From contig OX637287.1 in the NCBI GenBank assembly GCA_951799445.1, positions 40,515,724 to 40,579,723 of the forward strand: a DNA stretch of 64,000 nt, written 5' to 3'. A program made the translations under genes and the position numbers. The DNA comes from Pseudisothecium myosuroides (taxonomy: Eukaryota > Streptophyta > Bryopsida > Hypnales > Lembophyllaceae). The notes under the pieces were generated by a model that was not told where the DNA came from, searched no databases, and saw only the letters and a list, made by a program, of their open reading frames with translations. Positions 1 to 64,000 of this stretch are shown here, in pieces; within the stretch, counting starts at the first letter, position 1; the number at the start of each line of letters is the position of its first letter.

Positions 1-1449
1 TGAGTGCTAAATATCACTTTGCATGAGTGACACCCTACCAGAGAAAGCAGATTTCCAAATCTGCTAGTAGAGTCACATGTTTTTCGAGGTAAAAATGAAC
101 TGCCTTCATACTACTCACAATTCATATTAGTATTCATTGTCTGAGTAATACATGAGTTTTGTAAAACAAGCATTTCACAGCTTACTAGCCTTCAAGAAGT
201 CGTGTATACTCGAATTTCAATATAAACGTTGCATTCATGCATTGGCTCACTACTGACTAGTTGCAGCTACAAAGGAAGGACAGTACATGACATGGTTTCT
301 AGAGGAGTATAGACATGACTACAGAAAAGAGCTCCGAAAGAATAGCAAAGGCAACCATTCTCCATGCCAACAGTGAAATAAACAACACAGGATATGAATT
401 TTCTGTAACGGCGGAAACTGGTTGAATGGGACAACACGATACAACAACGAGAAGGAGTTTCATAAGAAGTCTTCTTCTCTTTTGGAGTCGGTGATTTCAT
501 CACTCTATCACTGGATGCCGAGAGAGGGAACGAAATCAGATGCTACTCTTCTTTTATTGCAGTAAGGTTGATGACAGTCACTGAAGGAAAAGGTTGAAAT
601 CAAGAGGCTATTCCTGAGGTCTCTGATAAGGAAGTATGAACTTCATAATGAAGTTCTCATTTCATGCTCTTGGAGATAACCTCAGTGGCTAAACCCGAAA
701 CCCGAAACAAAACAATTTGGTCATGTAATGCTCCTCTACTTTTTGGATTTACAATGCCAAACACCTCCATCTCCTAAGTAATCGAGAAATGAACACATGC
801 ACCTTCTCCAAAGGATTATCAATGGTTTTTGTATTCTTCTTTTCATTATTTTCCATGCAATAGCTCAAGTCTTCTACTTGCATGGAAAACTTCGTTTAAA
901 TGCTGGTATTCCAGAAGTCATTTTTGCATTCATTTCTAAAACAAGTATTGATTTCAAAACGCACGGACAAAGCGCAAAAGTGTGAAGTCAGCAAAATACT
1001 GGCCGTCTTAAAAACATAATATTGGTTCCCCGCTGCAGCTGAAGATTTACGGTGGACTCCCTTTTTGACCTCAACACTGAAATACTAGTCGTCCAGTACT
1101 CATCTTCATTGATTTGCAATTGTTCGTTACTGAACACCACCTCCCTAAAAGTTCATACTTCTTCTTCTTTAGCATTGGCGGCAAACACGTTCATAACAAA
1201 GGAATGTTCACTTGCACTAGAAGGCAGAGGAGAAACATTGCATCACTACTAGGGCAACTCAATGAGACTTTAATTTTTCCATGACCAATGACTTCTGATA
1301 TGTAAAAGTCCGTGTACTATTAATGACCTATGATTCCCACGAAGCATACAAGATATCACAGAATCCACTTCAAATCAAATGAATCATGACGTCATAGATT
1401 GTGGAACGTACAGCATAATCATCGAAGCAGTATTGTGGAAGTATGTTCG
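1..1449. other. No confident gene; one half of a dispersed direct repeat
   Basis: I recognise no coding region here. The segment at about 760-928 is a diverged direct copy of 11701-11870; both begin with AACACCTCCATCTCCTAAG. The minus strand from about 1260 to 1030 has short open pieces that could be 3' exons of the MYB-CC remnant just to the right, but nothing in them identifies the family. Confidence 0.4.
760..928 (+). repeat. Direct repeat copy 1 (partner 11701-11870)
   Basis: About 170 bp align by eye with 11701-11870 in the same orientation. They share the CACCTCCATCTCCTAAG start, the ACATGCACCTTCTC block, the TTTTCCATGCAA.AGCTCAAGTCTTCTA block and a CATGG(A/G)A..TCTGTTAAA(A/T)TG-like end. 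Flanks outside are not obviously similar. It may be a short dispersed repeat or the remains of a larger duplication about 10.9 kb apart. Confidence 0.6.
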
Positions 1450-1771
1450 CCTTCTCGCAGCACCTCCTCTTCACACGCAGTGCTCTTTGATAATCTTTCG
1501 TAAGTACTTCCCTTAAGCCTCAATATGTAGTTGTAGATGTCGTTGCCCCTGCTGGAAGAAATTAACATCCTTAGTGTAATTCACAGTCATGTCCATCAAG
1601 AACATTTCACATCTTCAAAAATGAGCTGACTAAACAGAGGAAGCGTGGATGTGTTTTAAACTGTTGATACACTACACAAGAAAAATAGTTCATAAACAAA
1701 CCTGAAGCTGTTCAAGCAGTTGCTTTTGCACTTCCATCTGCGAGTGCAAAGCTTCAGTGTTTTTTATCCCA
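1450..1771 (-). pseudogene. MYB-CC (PHR1-like) transcription factor remnant, two coiled-coil exons
   Basis: Two minus-strand exons encode the coiled-coil dimerisation region of plant MYB-CC factors, which regulate phosphate-starvation genes in the nucleus. Exon 1702-1771 follows a pyrimidine-rich acceptor ending TTTTTTAG and reads GIKNTEALHSQMEVQKQLLEQLQ-like sequence, with its donor GT at 1701-1700. The next exon starts at 1551 after TTCTTCCAG, continues in phase, and contains QRHLQLHIEA then, after a stop, GKYLRKIIKEH. Family knowledge: the motif EAL.QMEVQKQLHEQLE..R.LQLRIEAQGKYLQ is characteristic of MYB-CC proteins. The expected Gln codon is TAA at 1515-1513, so the frame is broken. I found no MYB/SANT exon upstream (1780-3300 minus); a possible exon at about 1890-2134 is frame-disrupted and uncertain. 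Likely a decayed duplicate. Confidence 0.72.
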
Positions 1772-3470
1772 CTAAAAAAGAAGAGAAGCTAATTAATAGT
1801 CCATGTAGACATATTAAGATACTAGGATTCGTACAGAAAATCGTCCGCTACAGTACTGGTAAACACAAGCACAGTCGCACCATTGTTGGAACCTGGAAGT
1901 AGGAATTCCAGTTCTTAGAACGGACGTTAAGAGCGGCTTTGGCTTGATATGAACAATCGCATCGACTTGTCCTTGGGTAGCCTCTGCAGTAGTATCTGCC
2001 TTGGTCTCAGTCGTATCCTGGCGATTTTTGGGAGCGCCAAATCTTTGTTGCCGATGAAAGCCTGTAGTCTAATGGACCTTGGATGCAGATGTCTATACTT
2101 GATTTCGAAACCTGCATCAAGAGAAATTGCAACATCCCACCTCCTGATCATGAAAAACTTCCACATAACCTTTAAACAAAGTTAGAATAAATAGATCTAT
2201 GTTTTCACTATCCCCTGACTTCAAAAAAACCTAATACAATTTGAGTACTTCGTTACAAGTGTTGAAGGTGCTCATTATGCACTCCCTAATTCGCACTCAG
2301 TGAATGCACATATGAGATTGAAAAGAGAGGTCATCATGACATGCATGGCCACGATGGTGACTAAGATGACAACAAGATAGCTTGCATACCAGCCTTCCTT
2401 AAAACACCCACGTTTTCATTAATTGTAGAGACAATACAGCTAAACAAACGGCAGCCATTATGAAGGTCCATAATGCGAAAAACGAAGTTCATCATACTAG
2501 CCATGGCCATACTAATTTTATCCTCAACTTCCTTAGAATTCGACTGAGGATTCCCGCAGTTCACAATCCATTTTGTCTGGTTGGAGTGAACTGCATACAT
2601 GCAATGCCTATTGTGAAATTGCTCTTGTTGTCCACTTATATTGCCAGTTTGCCATGAAGATAAAAAAAACATAGCGCTCTCAAAAAAATCGCTACAAACA
2701 AGCTCCTACCATGCCAATTCCAACGGAGTATAAAGTAAAGCGACTGAGAACAATCGTTGACAAAGATCGCAGGCTTGAGGAGGCACTACACCACAAGAAC
2801 TCAGTGTTAGTCTCTCGTACCTTCTTCTTTGTTCTACATGTCACGTTCTTTTGGTTGCACAGGGAGACAACAATTTTCTTTGACCGCCTCCATGGCAAGA
2901 AACATTGCAGACGAAGGCCACGTTGACGGTAATCCTCAGCAGACAAGGCCGATTATTTTTTTGTCGTCTTCGGGCGCATACTGAAGTCATCGTGTTGCCA
3001 ACAATTCCGGACTCTTTCCTGGAAATCCACAACACAAATTAGCACAATGAGAAAAGTTAATTGCTTTAATGACGGCCCCATATGCTACTATTTCAAGAAA
3101 TTAGTAATTGATACCGTAGCATTTGCTGGACCATTTGCGTCTCCAGCTGTCCAGCAGCAGTGAGCACCGCCGTGTATTAAATTTGCAGCCTTCTGTTTTT
3201 GGAGTGTGGAAACACTTGCAGAATTATCCTCGTGACGTGTGCCTTGTGAAAACCCTAATTTCGTCTCCAATTGACCGATGGAAGGGCATGGGTTCTACAG
3301 TCGACTACTCAGAACGTGCACCTTACTTTTCCTGTTCTCTACCGAGACCTGCATGCCTACAAATGCAGGTGTTCACTTTGTCAGTCGCTGGTAATGGTAA
3401 TAAGGTGTCCAATGAACGACTCCAGAATTTCCATTGCTTACGTGATTTATTCTAACTTTAGCCTATGCAG

Positions 3471-3996
3471 GTACGCAGTACTGAACCAAAAAGCCTTGCT
3501 TGATGCCGACCTATATGCCAGAACTGGGAGAGTGAAGAGTCCCTCCCCACCATGTTCCAGAGACTCCGAAGTTGAAGTTCTGGTACTCTCTAGCGACTCT
3601 GAAAGAGGTGTTTCTAAGATTGCTAAACGTATCAGCAACAACATATGTCACTGCAAAGAATTAAGTTTGCTTCCTTCCGAAAGTGTTGTGCATGCGATGC
3701 CACAACAATTGCAGAGAAAAGAACACGCAGTCCCGCTTGGTGGTGAAGAAACTCGTTTGGAGCGCCGTACACCGAAGACAGACTTGACCTTCGAGGCAGA
3801 GTTGTCGAGCTCCGAGAGTGAAAGTACTGCAGACGACTCTGATTCCGACTTTATACCGGTTGAGGCCGACGACACTCACAGCACCTCTTCTTCCAATACA
3901 TCGAGAGACCAGAATAAGGAGGAGCAGGAGATATCGGTGTTTAATACAGCAGTTTCTGCAGAGTTGGGGCCACCGTCCGAGCTATACAGCATACAA
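3471..3996 (+). CDS. Exon: acidic Ser-rich region
   Basis: Exon of the 2.7-8.5 kb gene. The acceptor is GCCTATGCAG and the donor CAA|GTAAGC. It carries one overhanging base, then an open frame of 175 codons ending in phase 0. It encodes a Ser/Glu/Asp-rich stretch (LSSSESESTADDSDSDFIP) typical of disordered nuclear proteins. No folded domain is recognised. The exon upstream of this acceptor is not certain. Confidence 0.6.
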
Positions 3997-4244
3997 GTAA
4001 GCTTTTTTATTTCCACACCCGCAATGAGCAAAAACTCTGGTCCTCATGCCTATGTGTCCGCAATACTCTTCTAAACTTCTCAAACTTCATGTGGCACCAT
4101 ATTCAAGACATTCCAGTAGACACAAAGGATGTTCAACTTCTGGGGACTTTAGGTCAAGGAATTGAGTACCGTAAAGCCATTACAAACTTTGTTTCTGTCA
4201 TTCTATGCATATTAGTCATTAATTACGTTTTCTTGCTGTGGCAG

Positions 4245-4752
4245 GTACCGGAAGAGAACATGGTTACTCGACTGAGATCCAAGGATCTACCAGAGTCATG
4301 GTTCCAGCAAAAGAAGTCAAAAACCTCAATCTCGACAAAGAAGACGGCTCTTCCGGAAGGCACTGCTGTCGAAGATTCGAGAGCGGAGAATTTGGTGGAG
4401 GAGACTCAGAGACGGGGTCGCGGGCGGCCAAAAAAGAAAGCGAACGTTGTTCATGCAGGGAAGGGGAATAAGAGAGCCAAACCTATGTCCGCAGCAGCCG
4501 TCAACGTAGTATTGGGTCGGTCGACAACTTCTGTACAAGACGTTGACGAACTTCGAAAGAAGAGGGAGGCAGATGCAGTCGCTTGTGGTCGCACGGTTCG
4601 CATGATATGTCCACCTTCAAAGCTGACAAGTGGCCCAGTAACGGAGACACCGGATGGAAGTGCGGCACAGTCCAACCGAATACCAAGAACACCTTTGCAT
4701 TCAGAAGTTCCTGGGAGTTCTCCAAAATCTCCAGAAATTCCAGCAATGGCAG
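4245..4752 (+). CDS. Exon: AT-hook region
   Basis: Exon with acceptor TGCTGTGGCAG and codon-phase continuity with the preceding exon (phase 0). It contains TQRRGRGRPKKKANV, a canonical AT-hook core (RGRP flanked by basic residues) expected to contact the minor groove of AT-rich DNA, then a low-complexity Pro/Ser tail. The donor after GCAATGGCAG leaves one base (G) that combines with AG of the next exon to give a Glu codon. Confidence 0.6.
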
Positions 4753-5218
4753 GTCAGACACTTCAAGCTCTATGTATGTTACAATGGATACATTTCTTCA
4801 TGGCAATTGACTATGTTAAAAAATACGACAGTGATTACAGTAGCTCCACTCTCCTTGTTTGATTAATTTTTATGGTAGAACAATTCTTTACAGCAACGAC
4901 AAGTGCCTTTTTTGTTTACATTGTTCATTTGACGGGAAATGCCAACTTCCAAATCTGGCAAGCATGGCCGTAGTTGTGGCACTGGTTCATTGACATGAAG
5001 GCTAGCATCAGAGAAATAGAGGTGTCATGGCATGCTGTGGAAATACTTATATGCAGGTGTTGCTGGCCAGGGCATGTGGATGTTTGGGTTTTATTTGTTC
5101 ATTTTGGTGGATGAAATTGTTGTAGGTCTGATTTGATTTGTCAGTTGAAAAATTCATTATAATTTACGAACCATGTCAATGTGCTGGAGTCATGCTAATT
5201 TCTGTTTATCATTCTCAG

Positions 5219-5493
5219 AGAACAACTATCAACAACAATTTGATGATGTTCGCGTTGTTGAAGGAGTGCATGCTGAACTTGAAGCACCATTCTTGCAACG
5301 TAGGGGAAAAGAAATAATGGCAGACGACGTGCAGGAGGAAATGCCTGTTCGAAAAACTATTCTACACAATGTGCATGGTAAACGGATGGAACAAGAAATG
5401 AATAATGACTCGGATTACCAGGGCAGGCATGCAAGAGGTGAGGTTCGGAGTCATAGACGAAGTCGTTCACCACCGAGAAAATACTATGACGAT
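5219..5493 (+). CDS. Exon: acidic/basic linker with RS motif
   Basis: Exon with acceptor TTATCATTCTCAG and donor GAT|GTAAGT. It joins in frame to the previous exon by a split Glu codon. It encodes about 91 residues ending in HRRSRSPPRKYYDD, an Arg-Ser/Pro-rich patch seen in splicing-related and chromatin proteins. A 22-nt mini-exon at about 5713-5734 may follow, but phase does not prove it. Confidence 0.55.
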
Positions 5494-6300
5494 GTAAGTG
5501 TACATACTGCATATTAGTTTCTCTGTACGTGGTACTAGTGTGCACGGGCCTCCTCATGAACAACTGCAAGGATTGAGTTCATGTGGAGAAGTTGAGGCTG
5601 ATTTAGAGATCTTCATTTGTCGTGATGGAGTGATTATGATTTCATGGTGTTGTTGTGCTTGTTAGTGGTTGCAACTTCCATTGTCATTGCAATATTGAAA
5701 CTTTTGATGCAGGAACATGGAAGATGTGCTATTGGTAATTGTTTTGGAAGAGTTCCCTGTACATGTCATTTCTATGACATGATTTTAAAATCCTCGGGTC
5801 ACTATCTGCCAACCTGTAGTGACATGTTGCTAGACAGAAGGAACACATGGAGTGTCTCATTTGTGTTCTTGGAATAGGTCATAGCAGAATTGCGGTTGCT
5901 TGAGCCTAAATTCTTGGAAGTTGTTGCGGAGGTTATTGCTTCCGATTTCCGAAACTGTGATTGTCGGACTACAATAAGGTCGAAATGAATTTCAATGATT
6001 CCTTCATGCCCAAAATTGCCTATGAAAATTTTTAAGTTCATTCTCAGGGTCATAATGTATGACTGTTTTGGAGACTATGAGATTGCTCACTGAAGCAAAC
6101 TAGGGTACGATGTTGTAGTATGGATTGTCTGCGTCTGGGTCCATTGCCATTATCGTCGTCAACTTTCCTAATGAAGAGTAAGCGTCAGGCAAGCCCATGG
6201 TGAGGTAGCAGCAAGTGAAGAGAAAAATTGATGTACGACAAGAAATTTCCTCTTGGTTAGAACTGCACTTGGAAATGTGACTGTCTGATTCTTTGGTAAG

Positions 6301-6569
6301 TGTTATGCAATGCTATCGAGGAAGCGAAGTGGGGCGAAGCCAGTCACCGGCACGTGGATGGGGGGTACAGAACGAACGTTTTCGGAACTCCACTTCTAGA
6401 AGCCCACAGAAGATTTCGTCAAGCGTCAGGCGTATGCAGGAGTGTCGGAGTCCCAGGTGCAATTCTTCTAGGAGCCCTGAACACTGGAGAGGAAGTGTTC
6501 AGGACAATCGAAGTCAGATGCGGACAGAGTCTGACGAAGACCGTCGTAAAGCACAGCAATTATATGATG
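6301..6569 (+). CDS. Exon: Arg/Ser-rich region
   Basis: Open frame rich in RS/SP dipeptides (GRSQSPARGW, STSRSPQK, SSRSPEHW), ending at donor TATGATG|GTGAGT with one overhanging base. That base is completed by the AG of the exon at 7097. The 5' boundary is uncertain; an acceptor after TTTGGTAAG is the simplest choice. The composition is typical of SR-like disordered tails. Confidence 0.45.
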
Positions 6570-7096
6570 GTGAGTCCTTGGAAAATTAATCTGAATTATG
6601 GAGTAGTTACTGTGCTTTACCAAGAGGTCCGTCACTGTACCAAACCCAACCTTACGAGAAGAATTTTTGTCCGGGTTATATGTATGTGGGGAAGCTTAGT
6701 GGGAATTAATGGGCAGTACATAGGGAATGGGAACAAAATGAAGCATGCATGAGCCTTTTCAGCATGGTTTTTCTATTCAAGTAGATCACATTGTTCTTGG
6801 TCGGTAGCCTATGGCAACAATTGCTACATATCGAGCAGCAGTGTCTCCTTTCATGTGGAAACTATTTTGCAGTCAATTGTTTTCAAGTTTTCTTGCTTGC
6901 TGTCAGCAGAGTTTTTTTGGCTAGTTCATTACTCTTCCTATTTACTGCTTTCACGTTCAGCTCCTCTCGATTAGTAGAGAGAAAGGATTAGCAGTAATGA
7001 AAGAATCATGCAATCAAATTCATGGGATCACGCATTGCTAATGGATGCATGCATGGACTAACAAATATTGAGATACAATGTGTGCTTCAATACCAG

Positions 7097-8103
7097 AGTA
7101 CCTCCAGTCAAGGAGATTGTATAGGAGGGAGCGCCGTCAACATCAACACTATGAATCATCACCTTTGGACGTTGGTCCACGACAAAAGCCATATGATTCA
7201 CCAGAACAAAGTCCAGAGCTTCGTCTTATGCCAGAGTCTTCGAAAAACCCTCTGCCAATGTCACAGAAAGGAGAGGAGTGTAAAACGAGGCAATTGGTGG
7301 GCTCAGCCGTCATGAAGGAAGAAGGAATTCTGGAGTCTTCGGTAGATAGGAAACGGCGTCGCCACAGGCAAGCTGTCCACGAATCAGAGCTGGCCCGACG
7401 GCAAAGACAGGGGAGGAAGCCTTTCTATTTGACGTTGGATTTTGAAGGCAAACCACACGGCCCAGGAAAACCAGCATGGATAGCACAAATCCACAAATTG
7501 GCAATCGGCCTAGATCCTTCCTGCACAAATTTTCGAAAGTAGACATTTGAAGCCGTCCAAACACTGAAGGACCGACTGAACGATGATTTTGAATATTCGG
7601 GGACGCTGAATGAAGATCATCTGAGAGGATTGATGGGCAGAGCAATTACCAAGAGAAGGGGAGAACTCATAACATTCATTAAGAACAACGGAAAGCAGCC
7701 CCTAACCATCGATGAGGAAGTGTGGACGCGTTTGGAAAAGCTGGCAAACAGCAAGCAGAGGGAAGATAAATCAAAGCAAGGACGATATGCAAATTCATGC
7801 CGGAAGACAGTAGGTCGAACTGGATCAATTGGAGTGAATGGTGTACGAGAGAAGCTGCGATGTATTTTACGAAGGTCACCTGATCCCGACGAATTAGAGG
7901 AAGAATTGCAAAGGGACAAGGGTTATGGAGGGCAGCGGAGGAAAAAGTCTATAGAATCAAGTAAAGTGGATGAGATTTCCAAAGAAGTTGTTTTGTGGGA
8001 TGAAGACGTCGCTTTGCAAGAACAAGGAGAGCATGCAGATCAGAGTTCCAGTGATGCAGATGATGGTCAACAGTACAGAGAGTTTGTTGGAAGTGGTCCT
8101 CAG
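7097..8103 (+). CDS. Exon: conserved plant transposase-like domain, interrupted by TAG at 7540
   Basis: Exon after acceptor AATACCAG and before donor CCTCAG|GTCAGA. It has a basic N-terminal part, then a globular region starting GRKPFYLTLDFEGKPHG and running past the stop through TLKDRLNDDFEYSG, KRRGELITFIKN, EEVWTRLEKLANSKQR, GRTGSIGVNGVREKLR and RRSPDPDELEEELQRDKGYG. From memory, this order (EVW..L..L..S..., GRTG..G..G..E.LR, PDP.E...) matches a plant family related to Ptta/En/Spm-associated transposase proteins. The TAG at 7540-7542 lies where a Gln codon would be one transition away. Confidence 0.6.
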
Positions 8104-8279
8104 GTCAGAATCCTCTTCAATTTTCATTCCGTCATTGTAGCATTTGCTTGACGTCATGGATTTCGCACTCTACAGTGGAACTTTGGTGGGACGTGGCGGT
8201 ATTGCATCGAGGACCTTGTGGGAGTCAAGTGTTCTGCAATTGAAAATTCAATTAATTTTTTCTTTTGTTTTTGTTGTAG

Positions 8280-8483
8280 AGGATTCCAAGAAGCGGTGAC
8301 GTTGGTGTGCAGCAGGTGGTCGTTAGAGGTCGACCAGATGTAGCACAGAAGACTCCAGCCGTGACCGAGATGAAGCGAGATGACTACATTGAAGAATTGA
8401 AAGCTGAAATTGAACGATTGCAGGCAGAGAAAGCGATGGCGTCAACGTCGAAGAGTGTAACGGCATCCCAACTTGCGAAGTGA
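8280..8483 (+). CDS. Last exon: short coiled coil and stop
   Basis: Exon after acceptor TTTTTGTTGTAG, phase 0, ending at TGA 8481-8483. It encodes 67 residues; DDYIEELKAEIERLQAEKAMA has heptad-like Leu/Ile spacing consistent with a short coiled coil. A C-terminal coiled coil after the transposase-like domain fits a role in multimerisation (inference). Confidence 0.6.
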   Translation, partial: RIPRSGDVGVQQVVVRGRPDVAQKTPAVTEMKRDDYIEELKAEIERLQAEKAMASTSKSVTASQLAK

Positions 8484-8821
8484 ATGCAGTACAACAGCAT
8501 GGAAGTATTGAACGTAAGAAAGCAGAGAGTTCTGCATGCTCTGGCATCCTTTCTGCATTTGCTAAGAAATGGTTTTGGAGTTCTCTTAGCTTACGTGAGT
8601 CACAGTCAGTGAATGATATTGCTGAATTTGATGGTCTGTTGCCGTTCATTGTTTTGGAGTGCAGGGGGTAATGTTGAATATGGAGACTGCTAGTGATTGA
8701 GAAGTAGCCGGATTACGGATAATGGGGACAAGACGAAGTGGATGCTTTAGTCTGCAAAGGAATTCCCACAGTGAACGGACTTCTTTTTGTGTTCACTGTC
8801 CGAGAGTGGTAGTGGATGTGT

Positions 8822-8920
8822 GTGTTCAGTGCTGTTGTATAGACATATCGTTTTGAAATAGAAGCACTATGTTCAGTTCTGTTCTAGATAGACATATCGT
8901 TGTCAAATATAAGCACTATG
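8822..8920 (+). repeat. Tandem duplication, two units of about 49 bp
   Basis: Two head-to-tail units start at GTGTTCAGTGCTGTTGTAT and ATGTTCAGTTCTGTTCTAGA. Each contains AGACATATCGTT..AAATA.AAGCACTATG. They sit about 340 bp downstream of the stop of the preceding gene, possibly in its 3' UTR. Confidence 0.75.
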
Positions 8921-8929
8921 TTTTGTGAT

Positions 8930-11248
8930 GATGTAGAGTAGTTACGGGAAGCGTATTGTGTTGTAGACAATGTCAGGAAATGTGTATTGTAGAATGAGGT
9001 TGTGCATTTGTTTTTTGAACCTGCGACATTGTAGCGATGCACTTGAGGAAGTTGTGGACTTCATTGTACAGAGATGTAAATATTTCAAGTGCTGATAATA
9101 TTATAATGCAGCCCATTGTGGCAATGCGTGACGTGGATATACTATCATAGAAAGAAAGTTTTGGCCAGTTAGTGTGATTACTCGATGTCCAGTATGTTTT
9201 CCACTGTTTTCCAGGAGAGGACGTTTGAAATCCACGTGATTCTTCTGTTGCTTTAGGCATGTATGTGGCACCCTTTTCAGCACTGAGATTGGAACTGTGA
9301 TTCTAATTTTCCAAAAATAACTGATGATATGAAGGTGATATTGTACAAGTTGTGCAAGGACTTCTGGATTGGAAGGCCCTTGAAGGCGATGCTGGGTTGA
9401 TTTTCTAGCACAATGATGGAAGTGTTCGAAATGACTGGCAGCTTTGTTGCAGAATTGAATGTCGCAAACAAAACAACTGTAGCGTCTGCTTTTGAATTTT
9501 CTTTCATGCTGCGAGGAAGGCTGGTGGTCATTCTTGAATATGAATGGAAAATTGTGAAAACTGTACTACCCCATGTTTTGCTGATTATTGAACTTCAATT
9601 CTGCTTTACTGAGGTCTTGCAAGTGAAAGTGCTTCAGGTCCTCCGCTCTTCTAGGCAGCCCTACTATGTGGCATTCGATTGTGATCCAAGTTTGTGGTCC
9701 ATGGTTGCTTGATGTGAGTAGGCAGAGCCATCTATAGAAGCTGTTCTAAAATGGGGACAGAATTCCTCACTATCAACAGCTTTGAGATGTACAGATCAAG
9801 TCATGTTACATTCTTGCCAATCAGCTTAGGGATGGTTATCTTTGTAAAATAGAGGCGCATTTGCTAAGTGAAGTTGCTACACGGGTGTGGTTACATGCAT
9901 GTCCACATCCTTGTATTTGGCTGGACATCAGTGGAGGTATCTGAGAAGATTAGTTTTTGTTTGGTGTTTTCTGAGGATTGCAGTTTGTATCTTGGCCGGC
10001 TGATCAGATTGCACTGCTTGCACAGCTTGAAATGCCGGGCAGCAGACACTTTTACTGGCAATGAATATTTGATATGTACTTGATCTTTAACCTCATTTAT
10101 TCATCAGTAAAGGATAATACTTAAGAGATCGCCTGAGGGTGATGCTGAATAACGTATAACGTGTTGTTTTATTTTGAGAGATCGTAGGAAACCTCATGGA
10201 ATCTATGGCTTTGTTCTCCTTTGAAAATTGATGTATGTGGGGGAATCCATACATATCACAAGTACATGGTGGAAGCTCTGTGAAGCGTGAGTCTAACTGA
10301 GGTCGGAATTGAGAGGATCTTTCTTGATATTACTACTTCTGATTCTGTTCCCGAACCGATTATGACAACTGCTTCTGCAAGCGTAAGCTCGGACACTCTA
10401 ATACTACTCTATTGTGCATACTCGTTTGCCTTTGTAATTGACTGTTTTCCATCAGTAATATGAACCAAACAAAGTTGTGTAGGGAATGACTTTGTAGGAT
10501 GAAGGCCAAGGACTCTCTACAATACGGAGTTTCTTATATTTCGCTGTATCGTCTTCCCTTCCTACGAGCAAGGTAAGCTTTGTCTTCACATGCGTGACTA
10601 GCAATTTGAATGGCAGCTTGACTTTGGCATCTTTTCTCAATTAGTAGTGCGGACACACTGTCAGTGTTTGACGTATAGGTCTGGAGGTCTGAGTTATGTT
10701 AATAATTTTCCTACTGTTTCAGGTTCCTCTTCATCTGACGACAACCCACTACAACCTCTTGGCTGCCCAGTCATGTGTCAGTGCTCTTCATAGATATCGC
10801 CTGTTTTCATGTTGACCTCCATGCAGAACCTGTGAAGGGCATGCTTCCTCACCTTCTAGAAAAGAGTGGTGGCAATGCTGGAAATCTGGCGCTGATGGGA
10901 AGGGATTCTGAAGACGGGTGCAGTGGTGCTGTGGACACGGTGCTTAGCCTTCTAATTTTCCAGGGCAACATGTTGTAAGTTGAACGTGAGTTTGCAGTTT
11001 CTGAGACTTTGTGTGTATGTGTACCAAGTTTGAAGTGTAGGAAGATTTATGCAAAAAACTGTCGCTGCTATCATTTATTATGGCCACAGATAAGGAAGTA
11101 CACTTGGTTAGTTGTAGACGTTCCCATGTGCAAGTTGTATCACCTCTGCTTTTTCCGGATTCTCTTATTGGAAGTTTCGTCATTTGATTGAGAAGTGCAC
11201 ACATTGTAATCGATCTGTGCACTAGTTAGCAAGGTGTCAGTTTATCCA
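8930..11248. other. No confident gene
   Basis: Moderate-AT DNA with short open frames on both strands but no recognised family and no phase-consistent exon chain. A pyrimidine-rich acceptor at about 10711-10722 (TACTGTTTCAG) precedes a short open stretch, so non-coding exons or decayed gene parts are possible. Confidence 0.35.
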
Positions 11249-11631
11249 GGATCCCCGTTTTTTGAAGATTTGAGGACAATATTTCTTAACCATGTGAAGA
11301 CAATTCTGTCGACATCCGAGCTCTTAGCTGTGCCCTGTGCTTCTATCGCCCCCACCCTTGCAGAGATGTTTCGAAGGAGACGAACTGGTGAACTTTTAGA
11401 GAATTTGTGAATGTGGAGCATCATGATTATGACTCGTTGATAGTAACCCTGTCCGTCGAAGAAGGTACAGGATACATCACTGACTTGATCGTGTGGCGCG
11501 ATGGTAGATTTTGGCTGCATTCTATCACCTGGGCGGAACAGAGCACTTGTAGCGCAACTGTGATTGCAGATTACTTAGGAGTAGTCTTGTTTGGGAAAAG
11601 TGAAGCCTGCCGGTGCAGAACATCAGGTGAG
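11249..11631 (+). pseudogene. Unrecognised coding remnant with a frameshift
   Basis: After an acceptor-like TTTATCCAG, a frame reads SPFFEDLRTIFLNHVKTIL...TLAEMFRRRRTGELLEN up to TGA near 11410. Sequence one frame away (from 11407) then continues with similar coding character (VEHHDYDSLIVTLSVEEGTG, WRDGRFWLHSITWAEQ) and ends at a donor-like ACATCAG|GTGAGA. The abrupt switch suggests a one-base disruption in a former exon. No family is recognised; it could equally be two chance open frames. Confidence 0.35.
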
Positions 11632-11700
11632 ACATGAATTCGGAGGGTCTCTGATTTTTGAGTGAAGATTGTGTTACCGAAGATGCCCAGATTGGGGCCG

Positions 11701-11870
11701 AACACCTCCATCTCCTAAGCAAGGAAGGCATGAAACATGCACCTTCTCGAAAGGGTTATCGATGCTTTTCATATTATTTTATTAGTTCTTTTCCATGCAA
11801 AAGCTCAAGTCTTCTAAATGCATGGGAAGGTCTGTTAAAATGACGGCATTGCAAATGTCAAATTTGCAGG
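11701..11870 (+). repeat. Direct repeat copy 2 (partner 760-928)
   Basis: Second copy of the roughly 170-bp direct repeat described at 760-928, in the same orientation, with small indels and scattered substitutions. It begins immediately after the coding remnant at 11249-11631. Confidence 0.6.
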
Positions 11871-12427
11871 GGCGCACTTGTAATGCTAGACCCATCATCT
11901 GACCAGCTTAGTAGAGCATCCAGGGTTCGTTGCTTTCTCGTGACCTTTTTCCATGCAGTTTCCTCTTTTAAGTCATATGAAGATCTTCCTCTGTTTCGTA
12001 ACAGTCGTCCTTAATTGCACTAAACTGACTTTTCTTCAGGACATATCATCTTCTGTTTCTTTTCATTAATGCTGACTATTATGCTTCTGAATGTGTTTCT
12101 ATGAGGTCAATGTAACGCATGCCTGTATTTGTAATCATCCAAGTCTCATGCTTCGCCAAGTTTCTGTGCAGTCTAAGGTCTTCCTTCCTTTGTTTGATTA
12201 AGTGGTGACTGTGATTGTTTGCAGCGAGAAGCTGTTGATTCACACTGAAAGCAACAACATTTCAGTGTTTGCTTTGGCAGTGGACATGCAAGTAACGACT
12301 TCCCCTTGTCATTATTTCTACTGTAATGTGTGCAAGGTTGTCGTGATTGGCGTGTAGGCTTCTATATGAACCCGATTTCTAATCGTTGAGCTATGGATAA
12401 TAATGTGAGGTGTTTTGTCTGAATCAG

Positions 12428-12548
12428 GTCTTCGGCACAAAGAGAGTTGCGTGAAAAGGTCTGGTGCGAGTTTCATGGCATGGTGAAGCAGAGAGTGCAG
12501 AAGACTCGTGGGCAGGAAGAACTTGCATACGCTATTTGCAGGAGCTGA
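12428..12548 (+). other. Possible short exon, unrecognised
   Basis: Downstream of an acceptor-like CTGAATCAG is a 39-codon open frame, SSAQRELREKVWCEFHGMVKQRVQ...ELAYAICRS, ending in TGA. It is charged and helix-like but too short to assign. It may belong to the same decayed gene as the remnants at 11.2 and 14.5 kb. Confidence 0.25.
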
Positions 12549-14511
12549 CTGTAGAGGTGTGGTTGAAGAAAGTTAGGTGTAAGCTATATAATACGAGAAC
12601 TTTCTTTTTTTTCAGTGTTCACCAGGGTGGTTCCAAGGAGATTTTCTCAGTTCTATTTATGTGAAGCTTGGAAGTGGGATTGATATGTCGTGCTGAAATA
12701 AGAAGTTCGTAGATTTAGAATGAGAATAATGTGGTCTTTATAACCGCAAATAATGAAGGAGGGTGGACGTTTGTATAGGATCACTCATGTCTATAACACA
12801 AGCCGTTCTGCCAGAGAAGCCACTTTGGTGTGGAACTGTCGACAAGCGCCGTCGTTGCGAAGGAGTGTGGACATGCAGAAGGACGCCCAATATTTTGTAT
12901 ATAAATGGGGCCAAGTCTTCAGGTGTATGATTGGGGAAAAATAGTATGGAACCGCCCTAACTTTCACAGTGAAAAGTATATTTTTCAAGTTGGTACTTAG
13001 ATGTATCTTAGTTGTTGGAAGTTATGTGAATGCCCTTACTACTCAACTGGAGATGGTAGAAGAGAATAAAAAAAATTTACAAGATTTATGGAAGGAAACA
13101 CTTATATACAGGCATCGAGAACTGTACATGTATTGGGGAGGAAGGTTAATACTGGAGGATGTGGCCTTCTCTGATGCTTACCTAACCGTGGGTTGCTTGG
13201 GAAGTGTATTCTCATGTAAAACAGTGTGGCAAATTTAAGTATTTGGTGACGATTGTGCAGGGCTGCAGGGTACAATAGAGGCAGAGCATACCCAGGCATG
13301 CTGAATTCTAGAAATCGAAAATTCTACTGCTGAGGACAGTGATCGATATGTTGCAATTCAGTGTACGAGCGCCTCTTTTGTTGTGGTTACTTTCCATTCT
13401 TGATTTGCCTCTGTATTTCTATTGTTGACTGCAATGTCACAGGTGAGAAATTCTTGATGATGGACAAGCACCCGAATTTTGAACGTATACCTCTTTTTTC
13501 CCTTAATGGTATTTAATGCGTTCTGTTTTGTTTTCTGTTTATTTAATCAGAAGTCCGAGGTATGAGAATAGTCACTGTTTGCAAATTGGTTTAATTTTCA
13601 GAATCAATAAACTGCAGAGGATGATGAGAACAGCCCAGTGGTGGGATATTTACAACGGTAGTTTGGACCGTGGTTGCAAGAAGAATCGGCGCACTCCAAA
13701 TAAGAGGGCGGGAAGAAGACGATTGCAAATGTTTTAGGTGCGTGATTGCCTATTTCTGTTAGTATAGATTGTTCTGGTTGGGTGTAATAGCTTGGTAAAT
13801 CTTCGTAGTGCATTATAAGTAGCCCACTGCCCTTGATGGAAGTTACTCATTGAGGTTGTGATTTAATTGGCTGTTGTGTATCATGTTTCAGATGTTTCTG
13901 ATCAGTTATCCTTGTGAGGTCCTAAAAATTTTGGATAAGGAAATCCAGCAATCGCTGGACCGATGAAGCAGGTACCAGATGCATAGAAATGCACCAAGTA
14001 CAGGTGAGTAGTTTAAGCAGATTTCCTAGTTCTCCTCTTAGTTTTCTTCTTGCAAAAAGCAGGTCAGTATACTAAATCAGTGAGTACGCAGGTGGTTTGA
14101 AGTTCGTATGACTGAAATGCTTATGAGCGGTGTGAAGCTTCTGATGAATCCAAGAGGAGAACTGAAAGTCATAGTCTTCTGTGTAACTGGCATTGTATTT
14201 GTGCCATTTTCTAGTGTCTGCCTTGTTTCAGTATGCTATAGTACTGTTTAATTGTGCTCAAATAATTCCGAAAATTGAATATTGTACAACTTAGAATGCC
14301 AAATGTGGGTGCATGGAAGGACCTTTTAAATGTTAAAGAGAGCAAATGTGGTGGTCCAACTCCACTAGGGGCATTAATGCTCTCCACATCTAAGACTTTA
14401 GAGGGTAATATCTGTCGTCACTCTTGTGAACCTACTATCGGAAGTTCATGAAGTGGAAGATGTGGCAATCCCTTTTTTACATGTTTTCTGTTAAATTGAC
14501 ATGCAATTTGA

Positions 14512-14838
14512 TTCATATTATTCCTGTTTGCCCATGGAGAAGTTGGTGGAGGTGCTGAGCATACATGTGCTGCCAAGTACAGGCAGAATGCATATGCTGA
14601 TTCTTTTTGGAGGATTTTTAATATTGCTGCAGATACTGCAGCTGCACTGCACAGTGTTGCCTTAAATGAAGCACCTGATGGAAGAGAAACCAGGATGGCG
14701 TTGGGAGGTCTTGCATCACTGTTGATCAAGAGAAGAGGTCCTCTGATTGCAAAAGCGGAGGCCGAAGCTACTGCTGCAGCCGCTGCTGCCATTTTTGAGG
14801 TTGCTGAAGCCACGGAACTGCGAGGCAAGAAGCGTTGA
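14512..14838 (+). CDS. Terminal exon-like open frame, Ala-rich helix, unrecognised
   Basis: This frame lacks an early Met but is open from 14512 to TGA 14836-14838. It codes for VGGGAEHTCAAKYRQNAYAD then SFWRIFNIAADTAAALHSVA, LGGLASLLIKRRG and an Ala/Glu-rich segment (AEAEATAAAAAAIFEVAEATEL) before RGKKR. An acceptor may lie at CCCATGGAG 14531-14539. The low stop density, amphipathic pattern and basic end argue for real coding. No family is recognised. Open frames on the opposite strand here are its shadow. Confidence 0.4.
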   Translation, partial: FILFLFAHGEVGGGAEHTCAAKYRQNAYADSFWRIFNIAADTAAALHSVALNEAPDGRETRMALGGLASLLIKRRGPLIAKAEAEATAAAAAAIFEVAEATELRGKKR

Positions 14839-16320
14839 CAAGGTAATTGACTGAAGAATTGTAGTTTACATGGCTGCTCTTTTGGCTGCATCTGAATTTT
14901 GTTGAGTCTATGTAAGCGATTGGAAATGTAAGATTTATGAATTTCCTACTTGGTCTCAATTATTATATTGCGGAAGCGGACATTCTGGCTCACTGAGGTT
15001 TTCTACCATACTTCTGCATCGATCATGTTATTTTGTGGCAGCATGCAGAGCCTGGAGAGGAGAAAAACAGTTCAGGAACGTGTTGCCTGAGAAGTAAGTT
15101 GCAGGAATTTTAGACACGGCCTTGGTGCAAGCTCTATTATGTACTGACAATCTATCAAAGGCTTCGCAAGTGTTGAGTGCACTAAATCATGCAGATGTTG
15201 GTGCTTGGGAAGACGTAATGCTACAAGGTAAATCGACATTTCTTATACTGCTTGATAAACTTGATTATCTGAGAATACCCTGTTCAAATCTCTTTTATGA
15301 ACTGGCTTGTTTGGTAATTATGCATGGCCTTTCTTGCAGGAGATTCATGAATCATGAAAACATCGGTAGACATTTTTACCATTTTATTCTCAGTAATTGG
15401 AGCTTAGAGATGGAAAGCATTTTGATTTCATTCTGAAGGCTGGGGTTTTGCATTGGAAATTCTTCAGCCATGATCGCTGTGCCCAACGATCAGAGTAGTT
15501 TTGTTCTGGCTGTTTCATAGGTTTTCGGTGAAACACTGAGAAGCTGCTGCCATTTTTTGAAAAACTGAGATGTAATTGCACAATTTCTGGCAGAAGTTTG
15601 TCAAAGGACTGCATGATGAGATAACCACTTGCTAGTGGGTGCATTTCGTGCAGGATATAATGGCAACTGCCCATAAGAAGGGGTCACAGGGTTGTTGCGG
15701 GATTCCCCATAGGAGCGCGCGTTCTGGATGTTGCTTTCTTTGAAGTTAGACAGTCTGAATGCCTCCTTTCGAAATCTCTCATAGCTTAGGAGCAGTTGCA
15801 TGTGACCGTTATGAAGGGCAGTGCGTAGAGCTGCATGTAGAACCCAACCCTGTCGTGAAGGGAGTGTATCATTGAAATTACCCGTCCAATTACATGTTTC
15901 GGAAGGGTTCAGACGAAGTGATCAAATTTTTTTGTCAAGGACTTAGGAAGTGATCTAGAAATTGAGGAGGGCTCATAGTTATGGAAATCAGTGCATGGTA
16001 ATTAAATGACACAAAAGGTGACTAGAGTGTTACAAAATGCACCTTCACTGTACATATTCAATACAAAAATAAAGAAATATCAGCCTTCATCCAATGCTTT
16101 ACTTGAATACAGGTGTCTATGCTGGAGAGTGTTACGCTAAACATGTCATCGAGGCCCTGTTGATTAGGTCAGTGTAGTAAGCATGCAGCCAGACCGAATC
16201 AACAGATTCTAGACAACATATTTGTGTTTCACATTGTCCGGTATAACGCGTCCAAATTAACTGAACTAGACAACGTTTTTGTGTGCAAAATCTGTTGTTC
16301 TGGATAATACTTTTCTACTA
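14839..16320. other. No confident gene
   Basis: Short open frames only. The composition becomes more AT-rich after about 15.9 kb, where gene-like DNA gives way to repeat-rich DNA. Confidence 0.35.
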
Positions 16321-16640
16321 GTGGTCTGACGTCCGATGTCGCGCATGACAAATGTCAAGTATGCGTGACATTTTTGTCTAATAAGGCCATATTTAATAGG
16401 TGAGACAATTTTGAAATCTTACTTTAAACAAAACCCAAAATTTAGAATGTAATAAGTGTTTACTAAATTGAGATACTTCAATAAAATGAAACGTTAATAT
16501 GTCAAGATTGAAAATTAAGAGTGTTTTATTTAAAAGTCAACCTTAAAGTTGACTTTATTAGATGGACTGAGGGGCTATTGTCCGTCTGTGACGTCGTGTT
16601 TGTTGAGTGTCGCCAGGTCGGGGGAGACAACCATGTGAGT
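16321..16640 (+). repeat. Dispersed repeat D, copy 1 (empty site for a TTAA element)
   Basis: Aligns with about 38130-38672 along its length. Shared blocks are GACGTCCGA.(G/A)TCGCG, TAAGGCCAT.TT.A, AAATTGAGA.A.TTCA, TTAATATGTCAA and AAGTCAAC.T..(A/T)GTTGACT, then TGACGT..TGTTTG and AGACAACCA. This copy lacks the 231-bp TTAA-flanked insertion found in the 38-kb copy. Terminal structure of D itself is unclear. Confidence 0.65.
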
Positions 16641-18990
16641 GTGTTATTAGATAATCACCGTGCCATGCAATTAATAGAAAGTGGGTACTTTGTTGTAATG
16701 CTAGAAACATGTAGCCTTTATCTTTAGGCTAGTTGACTTGGCACAAGCTACACTCCTTGCATACTCAAGCAAATTTTGGAAATTTTGGAGTTCAAAAGAT
16801 TTTTAATGGAAGTGGAGTGTATCACTTTATTGATTGCACAAATCTTTTTCCCTCCTATTTCAATGACTGGATTGAGCCAACATTTGTGGTACCAAAGCTA
16901 ATTGTTGTGCTCCATGCCAATATAGGAGAACGAATCCACTATGATTGGGCTCAATGCGAGCTCCATGACCAATCAATTTTTTTTTTTCAAGTATGTCTTT
17001 GCTCCTCTAACTGGTCACTATTGCTAACGGAAATTGGAAGAGATATCATTGTTTGAGTTAAGCTCCTTGTCATGGCCAATTTCCAACATGACAACATGAG
17101 TATGTCTAAAAGTTTATGAGCTAAGATCTGCCATGGCTTTAGAGCAACTCTAAAGCCTACCTTTGGATCTTGCCAAAGATTAGTTAAGTGGTTTGTACCT
17201 TTTACAATTTTTGTTGATGTATTTTCATCCGCTACAAATAAAAAACATACTTTCATATTGTTCACATTTTATAACTTGGATGACATCATTTTTGCTAATC
17301 TCTTGGATCTAAAATGGTCTTCCAAGACCACTATAGAGGAAAGATATTATTAGGTGAATAGTCTTTACAGTACCTAGCATTGTCTTCACTTATCACATTG
17401 GGAGTCAAAATTTGTATGTGAATTTTTATTATACAAAAAATCAAGTAGTTGAATGGAATTGGTACCCTTATAATATAATTAGAATACAATTTAAAGGATG
17501 TTCTACTTATTAATATGTCTCGCGAGGTGATTGATGAAAAGCCCCTTCTTGTGCTTCAATTCAACGTTGGTACCAACCTGGCCATATCACACCTACAAAT
17601 TATACAAAGCTTAGATCAACATAGATCATGCAACACCAAAAGACTTTCTTTTTCTTATAGCTGAGGCGGAGAAAGATGATAGGAACGTGAACACATAGGA
17701 GTGAAGAAGCTAGAGTACAAAATGTCTTGCCTCCTTGTTCTTTGAAGTTGAAGGTTCTTGATTTTTAGTGGAATTAATTAGTAGAAGAACCATTTGTATT
17801 GACGCGTCCAAAGTGACTAACAATGTTCAAATCAACAAATATTTGTTGATTATGTCCAAATTAGGTCATCCAAAGTGACTAATACATAGTAATTTAGGGT
17901 GCAATTTCTAGCACTATAGCTAATGTCATGCGGTGAATTTTGTAACCAAAATAGTTGACTTTAATCCCTAAGTCAAAGGACCATCAAACATTTGAAACAA
18001 TATTATTTTGTGCCAATTAAAAATGATGTTGGCTTTTTATATTGTCTCCTTTTACAATTTGAGGTTTTAATTTTATTACACTACTTTGAATACCTTCATG
18101 ATGTTTTAGCACTTGAAATACCTTCATGATTTTTTCTATGTTGAAATCATCTTTTGCTACATAATTTGCAAAGATGGCCAATTTTAAAAAAAAATGGCAA
18201 TATTCCTTTACAATGGCCCATTTACGATTTAGAACGCCCGTTTTGAAATCTATACCTATCCTAAATGGTGAAAATGGCACTTGGAATACCCCCATTTTAA
18301 TGAAATGGCACATCAAGTTATGATCATGTATAAAAGGTTTGTAATTCATGCTTGCCAATTACTGGTTGAATTGCTTTATTCCCATTCAATACAATGACTT
18401 GTCGTGAGTTTCTTAATTAATAAAGAAAGGAATGCACAATTGTGATCTAATCCAATATCCCCCATTCACTTTAAGAATGAATTCTAGACGGGAATCTGGT
18501 TTCTCATAGATAGTCATACACATGATATCTGATCCATTTTTAGATATTGCATGTCTATTAAAATGCTAGCATACCTATGTCAAACTCACTAAGAGCAGCA
18601 ATCTATATAGCGCTCTAGCTATGGAAAATGGATGTACATGGGTTGGTAAGCAGTTTAATTGGCTGCAATATTGGATTTTCTACTAAAAATCAGGGCCCTC
18701 AAAACCACTCAAGCTAGTGTATCCTCTCTTCTTAATTGCACATTACAATTGCACAATCCATGCGTGGTGACTTGTGTGTCAACATCATGGAAGTCGGCTA
18801 AACCAATTCCAATTTCAGAAACTTGATAACTGTTTTTCAATTATTCCAAGTTTCCAACTCTGCAAGGAATTCCGCACTAATAAGTTGGAAATAGAGAAAG
18901 AAATCACCAGTTGACTGCATACTGATTTTGGTACAAGCAAGATCACCAACATTCTAACTAGAAGCATCGGTCTATGATTCCCAGGGACAA
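16641..18990. other. Repeat-like AT-rich DNA, no recognised gene
   Basis: No family is recognised. A short internal duplication of TTGAA(A)TACCTTCATGAT occurs at about 18088-18130. Phrases such as CCAAATCAACAAATATTTGTTGATT (about 17.8 kb) resemble segments near 61.6 and 62.1 kb, suggesting shared repeat families. Confidence 0.3.
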
Positions 18991-18999
18991 CGGTATCAT

Positions 19000-19860
19000 T
19001 TTTGAATACTGTAGGAGTAAGACGTATTGAAGCAGCGACTTTACAAGATATGTGAAAAACAACCACCACCGGGACAGTGTGGAAGTAAGTGATTCTGAAA
19101 TACAACCCACAGAATGCTAATAACGCAAAAATCCGCTACGCAGTGTTCATGTCGCAGCAATGCAGCTTGTCCACAATCATATTCAAAAAAGATCCAAAAA
19201 GCAAAACTCAACAGCGCGCTAATAAGTACTGTAAATAAGCACCATAACCTCGATTAGCTAATTGCGACTTTTTAGGCCTGTGTTGGGCTGCTAGGGCTGT
19301 TGCACAAAAACACTCGGCTTCGGATGATGCTCTTCCTCACACGGAATGTCGGCCTGATCATGAGCGACACCACCATTTGCGACGACATTCCATGGCCATC
19401 CTCGACATGGATCACCGGTTCGTGGAACTGTTTGTCATACGGCGTCCCCCTCGCCATCCTCAGAATGCTGGCTGGAGGGTCGAAGGAGAATGCCAGCTCG
19501 TGAAGCAACCAAACCGCTATGGCGACGTCCATGAATAGCGCATGTAATTCTCCTTGGAACCGCCCATTCTCATTTCAGCAGAAGCAAAGTGTGTCCTCTT
19601 CGGGTCTTTTCCAAGCATTTTGTTCGCAGAAGTACGAGAGCGTGTATCCCCCTTGGCTTGTAAACCAAGCTTTATTTCCATCCGGTACCAACTGCAATTG
19701 AAAGCATTCCAATGCGTGTTCCTTGGAGTCCAAGGGTGAGGTAAGCTGCCCTCCATCTGCGTCAAAGAAGACATGCTCGAAACCCTGGAATATCTGGTGG
19801 CATATCCAGTGAGCCCAGACATACTTCACCTGGACTGCTCTTAAAAATTCCGCCGGGTTG
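19000..19860 (-). pseudogene. GIL1/IRKI-like (DUF641-type) pseudogene, 3' fragment with 3' flank
   Basis: Minus-strand copy of the 3' part of the gene at 26.0-32.35 kb. Homology begins at about 19858 (CCGGCGGAATTTTTAAGAGC) and covers the C-terminal domain (KYVWAHWICHQIFQGFEHVFFDAD ... AVWLLHELAFSFDPPASILRMARGTPYD) to the original end IIRSRVFLCNSPSSPTQA and stop near 19277. It continues into the 3' flank to about 19000, matching 32302-32590. The inversion at 19573-19697 plus indels destroy the frame. It shows the C-terminus the plus-strand gene had before its copia insertion. It lies directly downstream of a truncated HSPA12 copy on the same strand. Confidence 0.85.
19573..19697 (+). other. 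125-bp internal inversion within the GIL1-like pseudogene
   Basis: Flanking pseudogene sequence is the reverse complement of the parent. These 125 bp, from TTTCAGCAGAAGCAAAG to the ACTGCAA end, match parent positions 26794-26918 in the same plus-strand orientation. The length is identical in both copies. In the pseudogene, three bases (CGC) next to one breakpoint are missing. The parent orientation gives FQAFCPSKYTSVFPPWLVNQ, which fits the family (F..FC..KY....P), so the pseudogene carries the rearrangement. Confidence 0.85.
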
Positions 19861-19862
19861 AT

Positions 19863-19893
19863 TCTAACAGAAAACTGTTGATTCTAACAGAGG
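19863..19893. repeat. Short direct duplication at the pseudogene junction
   Basis: TTGATTCTAACAG occurs twice, separated by AAAAC-TG, exactly where the GIL1-like homology starts and before the HSPA12 fragment. This could be filler made when the two gene fragments were joined. Confidence 0.5.
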
Positions 19894-19984
19894 AGATGGC
19901 AAATAACTTCTTTCATTGTGATTTTTGGCTCATATGGAAGCTTGTTTGTAGCAAACTCTACTGACTTTAGACTACTTAATACTT

Positions 19985-20562
19985 CCCCGCGGCAGTGCCG
20001 GTGCTGTAGTTGCCGCGTCGTTAGAGGCGAGATGGAGCTTAAAGTGCGACAGAAAATGCGATCCGATACAGTTTGAAGCTCCTGAATTATTAGGCTTCGC
20101 AGGAGTTGGCATCCTCGGACTTTCAACTTCGATTTCGAAGTCGGGTACCACTTCAAAATCCAAATCTGGAGTGGCATAGTCAACGGAATCGGCAGTTTCC
20201 GCAACAGCCGAGGACTTGTACTGGACATAAGCAGGCCAGCCCCACTCACGAAGCTCCAAAATCTGTTCTCCGGTCTCTTCTGAGGCATTGCTGGCATACA
20301 GCAAACTCGTCTGCGTCTTGCAGTACGATATCCCTCCAGCCTCGGACTGCTTCGGCCAGTCGTAAAACGTGTAAATCTCCTCCGGACTTGCTCGTCGGGC
20401 GAAAGCGAAGCCAGAGAACGATGTCCCGAAGTCGAGCCCTACCACCACCTTCGGTTCCTCCACTATCCCCTGCATTGTTGGTGATAACAGAGAGCCTTCT
20501 CTGCTCTCCTCGATTGCGACACTCTCAGTTCGATCAAATCCTCCAAATATCTCTCCTACCAC
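19985..20562 (-). pseudogene. HSPA12-like HSP70, N-terminal fragment
   Basis: A truncated copy of the gene at 22101-23918. It retains the nucleotide-binding start (KVVVGLDFGTSFSGFAFARR), IYTFYDWPKQSEAGGISYCKTQTSLLY and ELREWGWPAYVQYKSSA, then FKLHLAS...ALPRG. Homology stops there, at the point equivalent to about residue 148 of the intact protein. The rest of the ATPase, including phosphate-2 and adenosine motifs, is absent. It carries about 28 extra residues before the conserved start, and an internal acidic stretch (DLDFEVVPDFEIEVE) not in the intact gene. It cannot form a working chaperone. Confidence 0.85.
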
Positions 20563-20599
20563 AATTGCAACTTACAAAGGTAAGAGCAGGACGTGAAAT

Positions 20600-22100
20600 A
20601 GCGACTTCCACTAAAAGAGATTGCAATAAACGCAAGGGCTACGTCCAAATCAACCTTCGTCATGCGAGAAATGCTGGTGCGTAATCTCGGAAGGGGACTT
20701 ACAGTTTATAACGCTTGAACCGCTTGACCTGGTCATAGAGAGATAATTTAATTTCTTGCGACCGGCTGTGCTCACTACATTACTCGCTCTCCACAAGTTG
20801 ACGTGCTTGTCATTGTATCTCAATTAACAAACTCAATAGCGCCGCCACTAAGGCTATATAGAGCGAATTATTTATATAGCTAGATAGAATTTATAAAATT
20901 TCTTGACAGAGCCACTCAACCACGGATATTGAATGTTGTTTGCTGCATACCCAGACTGACGGCGGGTGCGTGGCGTACTGGAGTGCAAGATTTTTTATGA
21001 TGGCATAGATGCTAGCTACCTGATGATTTTGGCGACCGTGGTAGGGTTAGCACTTATAAATTGGTGTAATAAATTGAAAACACAAGAACTAATTATGATT
21101 CGAGCAATGGAAACGCGAACTCGGCGATTCGACTACTGAGGAAGAAGAATTGAAAGGCATGGCGCCTTCGGGTATTCCTATATATAAGCTTAGGAGAGTA
21201 CAACGTCTGGCCAACGTCTGGCCATCCAGCTTATTTGAATATTTCATTTTATTGCTTGGAGGAAAATAAGCAAGAAATAGCACTCAAGATCTATTAGTAA
21301 TTATTATTAAGCGAAAAATTGATGAAGAAGTAGAGTGGATCGTACTTGACAGGTGTTTCTCCTCAAGTGGAGAGTGCAGCCTTTACTTTCCGTTGTTCAA
21401 AAGCTACCTCACTGATGCAATGCATAATTGCAGCCACCAAAGTACAGATACCTCTGCAAACTCTTGCCTTAAACTGGAAATTGTAAGTGAAAATAAGCAC
21501 CATTCTGAGACCAATATTGCATTCAGACCTATTTCCCTTCAGGAATTTCATGAGTGATTTCCCCACCCGCAGTGAATCATTGATACGTAGAGGTGATATA
21601 ATTTAGCTCTTACGTTTCTTGACATGTCAAATTGAAAGGAGGAATAGCAAGTGAGACCACGTAACTCGATGTCAGTTTTGCTGAGACCATGCAACATATA
21701 GCATGTACCTTGCTTTCTACTCTGAAGCCTGAATCGGGGGTTATGAATTCCTATTCGCATGAATTCACAAGCTATGAGCAAGATGGCCATTCAATTGAAA
21801 CAACAACTCAACTATTCATCAAATCCTGAATGTGCTTTCAGAAACAATTGACACGATTGATATAAATTGAAGCAGATAACACTTCAGGAGCTTTTATAGA
21901 TTGCATAAGCATACTCTGTATTATGGACTATCATATTTGGTCGCATGCTGAAACAGCTCGCTTTACAATAATTTGAACATGCTTGAACACAATAAAAATC
22001 TTAACAAAATGTAGCAGGACATGATACGTCTAGATCCTCGATCAGCTTGATACAGCATCCAGAAAAATGCACGTCTTGCAATTAGTATGATCTACTGACA
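20600..22100. other. Intergenic DNA
   Basis: No gene recognised. Contains a direct CAACGTCTGGCCA repeat near 21210 and short open frames of chance type. It separates the truncated and intact HSPA12 copies and may include 3' UTR of the intact one near 22.0-22.1 kb. Confidence 0.4.
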
Positions 22101-23918
22101 TCAATAAATAGCATGCCTCTCAAACTTGACGGGAAGCATCTCTTTCTTCTGACTGTCGAAGTTGAGCCCAATGGCGGTCACTTGTATCTCGCTGCGGCCA
22201 AAGAAAATGGACGCTTCCACTCTAGGTTTACATCCGAGTTCTAATTCACTGGGAAACTGCATTTCAAATACCCCTTCTAACTGTACGCCTGGGTCCGTAA
22301 CATACGTGACATCCTGGCAATCAGTGGAATACAAGTCTACACCCATTTCGGTCTGAGATTTGAAGGTCGGGAAATAGACATTTTTCACACAGTCATCAAA
22401 GGGAACCTCATCTCCTTTCCGAACAAATATGTCAAATATACCCTTGCAGTAAGCTTGTCCGGAACAATTAACAAACCGTGAACTCACGGGATGAACACCA
22501 GGAATGAAACGTCTCGATATGTTCGTGCCGTAGGTTCTCTTCGAAATTCGTGAAACAACAGTGTTTGAGCGGATTCCCATGGTCACCGCTCCATAACAAA
22601 CAGCACTGCCTGGACATGGTGGACTCGCTATGGTAGGCACTCTGACTCCGAAGGTCTCACGGATGCGCCTCATCAAGTATGGCGATGCCGAGAATCCACC
22701 AACGACCAATATGGCCGCCAAGTCGGACACCAATCTCTGAAAAACCAGAAGCAAGATCTTGTTCACAACGGGATCGAAGATGGACCTCATGTCGGCATTC
22801 GTCAGCACAATCTCGTCGTAGGAGTTCAACGAGCTGTAGCTATGATCCTCTTCCCACATGGCTGCGAGTGCAGGAGGTAAATCCACATGCACATCCTTCG
22901 TCTCTCCAGCAAAGTCGGACTTGACCTTCTCCCATTCCTGGCAGAAACCCAGCACGGTGGCAGGGTACTCTCGCTCGAATCTCTCGAAGCAACTGACTTT
23001 CAACCTCAAGAAGCGGAAAAACTCCTCGTCGATCTGGGAGCCTCCGCAGATCTCTCCAGAGCTCTCCTGGACCTCGCGAACAGACACCGAAGGGTGCGAT
23101 CCCAGCTTCTCGTGAAGGACGAGATCCACAGTCCCGCCCCCGCAGTCCACCACCAAGAGCTTGTCGCCTTTCTTCCACCTGTGGCCTTCGAGCTGCTGCT
23201 GACAATACACAGAGGCTGCTTCCGGCTCGATGAACAGCTTCAGCGGGTGCGGGCTGCCTGCATCGTCCTTGCTATGCGGCCCTTGCACTAGGCCTGCCAT
23301 TTCAGAGCACATTCGCATCTCCCTCTTCGCATGCTCGTCCCAGATAGCGGGCACCGTGAGACACCACTCGACATCATCCAGGGAGATGTGGGAGCCAAAC
23401 TTGTCTCTCACCTCCTGCAGGATGAATTTCAACATTTCACGGAGGTAATCTGTGATCGCCCTCCTCGCAGTCAGTCCCAGCGGCAGAGTAGATGCAGTCG
23501 AGCTTGTGGCGGAGTTCCCTCTCATGGCCAGATGGAGCTTGAACAGCTTCACAAAATAATGCGAGGTCGATGGCTTCTTCCGTCCAGCAGACAGCGAAAG
23601 CACGTGCATGCTCTGCGACAGTGAAGCATCCGAAGCCAAATCTTCAGCGTTGGACTTGCACTGGACATAAGCTGGCCATCCCCACTCCCGCAACTCGAAG
23701 AGGTCGTCATCAGAAGGATCGCTGGCATCAACGTACAACAAACTGGTTTGAGTCTTGCAATATGGGAGCCCTCCACCCTCCGCTTGCATGGGCCAGTCGT
23801 AGAAGGTGTAGATGTTGTCCGGGTCTGCTCGGAGAGCATACGCAAATCCCGAGAACGTGGTGCCAAAGTCGAGCCCCACCACCACTTTGGATTCCTGCAT
23901 CATCCCCACCCCCTCCAT
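22101..23918 (-). CDS. HSPA12-type HSP70-like ATPase (heat shock 70 kDa protein 12A/B-like)
   Basis: Intron-less frame of 605 codons. Actin-like ATPase motifs are present in order: phosphate-1 VVVGLDFGTTFSGFAYA (residues about 12-28), connector IEPEAASVY (230-238), phosphate-2 LLVVDCGGGTVDLVL (254-268) and adenosine motif ILVVGGFSASPYL (403-415). The DWP...YCKTQTSLLY block is typical of HSPA12 rather than canonical HSP70. The C-terminal 120 residues are a short beta-rich tail instead of the full substrate-binding domain, as in animal HSPA12 (about 675 residues). Predicted cytosolic ATP-binding protein; client unknown. Start chosen at the first Met; Met6 or Met7 is also possible. It lies about 2 kb from, and divergent to, the GIL1-like gene. 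Confidence 0.9.
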   Translation of the reverse strand: MEGVGMMQESKVVVGLDFGTTFSGFAYALRADPDNIYTFYDWPMQAEGGGLPYCKTQTSLLYVDASDPSDDDLFELREWGWPAYVQCKSNAEDLASDASLSQSMHVLSLSAGRKKPSTSHYFVKLFKLHLAMRGNSATSSTASTLPLGLTARRAITDYLREMLKFILQEVRDKFGSHISLDDVEWCLTVPAIWDEHAKREMRMCSEMAGLVQGPHSKDDAGSPHPLKLFIEPEAASVYCQQQLEGHRWKKGDKLLVVDCGGGTVDLVLHEKLGSHPSVSVREVQESSGEICGGSQIDEEFFRFLRLKVSCFERFEREYPATVLGFCQEWEKVKSDFAGETKDVHVDLPPALAAMWEEDHSYSSLNSYDEIVLTNADMRSIFDPVVNKILLLVFQRLVSDLAAILVVGGFSASPYLMRRIRETFGVRVPTIASPPCPGSAVCYGAVTMGIRSNTVVSRISKRTYGTNISRRFIPGVHPVSSRFVNCSGQAYCKGIFDIFVRKGDEVPFDDCVKNVYFPTFKSQTEMGVDLYSTDCQDVTYVTDPGVQLEGVFEMQFPSELELGCKPRVEASIFFGRSEIQVTAIGLNFDSQKKEMLPVKFERHAIY

Positions 23919-25378
23919 TGGTCTGACGATGAAACCAATTCAATTCTGTAGGCTGCAAGAATTTCTGAATTCACTACTGCTTTGCTTGAAAGATGAACAC
24001 ACTACTATGTATTTCGCAGCATGGAGGATACAAACGAATATCTAATCAACTAGCTAGATCGAACTGGACGGCGATGATTTAAGAAAAGATTCAAGTTATG
24101 CTCCATCTGTTGTGAGATAGAAATAAATACAAACTAATCGAGATGAGCTTGCATCAATTTACTTCAGTTATTAGAGCAAATCCAAACATCACAGCATAAG
24201 GCTTCCTATAACGTGTTCTTCATTTAGCTTCCTTCAAAAACTCTTTAAATAGGTTAAGTAATTATGGTGAAGGCCTTTATGCCTACCAATCAGAAGATGA
24301 GTCGTTGCGTTAACTTATAAACAAAGCATTGAATCGCCGTTTAGTAAGACCTTGGAATGACAATTAATTGCAATCGATCGTCTATTCAAGCTAGTACCAT
24401 TTACTCAAATGAGCGGCGCATTGCATGCAGAACAGGCTACAAGTCTATAATGTCTCGAGAGAACTGACGGCGGGTTCAACTGGGAGTCATTAATTCATCA
24501 AGCGTTACAGGGAAGAGCTAGGACTACCTTGGGGAAGCTATGGCAATGCAACCTACAGAACTAGGGTATGGGATTGTTCTGTACGCACGTAGTAAAAGGG
24601 TTATCGTGAACCTATTTTGGGGTTTGAAAATATGAAAGTAGGATGGACATTAGAGCAACAGGATACATGATAAGCAGATTTTGAGCCAGGACTGTAGCAA
24701 CAATTAGGCCGCTGGCTGGCTGGCTACATCGATCGTACCTATTTAGTGTTGATTAGATCATAGACGGACACGTCGATGAATGAAGCTTATACACAACTAA
24801 TTGTCGCCGCCCACTCCAAGCGGGCGGTTTCATGCATGCGTATGGATTAATTATTGTCAGGCTCCTCTTCAGTACGGAGAGCGAGACTGCAAACCAGCAC
24901 TCTACATGCTACTCGCGCTCATCCCTACCGTAACACGAAACCTTGCCTCAAGCGTATTCTGCAACAAGGACATGGAGCCATTTGGGAGCTTCATGGTTAG
25001 GACTAACACAAAATGGCATTGATTTCGAAGTTACTGTATCTAGAGGCGGCCATGGCAGAGGGACGTACCAGTTGTACATAATGGACGTAAATTCGACCGA
25101 CTCTCTTTGAAGTTTGAATCGGTACTCATTTCCAGCTGGACAAGTCTGCTGAGCTTCCGGCACCTGTCAAATTGATTGGATTATGCGTGAGTCCTCTATT
25201 ATCACTCTAATATTTGTCATTCTAACCTTCAGGTTTTCATAATAGTATGTTTGCGTGCTTTCGCTGCTTCATTCATAGCAGAATGATGTGCTCATCCTCT
25301 TCTTGTTGGAGTTTATGACTGAACAGCGACCTGGCCATTGTATTCTTGTGAAACTAGTAACTTAATCGGCAAAGAGTC
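23919..25378. promoter_or_regulatory. Intergenic region between divergent genes (candidate shared promoter)
   Basis: About 1.5-2 kb separate the HSPA12-like gene (leftward) and the GIL1-like gene (rightward). No coding family recognised. A GC-rich hairpin CCGCCCACTCCAAGCGGGCGG sits near 24810-24830. A promoter role is inferred from the head-to-head arrangement only; I see no convincing TATA box. Confidence 0.3.
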
Positions 25379-25645
25379 GTGGGAATTTGTTGCACGCGAG
25401 CTCACAAAATCGGCTGGATGATGGCGGGGGGAAATGCTAAACCGCAGATATGCCAGCAATCTATCCCGCGTAGTCGTTCCCTCCTGCCGGACTCTTGTGG
25501 CGATTCAGCCAGGAGCGTTAAGCATCCTCACGAGAATGACTACAGTCGCATTTTAATAGAGAGTGATTCGTCCTCCCCCGTGCACACCACAAATAACCTC
25601 ATGGAGAAACAGGTTGCTTTTCGTTCCCTAAGGTCCATCTCTTGA
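25379..25645 (+). CDS. Possible first exon of the GIL1-like gene
   Basis: An open frame from ATG 25379 encodes MGICCTRAHKIGWMMAGGNA then a Ser-rich stretch (HENDYSRILIESDSSSPVHT) and MEKQ, near donor-like AAACAG|GTTGCT or CTAAG|GTCCAT. It is placed as expected for a 5' exon, and plant proteins of this type often have a low-complexity Ser-rich N-terminus. The next acceptor is CAACCGCAG at 26046. Linkage is inferred from position only. Confidence 0.35.
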   Translation: MGICCTRAHKIGWMMAGGNAKPQICQQSIPRSRSLLPDSCGDSARSVKHPHENDYSRILIESDSSSPVHTTNNLMEKQVAFRSLRSIS

Positions 25646-26046
25646 TCATGTAGCTCGCTTTAGTCAAGCGATCTGCTAGCTATAATAATACTGTGACAAG
25701 TAGGTGAATGTGTTGTTCATGCCACGATTGTATTCAGTTTTCAGTAAAGTATCTCATTCGAGTATGTTCGCAGGAAAAACTATGTATGCATGCACGCTTG
25801 CGGTAAAGTAGGAAACGGAGTGATCTTAACTCTGGTATTATTTAATACTGGTTTCAAACTTTCATTCTCCTAATGCATGTCTGCCATTTAGAGTTGTAGA
25901 CATGAATCTAACTAATTGTGATACTTTTAAATATCATGAGAGAAGTAGGATGCAATAGCGATTCTAGCTGCAAGAGATGATTGTGTATAGCTCTTGAGAC
26001 ACGCTTAATGCTATCTACTGTTTCCCTCACCACCTATCAACCGCAG

Positions 26047-27176
26047 GAAGTGAATGAGGAACCACCTTCTTCAGGATGATTCTCGATGATTCTCTCCTGG
26101 CTGAGCTGGGTCTTTTCAAGATTGACAAATAATTTCAGAAAGAAAACAGAGCTGAAGCTAGAAAGAATATTGAAAGAGAAGACGACCCTAATCGATGAGC
26201 TAAGGAGCAGTCAAGAGACTCAGGACGATCGCATCCGAAATTTGACGATTGATCTGGATCGGACCAGTCGCATCAATCAAGAAATTCGAGCAGTAAGTGT
26301 TAAGGAGGCGGAACAGCTCAAATCAATCATCGAGGAGAAGGAAAAAGATTTGGAGGCTGAGAAGTTCCACACAAGCCAGTTCAAGGCCAAATGCGTGAAG
26401 TTGGAGGTGCAACTCGCTCTGATTGAGCAGAAAGCTGCGCAAGAGTCTCAGACGAGTGGTTCATACTCTGACGACCATGCGAATCCAGGCTTGCTGGAGG
26501 GAGCTTGTAAGGCTGTGGACAAGGCAATGGAGGCCCTGGCTAGGTTTTTGCACAATAACTCTGTGACGAAGGTCTTCTCACTCGATTCACCAGAGTTGGA
26601 GCAGTTTGTTCGCCGAATCAGCCCTGCACACCCTGCGGAATTTTCAAGAGCAATCCAGGCGAAGTATGCCTGGGCTCATTGGATATGCCACGAAATGTTC
26701 CAGGGCTTCGAGCATGTCTTCTTTTACGCAGATGCAGGGCAACTTACCTCACCCTTGGACTCCAAGAAACACGCATTGGAAAGCTTTCAACGCTTTCAGC
26801 AGAAGCAAAGTGTGTTTTCTTCCGGTCTTTTTCAAGCATTTTGTCCGTCGAAGTACACAAGCGTGTTTCCCCCTTGGCTTGTAAACCAAGCTTTCATCCC
26901 ACCCGGTATCATCTGCAATGAGAATGGGCGGTTCCCTGGTGACGGAGAATTACATGCGCTATTCATGGACGTCGCCAGAGCGGTTTGGTTGCTTCACGAG
27001 CTGGCGTTCTCCTTTGACCCTCCAGTCAGCATTCTGAGGATGGCGAAGGGGACGCCGTATGACAAGCAGTTCCACGAATCGGTGATCCCTGTCGAGGATG
27101 GCCATGGAATGTCGTCGCAAATGGTGTCGCTTATGATCAGGCCGACATTTCGTGTGAGGAAGAGCATCATCAGAAG
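26047..27176 (+). pseudogene. GIL1/IRKI-like (DUF641-type) gene body, 3' end displaced by copia insertion
   Basis: Plant-specific family of GRAVITROPIC IN THE LIGHT 1 and IRK-interacting proteins, linked to light and gravity signalling. From ATG 26086 the frame gives a long coiled coil (KTELKLERILKEKTTLIDEL onward, about residues 19-120) and the conserved C-terminal domain (KYAWAHWICHEMFQGFEHVFF; AVWLLHELAFSFDPPVSILRMAKGTPYDKQFHESV). The copia element enters after IIRS at 27176, so the last 15 codons and stop (TAA 32350-32352) lie beyond it. The present frame reads four foreign residues (VRLN) and stops at 27192. The sequence just upstream read one frame over (MILDDSLLAELGLFKIDK, 26076-26129) looks like coding, so a one-base disruption near 26130 is likely. 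Acceptor at 26046. Confidence 0.78.
27172..27176 (+). repeat. Copia target-site duplication, left
   Basis: AGAAG immediately before the 5' LTR; repeated at 32302-32306 directly after the 3' LTR. Removing the element and one copy restores the codons seen in the 19-kb paralogue. Confidence 0.93.
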
Positions 27177-27389
27177 TGTTAGACTAAATTAGTTTAATCT
27201 AGATTAGTATTGGAACGTCAACAGTCACACCGTTACTTGTAACTAGGGTCGCTAGACTTACAACTCTTCATGAGTTATAAGAGAACTGTCTCTCTCTTGT
27301 ATATTATTATTATTATTAATACATGAGTATCTGTTATGCACGTTATGTATGCATATTCAAGTGTGTACATGTTACATAAATCATTTACA
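27177..27389 (+). repeat. Copia 5' LTR
   Basis: 213 bp from TGTTAGACTAAATTAG to ATCATTTACA (TG...CA ends). A TATA-like run (TTGTATATTATTATTATT, near 27295) would serve as promoter. Its partner at 32092-32301 has one repeat unit fewer in this run (TATATAATTATT). Confidence 0.96.
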
Positions 27390-27405
27390 TGGTATCAGAG
27401 CCAGG
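27390..27405 (+). other. Primer-binding site (initiator tRNA-Met)
   Basis: TGGTATCAGAGCCAGG starts directly after the LTR. This is the standard plant copia primer site, complementary to the 3' end of initiator tRNA-Met, where minus-strand DNA synthesis begins. Confidence 0.93.
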
Positions 27406-27421
27406 CACTTAAAATTTCAAT

Positions 27422-27778
27422 ATGTGCTTCGCACCAACTCCTCCACAGAAGTGTTCAAGCGCAGATGTTTTCGAGGTCTTAGAAACAGAAGAAGAACAAA
27501 ATGAACAGGAGAATCAGTTTCCCGTAATAAGATTCTTTCAACATTTTCTTCAAGGTGGATTTATTCACGTTGCAGATGAGTTAGCAGTTGAAGACGTTGA
27601 AGACGTTGGACTGCCTTGGAATCCAAATCTCGAAAACATTTCATACGGAATTTACAATGCACCTGCAAGCTATGTCGATTCCCAAACCCACGCTGGCCAG
27701 TTCGATGATATACTTCCTCAGTATTTTGAGGACGATCATTATGACAATGTGCCCTCTTATTTGTACCAGGAACTGTAA
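27422..27778 (+). CDS. Extra pre-gag ORF in the copia leader, acidic, unrecognised
   Basis: A 118-codon frame between the primer site and gag. It begins MCFAPTPPQKCSSADVFEVL and continues with Glu/Asp-rich sequence (ETEEEQNEQENQ, ADELAVEDVEDVG), then aromatic residues (YDNVPSYLYQEL) before TAA. Copia elements normally go from leader straight to gag, so an intact acidic frame here is unusual. It could be an accessory protein or captured host sequence, or it may be chance. It ends 40 bp before the gag ATG. Confidence 0.45.
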   Translation: MCFAPTPPQKCSSADVFEVLETEEEQNEQENQFPVIRFFQHFLQGGFIHVADELAVEDVEDVGLPWNPNLENISYGIYNAPASYVDSQTHAGQFDDILPQYFEDDHYDNVPSYLYQEL

Positions 27779-27818
27779 TTAAGCTCACTGGTAGTATAAA
27801 TTTTAGTAATAGCATTTA

Positions 27819-29708
27819 ATGGCCACCGCTGGATCAACTTCAGCTAACCGAACTTATGTAATTCCAATTCTAAGCGCAGATAATTATGCGTCTTGGAGCA
27901 TGAAACTTGAATTATTATTAATTCGCTGCGAGCTATGGAGCGTTGTCGATGGCAGCGATGCAGCTCCTGCTGCAAGTGACGTAACAGGCTTGACAGCCTG
28001 GAAATTACGTGATGTCAAAGCTCGATCAAAGCTTTTGCTCCATTGCAATGAGAAACAACTACTTTCTCTACGCTCTCTTCAAATCTCTAAGGAGGTTTGG
28101 GATCGCTTAAAACAGATTTACGAGAAATCTAATAAAGCGTCGCAGGTCAATTTACATAAGCAACTATGTCGCTTAACTATGTCGGATTCCGACGAAACTG
28201 TGTCCTTCTTGGAGACATGGCAATCACTTCTCACCGAAGCTGAAATTGCCGGATGTACCTTTACAGAAGATCAGCAAGTCAATTTGCTGCTTGGAGCGTT
28301 ACCAGATTCCTGGAGCGCCTTTATCACCACGCAAGGTGGTATTAACAATTTATCTTTTCCAACTCTTCTATCTAATATTCTCCAACAAAACTCCATCAAT
28401 ATTTCTAAACGTGAGATATCAAAATCTACCGCTTCTTATGTCAAAGGGAAGTTTATAAAACCCACAAATAATAGACAACCTTCAAATCGATTTCAAACCT
28501 CGGGTAAGCCAAAGTTTCGACCACAGCAGAGTAACAACTCCACGCAAAAGTACTTCCCCAATTCAAATCAATCCTCTGCTATAATTTGTCACAATTGCGG
28601 CATCCCGGGGCACAAATCCACTGATTGCAGAAAGAAAAAGCGGCACTTTGCGGGCAAGCCTGGTTCGTCAAAACCTCATCTCAATAGCTCAGCGAGTGAA
28701 GAAGACATCGAATATCTTTTTACAGCCCTTGACTCTCTCCAAGCAATTTCCTCAATGTGGTACATCGATTCTGGTGCTAGCCACCACATGTCGCCTCTTA
28801 AGACACTATTCAGAAATTATAAAATATTGGATTCCCCTCGCACAATTCTCCTTGGAGATAATAGCTCCTACAGTGCTATCGGAATGGGATCCATACTTTT
28901 GCGGCTGCCCACTGGCCAAACTTTACTAATCCCAGATGTGCTCTTCGTCCCAGGATTAGCAAAGAACCTTTTATCTGTAGCCCAGATCACCCAAACTGGC
29001 CATACCACTATTACCTTTACAAACACTGAATGCATTATTGCTACCCGATCTCCAGGGTCCCAGCAGCAAACCCAATATCAACTAAGCAAAACCGGTAACT
29101 TATTTACCCTCGGAGTTGGCATTGAGCCTTCCGATTCAGCTCATAATATGATGACTTCACAAACGTCTGATCTTGCCACAATTAAATGGCACTATAGACT
29201 TGGGCATCTCAACATCCGTTCTATATCTCTTATGACCTCCAACAATTTAGTAATTGGATTTCCTCCAATCAAATCAACCTTACCTTTATGTGAAGGCTGC
29301 ATTTTTGGAAAACACTCCAAAAGTTCTTATCCGACTGATCCTGCAACCCGGGCTCTTGTCCCTTTAGCTTTGATTCACAGTGATCTCTGTGGACCCATGC
29401 GTACACCCTCTTTTGGTGGTGCAGTTTATTTCGTCACATTCATTGATGACTTCTCCAGATTTACTCACATTTATTTCCTACACAGGAAATCTGATGTTTT
29501 GACCCATTTTCAAACCTATAAATCTCTTGTGGAAAATCAACATGGTGATTCTAAGATCCTCATTCTCAGATCTGATAACGGGGGCGAATATATTTCACAC
29601 CAGTTTCAACAATTTTGTATGGCTCATGGCATTCAACGCCAACTTACTAATCCATATACTCCAGCTCAAAATGGAATCTCTGAAAGAAAAAAATCGTACT
29701 TTAATTGA
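27819..29708 (+). CDS. Copia gag-protease-integrase (frameshifted at the 3' end)
   Basis: Gag begins MATAGSTSANRTYVIPILSA (UBN2/retrotran_gag type). The zinc knuckle CHNCGIPGHKSTDC lies at about 28588-28629. Protease has WYIDSGASHHM (catalytic DSG, about 28758). Then come GAG-pre-integrase (WHYRLGHLNIRSISL), the integrase zinc-binding region (LCEGCIFGKH), and integrase core HSDLCGPM / FIDDFSRF / RSDNGGEY. The frame ends prematurely at 29708 because of an extra base in an A run near 29690; integrase continues in the next frame. The 629 codons are about half of a normal copia polyprotein. Confidence 0.93.
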   Translation: MATAGSTSANRTYVIPILSADNYASWSMKLELLLIRCELWSVVDGSDAAPAASDVTGLTAWKLRDVKARSKLLLHCNEKQLLSLRSLQISKEVWDRLKQIYEKSNKASQVNLHKQLCRLTMSDSDETVSFLETWQSLLTEAEIAGCTFTEDQQVNLLLGALPDSWSAFITTQGGINNLSFPTLLSNILQQNSINISKREISKSTASYVKGKFIKPTNNRQPSNRFQTSGKPKFRPQQSNNSTQKYFPNSNQSSAIICHNCGIPGHKSTDCRKKKRHFAGKPGSSKPHLNSSASEEDIEYLFTALDSLQAISSMWYIDSGASHHMSPLKTLFRNYKILDSPRTILLGDNSSYSAIGMGSILLRLPTGQTLLIPDVLFVPGLAKNLLSVAQITQTGHTTITFTNTECIIATRSPGSQQQTQYQLSKTGNLFTLGVGIEPSDSAHNMMTSQTSDLATIKWHYRLGHLNIRSISLMTSNNLVIGFPPIKSTLPLCEGCIFGKHSKSSYPTDPATRALVPLALIHSDLCGPMRTPSFGGAVYFVTFIDDFSRFTHIYFLHRKSDVLTHFQTYKSLVENQHGDSKILILRSDNGGEYISHQFQQFCMAHGIQRQLTNPYTPAQNGISERKKSYFN

Positions 29709-30126
29709 ATCCGCAAGATGTATGCTTCACATTGCTAAATTAAACAACTCCTTCTGGGTAGAAGCAGTTGCGACTGCATGCCATTTACAAAATTGTTCAT
29801 TCACTTCAGCTTTAATAAATGTTACTCCATTTGAGCTTTGGACAGGTATAAAACCTGATCTTCAAGACCTTCGTATTTTTGGTTGCCACGCATATTCTCA
29901 TATTCCAGATGAGAAGCGCACCAAACTCGACATAAAATCTTTAAAGTGTATATTCATTGGTTATAGTCAACCCACTGGCACAAAAGGTTATCGATTATAT
30001 GATCCAAAGAATAATTGTGTTTTCTCAAGCCGTGATGTAATTTTCTCAGAAAATTTATTACTTCCAGGGGGAGCTCTTATTTCCAAACAACCACCTGATG
30101 AACTCACTCTTGAGCCTGATGAATAG
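29690..30126 (+). CDS. Copia integrase C-terminal part (shifted frame)
   Basis: Continuation of integrase in the +1 frame: NRTLIESARCMLHIAKLNNS, ATACHLQNC, TPFELWTGIKPDLQDLRIFG, then IFIGYSQPTGTKGYRLYDPK and SRDVIFSEN, which are typical integrase C-terminus/linker motifs. It stops at TAG 30124-30126, inside the normally continuous linker before reverse transcriptase. Confidence 0.85.
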
Positions 30127-30163
30127 TATAATATTCCAGAGGTTACCAATCCTCTTCCGTTGA

Positions 30164-32011
30164 ATGGGCCGCCAACCCCTCCAATTCAGCAACACTTACC
30201 TGACCCACCATCACCGCCTCCTTTATCACCAGACTAAATCGACTAAATCTTCAGCAGCCTCTCCGCAGCACTCTCCTCTCCAAAGACCTCCATTTGTAAC
30301 TGGTCTTTCTCCTCGCCGATCACAACGCCCCACTAAGGGCCACTGGCAATCCATCAGATATGACGATGAAAGCCACTATGCCTTTGCCTTCATGACTCAG
30401 GTTTTAGACCCTGTCACTGTGACTGAAGCACTTTCTAGTCCTAATGCTCTTCAATGGAAAAGTGCCATGGATGTCGAGTATAATTCCTTGATTCAAAACA
30501 AAACCTGGCAATTAGTTTATCCACCCCTCCATCGCAATATTATTAGTACAAAATGGCTCTTCCGTCGGAAATACAAATCTGATGGTTCTTTAGCTCGCTA
30601 CAAAGCTCGCTTCGTAGCTCGGGGGTTTTCTCAACAAGCGGGTATTGATTATAATGAGACCTTCTCACCTGTTATAAAAATGACATCACTACGACTTTTA
30701 TTGGCCTTCGCCACTATAATGGACTACCACATTCATCAAATGGATGTGACTACCGCCTTTCTAAATGGCATTTTATAGGAAGAAATTTTTATTTCTCAAC
30801 CCGAAGGTTACATCCACCCCAATACCCAACATCAAGTATGCTGCCTGCTTAAGTCTCTTTATGGGCTTAAACAAGCCTCTCGCGTATGGTATGAACTGTT
30901 TGCTACTTTCTTACTAGACCAAGGCTTCTTAAAATGCATCTCCGATCCTAATGTTTACATCAAAAGATCTCACTCTGTCATTTTATTAATTGGCTTATAT
31001 ATTGATGACCTGGTTCTCATTTCCAATGATCTTCAATATTTATCCCTCACCGAATCGTTATTTTCACAATGCTTCTCTATGACGGACAATTCTGAGATTG
31101 AGTATATACTTGGAATTCAAGTTCACCGTGGTCGCTCAACCAAGACCCTCACATTATCACAAGCAAAATATAATACTGATATTTTGACTAAATTCCACAT
31201 GACTGACTGTAACTCTGTCAGTATTCCTCTAGAAGCTGGGATCCATTATTCTCGTGAGCAAAGCGAGAACCTCACTAATGCTGAAATTGTTGCCATGAAT
31301 GATGTGCCTTATAAGCAAGCCCTTGGAGCCATACAATATCTTGTTTCTTGTACCCGATGGGATATCGCTTTTCCTGTCAATCATTTGGCTCAGTTCATGA
31401 TAAACCCAGCTCCTGTACATTGGCTCGGAGTTAAACGAATTCTTCGTTATTTAAAAGGATCTATACAGACTGGTCTTACTTATTGTGGAGCTCACTTCAC
31501 ACCCTCCATGCAACATCGTTTAGTAGGCTGGAGTGATGCTGATTGGGTTGGGGACCCTGATACTCGTCGATCCACCTCCGGCTATATCTTTCTCGTGGAT
31601 TCTTCGTGTATTCTCTCTTGGAAAAGTCATAAGCAGTCAGTTGTCGCCCTTTCCTCAACAGAAGCTGAGTACATTGCTGCAGCTACTGCGACCAAGGAAT
31701 TATTATGGCTTCAAACCCTTATTGGCGAACTCCAGTATTCTTTACAGCTTCCCAGCGTTCTCTTCTGCAATAATCAGTCTTGCATAGCATTAGCAAAGAA
31801 TTCTAGATTTCATGATCGTTCTAAACATATCAGTATACGGTTTCATTTTCTTCGTGAACAAGTTGCAAATCAGCTCATCAACCTAGTTTACACCTCCACC
31901 TCTCACATGTGGGCCGACGTCCTTACAAAATCTTTACCCAAAGTTAAACACCAGGCCTGTCTCCTCGGAATTCAGAACTTTAACGAACCTCCTGGTTTAT
32001 CGAATTGTTGA
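30164..32011 (+). CDS. Copia reverse transcriptase-RNase H, with internal TAG at 30776
   Basis: The linker SPRRSQRPTKGHW leads to reverse transcriptase (WKSAMDVEYNSLIQNKTW; STKWLFRRKYKSDGSLARYK; DVTTAFLNG). The catalytic block LIGLYIDDLVLIS is near 30993-31031. A TAG at 30776-30778 interrupts it just before EEIFISQPEGYI, in the same frame. RNase H motifs follow: DADWVGDPDTRRSTSGYIF, LSSTEAEYIAAATATKELLW, HDRSKHISIRFHFLREQV. It ends at TGA 32009-32011. The linker before it is in the preceding frame, so another shift lies near 30230. Confidence 0.9.
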
Positions 32012-32082
32012 ACAGGGGGAGCTTCATTACAGTTTCAAAGTTTCAAACAATTCTTCCAAACTTGTTTTCAGCTCTGCAGCTG

Positions 32083-32091
32083 AAGGGGGAG
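32083..32091 (+). other. Polypurine tract
   Basis: GAAGGGGGAG abuts the 3' LTR; plus-strand DNA synthesis of the copia element is primed here. Confidence 0.85.
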
Positions 32092-32301
32092 TGTTAGACT
32101 AAATTAGTTTAATCTAGATTAGTATTGGAACGTCAACAGTCACACCGTTACTTGTAACTAGGGTCGCTAGACTTACAACTCTTCATGAGTTATAAGAGAA
32201 CTGTCTCTCTCTTGTATATAATTATTATTAATACATGAGTATCTGTTATGCACGTTATGTATGCATATTCAAATGTGTACATGTTACATAAATCATTAAC
32301 A
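32092..32301 (+). repeat. Copia 3' LTR
   Basis: 210 bp, TGTTAGACTA to AATCATTAACA, near-identical to the 5' LTR. It is followed at once by the AGAAG duplication (32302-32306). Confidence 0.96.
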
Positions 32302-32590
32302 AGAAGCCGGGTGTTTTTGTGCAACAGCCCTAACAGCCCAGCACAGGCCTAAAGCAGCAATTAGCTAATCGAGCTTATGGTGCAGATGGACTTGTTCTTA
32401 ACGTGCTGTTGAGTTTTGCTGTTTGAAGTTTTTCCGAATATTATAACGGACAAGCATGCTTGCCTTGTGAAAAATGAACTGTAAGTAGCTGATTTGCGTT
32501 GCAGCATTCAGTGTCATGTTTCAGAACCACCTACTTCCACACCATCCCAGTGGTGGTCTTTTTCTCATGTTTGGTAAAATCACGTACTGC
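32302..32590 (+). pseudogene. Stranded 3' end of the GIL1-like gene and its 3' flank
   Basis: After the target duplication, the codons RVFLCNSPNSPAQA and TAA (32350-32352) complete the last exon of the gene interrupted at 27176. The next 240 bp match the 3' flank of the paralogue at about 19000-19272 (shared CAATTAGCTAATCGAG, CGCTGTTGAGTTTTGCT-like and ACTTCCACAC.(A/G)TCCC blocks). The transcript end is therefore now separated from its gene by 5.1 kb. Confidence 0.85.
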
Positions 32591-32972
32591 TTCTATTTAG
32601 ACAAAGAGTGATAGGCTTGTTTCAACTTCGAGGGTCAGACCCTCTTGTACTAAAGGAAACAGCACCTAATGGTGACTTGTTTGTAAAACCCTTCCAATCA
32701 TCAAGATTCTTGTCTAAAATGTATAGACTTTTTATACATACATAAGAGTTGAGGGTTAATTTTCGGTACACTTATTTTCAGCACTTTGAAAATTTTTAGT
32801 TCATTTATACCAAGTCCAACAAATGCATTTTTTAAGGGCATTTAGAATCCCTTTGCAACTAGTAGCAAGATCCAACAAAAATTAATTGTTCAATATTAGG
32901 ACCATGTTCAAGCCCTTATTTGGATGCATTTAGATGTTGTTACCTTAATCCCTAAAGGACCAAAGAGCCCAC

Positions 32973-33103
32973 TTTGGGCTTTTTGAGAACTTGGGCAAAG
33001 CTTTGTTGACTTCATATTTAAAATAAATTGCATAAAACTTTGGGCTTTTGAGAACTTGGGCAAAGTTTTGTTGACTTCATATTTAAAAAATTTTGCATAA
33101 AGC
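32973..33103 (+). repeat. Tandem duplication, two 66-bp units
   Basis: Units start at TTTGGGCTTTTTGAGAACTT (32973) and TTTGGGCTTTTGAGAACTTG (33039), each ending near GCATAAA(A/G)C. It lies just inside a TTAATCCCTAAAGGACC motif at 32945 that looks like one end of a TTAA-type element. Confidence 0.8.
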
Positions 33104-34440
33104 TTTCAGATAGCTTCTATTCTTTATACTCTATCTTGTATACCATTCTAATAAATTATATATATTGCAAAAGCTAAAAATCTAAACCCTAAATTAGGTT
33201 GTTTAATTTGTTTTGTTTGTTTTGTTGATATGTTGAGATCTATAAAATTGTGAGGCATCCGGCATCATTCTTAGTATTCTTGGAAAACTCTTCACAAGGA
33301 GGGGCATTTGGACCTATGGTGTAAAAGTTAAAGATTTTGAATTATTTTTAAATTAAACTTTTTAAATTTTAATTATTTTTAATTTAGAAAAAAACATAAC
33401 TTTCACATTGCATATCCAAACACCACAAAACAAAGCCCTTGCATTCCTTTGTGCATAAAACTTTCTATTTTTAGCAAAAATGCAACCTCCGTCAAACTAT
33501 GATGTGAAAGTTATTGAATTTCAAAAGATTAAAAAATTATTTTTACTTTTATTTTGATTGTGGCAATAGCACAAGGCACACTAGTATATTCTAAAAGAAG
33601 ATTCATTATTATTTTTGGATTGTATAGATTGATATCTATTCAAAAACATTTGAACCATTTAATTCCAAACAATATAGTTAGAAAAAACATTTATAGTCGT
33701 TTTTCCTCTCAATTTTGAAAATTTTCAAATGAAAAACCAAAAGAAAGGATACCAATTCTCTAAGAACATTCTCATTATTGGAAATAGCAATTCTCAAATT
33801 ATTGTCAAAGTTATTAGCTGTCTAATTAGTTTTTTCTGTCATTTTGTACCACCTTCTATTTTGTAATTTTCTTAAAGATGAATATGAAAGTCTTTTTTGT
33901 TAAATTTTTTTAATATATTTTCAACTCATTTTCCAACATATTGACTAAATATACAATTCATAAAACATGTGTGTTTTTTTCTAAAAATGTTGAAAGACAA
34001 AACTTCATCTTTTGCAAAGGATAGATAAGCCTATAATTTGAAGTTTAGGCACATTGAACTTGCAATCAATAGGGGTGTTCACTCTAAAAATTTGGGTCTC
34101 TATACTTCAAAAACTTCAAGTTAGCCAAAAGATTTTATAGTTGAACTTGTTAAAAAAATTTTATTTTGATGAAGATTTTGGCCTTGCTTTGTGAACAAGT
34201 ATTTTGAAGCAATTTTGGGCCTCTAAGCATAAAAGAACTCTAAGGGTTAATGCATTCTTGAATCTTTGATTTGTAGATAGCACAAGAGGTTAATAGTTAT
34301 GAGCAACGGAGGTAGACTTGTTTCATTTTGTTCATGAATTTGAAAATGCATGTGCTAACTAATAGTTGCAATAGGCACTATAAGCGAAAGGGGTGTTTTA
34401 AGTGAATTTTTAAATATAGTCCTAAACATAAGATTATAAG
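33104..34440. other. AT-rich intergenic DNA, no gene
   Basis: No coding signal. Long A/T tracts and one possible right end of a TTAA-type element (AACTCTAAGGGTTAA, 34231-34245), whose partner is not clear. Confidence 0.4.
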
Positions 34441-34450
34441 TAATGACCTT

Positions 34451-34519
34451 TAAGGAGATTTTAGTAAGAATTTACTAGAAATATATGTGTTTCTAGTAAA
34501 ATTTTACTAAAAATCTCTT
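34451..34519. repeat. Small hairpin element
   Basis: Arms AAGGAGATTTTAGTAAGAAT... and ...ACTAAAAATCTCTTT fold on each other around ATATATGTG with few mismatches. The hairpin lies between two parts of a wider inverted repeat (AAGTAATGAC left, GTCATTACTT right at about 35463), so it looks like a miniature element inserted next to the TTAA element. Confidence 0.6.
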
Positions 34520-34522
34520 TAA

Positions 34523-35455
34523 CCCCTAAAGGACCGTTGTCCCTTCGAGGGACAAATGCGTTTTCGGGCAGGTACCTACGGGCTGAAATTTTCTCCTGAT
34601 TTTTTGAAACTTTTTCTGGAGCTCGAACAGCTGATTAGCTTCGTGGGAATATAATTTTTTCCACGATCGGTGCCCGGGAACAATAGTTATGACCAAATAA
34701 GCTGAAAACAAGGGACGGCGGGCAGTCCGGGCAGCAGAAAAAAAATGGACAAAAATTTGAATTTTTTTTTTTAATATTTTTTTTCTGATAGATTATATTT
34801 TTGCCTATCTGGAAAGCTTTGATTCATTTCATTTGGATATGTTATGAGAAAGTTATGGATATTCTTGTTTTTCGGGCAGTTAGAGCATCTTCTTGAAAAA
34901 AATAACTTGTAGGATTCATTTCTGAATGCAATTTTCCAAATTTTTCATTTTTTTTTTTTTCATGGTGTAATTTACTTGCTAGAACAATCTCACCATTGGG
35001 ATTAGTGCATTTTAATTCCATCTAAAATATATGAATATTTTAGATTTTCCTTCTATCTTGGACCTACTTCTACTTAACAATTTTTTTAAGAATGATAATT
35101 AAGTTTTTTTGAATTATTTTTTTTTTCCTAGACTCTCAACTCAATTCTCTACAATAAAGATTTAAAGCTCTAAACGCTGTAGTGCAAAAATTTTAAGTTA
35201 AAAATGTTTAAAGCCAAAAAATCTAGCCCCGCAATGTGCTGAAAAACTTGTTTTTTTCACTTTAAACGCCGATATCTTGCAATCTGTGCGGTCAAAAATT
35301 TTGAAATTTTTTCCATACATTCTCATACTAGTTAGGTGTAAGATCCTACGGTTAGATGTTCAAAAAAAACATTTTTTAAATTTTTTTATACTTTGCTATA
35401 GAAATGGCAGTTTTTAGTGTTTTTTGGCAGAAAAAAGGCCTTGGGCCTTTAGGGG
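34523..35455 (+). mobile_element. TTAA-flanked non-autonomous element A, copy 1 (piggyBac-like termini)
   Basis: 933 bp between TTAA (34519-34522) and TTAA (35456-35459). Ends CCCCTAAAGGACC and GGCCTTTAGGGG are inverted repeats with one mismatch. TTAA duplication with 5'-CCC termini is the hallmark of the piggyBac superfamily (established knowledge); Kolobok also uses TTAA but has other ends. No coding sequence. Further copies: 40769-41208 plus 54364-54834 (split), 36177-36800 (diverged) and part at 39340-39655. Confidence 0.8.
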
Positions 35456-35462
35456 TTAAAAG

Positions 35463-36042
35463 TCATTACTTTAAATTCTATGTTTAGTTTCTGGACAACT
35501 AAAAAATTGAAACTCAAGTTTCATCCTCATTATTGCTTAGATGAAAGTCATCCTAATTTGTGGAGATACTTTATTAAGTTGTTGTCCTATCTAATGGTTG
35601 GATTTGGTGTTATTAGAGTACATATTTTTCTAAAATTACAAATGTGAAAGTATGTCAAGAGGTTGACCAAGCCAAAATTGTATTTTCTTTAGTTCAAAAT
35701 TGGATTTGCAAAAATGAGGTCATAGATTTAAAGAACACAAAAATTTCAAAAAATCACCATGTAAAGAGAACCTTATTTCAAACAAATTCCAACAAATAGT
35801 ATTCAAAAAATGATAATATTTTGCTTGTAATCGAGTTTAGAAGGAATTTTGAAGTTTCCATTTCAAAATTTATAGAAAAATATTGGTAACAAATTGGTAA
35901 ATCTAACCTTATGGATGGAATCTAAACCTCAAATTTTACATTTTTTATTTCTATATGAATTCCAAAATATTCTACCAAATAGTGCTTTATGATGTTTTTT
36001 CCCAAATCATCAAATCTAGAGAAGACCTTGGACATTTAGGGA
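35463..36042 (+). mobile_element. TTAA-type element B, copy 1
   Basis: Closely similar to 57424-57992 (shared GATGAAAGTCATCCTAATTT, AAGTTGTTGTCCTATC, TTGGATTTGGTGTTA, CAAAAATTTCAAAAAATCACC) and ends TTTAGGGA before TTAA (36043-36046). The 5' end is obscured because element A lies directly before it; 35456-35459 TTAA may be shared. No coding capacity. Confidence 0.65.
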
Positions 36043-36176
36043 TTAAACCCTAAACCCCCTAAAATTTCAGGATTATGGTTTTTCCAAAAGATACTCCAAA
36101 GTTCCCATGATTCCTATTGCAAAGAGAAAACGTTAGAAAGATTTTTTGTGCACATCTAATTCTTGCATCTTGCATT

Positions 36177-36800
36177 AGCTCCTAAAATGCCATTGTCCTT
36201 AAAAGGGACAAAATGGATTTTGGATAGGCTCCCATAGTCTCAAGTTTCATCATATTTTTTTGAATTTTTCTCTTAAAATTGATAGAATAACACATTTAGT
36301 TAACTTTTGGTGAATATAATTTTATTCAATCAGTGTCTAACAACAAAAGTTAGGCCATCCAAAGCACAAAATGGACAACCTTAAAATTCTTTAAAAACTT
36401 AAAATTCAATTTGAACTCAATTTTGGGTTATAATTTTTTATGGTTTATATAACTTGAAATCCAAACTTGAACTCTGTTTTTTTTTATTTACAAAAAGTTC
36501 CACAAAGCTTAGTATGCTTTCTAGAAAAAAAACTCACTATTGGAAATCTTAGAGTATTTCAATCCCATCTTAGAACTATTTGTGATTTAGTTTTTCCTTC
36601 TATCTCATACTTGCTTCTACTTGATAACTTTCTAAAGAATGAGGATTAAGTGTGTATTTTTTGCATTTTTTTATTAGACTTCAATATAAAAAAACTTTAA
36701 TTCAATATTTATTTATAGTACTAAAATTTTAAATTAATAAGATTCAAAGTCTTATAAACTAGTCATTCTTGGTGCCCCAAGAAAACCTTTTTCTTCACTT
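36177..36800 (+). mobile_element. Diverged copy of element A
   Basis: Starts CTCCTAAAATGCCATTGTCC and follows element A through GGGACAAA.TG..TTT.GG..AGG, CTCACTATTGGAAATC and CCTTCTATCTCATACTTGCTTCTACTT. The ends are degraded; an AATCCCTTAAGGGCC stretch lies at the right limit. Old insertion with no gene. Confidence 0.6.
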
Positions 36801-37306
36801 AAATCCCTTAAGGGCCAATAGACAGTCTAGATTTTCAAAATTGTGACAATGTTTTATAAAATGGAAACTTTGAAAAATACTTTAATGATGACTTTCAAAT
36901 AATAGTTGTAAGATATGATCCATAGATCATATCCACATGGTTACATCAACTAGTATACAAACCAATATTTTTCAATAAAATTTGAAGATAAAATTTGAAA
37001 AATACTTTTGAAGAAGATTGTAGATTGATTTTTTCTTTCTATTCAAAATGTTAAGTTCTAATCATAGTGATTTTTGAAGATTTTTATTTTATTTTTTCAT
37101 TCAAATAGTTTCTAAAGGGTCATTTTTTCAACTAAAAAAGTTAATTTTTTTCAAGTCAAGCCTACAAATATCTTTTGAATTACAAAATTTTTGCAAAGCC
37201 ATGTCTTTAAAATATATATTGTACCAACTTCAAAGAACTAATAAAGAATTTTTTTTAAGAATCAATAGATGACCAAAATGCATATTTGTGTGATTGGGAT
37301 GTACTG

Positions 37307-37919
37307 TACAACCACTAACAAAATTGAGTACAAATCTGAAATGTTTCCATTCAAACAACTATACTATAAGCATCAATGGACAAAGTCTAAAAGTAGACAT
37401 AACAAAGTTGTAGTGTGCAACATATTACACGTTTCTATGGAAATTTGAAGAAAAAATTAGTTGTGATTTGAAAGAAAATTAATTTCAAAGGTAGCCATGT
37501 CTAAAACTCGGTTTTGTTCACCATAATTTGGAATTACTTTATCTTTTTTCAATTTTTTCTTAGAATTCTAAAAAAGAATTTGTTCCTTGTCGTATTGGCA
37601 TACATCATTTTAGATTTTTGTACACACAAATTGAAGGAAATTGGCATTATTAGAATTTGAAATATTAACAATTTGACAAAACATGCAAATGATGTTGGTT
37701 CTCACAAAATTTGAATTTTTTTTTTGAATTGAGAGCATGGGATTGCATTAGCCATTATAGAGAGAGTATAGGTTGCAACATGGACCAAATGTTGTTATAT
37801 CTTAATGCCCTTGCATTTGAAATATTTGTTGAATAGGGCAATACAATTCAATTTGTATTTTACAACTATATCATGCGTTTTTAGGATCAGATTTTTTCTT
37901 TGAACACTAAGTTTATGAT
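37307..37919. repeat. Long inverted repeat, left arm (partner 38675-39289)
   Basis: About 613 bp, from TACAACCACTAACAAAATTG to GAACACTAAGTTTATGAT, are the near-perfect reverse complement of 38675-39289. Only scattered mismatches are visible (for example CAGATTTTTT versus TAGATTTTTT). There is no coding potential. The pair frames a roughly 755-bp centre. Confidence 0.9.
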
Positions 37920-37972
37920 GCATGTAATTGTCCCTAAAAACAAAAATAAAATTACCATTTTCAATTACATCA

Positions 37973-38031
37973 AAAAACTGCCAATTTCATGAAGGTTAGT
38001 GTAATTTTTGGAAATTGGCAGTTTTTAATGA
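37973..38031. repeat. Small hairpin in the centre of the long inverted repeat
   Basis: AAAAAACTGCCAATTTC and GAAATTGGCAGTTTTT are inverted around about 24 nt. Stem of 16-17 bp. Confidence 0.7.
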
Positions 38032-38129
38032 AATTGAGAATGATAATTTTTTTTTTGAATTTTTTGCTAATTATATGCATTATGAACTAAAATTGTCTTG
38101 TCAAACATGTTTAGGGGTTTTGGCGTTGT

Positions 38130-38672
38130 GTAGGACGTCCGACATCGCGTGTCGTATGAGACAATTGAAAGTATTGGATGGGAGTCGCATCCTATCGTAT
38201 AAGGCCATTTTCAACAGCTAAAAAAATTTAAAATCTCACTATAATTATGAATCTAATATGTATTCAATAAATTGAGACATTTCATTTAAATGAGACTTTA
38301 ATATGTCAAAATTCTAAAATTTTGATGGCTTATTTTGAAGTCAACTTGATGTTGACTCAATTATGCATCTTAACCCTTTAGTGACTAAGAAGCCCGAATT
38401 GGGTCTCATGTTTTTTTAAGCAATTTTGAAGAATTTATTTGTGGATTTTTATTTATTTTAAATATTATTTATTTAAACTAATGCATGCAATGTTCTTCAT
38501 TCAAGCTAATGATATAATAAAAATTTCCATTTAGATTATCCTTTTTACAATATGATCAATCAAAGTTTGCAACTTAAAATCATGAATTCTTAGTACGTAA
38601 AGGGTTAAAGAGTCTGCTAGACGTCTTGTGACGTTTGTTTGACAAGTTGTTGCCGTATTTGGTAAGACAACC
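38130..38672 (+). repeat. Dispersed repeat D, copy 2 (contains a TTAA element)
   Basis: Matches 16321-16640 in order, but is interrupted by the element at 38374-38604. It lies entirely between the arms of the long inverted repeat, and its right edge touches the right arm. Confidence 0.65.
38374..38604 (+). mobile_element. 231-bp TTAA-flanked MITE with terminal inverted repeats
   Basis: Flanked by TTAA (38370-38373 and 38605-38608). Left end CCCTTTAGTGACTAAGAA; right end, reverse complemented, CCCTTTACGTACTAAGAA. The paralogous repeat D at 16.3-16.6 kb runs through this point without it, giving an empty-site comparison that confirms insertion. No coding capacity. Confidence 0.82.
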
Positions 38673-38674
38673 AT

Positions 38675-39289
38675 ATCATAAACTCTAGTGTTCAAAGAAA
38701 AAATCTAATCCTAAAAACGCATGATATAGTTGTAAAATACAAATTGAATTGTATTGCCCTATTCAACAAATATTTCAAATGCAAGGACATTAAGATATAA
38801 CAACATTTGGTCCATATTGCAACCTATACTCTCTCTCTATAATGGCTAATGCAATCCCATGCTCTCAATTCAAAAAAAAAATTCAAATTTTGTGAGAACC
38901 AACATCATTTGCATGTTTGTCAAATTGTTAATATTTCAAATTCTAATAATGCCAATTTCCTTCAATTTGTGTGTACAAAAATCTAAAATGATGTATGCCA
39001 ATACGATAAGGAACAAATTCTTTTTTAGAATTCTAAAAAAATATTGAAAAAAGATAAAGTAATTCCAAATTATGGTGAACAAAACCGAGTTTTAGACATG
39101 GCTACCTTTGAAATTAATTTTCTTTCAAATCACAACTAATTTTTTCTTCAAATTTCCATAGAAACGTGTAATATGTTGCACACTACAACTTTGTTATGTT
39201 TACTTTTAGACTTTCTCCATTGATGCTTATAGTATAGTTGTTTGAATGAAAACATTTCAGATTTGTACTCAATTTTGTTAGTGGTTGTA
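38675..39289. repeat. Long inverted repeat, right arm (partner 37307-37919)
   Basis: About 615 bp, reverse complement of the left arm. Open frames in it (for example near 38.9 kb) are chance AT-rich reads. Together the arms could form a fold-back structure of about 600 bp; RNA read through both arms would be double-stranded. Confidence 0.9.
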
Positions 39290-39339
39290 TTTACATTCAT
39301 CTATTGTTCAATATTTGAAACCCTGTTCTCTAAAGGGTT

Positions 39340-39655
39340 AAATGTAGAGATCTTGCAATCTATGAGGTCAAAGATTATGAAATTTCTTCTACATATTTTT
39401 ATACTAGTTTAGTGTAGGAGCAAAGAAGTGACCTTGCAACACTTCAATCCTTCCTTCAAAATTTGGATATTTTTGCGTACATCTTTATAAATATATATTA
39501 TATACCTCAATTTTATAAAATTCATATAAAAAGTGTAGGATTTCAAAATGTGTGGTAAGGGTTTATATATGGAAAAAAAAATTAATCTGTTTGGTTTTTG
39601 CATAAAAATGGCAGTTTTGAGTGGTTTTTAATGAAGAATAGGCCTTTAGTAGGAA
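39340..39655 (+). mobile_element. Partial, diverged copy of element A (3' half)
   Basis: Shows AGATCTTGCAATCTATGAGGTCAAAGATTATGAAATTT, CTAGTTTAGTGTAGGA and ATGGCAGTTTTGAGTG, as in the 3' half of element A, then AGGCCTTTAGTAGGAAC. Right terminus altered. Confidence 0.5.
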
Positions 39656-39971
39656 CTTTAGGGGATAGACTAAATAGTATAAGAATATGAAAATGTATAG
39701 AAGAAGCTTCAAAAACTTTGTCTCAAGTAGATTACAAGACTCCAATATTACAGTGAAATAAAATGTTTTTGTTTGCAACTTAGCACACTAAATTATATTA
39801 TTGTGATTTCCCTTGAACTAAATTCTTGTATCCTAGAATTTGAATTAAAGTTTTTGTATGTTCAAGAATTGAATTCAGAGTTTAAAAATTAACTCCAAGG
39901 AAACCTTATTTCCACTTTTTAATAGTTTATTGAGTAGAAGTAGAAGTTGGAAGGAAAAGCTAAATAGTTAA

Positions 39972-40550
39972 CTCCTAAATGCCCAAGACTTGTTTTGACC
40001 TTCCAAGAATCTACTCTAAATTGAACATAAAGACAAAATTTTGATTAAGTTGTATCAAATTTTTTTAAATTGTAATTGTACAACTTCAAATTAGACATGT
40101 TAGAGATCACATAGGAAAAGAAAACACAAGAAATTCTTTCAATCTTTTTTTTACATATCAAATCTAAAAAGTTGGTCACCAAAAACATATGAGGTTAAAG
40201 GGCCTAACATGCATAACCATAATCAATTTATAGCTTTTCAAATTCTACTCTACAATTTTTTTAAATGAATTTCTAGTGTGAATTTTTCTCCAAGATCTAG
40301 TGTATTTGAGGCTCATTTGCAAGAGCCCTTAACACTAAGTAAAGTCAATATTACAATGGGTACCCTTGCACAAATCTTGAATAGAAAAATCACAATCAAT
40401 CATTTTCAAAATAGTACTTTTGAAGCTAAAACTAGACTTCAAAAAGAATTTTTCAAAAATATAAATTACTAAAAATAGCAACTTGGTTAGGTTTTATTTA
40501 ACTTCAAAATTTTGTCGACACCAAAATTTGGTGCCTCAGGCATTTAGGGG
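39972..40550 (+). mobile_element. 579-bp TTAA-flanked element E
   Basis: TTAA at 39968-39971 and 40551-40554. Left end CTCCTAAATGCCCAAG; right end reverse complement CCCCTAAATGCCTGAG. Same terminal style as elements A and B but with an unrelated interior. No coding capacity. Confidence 0.7.
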
Positions 40551-40768
40551 TTAATAGTTTGAAGATGGAACTCAAATCCATCAATCTTCAATGTGAGATT
40601 GTCCTAGAAAAAACTCTTAAGACTATTATTTTTATTTTAAATCACTATATATTTCAAGCTCAAAAATGAATCTAGTATGTTAAATTTTCAAGAAGATGTT
40701 CAATTTGCCTATAAAAATAGGATTTCATCACATTTTTATTGCATTACTAATCCAAATGGAATAATTAA

Positions 40769-41208
40769 CCCCTAAAGGATCATTGTCACTTCAAGGGACA
40801 AATGAGATTTTGGGCAGGTACCTACAAGCTGAATTTTTGTCTTGATCTTTTTAAACTTTTTTGAAGATAAAAAAATTTATTAGATTTGTGGAAATTTTAT
40901 TTTATTTTCAATCGGTGCTCGGGAACAAAAATTATGTTCAAATAAGCTCAAAATAAGGGAGAGGGGGGAAGCAAAAAAATTCTAAATTTTGAATTAAATT
41001 TTTTTTCCTCATAGATTATATTTTTGTCTACATGGCAAGCTTTCATTCATTCCATTTGGATTTGTTATAAGAAAGTTGTGGACAATCTTGTTTTTTGGGC
41101 AATTAAAGCATCTACTTGAAAAAATAACTTGTAAGATTCATTTATGAATGCCATTCTTATTATTTAAAAATAAAAAATGTTCCACATGGTTTAGTTGCTT
41201 TTTAGAAA
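40769..41208 (+). mobile_element. Element A copy 2, left half (split by the giant element)
   Basis: TTAA 40765-40768, then CCCCTAAAGGATCATTGTCA, following copy 1 (34523 onward) base for base with substitutions to GTTTAGTTGCTTTTTAGAAA. At this point copy 1 continues ...AATCTCACCATTGGG, whereas here sequence switches to CTCGGGGGGG. The missing half resumes at 54364. Confidence 0.85.
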
Positions 41209-41705
41209 CTCGGGGGGGAGACTCCTCGATGCAGTAGAAAAGTACGTGAAATAAAAAGTAGGGTCAATTTAATTCGTTGGAGATAAAATTTAGAAATTTA
41301 TTAGGTTTACCATAGCATTGGAAATATGTTATTTGTATGAATATAAATAAAATAGGGCGGTTACAAATCATTTATTTTAGAAACCAATAGAAAAAAATAT
41401 GGAGGTAGACTTAGGATTCTATAAAATGTGTTTAGTAGGATGAGTTCAGAATACAAATACTAGGCATCGGATGGATGAAAAACTGTGCCCTTTCTGTCCA
41501 ATTTTGAAATTTGACTATAAAGACCTGGAGGAAAATTCCTTTGTTGGAATTATGGCCTACGAATCTTGTCTAGCATTGCTCGTGGCGCTACCAACGGCTG
41601 CTTTGTAGGGACTATGGAGATGACGCACGTTTCCTTTGAAGTTCTAAAACATTGGATCCCTGGACGACCGTTTGGAAGTTTGACAACGCATAAGCACGAT
41701 GTATG

Positions 41706-42200
41706 CTTAGGGTTTGATTGTGAAAGTGGTGGCTTGTTGTGGATTTTGTTTTGCGCATGGGATAAGCGGTTTAGGGTTGCCTGGCTTCTACAGATTTGTG
41801 GTTAGTGGATTTTGGCTGAGGGTTCAAGGTTTTGGTCTTTACGATTCAGCGTTTTCAGTTCATGTGAAGCGAACTGCAAAGTTTTTTGGTGCAACAGCGG
41901 TGGGGCATGCAGATCGTTCCTGTGACCTTCGGTAAGTGCATACAGACAGAAACTCACATTGACATTCGATGTTTTAGACTACGGCGCTGCTGCTGCACGG
42001 TTGAAATTCTGGTTCAGGTTGAAGTTGGTATTCTAGATGAAGATTGTTGCTCCCCTTTGTACTTAGGGTTTAGGGCCCAGTTTCAGTTCTAAATCAATCT
42101 AGGGTTTAGGGGTTCCGCTTTGCATACTCGTTTTGAATCTAGGGTTGCAGAACTTTCTTGTTTAAGTCTTTTGCTGGGTCTGAGGGTTTAGGGTTTGCTT
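41706..42200 (+). promoter_or_regulatory. Leader with repeated TTTAGGGTTT (telo-box-like) motifs
   Basis: CTTAGGGTTT at about 41707 and 42060, TTTAGGGTTG at about 41770, CTAGGGTTTAGGGG at about 42101 and GAGGGTTTAGGGTTTG at about 42182. These are reverse telo-boxes (AAACCCTAA), known in plant promoters of housekeeping and cell-cycle genes. They lie 0.7-1.2 kb upstream of the transposase-like ATG, so a promoter/5'-UTR role is plausible but not shown. Confidence 0.35.
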
Positions 42201-42949
42201 ATGGAGGCTTCAGAATTGACTTCCCTCTACTTGGATGTAACAACTTATGGTGTTGTGGAGTTGCAGCGTAGACTTCATTCTTGTTAGCTTGAATCCACAG
42301 TGGTAAGTTATTCCCATATACAAAGTCAGATTCAATGCAAATGTTGTTGCATACTCGAATTTGGAGTGGTAAGTGGTGACACCTTCAATCATGCTACGAT
42401 TTCAATTCCGTTTTAGGGTACAATTCACATTACAGATGTAGAATGCTACTCCGCTTTTGTGCTTCTATTGCAATTTGCACTTTGGATTCCAGATAGATTG
42501 AATGCCGCTTCATTTTTGAGATTCAGTAAGGGGTTTAGGCCTTCTCACCTTCTAATCATGCGCCTATTGATTTACTTCCTATGCAGATTTCCGTTTCCAA
42601 TTTGCTTTCAGAATCCTGTCATTGCTTTGTGGTTGTAGTTTGCCGTCTCTATTCTGGTCTTCCTTGGTAAGCTCCGAACTCTGTACACATCTTTTCTTTC
42701 CTAGCATTACAGCATAACAGTAGAAGCGTTGACGATTTCTGCATGACATTAGCTTACAGTTCGGGGTCCAATTTATGGTTAAGCTCCAATTCCCTTATGT
42801 CGTTTTCCATTAGTCTTCCAACTGTTATGAATGTTCAGCCGCTTTGCAATGGGAATCCTATGACTGTTAAACCTACAAATGTTTAATTTTGACCTGCTTG
42901 TGGGATTTGTAATGCTCGCCAGGCTCTGTGTTGGTCGTGAGAATTTACC

Positions 42950-45900
42950 ATGGCGGTAAAGAAGATCAAAGTCTACGCGCTTAGTCACGAGGGTGCACTA
43001 CCAAAGTGCATAGGGACCATGAAGGTTGATGATGGAGAGTCCCTTTCTGACTTACGAATGCAGCTTGAAGAGAAGAAGGTTTTGAAGTTTAAGTTTCAAT
43101 ATTGGGATCCGAAGGAATTGTGTAGAGTGGCGGTCACTCTTGAAGCCCTCAATGACATTGGCGACAGCGTTTTCATGCTCCTTGTCTTGGAAGAAGAGTA
43201 TGAAGATTCGGCCAGCAAAAGACAACACTTTGGAGGAGAATAAGACTTTATTGATAGCCGCCAGAGTGACGCATCCCAGATGCCAGAAGTGACCACCACC
43301 GATACTAGCGAATTTACAGAAGTCCCTGCTCTCCCACCTTCTTCTTCCAGGGTTAGTGGTTCCAGCAAAGAATGTTTCTTGCAGTCCCAGACCATATCAA
43401 CAGAGCTCATATCCATGTATAGGGAGGGAGGACAAAAGCTCCGCAAAGCGTTAAAGGAGGTTTCACTAGAGGATCACGAGTGGTGCTTAAAGTCCTATGA
43501 CCAACTTGACAAATCCATCGTAATTGTCATCTGCCTGGAGTGCAGGAAAGATTTTGGAGGGACCGAGGGGCTACATTTGAAAGACAGAGTTTCCAATTTG
43601 TTTTCAAATTTTAGAAAGAGCCATATTATGAGTAACCAGCATATTAAAAACTGGTGCTTGAAGAAGGGTCTGGACTGGTGCAACCACTCACAGTCAATAG
43701 CAAAAGGGAAAAAAACGGTGATTATCACCACGGAAGATCACAGGCGGCTGGTGTTGGAAGGGGTTGAGATTTTGAATGCTATGAATGAGAGTTTGGACCC
43801 GGAGCGACCAACTTTCCAAGTAATTGGTGGAGATCTAAACACTGCTGAATTGAAGAATTTCTGGTGGAAAACCAAGTGCGTCACTTGCAACGACATCTAC
43901 AGCCTCTGTCCACCAAAAAAAAACCTTGAAGCAAACTTAAGGAACCATGTTAGAGGGACCAGACATGCAGAGAAGGTGATTGAGAGTGTTGCATTGGATA
44001 GGGCTCCAGTTTTTTCTGGCAAGCAGGGGAGGCTCGGGAAATCTGTCGGAGACAGCTCTCAACTTGGGCAAAAGTAGTTGCATGCTTTTTTTGGCCACGC
44101 TGGAAACAACCCTAAGTAATTTCTTTCCCAATGCTTTGACTACTCAAAATGCAAGACGTTCATGTGCTGGGGTTTTAGGGGGTCACTTGTAGTATACGGC
44201 GGAAAATCTTTTGAGATTGAAGGTCTTTTTTTTGACATTAAGCCTAGCCAAAATTGGTACGCAGAACCTTGGTTGCAAGAAATTCTTATTCATAATGGTC
44301 AATGTTCAAAAATCAATGGAACTTTTAGGCATCGTAATTGTCACCGTGTCTCAATGACTAATGAATCCTGGTCTGCTTTTACTTGCACTATGTGTGCTAG
44401 TATCCCTTTGGAAATTGACTTTAGATTAAGGGTTATTAGGGAAGACAAATCTATTGAAAAATGAGGTACAAGAACTATAGATAATGGAAGAAGAATTGGG
44501 TACCTGTCCTTGCCTGAATTGACTGCGCACAGCAGGTCCGTGTCCAAAAAATTTAGAAATGAGCACTTGTACCATTGGTCTGCAAAACTAAGGATTGCTC
44601 AATTCGTCAATTGAAAGTGAAGCGATCCACGCTAAAAGAGTCTGCAGCTACTGCGTCCAAGGAACATAACCTCTACAAATTTTGTAGAGACATCTTGAGT
44701 GCTCACTGGTCTGGTGCGTTGGTGGTAGACCAGCACTTTGAGATTTCATGCGCGATGTAGCTGCTAATTTGAATTGCAGGAAGGAGGGGTTTAGGTTCTC
44801 TGAGAATTCGAAGGCTCTTGCTCAAGCTATGAAGGTGTATGGAGGTAGGAAGATGTGTGATTTGTTTTCGTTGAATTATGTTGGCCCTAGTTATAGTACT
44901 ATTAAGAGGGATAATAAAAAAGGAATACAATACGTGCCGGGGGAGCATGGTGAGATCTTTGCAACTGTGGCGGACATTTACAAGGATGCAAAGCCTGCCC
45001 ACAGGATCATTGGACCTGTTCCTGTCATACTAGCTGAAGATGAGACAAAAGTTAGGTCTAGAGTGTCGTATGAGCAACATTTTGACACTCTTGCAGGGTT
45101 ATGCGGTCCAAAGGAAAACCATAGCTGCATATCAAATTATAAACTTGTCGTGGGCACGGGGGAGGGGGGTTACAATAAACTTTTACAATGCTTCCGGTCT
45201 GACAAAGTGGGAGGTTTTGCTAGGGTTGTGATGGTGAGCCCACTTCATGACAAGTTGCCAAGATTAGTCTTGTATGTTTCTTGTACATGTAATTCCTTTG
45301 ATTCGCAATGGGTTAAACATCAGTGGACCAAAATCAAAAATTTGTGGGACAAACATTGCAAGTCTGAACTCTGAAGTTGGGCCTGTAATAGGTCATGCTA
45401 GTGACGGAGACTCACATAGGCGGCAACTCATGCTGGCCGACTACAAATCCACAGATGGGCAGCAAATGAAGTTGGAGTGGCCCGGTTGGATCTTCACAGG
45501 TAAGGTTGAAACCGATGGTCATGTCACAGGGTTGCATACACAATGGTAAGAAACTAATTAATCCTATTGACTCCCCTGTGAGGATGCCACAGTTGGGATC
45601 TGATGTGGTTACATTAACTCATTTGGGCTTGGTTTATAATAAGTTCAGCTGTGACCAGCATGGTTTGAAGTTGGAAGACACAAATAGAAAGGACCAGCAA
45701 AATTGGGTGTCGGCACAAAGGATTTGCCAAAAGTGGACAAGGGACTGTTTGGCACAATTGCGGGCATCAAAGGAGGTCCACCAAGAGCTCACATTGGGCA
45801 CGGAATGCTATTTGGAGGTTTGCTCTAATTACATAGATATATTTCTTTCCCCTAGGCTGAATTTGAGGTCTAGGATAGTTTTAGCTTCCAAAGTGTCTTT

Positions 45901-47405
45901 TTTCTTCCGTATTTGGAAACTTTGGTTCTAGTTTGGGAATCATTCAGTTGGGAGTAATTCCAAGAAATTAACACCTGCCATTAACTTTGTATCACAACAA
46001 TGCTTTATAGACGTCCAAATGTCTTGTCATTTTGTGGTTTTGTTAATTTGTCACTTCCGAGACATGTATTCTAACTTGGCAGTTCCACTCCATTTGATTG
46101 GTTCAGATTTGTGTAAGATTTTTTTCTCAAAAATTGGAGGAATGGAGGGTCACAAGAGAGCATATGACTTCCACCAGCTTTGTAATACTACCAACACCTT
46201 AAATCGACTAACTGCTACTGAATACAAGGACAGAGGGCTGAAATTTGGGAGAGTGCACAACAAAATGAAAAATGTGTGGGTTGATCTGCATCCCTTACCG
46301 AGGATGAAGTCCCTTGTGATTTATCATATTACAGCTAGATCCTCACAGAGGATGACGTCACTTGCACTCTGAAAGAGGGTTTAAAAGAAGCCCAATCTAT
46401 GCTTAGGATATTGAACATGGCACCCAATGTCCAATGTGCTAACAAAGTGTGGTTTGTAACACCGTGGCTAGTTGAAAAAGTGGACCCCCAGCATTCTGCA
46501 TATGTCCCTTCAAAATCACCTATTAGGGTAGAAGACGGTGATACTGAGGTCCTCCGCTCTAATCTTGAAGCAAATGCCACAGATGAGGCCACCATGGACA
46601 GTAATTTGAATCCATTGGTTGAAGGAGAAGAAGACATTGTCAATGATGGCTCCTCGAATTTGAGAGCTGTAGAAGCCGAGACCCAAGACGCAGTAACACA
46701 CATGCTGAATTTGGAAGAGCCTCAAGTGACGAATGGCCTCCCCATAGACAAGGTAATCCTCTTTGTTCAATATTCTGGTCATAATATCTATAAGTCCACG
46801 CTTGTGTCACAACTTAATGCAAACCCTTTCTTGCCCAAAGATAGATTAACTAGAGTAAAAAATTCAATCTATTTTAACAACTTTGGTGATTACATCAATG
46901 CTTCTATTTGCACGGAGACTATGCTGTTGGGTCTAGGTTGGATTGTGGAGTCTATTTTCTGCAGCGAAGTACAACGAGTATATCCTCTTCAGTGAAAGCT
47001 GCAGTTCGGAGGACTAGGGGGAGACCATCCAACAGATTGCAACCAACGTGTGTCCTCAACGGAGTTGACCATGGTACATGGTGCATTGGTCGTGTCCAGA
47101 AAATGAGGCGCAAGGTAGGTACTAGGTGGGGAAACTGCCGACAGCCAATTGATCTCCAAAATCGAGATGTAAGCAAAGGTAAACAACCAGGTACAACCGG
47201 ATCGTCTTGTATGGTGTACTTGAATTATTTTAGGAGAGTCCCCGGGCAATTGAAATTCAAATATGATCATGCTGATTCTATATGGGTTGACATTGATAGT
47301 ATCATTTGCACAGTGACTATGTCGTTTGATTCAGAGAGGGATGTGTTCCAACTTGACCCGGTAGATGGAAATTTATTGAATGAGTTTGTAGAGAAATCTA
47401 ATTAG
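42950..47405 (+). pseudogene. Decayed transposase-like gene, about 1,480 codons, P/THAP9-like layout
   Basis: One protein is spread over three frames. Parts: N-terminal ubiquitin/PB1-like segment (VKKIKVYALSHEGALPKCIG, 42950-43240); Cys/His zinc-finger-like segments (CLECRKDF...H....H and CVTCND...H....H, 43280-44074); CWGFRG...NGTFRHRNCHR...C..C block (44162-44460). The putative catalytic half follows: PVPVILAEDETKVRSRVSYE (Asp codon 45039), FARVVMVSPLHDKLPRLVL, VGPVIGHASDGDSHRRQLML (Asp 45403), YIDIFLSPRLNLRSRIVLAS, and GSDLCKIFFSKIGGMEG (about 46107). Then a low-complexity region, AT-hook-like RRTRGRPSNR, and a C-terminal domain to TAG 47403-47405. Stops at 43241, 44075, about 44119, 44462 and 45929, with shifts near 44600, 44750, 45370, 45510, 46340 and 46950. 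The motif order (acidic 'DE', later 'DG..RR', late 'D..FF...GG') recalls P-element/THAP9 RNase H transposases; this is inference. I recall similar proteins in plants and invertebrates but cannot verify. Confidence 0.7.
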
Positions 47406-48767
47406 CACGCAACCAAATCTGTTTTGGCTTAATTATTTTGCTTGATCTGCTCCATTTGTATGAATTTCAGTTTGCAAATGTCATGTTCATCAAAAAATCT
47501 ATCCGGTACATATATTTAGATCTGCAGATTGAATGCAGGACGCCCTGGAATTAGAGGGACGTGTTCTCCACACTGCCTCAAGCTGTTGAGGTTGCACATT
47601 ACATTTGTGAAATCATACGATTTTGGTGTCGTCTCTTATAGTGTGTAAACCCGTGGTAATAGGACTTTGACTTGTGGTTTGGTGTATTTTATTTTGAAAA
47701 TTGCCCCTGAATTAACTGGTCTGATTTATGTGTATTTGTTAGAGATTTAGAGTTGTAAATTTCTTTTGGAAAAGAGGGTATGCCTAAAACCGTGCTTGGG
47801 TTCCTGTAAGCATAGCATTAATTAAGAGTTGACCCTGCGTAAAACATGCGTTTTACAGTACTACATGTCACTGCATCCGCCGGATTTTGTTGCCACCGTG
47901 GAAGATTTTTTTTAATAATCTCCCTTGAATTGAAGAAGTGATATGCATGACCTGAATTGGTGAAGTGAGTGAAGCTGCTGTGAATTATCAAGTGGGAAAT
48001 GAAATTGATATCAGGTATAAAACTTCCAATATTTTCTAAAATATTTTGTACTTGTTTTGTCATTGATGTAGTATTTGATTGCTGAAATTTGATGTTTGTG
48101 ACCCTAAACCCAAACTGCAGGTTTGAAGAATCTGGAGAGCACATTTAAGGGGGTATGTGTTTCTTTTCCTTCAACCTCATTTACTGCTAGTTTTTCTAGT
48201 TTCGTTGCAGCTTGTTCACTGTCTGAACCAGCTCGCTTGGTTTCTCAAATCAGCCCTAGTCGTGCCGTGTTGTTGAGGTCCTCTTCTTCCGTGGTGCTTC
48301 TGTGTTCTAGTGCACCTCTGTGTAGAATGTCGTTGTGATCCCCGCTGGTAGGCATTGTGGTAGGAGGTTGGGTTTTTTGGTGTCATCGTTGTTCCTACAA
48401 TGGCCGTTGCTTGCGGGGGAGCATGCCAGTTGATTTCTTTGTTTTTCACGAACATTTGGGCTTGCTTGCGGTACATTTGGAGCTCTGTATTTAGGTTGGT
48501 CGTCTTGTTAGCATTTTATCTGTCTTTGCCCAGCTTGATCTTCCCAGGGGTGGTTGAAGGCCAACAGCGCACTGTCTTGCCGCTGCTGAGTTCTGCTGCT
48601 CTGTGTTGTTGCTAGATTTTCGCATTTCTGCATTCCCGGATTTGTGTCGCACTTGTTTGATCAGTGGTTTTGTCAACTAGTTTCATTCCTCCGTCTTGCC
48701 TTTCACCATTGATAGTGTATCTGCAAATTTCTTTGCCTGACTAACCCTAGCGCCAGCTGACCTGCCT
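47406..48767. other. Spacer between the two coding regions of the giant element
   Basis: Probable 3' UTR of the transposase-like gene, then 5' parts of the second gene. CTGCAG|GTTTGAAGAATC...AAGGGG|GTATGT (about 48121-48151) looks like a small exon (LKNLESTFKG), followed by a long pyrimidine-rich intron. Confidence 0.35.
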
Positions 48768-49115
48768 GTGTGTGATCAGAGCCTTGAGTATCCTTTGCGA
48801 GATGTGGTCCTCCCTTTTCTTGTACCACAAGTTCATTTCCATGATTCCTGGAAATGGGATAAGCCCCAAGATCCAAATCCGGTGACTATTGCCACAATTG
48901 ATAGCATTCAAGGGATTGCCAGTAGTTGGAAGGATTTTGTGGAGGGAACAGCTGAATGGGGTGCTATTACCTTGGCGCGCCACAACTTTGAGTTGTTGCT
49001 GCCTCCCGTGTGGGGCTCGGAAGAAGAGTTTGTTTTCTTGCGCTTTGAGGAGTATCGGAGTCTCTTCACAAAGAACTGGATTCTTCGCCAACCACTTGCT
49101 GATGATTGTTGGCGC
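48768..49115 (+). pseudogene. Second coding region of the giant element, first part (unrecognised cargo)
   Basis: Open frame with coding character: DVVLPFLVPQVHFHDSWKWD, TIATIDSIQGIASSWKDFVE, WGAITLARHNFELLLPP, EEFVFLRFEEYRSLFTKNWI, RQPLADDCWR. The start may be ATG 48768, or an exon start after TGTGATCAG at about 48778. Directly after the CGC codon (49113-49115) the sequence changes character and stops. A frame with matching character resumes at 53200. No known family is recognised; it is not a standard transposase or helicase. Confidence 0.5.
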
Positions 49116-50350
49116 ATGTGAGCTCCCAATTCGTCACTTGGGACTCATAGTCTTCTTTTTTTCCTAAATTGTGCAATTTAAGTCGTAATTATATACAAAA
49201 AGCCCTAAAAAGAGTGTAAAACCAGAATGGGCATACTAATATGCCCTTTGGTCCTAAGTAGCCTTTTCTCCTTAGAATAGCCCTAAAACCCACTTGTAAA
49301 TAGGTTAGAACCACAGAAGTAGTGAGAACTAGAAGGTTTGAAGGTTCTTACCCAAAATAGCCTAAAACCCCTGTGCATGTGACCCGGCTTGGCTAAATGG
49401 GTCTGAGGGAAGTCTAGGTAGATTCTTAGATAGATTCCCCAAGAGAGGTTTCAGTTTCCCCATCCCATCGACGAATAGTAGAAACCCCAATCGTTAGCTT
49501 GCAGGTGTCACTTTCTCAAGACAGGCCAGTGGAGGAATCTATGGTCACCGGACTGTGATCTTGGATTGGAACCGTACCGGAAAGTCAAAAGTGAAATCCA
49601 TTCGTCAAGATTCCCCTGTATGCGGAAGATTCCCTGACTGCCGGTAAACCAACGGAGGTATCTTTTTGCCCTCCGTATCAAGACATGCAAGCTCAAGATG
49701 TGAACTTGCAAATCTCTTGAGAGACTCCATGAGAGGTTCCCCAAGAAGTTTCGGAATTTTCTGGATTGAAGAAATACCCCTTCCGGACGGTCAACCGCCT
49801 AAAATCAGGATGGGAAATTCACGATAATTACCCAGGTGGCGGTAAAATCTCACTAAAAATTAAGTTAGCTTCTTTTATGCTAATAACGCGCCCCGACAAG
49901 TTTCATGGTGTTTCGATAGCGGGAGACGGCCGAATCACCAACATTCCTTCGAATTATCCACGTGGATGGATTTACGTGGAGTTGACCGGCGTCTCGGGAG
50001 CACACGAAGTCGGAACGAAGTCAACGAAGGGTCTTTTCTTACTCCCTAAGACCTCCCAGACCACCTTGGCTAGTCACCTTTGTCAAAAAAGGTAACCTCC
50101 AAAAAGTAGATTTTTACCTCTTTTACTAACTCCAGTTGGCGATAGTTTACGGTGGGATTTTGGTGTTGGAATAGGGGGTAGGAAGACCTCGGGACTAAAA
50201 ATGGCCTTCTGAAGCCAGTGGCGCAATCGGTTTTCAATTTGGACCAGCGTAAACCCCAAAATAGGTGAAAATCCTAAAAGATAAGGATGAAAATCCAAGT
50301 TGATAGGGTTACCTAGGTTAAAAGGGGGGAGGTGAGGGCCTTGGGAAACC

Positions 50351-50358
50351 TATAAAAG
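50351..50358 (+). promoter_or_regulatory. Candidate TATA box
   Basis: TATAAAAG in the context GGAAACCTATAAAAGGGCCC, followed by a CT-rich leader; looks like a pol II core promoter inside the nested insertion, as in many LTRs. Confidence 0.4.
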
Positions 50359-51134
50359 GGCCCTCATTTCTCTCCAAAGCCACCCCCCATGCTTGTTTTG
50401 GGGTCCATTGGCTCCAAGTAATGTTGGATATTTTGGCATTCTAGCCAAAAACCCTAGCGGTGTTTTAGGGCCTTTGTTGCCCCGTTGTTGTTATTATTTC
50501 AAGCTTTCAAGTTCCCTCTTAGTTGCCATTGGAAAGAGAGACGTATGCAATTCTTGAGATCACCATTGGTATTTGGTTATATTGATCTATTTGGTGTATT
50601 AACCCTAGAGCCCCCCCCTTCGTACCTTGGCGATGCCGCTTAGGGGGACCTCTAGTATCTTCGAGTGAGTCACGTAGTGCTAATGTAGAGACTTATGTCC
50701 TAGTTTACCCTTGTCTTGTCACCCAACAGCGAAGCTTTGAACTTGATTCTGTTATTTAGTTCCAAACAGTGTGTTAAAAACCCCGCGACGGCGGAGCCCT
50801 GGCTTCAAGAACCTTTTTAGAAGTCCCAAACTTTGGTGTTAAAACCCAGGATACGACGGAGCTCTGAGCCTCCTCAGTTGTCATGCCCAAAGTTTAGTTT
50901 CCAAAAGAATGTGGAAACTAACCGAAGTTTAGTGTCCAAAAATTAGACAAATAGTTCTTTCCCTTCTAGTTACCCCCATGCAGTTAGTTATAGAGAAAAA
51001 AAAAAGAACGTTATCAATAGACTGGTAGGGATTCCCCCTAACGGAAGAAACCCTTGCTTCTTTTTTTTTTGTTGTTGTTTCGCCTACGTTTGTTTTTATT
51101 ATTAAGCAGCCCAACCACCCACGGCAGCCCAAGG

Positions 51135-51290
51135 CCCTAGTATTCCAAGCAGCCCAGAGCCCCCAGTATTCCCAAGTAGCCTGAGACCCCAGTATTCCCA
51201 AGCAGCCTGATACCCCAGTATTCCCAAGCAGCCTGAGACCCCAGTATTCCCAAGCAGCCCGAGGCCCAGTATTCCCAAGCAGCCTGGCAG
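51135..51290 (+). repeat. 26-bp minisatellite, about six units
   Basis: CAGTATTCCCAAG recurs at 51164, 51190, 51216, 51242 and 51267 (period 26, last 25), preceded by a diverged unit. The full unit is roughly CCCAGTATTCCCAAGCAGCC-TGAGAC. It is followed by a GC-rich tract (about 51285-51410). Repetitive Trp/Leu/Gly open frames on the minus strand are translation artefacts. Confidence 0.9.
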
Positions 51291-52432
51291 CCCGGCAAGC
51301 CCGGCCAACCTAGCGCCGCCACGTGGCGGCCTGCCACGGGCCCGCCCCCGGAGGCTCCCCGCTCCGCCCACTCCAGGCCCTGCTCCGCCCCACTCCAAGC
51401 CGCAAGCTCACTTTTTTTTGGATTTTTTCTCTCATCATTTGTAAACACCAACAAGTTAGGAAGAGGTAGATTAGGCTAAAATAAAAAGACAAAGGAATCG
51501 AGGGGTTGGGATAGAAATTAGAGGGAAGAATAGACAAGGCAAAAAAGGGTAAAAAACCTTGTAGGAGGAATCTAATCAAGTAGGGGAAAGCTAGAAAAAA
51601 GGGGGAGAAGAATAGAGGAGGAAGAAGTAACAGTTAGGGTGATGGAACTCCATTAATTAGAAGAAAGAGGGCCCTCACCTATCCACAAGCTCACACACAC
51701 TCAATCACACCTCTCCAAAACACTTGCACGCCTCAAAAGCACCAAACAAAGCTTGAGAAAAACAACCAAGAAGAAGGCTTTAGTAGGGAGACGATGAATA
51801 GGGAATAGATTAACAAAAATCCTACAAGGCATTGTGAGCCATCGATTGCTCTTTGCGTAAGGGGAAAAGAACCAAATGCGTCATTCGCATTATTGGAGGT
51901 AGTTGGTAGACATTAAGGGCATGTAAGAGAATAGTGTAGAAGGAAAAAGATAGAGGGAAAAGGAAAAGAGAATAGCGAAACATACAAAGTTGGAATTTAT
52001 AATACAAGTGATCACTTCCTCAAACAAAAAGGGCAAGTCACCAAGATGGCATCCGGGGGAAACCTAAGTGACTTGATTCGCGATCTCCAAGACGAGGTGG
52101 GTCCCTAAACTCCCTCCTTGAATTCAAAATTTCCAAAGAACTAGCACTTGCTAGAAAGGCCGAGAGCTAGGGTAGGCAAGAAGCAAAGTCAGGTTGAAAT
52201 TGAATTTAGAATATTATAGTAGAGGGCTAGAGGTTTCCAAAAACCTAAAACACGTAAAAATCCGAATTAAAACAAAGAAGTTATAAGGGATGAAGTTAGG
52301 GAGTCATGTTGGATGAAACGTAGCAAAATTCATCCAAGAGGAACAAGAAATAGGGTTTTGGAGAGAGGAGGTTATTAGGAACCCCCACGTGGAATTAAAA
52401 GTTAGTTTTGAAATTAGGGCTAGCCATAATTA

Positions 52433-52945
52433 ACGGATGAAGTTTGAAGGACCGATTAGTGGTCAAACTTCATCCATGAATAACTTTTGATAGGAAACCC
52501 CAAATCTAGTGTGGTTAGTCAAAATAGAAAGCTAAAATCAAGATCTCCTCGGAACAAGTCTTAAGTTCTAAGACTAGTACATTAGTAACCACACTTAAGA
52601 TCCTTAAGTAAGATTAGAAGGCGGATTAGGGACTTTTAAGATTAAGTTAGGTTAAGTATAGATTTAGAACATCTTAAAACAAGTTTAGGGTAACCCAAAA
52701 CTAAACCCAGCTTAAGGAAATACCTAAACCCCAAGTAGTTAAGAAGGGATGAAGTCCGGAACAAGTAATGGATGAACCCTAGAAGATTTCATCCATTTGA
52801 GTCAAGACTTGGTAATTAGGTTAACCTTAGGGGTTCAGGCTCATAGCCCAAATCCTAAGTCAAATTGAAATCTGGAGTCCATAGAAAAGCATGGATGAAG
52901 TTTGAGGAACCGAGTAGCGGTCAAACTTCATCCGTCCATAACTTT
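52433..52945. repeat. Two copies of a GGATGAAGTTTGA hairpin
   Basis: At about 52434-52480 and 52893-52942: GGATGAAGTTTGA, about 20 nt including ACCGA.TAG.GGTC, then TCAAACTTCATCC, with AATAACTTT-like sequence following. Both form 12-13 bp stems. Other lone GATGAA/TTCATCC words lie between and before them (52299, 52330, 52749, 52783). Confidence 0.7.
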
Positions 52946-53199
52946 CTCTAGGAGAGTCCAAATCAAACAAGCTTTATATTTTTAGAAATGGCATGAGGTA
53001 TTCTTTCATTTAGAATAGATAAGTTTAGACCAAGATTAACTCTTCTCCCAAACCACCAAGCCCTCTTAGGCTTTGATTCAAACTTAGCAATTATAGCAAT
53101 TCCAATTAGGGTTTTGTTTTGTTCTCTTCATTATCCGAATTAGCAAGTCTTAGGAGCATAGAAAAGATCCATTGCTTGGAAGGCACAATGTATTGGCGC

Positions 53200-53460
53200 T
53201 AGACACCCATAGATCGAGTCAGAACGGTTATTTACCGAGAGCTTGGTTGTGCTCGCTTCTTTACCAAGGGTGGGTAAACAAGCGCTTACAGCGGACTGCG
53301 CCATTCGAAGACCTGTCTGCAGCAGACATGGAGGCATTGCGTTGTGGCTTGGAGGAGGAAAAGGTGGACTGGTTGGAGACGCCCGAGAGTGGATGGTTGG
53401 AGCCTTCCCTAACTTTGTGGATTACCCCCACAGCTCGTGGTGGTGCTTGGTGAAGCACTT
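53200..53460 (+). pseudogene. Second coding region of the giant element, continuation
   Basis: In the frame of the 49115 end, after one TAG, it reads TPIDRVRTVIYRELGCARFF then TKGG. It then moves to another frame with NKRLQRTAPFEDLSAADMEA, LRCGLEEEKVDWLETPESGW. The switch near 53270 suggests a frameshift. It ends near 53453. The flow from ...ADDCWR into ...TPIDRV without the 4.1-kb insert is the reason for joining it with 48768-49115. Confidence 0.45.
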
Positions 53461-54355
53461 CCCTATTTTTTCCTTCGGGTGCAATTCATTTTGGTACCTT
53501 TAGCGGCTAGTTTCACTGAGGCTTTGTCATTACCAGCTTTTTTTATTTTACAGGCCTTAGAATTCATCTGGAAATAGCAGTTTCTTAGGTGTTGCACATA
53601 ATATGCAGTTTTTGAGTATAGAGAATGTTCCCTATACTTGACATTGTAAACGTATACCTTTATCTTGGGCAAGGACTTGTTTGGACTGTGTATATTTACA
53701 CAAATGCTATGTTGAATTCTCTGTATTTGCCTTTCTCAGGTTTTAGTGCAGTCACGGCACTTGGCTGGAATGTTTGGAGATTCTATGTTTTCTTGCACTT
53801 TATCTTGCGTTGCAAAGGTTGTTTTCATTGCTCCGGCCTTCCCATGTTTGCAAACTTAGGCTGTCATTGCACAAATGTTGTTCTCACGTTGGTTGAATGT
53901 TTTAATTTCATGGTTTTGTTTTGGCAGTCTTTGCAATAGTGTTTGTATGTTTTCATTGCAAGAACTTGTAGGTTTCCATTACAAGTGATTTTTCTGGTTT
54001 TGTTTTGGTGGCCTTCCAATACTCACTTGCTCGTATCACTTCTAGTGTCTTAAGTCAATTTGCATGATAGAGAATGAACTCTAAACTTACTTAAACACTT
54101 TTCTAATGCTTTGCATTTTGTTCAGTATTTGGTAGTTCTACAATGTTGGAAAAATAGAGTGCCAACAAATAGTCTCTAAATCCACTTACAAAAAAAAATA
54201 GGGTACTAAAAAATACCCCCCCGTAGCTTTTTTTCTACAATTAGGGAACAAAAAAATACCTATAAGGACATAAATACCCCCCAATAAATACCCCCCCATA
54301 AATATCCCATTTTTGCACGTGGTTACAAAATATTTAGGGGTGTGATCCCCCTAAG
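53461..54355. other. Right flank of the giant element, with C-rich subterminal repeats
   Basis: No gene. Between about 54190 and 54355 are several TA(T/C)CCCCCC-type words (AATACCCCCCC, AAATACCCCCC, AAATACCCCCCC, AAATATCCC) and ATATTTAGGGGTGTGATCCCCCTAAG at the end. Repeated subterminal motifs are common transposase-binding arrays. Confidence 0.5.
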
Positions 54356-54363
54356 TCTAGAAA

Positions 54364-54834
54364 AATCTCACCATTGGGATTAGTGCATTTTAATTCAATC
54401 TTAGAGATATTTATAATTTAGATTTTCCTTCTATCTTAAACCTACTTCTACTTAACAATTTTTTAATGAATAAAAATTAAGTTAAAATTTTTTTTCCCCC
54501 TAGACTCTCAACTCAATTCTCCACTATAAATAATTTAAACCTCAAAACTTTGTAGTGCAAAAAATTAAAATTAAGAAGGTTCAAAGTCAAATAATTTAGT
54601 CCCCCAATGTGTTGAAAAACATATCAATTTTTCATTTTAAATACAAATATCTTGCAATCTATGCGGTCAAAAATTCTAAAAAAAATTTGCACATTTTCAA
54701 ACTAGTTAGGTGTAAGATCCTATATTCCTATGGTTAGATGTACAAAAAAGAATTCAATTTTTTACTCTTTGCTATAAAAATGACAATTTTGAGTGTTTTT
54801 TGGTAGAAAAATAGAGGTCTTGGTCCCTTAGGAA
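54364..54834 (+). mobile_element. Element A copy 2, right half
   Basis: Resumes element A at AATCTCACCATTGGGATTAG and runs to GGTCCCTTAGGAA before TTAA (54835-54838). With 40769-41208 it totals about 911 bp, close to copy 1 (933 bp). Confidence 0.85.
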
Positions 54835-54996
54835 TTAAAAATCTTTCTACATAGATATAAATAAATAATTCTACAATATAAAAAATATTATTCTGAATTT
54901 TATGAACTAAGGAAAGTTGCTGTAGCTTGAAGATTTTGAGTTTAGAATGGAACATCTTTACTTTACAATACTAATTGTAAAAATTATAAGTTAATA

Positions 54997-55186
54997 CAGT
55001 AGAACCTCTCTAAGCTGATCGGTCCCAGACCGGTTTGACAGATTGATTTAGAGAGGTTTATTGACTTTTGGAGGGTCATTTTTAGTCACAGCCTTTGTTA
55101 TTTGGCCCAGTCCAGGACCGGTCTGACATGATTGAGTTATGGAGGTTTATCGACTCAGAGGGGATCGACTTAGAGAGGTTCTACTG
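54997..55186 (+). mobile_element. 190-bp pogo/mariner-type MITE
   Basis: Flanked by TA (54995-54996, 55187-55188). Inverted ends CAGTAGAACCTCTCTAAG match perfectly for 18 bp. CAGTA.AACCTCTATAA-like termini typify the pogo/Tigger group, including plant Emigrant MITEs. No coding sequence; internal inverted GACCGG(T/A) words. Confidence 0.9.
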
Positions 55187-55188
55187 TA

Positions 55189-57419
55189 TCTTTTTTTTAA
55201 TAATCTTAAGAAGTTTTGAAAAATATGGCAAAATCTCAAACCATCATGAATTTGTTTGTACTGTACTTCAAATTTTCATTTCTCCACTATATAGGTTAAT
55301 TCATCTTGGAATGAACAAAGTGTCTAAAATGGACCTTTTCAGCTTAGAACATGTATTTTCAAATGAACAAATTATCAATTTAAACATGCTACTCAAGTTG
55401 TCCATAAATCAAATTCAAAATTGCACGTTTACAACAATTTAATTTTAGTATACTTCTTGGTTGTATCACTTGAATGTGTGCCCCCCACCTTAAGATGTAG
55501 CTAGGTGAGTTTGAATAATTATTAAGTTTTTGGGCATCCATCTACCATACACATATATTTTACCTACAATCTTGTCTACCGTACGTTAGGGTCAGATTTG
55601 TCAGACCCTTGATGAAATCTTTTTTTTTTTTTGGTATTTCTTTTTTTTTAACTGCGTTTCAAAGTTTCAAAGTTTCAGTTGGTGATTGAACGCTTTACAT
55701 GACTTCCCACTCTGTACCAAGCAGAACTTGCTCAGTTTAGCTAAAGTTTAGGGAACTTGCTCAATTTAGCTAAAGTTTAGAACTGGGAAACAAGTTCCAC
55801 CAATTAAATCCTGAAAACAATCCCTAATATTTGGCACTTAGGGCTTCCGTTTTGTTTCGAGGATTTAAATTATTTTCATTAACATTTTTTTACATTTCAA
55901 CCGATTTGCCACGTTATAATTTCTGAAAATTTCATCACATGCCATATATGTTTATATTTTGAATTATTTTTTAACAAGTCTTTCAAAACCATATCTACCC
56001 ACAAACTAAAAATCCTCATAACTTTTGACTCATTGATCCAAATTGAATGATTTAAAGCTTCCCACATATATAGAAATCTAAAGAACCAATTTCAAATTTT
56101 TATTTTTTTTAAAAGTAATTTTTAAAGAAGTTTTCTGAGTTGCCTTGGCTACGCAAAGTTCAAAGAAATTACATATCATGCAATAACTTTTTAACTATGT
56201 ATTCAAGAGTTATGAAAATTGTTGGGCCATAAAGCTACTCCTTGGGCACATGTTGCTTAAAATTTCACAGAAAAAAAATAAAAACTCCATTTGTAGTGAG
56301 TTGCCCAAAATCACTATGTTGCCAAAAAACACAGTTTTTTCCTTTAGGGGTTAATTAAAGAAATGGGATAGTACCTCTAAAGCTCGCTTAACAAACATGG
56401 ATACTAGCAGAAAGAACAACTGGCAACAAAATTCCAAAGTAGGGTCTAAAGTGTTTTTTGGCTAGACATAGGCCTCTTGCAACAAATTTTTTAAGGGACT
56501 CTACTGCAAGAGCACTAAGGTAGCAACACCCATAACCGTCAATTTAAACAATTCAGCATAGTTGGAGGTACCTTTTTCTAGAAAAAATATTTTTTCAATA
56601 TTAGCAATTGAAAATCATGAATATTAAAAGAAAACTAGAATTTTTGGATTAGGCATCTAATTTCTATAAATTTTTTAAGTAGAACTCCTTAGGGCACCCT
56701 AAACCACATTCTACTACTAAAATTGCATTGATTCTAGCACCAAAATCTAAAAAAATCATAGCTTACCAACCACAATTAAGGAGGGACACGGTTTCAAGGT
56801 ACTTTTGGAGACACTTGTAGGAAACTCTACAATTGAAGTATGGGTCCACTAATGGTTATGGGTGTTGCTACCTTACACACCTTGCTGAAATGTAGCCAGG
56901 TAAATAAAAAACATATAGAATCATCCATATATATATACCCATTTATAAAATTCTCTAATATAAGGTACTTTCATCTATATATTAACAATTTCTAAAATTT
57001 TCTTAGAAGACTTTGCCAATTTCATCCATATTTTTGCTCAATTCTTTTTGTATTAACCCCTACATGTTATTGGATGTCTCCAGAATTGACAATTTGAAAA
57101 AAATCATCATAAATTACTATTTGAAAGAATATTTTGGAATTGGCATACAAATGAAAGTTGTATATTATAAATTTTTGATTCCATCTGTACAGTTAGATTC
57201 ACCAATGTTATCATCAGTATTTTATTATAAATTTGATAGTAAAATTTGAATTCCTTCTAAATTCAATTACAAGAAAAGTATTAACATTTTTTGATTGATA
57301 CCATAACTATAGGGCAAGATCGGCACATTGATGCCAAATATTTAATTAAAGTTCCCAAAGTAGATTCAACACTTTAAAATTTAATTTTTATAAATTCAAC
57401 AGCACATTCACATCAATTC
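55189..57419. other. AT-rich repeat DNA without genes
   Basis: Contains a 29-bp tandem duplication (55725-55782; AACTTGCTCA(G/A)TTTAGCTAA repeated) and a CCTTTAGGGG-TTAA right end at 56341-56355, whose left partner I could not find. No coding signal beyond chance frames. Confidence 0.45.
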
Positions 57420-57423
57420 TTAA

Positions 57424-57992
57424 CCCTGGAGCGCTCTGACGTCCATTTTCTGGACGATGAACAGATTCAGATCCTTGTTTCTGTCTCATTCCTGCTTGGA
57501 TGAAAGTCATCCTAATTTTTGGTGATACTTTATCAAGTTGTTGTCCTATCCATCAGTTGGATTTGGTGTTACTAGAATATATACATTTCTAAAATTACAA
57601 ATGTGGAATTATGTCAAGTGGTCAATTTGCATTGACTTTAGTTCAAAACTAGATGTGCAAAAATGAGGTCAAAGATGTAAAGGTCACAAAAATTTCAAAA
57701 AATCACCATATGAAGAGAACCTTATTTCAAATCCATTCCAACAAGTTTTACTAAAAAAATGATAATATTTTACTTGTAATTGAATTTAGAAGGAATTCTG
57801 AAATTTTCTTTTCAAAATTTATAGAAAAAGATTAGTGATAGCATTAGTTGTTCTAACCGTACGGATAGAATTTAAAAATCAAAATCTACAGCTTTCATTT
57901 GTATACCAATTCCAAAATATTCTTCCAAATTGTAGTTTATAATGTTTTTTCTCAAATCGTCAATTTTGGAGATGAATCCAGACGTTTAGGGA
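57424..57992 (+). mobile_element. TTAA-type element B, copy 2 (569 bp)
   Basis: TTAA at 57420-57423 and 57993-57996. Left CCCTGGAGCGCTCTGACGTC, right ...GACGTTTAGGGA. The subterminal CGTCCATTTTCTGGACG is a small palindrome. The interior matches 35.5-36.0 kb and, inverted, 58853-59140. Terminal repeats are imperfect. Confidence 0.7.
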
Positions 57993-58034
57993 TTAATATT
58001 CGGCACTTTCCATCAAAAGTCACTTAATCAGATG

Positions 58035-58650
58035 AGGTAAATGTGGAGAAGACAAACTCTTTTATACCATTGAGGTGGTAGGAGGTACAACAAACAATGT
58101 GGGATATGTAAATTAGGATTATTAGGAGCTCAACCATTCATAGTTAAGTCAAAAGCAAAAATTGTATGCAATTTAGAATTTCAAACCTCATTTTGGCATA
58201 GTAGAGTTACTTTTTTCAGAAAACTTTGAATTGAGTTAATGTAGTAAATCAAGCTAAATTTAATTTACAAAATTCCATTTTAGATTTTAAGCCTCCAATC
58301 AAAAGTTATGGTAAAATTTCAAAGAGGGTTTGGAAGGGACATTTTCTTCAAACATCCCCTTCAAAATTTATTTATAACTTTTGATTGGAGGCTTAAATCT
58401 AAAACAGATTTTTAGAGATTGAAGTTAACTTGATTTACTACATTAGCTTAGTTCAAAGTTTTTTGAAAAAAGTTATTCTACTATGCCAAAATAAGGTCTA
58501 AATTCTACTTTGAACACAATTTTTGTGTTTTGACAATGAATGGTGAAGTTTTCATCTTCAAATTATCCCGTATCCTTTGAGGATTCATGATGGACAATGA
58601 ATTTTATTATAAAAACGACCTCTTCATCCTTTGTCTTTACAATATGTTAC
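58035..58650. mobile_element. Fold-back (hairpin) element FB, copy 1
   Basis: A near-complete palindrome. The left arm (ACCATTCATAGTTAAG..., CATTTTGGCATAGTAGAG, AATCAAGCTAAATTTAA, CCAATCAAAAGTTATG) is mirrored on the right (CATAACTTTTGATTGG-like, TAACTTGATTTACTACATTAGC, CTATGCCAAAATAAGG, GACAATGAATGGTGAA). The core arms are 58127-58333 and 58361-58545, with about 27 bp between; weaker pairing extends outward. No coding capacity. Confidence 0.75.
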
Positions 58651-58852
58651 TGAAAAGAGTCTTTCATTTTGCCATCAATTTTATTTTATGGTAGATGGTC
58701 TTCAAATTTTTGGACTAACATTGGACATTTTCTTTTTTTACAACAACTTGGTCATTTAATTTTTGTTGATTTTGGCAATTTTTCATTTTCATTTTTTTTT
58801 GGCATTTATAAAAATAATTAATTTCCGCCAATTCTGCCCTATGGTTACGGTA

Positions 58853-59750
58853 TTGTTGGAATGGATTCAAATGAGGTTCTCTTAACATGATGATTTTTTG
58901 AAATTTTTGTGTTTCTTAAGTCTACAACCTCATTTTTGCAAAGCTAATTTACAACTAGAACCGATGCAATTTTGGCTTTGTCAACCACTTGACATACTTT
59001 CACATTTATAATTTTAGAAAAATATGTAATCTAATGACACTAATTTCAACCATTGGATAGGACAAAAATTTGATAAAGTATCTCCACAAATTAGAATGAC
59101 TTTCATCCAAGCAGTAATGAAAAAGAAAGGTGAGTTTGAATTAGGGCCGCTTTACACCTAGAGGCTGTGCCAATTCTCTTCCAGGCTGATTGTACAAAAT
59201 TTCAACTTGTTTTGGGCTAAAGGCTAGCCTCAACTACTCATTAGAATAAGATTATAATGGGGGGAAATTTTCCCTTATGTAAAAGCCTTGAGGCCAAGAA
59301 GCCCAGGCCGATTCAATAAAAACATGGAAATTTCAGCCCATTTCTCTCATTTTTCAGGGCCGCTTTACACCTAGAGGCCGAGCCAATTCCCCTTGAGGCC
59401 AATTGCACAAATCCAATGAACCCGATTTGTTGAAAAAAATTATATTTTATAAAATATTAAATTTGAAATCTGAAATTAGCCCCAAGGCCAAGAATTGGCC
59501 TCCCATTCTTGGTGCAATCAATTCACCAAGCTTGGGCCATGTCAGATCATATCTTTTTTGAATAAAAAATTCATTCCACCAAATTGGCCCGGCCTCTAGG
59601 TGTAAAGGGGTTGGGGCTAATTTCAGCCTTTTGTCCAATCAAGGTGAGAATTCTTGGCCTCTAACACAGCAAATTGACCCGGCCTCGAAGTGTAAAGCGG
59701 CCCTTAGCTTGTCATCTAGAAACTGGACATTTGTTTGGGATGTTTAGGGG
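58853..59750 (-). mobile_element. TTAA-type element B, truncated copy 3, carrying a Harbinger-type insertion
   Basis: Reverse-complement match to element B from its TTAA end (59751-59754, preceded by GATGTTTAGGGG) to AACCTCATTTGAATCCATTCC at about 58853, where homology ends. The MITE at 59144-59703 interrupts it. With copy 2 it flanks hairpin FB copy 1 in inverted orientation. Confidence 0.68.
59144..59703 (+). mobile_element. 560-bp PIF/Harbinger-type (Tourist-like) MITE
   Basis: TTA duplication (59141-59143 and 59704-59706). Inverted ends GGGCCGCTTTACACCTAGAG and GGGCCGCTTTACACTTCGAG. TWA target duplications with GGG-starting ends are typical of Harbinger/Tourist elements. A second internal pair (GGGCCGCTTTACACC at 59357; GGTGTAAAGGGG-type at about 59596) suggests a nested or duplicated copy. 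Confidence 0.82.
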
Positions 59751-59754
59751 TTAA

Positions 59755-61590
59755 AATAGGCAAACCCTAAAACATGTACAACACAAATGACAATTTGCCA
59801 ATGATAATTACATTGGCTACTTGTTCACAGTAATGTCAAAGCAAGTGCCTGAATCGAATGACTTTGTGATTGGAAATTTACAACTATTCTCAAAATCCTA
59901 ATTTTATTTTGTCAATTCTGTAGATAATTTTAAAGAAGATGCAAAAAATCTTACAAATTGAAGATGACTAAAAAATAGCAATGAGATATGGAGGCCTTAT
60001 TTAGGCCCTTTTTTCAATTGGCAATCTGTAGATTGAAGCAATATGAGATGAAAAACATGAAATAAAAAGGATTTTCAAAATATTTTATAATATAGTATTA
60101 CAATCCCTATAAGTCAATTTTGGTTTGAATTTGTTCAATACAAAATATATCATGTGAAACCCTTGGGTGTCTTCAACTTTTTTTTCTTTTTATGCCTTTA
60201 AAGTATAAAGTCATGAACATCATCTTCTTCTATTGTTGGAAGAGATTGTGGTCATAGGTACCTTGATTGAACCTACACAAGGCCATCAATGCGCCACTTT
60301 GAATGTCTTTGACTTCTTGTCGATGAAAGATATGCTTGAAGTGTCTTCTTTGCTAAGTGCTAGAACGCCTCAGCAACTATCACAATGGGGCTACTTCTTA
60401 GTGTTCTTGCTTTCTTTCTTATGTTCCCTTTGTTGAATCATTTGATACCACCATTGGAATGTTTGCACAATTAGAAGATGATGCTACAAAGTTCCAAAAT
60501 GTTGTGTATACTTTGTGTAGGCCATTTTTGCTTCATAGTCATTTTTTTCCATCACGGCTCAACCACATTGATAGGCTCCTATACTTCTTTATATACCAAG
60601 AGCTAAGCTTTACTATCACATGTTGTCAAAATTCCTATAAAAAACTTTAATATAAATCAAACTACAAAACTCCATAACAGTTTGCAATTACATTCACATT
60701 CAACCAATAGCAGGGCAATTTTGATAAGCTTGATAGGGATATTGCCCCTTACAACTTAGAGGGTGATGGAACCTTTCCCAAACACAAAAATGTAAGTTTG
60801 ACCCCATTGAGCACTCAATATAAGCCCTTTGTTGCTCTATATTAAAAGAAAACTAGATGTTTTTGTTTGAGTGGGCTTGGTCATGCGTTGGAAGTAAAGT
60901 AGTAGTACTACAAATGCGAACTACAGCTCCTCTCTTTGAGCCTTTAATTGACTATAATTCAAGTTGTTCTTTTTTGCTTTGCAAACATCTTTCTATACAA
61001 CATTGAAGGCGGACCAAGTAGAAGGCAAGAACTTTGGTTCTTGAATCACAACTTAAATCCACTACAAAGTCTAGCTTTTGACAATGCCTTTTCCATATCT
61101 TCCACTACTTGCTTCTACTTTATAAGCTCTTTGATGAACCAAACATAGGCCATATTTGTAGAAGCAATATTTTTCAATAGCATGGCACATTGTATGAACA
61201 ATGCAAAAGTGCACACAGTTGATCGGGCTGTTGATAATTTGTGCCCACTTACCATTCCCATCCAAGCCTTCTCTAGGGTCTCAACTTGGCTTCGCTAAAA
61301 TTGGCTTCAAAAACAATCCACCAAATGTTCCAAAATTGTTTGTATTGCCAAAGCTCAAGTGCTTCTACATGTAAGAGATGATGCTTCTTACGCTTATTCT
61401 GCTAGCAGTACATACAAAAATGTGGAGAATTAGTTCTATGAAAAAACTTGTGGAGGCATTTCACTATTTTCATATTCAATACCAAATGCCATTCAACACA
61501 AAACTTTCCAATATTATCTACAACATGCTTCTCACTAGTTAATTGAGCATCCACATCTGTTCGAATGGACGCTTGCTCCAAAACCTACTT
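59755..61590. other. No recognised gene; possible decayed open frames
   Basis: Minus strand 61265-61071 reads WAQIINSPINCVHFCIVHTM and VHQRAYKVEASSGRYGKGIV, which has coding flavour, and weaker pieces occur down to 60.2 kb. I considered a hAT remnant, but motif order does not fit. Left unassigned. Confidence 0.25.
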
Positions 61591-61591
61591 T

Positions 61592-62120
61592 ACACTGCTA
61601 GAAAATTTAGTGTCCAAATCAACAAGAAAGTGTTGATTTTTTTGTTGACTTGGCATGGTCTCGTTGATCAGAAATTTGTTGATTCATTCTATTGATTTGG
61701 TCAAATTTACACTACTAGCTAGAAAAACTTGCAACTAAAACAACCAAAAACTGTTGTTCAAGCCTGTTGTTTTGGTCGCGTTGCCCCGGTCAAAATTACC
61801 ATTGGAGGAGATTCGGGCCTCTATGTGACTGCGAGTTCCCGGACTGTGGGAACTCTGCAGGAATGCTAGGACGCTGCCAAGTCATCAGTTTGACGTGGCC
61901 GAGCGACTGCCACGTCAAATTTTTGAAATCATTTTAAATTTTTGAAAAAAATATTTTTTTTAGTATTCTTTAAACATTTTAATAACTCATTTTTTTTTAA
62001 TAATTTTTTTTTGACAGCAGGGGCTGGTTCCCAGCATTGGGAATAGCCCTGAAATGGTCTTCCAGAGGCTTAGATCTCCTCTAATGACTAAAATTTGTTG
62101 ATTTTTTCTGTTGATTTGGT
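61592..62120. repeat. Palindromic repeat region of uncertain class
   Basis: ACCATTGGAGGAGATTCGGG (about 61799) and the inverse CTTAGATCTCCTCTAATGAC (about 62068) pair, as do CAAATCAACA-type words outside them. CACTGCTAGAAAA (61597) and CACTACTAGCTAGAAAAA (61711) resemble CACTA-element ends but have no matching right ends. It has a GC-rich core (about 61800-61920) with CCACGTCA repeats. Confidence 0.35.
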
Positions 62121-62159
62121 CAAATAAAAAATAATAATGAAATCAATTTTTTTTGCTGC

Positions 62160-62304
62160 CCTAAATATCCGGGCAAAAAACAAAAGAAATTTTATTGCTC
62201 AAATATTTAGGGTAGTTCACAACCACTCCATTATCGCCCATGGGGTTTGAACTCACAACCTCACAGCCAAGAGCCCAAGGTCTTCACCAATGAACCACCA
62301 TTAC
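62160..62304 (-). mobile_element. tRNA-derived SINE-like element
   Basis: On the minus strand, TGGTTCATTGGTGAAG (62297-62282) fits a pol III A box and GTGAGTTCAAACCCC (62256-62242) fits a B box (GGTTCRANNCC type) about 40 nt downstream. The tRNA-unrelated body GATAATGGAGTGGTTGTGAA...ATTTAGGG follows. The spacing is right for a tRNA head; the stems do not look like a functional tRNA. Tail near 62140-62110 is A/T-rich. Confidence 0.6.
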
Positions 62305-62360
62305 AATTGCATGTGCATGAACATTTTTTTTTTTCATTTATCCATTTTCAATTTGGTATA

Positions 62361-63733
62361 TTTAAACTTAGTAGACTTTGATGGCCATTTTCGCATAGTA
62401 GAATAACTTTTTCAAAAAGATTTGAAATAACAAAAATTAGAAAATCAAGCTAATTTTCACTTACAAAAATCCGTTTTGGATTTTGAGTCTCCAATAAAAA
62501 ATTATGGACAAAATTCAGAGGGATGTTTGAAAATATCAAAGCTCGGGTATGTCACTCTTTGTATATTTTGTACACCGCGTGTGGCGGGGGGGATATTTTT
62601 TGGGGGGATCTTTACCTCCAAGGCAACATTAAGAGGGTCCCTATAATTATTTAATTCCAAAAAATGGCCCATTTTAATGCACTCTATCATTATTTATATT
62701 GCCAGGGTCAATGTATTTTTTTGTAGGCTATATTCATTATAAATAAAAAAAGTTAATTAAAAAGTAATGTGAAAGCAAAAGTGTTATAAAAAGAGGTTAA
62801 GAAAAAATTGATTGGAATTCAATCTATCTTCTTGCTTTCTCAAACAATGATCAAACTTCAATGTGGTCATGTGTATAGAAAGAACATGCAAAATAGCTTG
62901 TAGTTAAAAGCAATCTGAGCTGTATGGATGTCCTACTTTCACAAGCATGAAACAGCCAAGGAAAACACGAGGGGAAACAACAGAACACAGTTTTTAAACA
63001 AATAGGAAACAAACACATCAAAGTAAAACTTCAGGTTGGGAAAGGACTTGCACAAATTTGTCATTCACATGTGTTCAAATACACAAGGCAATGTGTAGAT
63101 TTAAATGAAAACAAAAATCAGCTTCTACTAGAGCTTACCTACACAAACATAAGTGACAATATGAAATGCTGCTATAGGATTTGAAAACAAGAACCCTAAT
63201 TGAGGTTCTTCCACATCGTTGCTTCATCCACAAGGTTACTTACAACCAACTGAACAACTTTTCATCCACAATACCTCTTATCCAGTTGTACAACCACATG
63301 TATTCACTGATTTTACTAAATGCGGTTCCTAGGATCCAATTCCTTGGACTCTAAATTACATATAGTACTAAATTTTTAATGGCCCAGATTTATAGGCTAC
63401 CTATATTATTTATAATGGATTTGTAACTTTGAATGTTCCCTACTTTACTTGTAAATTTTTTATAATTTTTATCCAAAATGAATAAAATTCATTCTATTTT
63501 AAGCTGCATGTTGTTTTTAAAATGCGGGAAGTGACCCCCCTGAGTGTCAAAGAAAATGTCCCTTGCAACTCGTCTCTAAACTTTGTCCATAACTTTTAAT
63601 TGGAGGCTCAAAATCTCAAACGGATTTTTGAAAATGAAAGTTAGCTTGATTTCCCAGCTTTTCTTAGTTCAAAGTTTTTTGAAATTTTTTTTTTACAATA
63701 ACAAAATGGCTGCCAAAGTCTGCTAAGTTTAAA
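62361..63733. mobile_element. Fold-back element FB, copy 2, split by a 1-kb insertion
   Basis: Left arm TTTAAACTTAGTAGACTTTG ... CGCATAGTAGAATAACTTTT ... AATTATGGACAAAATTCAGA (62361-62533) is mirrored by right arm TTTGTCCATAACTTTTAATT ... GCCAAAGTCTGCTAAGTTTA (to 63733). It is related to FB copy 1 at 58 kb. The centre is interrupted by the element at 62542-63544. Confidence 0.75.
62542..63544. mobile_element. 1,003-bp non-autonomous relative of the giant element
   Basis: Target duplication TATCAAAG (62534-62541) and TGTCAAAG (63545-63552), 8 bp with one mismatch. Ends CTCGGGTATGTCAC and, reverse complement, CTCAGGGGGGTCAC; the giant element ends are CTCGGGGGGGAGAC and CTTAGGGGGATCAC. Subterminal TATATTTTGTACACCGCGTG parallels AAATATTTTGTAACCACGTG of the giant element's right end, and both carry G-run/ATATTT words. 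It contains no coding frame, so it would depend on a transposase supplied elsewhere. Confidence 0.78.
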
Positions 63734-64000
63734 ATTAAAAAATTGTGAATGATTAAATTAAAATAAAATATCTCCATTATACATAGAATTTCAATTGTGG
63801 TGTCTTAAACCTAGCTTAAATGAGGACAACTTATTTCAAATGCTTGTAAGTTAAAATTGTGTACTTCTATGCCTTTCAACTTTAGAGATTATGTTATCAA
63901 TCTTATTGAGAGTATATATAAAGAATTTTAGACCAATTTGATCAATTTGTCATAACTGCCTAAAATTGCCCAAAATTTAAAAAAATGACCTTTTGAGACA
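63734..64000. other. AT-rich end of window
   Basis: No gene or repeat end recognised. Confidence 0.5.

Follow-up and report, generated by a model that had tools for sequence, protein, structure and literature searches.

A cut-and-paste DNA transposon family with a probable P-type transposase in the moss Pseudisothecium myosuroides

The window (the whole stretch of 64,000 nucleotides that was analysed, from Pseudisothecium myosuroides contig OX637287.1) contains at positions 41209-54355 a real DNA transposon with many copies in the host genome. The insert splits the second copy of another repeat, element A, and carries a broken transposase gene and a small second gene, the latter interrupted by a nested insertion. 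These features, in window coordinates, are as follows:

34519-35459, plus strand: uninterrupted element A copy, placed by alignment and used as the empty site
40765-41208, plus strand: interrupted element A copy, left part, placed by alignment
41201-41208, no strand: left target duplication TTTAGAAA, at the edge of element A copy 2
41209-54355, plus strand: whole insert, a P-like transposon (about 9.0 kb) plus the nested 4174-bp insertion, delimited by alignment to the full element A copy and by sibling copies
41209-41222, plus strand: left terminal repeat (family consensus CTCGGGGGGGTCAC), 9 of 14 bases identical to the other end
41244-41254, plus strand: left subterminal motif of the ACGTGmGATAA type, starting 36 bp from the end
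42950-47405, plus strand: broken transposase gene, covering residues 4-1472 of the family protein P0001 (1475 aa) in one stretch
45039-45041, plus strand: codon of the first catalytic Asp (AEDET), from the signature motif
45403-45405, plus strand: codon of the second catalytic Asp (GHASDGD), from the signature motif
46115-46117, plus strand: Lys codon in the position of the catalytic Glu, from motif comparison
48741-49116, plus strand: second gene, first part, an open frame with approximate start
49117-53290, no strand: nested insertion of 4174 bp with TG...CA ends and 5-bp flanks GCGCA/GCGGA
53291-53453, plus strand: second gene, last part, placed by relatives and by the edge of the nested insertion
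54310-54320, minus strand: right subterminal motif of the ACGTGmGATAA type, starting 36 bp from the end
54342-54355, minus strand: right terminal repeat, placed by the family consensus
54356-54363, no strand: right target duplication TCTAGAAA, 7 of 8 bases identical to the left one
54364-54842, plus strand: interrupted element A copy, right part, placed by alignment, outer end approximate

The edges of the insert were established by end-to-end alignment of the split element A copy with the full copy at 34519-35459, whose alignment runs through 40765-41208 and continues directly at 54364, confirming the interruption at 41208/54364 noted in the original prediction. Both flanking 8-mers align with one and the same 8-bp stretch of the uninterrupted copy, in agreement with the near-perfect 8-bp duplication reported there. 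The kilobases immediately to the left of the insert have a G+C content of 0.25-0.33, compared with mostly 0.38-0.47 within it. Element A itself, present in the window as pieces at 34519-35459, 36175-36271 and 40765-41208 with 54364-54842, is flanked by TTAA, has ends CCCCTAAAGG/CCTTTAGGGG and shows no visible coding capacity; we take it to resemble a non-autonomous piggyBac-type element.

We searched the host genome (387.9 Mb in 222 contigs) with the leftmost 192 bp of the insert and obtained 235 left-end candidates at first look, 40 of which were scored; all 40 matched, the window copy among them. Twenty of the 39 other scored matches were fetched at about 10 kb and 10 at about 2 kb, while 9 were not fetched at length, so that the copies examined number 31, the window copy and 30 others. 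Both ends, whose joint recurrence in other copies the original prediction had anticipated, were located in 24 of the 31, bounding elements of 701-13147 bp. The 8-bp flanks of these two-ended copies are identical at all 8 positions in 19 cases, at 7 in four (the window copy, L010, L020 and L033) and at 5 in one (L019). When shifted 8-mers of the same flanks were compared as a control, at least 7 matches were reached 0-3 times per 448-812 trials per copy (the left ends of L010 and L016 being misplaced in that comparison). The right end was not located within the stretch fetched in the other seven copies (L013, L014, L015, L017, L018, L032 and L036). One duplication is common to L011 and L012, which may be a single insertion that was copied later. 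Near-full-length copies include L009 (9162 bp) and L016 (8676 bp), and short, non-autonomous copies of about 0.7-1.8 kb retain both ends.

The consensus terminus of the family is CTCGGGGGGGTCAC, or CTCGGGGG in short form, and the inverted ends originally noted for the insert (CTCGGGGGG... and ...CCCCCTAAG) proved to be a worn form of it. Comparison of the first 14 bases, ungapped, gave 7 to 14 identities between the two ends of a copy, with 9 in the window copy. Further inward lies an 11-bp motif, ACGTGmGATAA, which is matched at 8 or more of 11 positions by every left end except that of L020 and every right end except that of L012 (23 of 24 on each side). The distance from the end to the start of the motif is 35 or 36 bp for 21 of the 24 left ends (L011, L012 and L035 deviate, and the motif of L020 is weak) and 36 bp for 22 of the 24 right ends (all except L012 and L037). 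Shuffled ends reached at least 9/11 in 321 of 20000 trials, a figure to be taken as a rough guide because the motif was found by viewing these same ends. The motif is a candidate transposase-binding site.

The size of the element required revision. The segment at 49117-53290 is absent from the sibling copies L010, L016, L017 and L020, and therefore the element proper measures about 9.0 kb; the 13.1-kb "giant" transposon first described is a real transposon, with a unit of about 9 kb lengthened by a 4.2-kb nested insertion. Sequence similar to the start of this insertion recurs in L012, L015 and L018, so the insertion is itself a repeat. No coding gene was recognised in it. Its TG...CA ends and 5-bp flanks would fit an LTR retrotransposon, but no repeat pair was found, and this assignment was rejected. 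Tandem repeats of 26 bp occupy 51124-51286 within it.

The large transposase-like pseudogene of the original prediction was recovered as the broken frame at 42950-47405, which contains six in-frame stops and six frame changes, and the window copy is decayed beyond encoding a working enzyme. The two Asp and the Glu are all retained in L009, L016 and L017, whose damage amounts to one in-frame stop and one frame change in L009, three stops in L016 and six stops in L017; none of the copies read has a fully intact transposase, L009 being the best. A protein search with the core region returned 30 relatives with up to 63% identity over that region, among the named ones being proteins from two liverworts, Calypogeia fissa and Riccia sorocarpa. 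Searching with a profile yielded 21 matches, two of them already in the profile and one a EukProt record (P0045). P0045 shows weak PB1-like similarity at its N-terminus; it would be unusual for a transposase to carry a beta-grasp domain. The family transposase is about 1475 aa long, with two N-terminal Cys/His finger-like stretches and a long stretch between the first and second Asp (D1-D2) that contains invariant Cys and His. The joined window transposase had no Pfam match, and sequence searches of the PDB gave no match for one piece and one chance-level match for the profile. Among possible viral relatives, 97 stretches fitted a pattern and none was confirmed, nor was any viral fold match found at E <= 0.001. 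Searches for Rfam families and tRNAs returned nothing within the window.

P elements are classical animal transposons. Fold prediction on the transposase, the approach proposed with the original prediction, returned a P-type catalytic core with its insertion domain, the match to P lying far above all others. The P-superfamily signature, a DDE triad with a D(2)H motif, has been described (PMC8230255, excerpt); here the D(2)H motif is present in 24 of the 28 relatives having both Asp and the E motif was found in 22, with a D(2)H-to-E spacing nearly that of P and Galileo. The equivalent of D528, the Asp three residues before the Glu and the sole GTP contact mapped, is conserved in 20 of these 22 relatives, with Asn in its place in P0015 and P0023. 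An 8-bp target duplication is also made by the P element and zebrafish THAP9, compared with 7 bp for Galileo (PMC4168063, excerpt). With signature, predicted fold and 8-bp duplication all of P type, the family probably represents a DNA transposon of the cut-and-paste kind whose transposase is P-type. The Pfam P-type models scored below their cut-offs (PF21787, 16.2 against 24.6 bits; PF21788, 13.1 against 24.8 bits) and no THAP family was listed in Pfam searches of the window protein and its relatives, a domain that we counted as usual for the P superfamily, not as defining it. The element probably works like a P element and is of P-type lineage; because the THAP domain and an above-cut-off Pfam match are missing, we refrain from naming it a canonical P element. 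The undescribed lineage suggested earlier is borne out in part: the transposon is real, but its P-type catalytic core makes it unnecessary to postulate an entirely new sort of transposase, and it may be either a new lineage within P or a sister superfamily.

Further differences from the known members can be listed. In place of a detected THAP domain this family has its two N-terminal finger-like stretches; P (73) and Galileo (88) have a shorter D1-D2 stretch than this family, in which the stretch holds conserved Cys/His; and it combines the transposase of about 1475 aa with a second gene and short G-rich termini. Both P and this family have a binding-site-like motif inside each end, but it is nearly equidistant from the two ends here, whereas the P sites differ in spacing (PMC7776569, excerpt). 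It is possible, although we regard it as doubtful, that the family forms a separate superfamily, which shares a deep ancestor and the catalytic and insertion-domain layout with P but is its sister group. The sub-threshold scores of all Pfam P models, the fingers replacing a detectable THAP domain and the extended D1-D2 region, in which Cys and His are invariant, found also in a relative outside plants (P0045), argue for such a separation, while the fold match to P far above all others and the close D(2)H-to-E spacing argue against it. Tentatively, this new superfamily would be characterised by N-terminal fingers, a core Cys/His stretch and a small partner protein of its own and would extend across land plants and into at least a few other eukaryotes; P-type transposition would then date far back in eukaryote history instead of belonging mainly to animals.

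The second coding region of the original prediction is present, as one small gene with a product of about 183 aa that the nested insertion splits. Three relatives were found, of 149-183 aa and with 51-53% identity between them, and none of the three has a Pfam match; the structure model (mean pLDDT 50.6) was too poor for use. That this gene is a captured host gene, a chance passenger and not part of the element machinery, would agree with its unassigned function and the small number of relatives, but we consider it unlikely given that the protein is conserved between relatives and that in L009, L016, L017 and L020 the gene follows the transposase on the same strand. L010 retains the second gene only.

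The 8-bp duplication had originally been read as pointing to P or hAT elements. The P affiliation was borne out by fold and signature motifs, and it is highly improbable that the family belongs to hAT or KDZ (Zisupton), both able to make 8-bp duplications (hAT, PMC10741241, excerpt; Zisupton, PMC12730594, excerpt). Short terminal repeats are likewise common to this family and hAT (Hermes), and giant KDZ elements also carry extra genes and nested insertions (PMC12477816, excerpt); hAT domains did not appear in the family listing for the 30 members (E <= 1), and a Hermes-like fold was not the best structural match. No KDZ family appeared in that listing either, and no weight attaches to the absence of KDZ and other families from the structural matches. 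A genic or segmental insertion with terminus-like edges, for which nothing speaks except the degraded state of the window copy, has a negligible probability: 24 elements, spread over several contigs, share these ends and have matching 8-bp flanks, and the window also contains the site without the insert.

For the P-type transposon, the exact shared termini, 8-bp duplications, inner motif, two genes and short two-ended copies are consistent with a mechanism in which the transposase would bind the subterminal motif and pair the two ends, the D-D-E triad would cut, and the ends would be joined to target DNA 8 bp apart. GTP would probably be used as cofactor, as in the P element, and the small protein of the second gene could assist or regulate transposition. 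The window copy inserted into element A, later received the 4.2-kb insertion in its second gene, and has decayed. P is absent from the seven terminal-repeat superfamilies that a 2023 review lists for plants (PMC10741241), and a P-type lineage here would extend the P type to plants. The family would also provide a second system for the GTP-dependent mechanism and for the need of a THAP domain. Among the open PMC papers listed by literature searches, none describes it in its title or the beginning of its abstract.

Other repeats and frames lie elsewhere in the window. Near-complete coding frames, from gag to RNase H, occupy 27813-32011, presumably the coding region of a Copia-type retrotransposon. 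A long, near-perfect inverted repeat occupies 37307-39289; its arms, each about 600 bp long and 97-100% complementary over three pieces, are separated by 776 bp. Two reading frames on the minus strand, at 19884-20571 and 22101-23939, are Hsp70-like, the first being apparently a broken relative of the second. Finally, a small palindromic element at 54995-55189, with ends CAGTAGAACCTCTCTAAG / CTTAGAGAGGTTCTACTG beside TA, is what we take to be a pogo/mariner-type miniature element.
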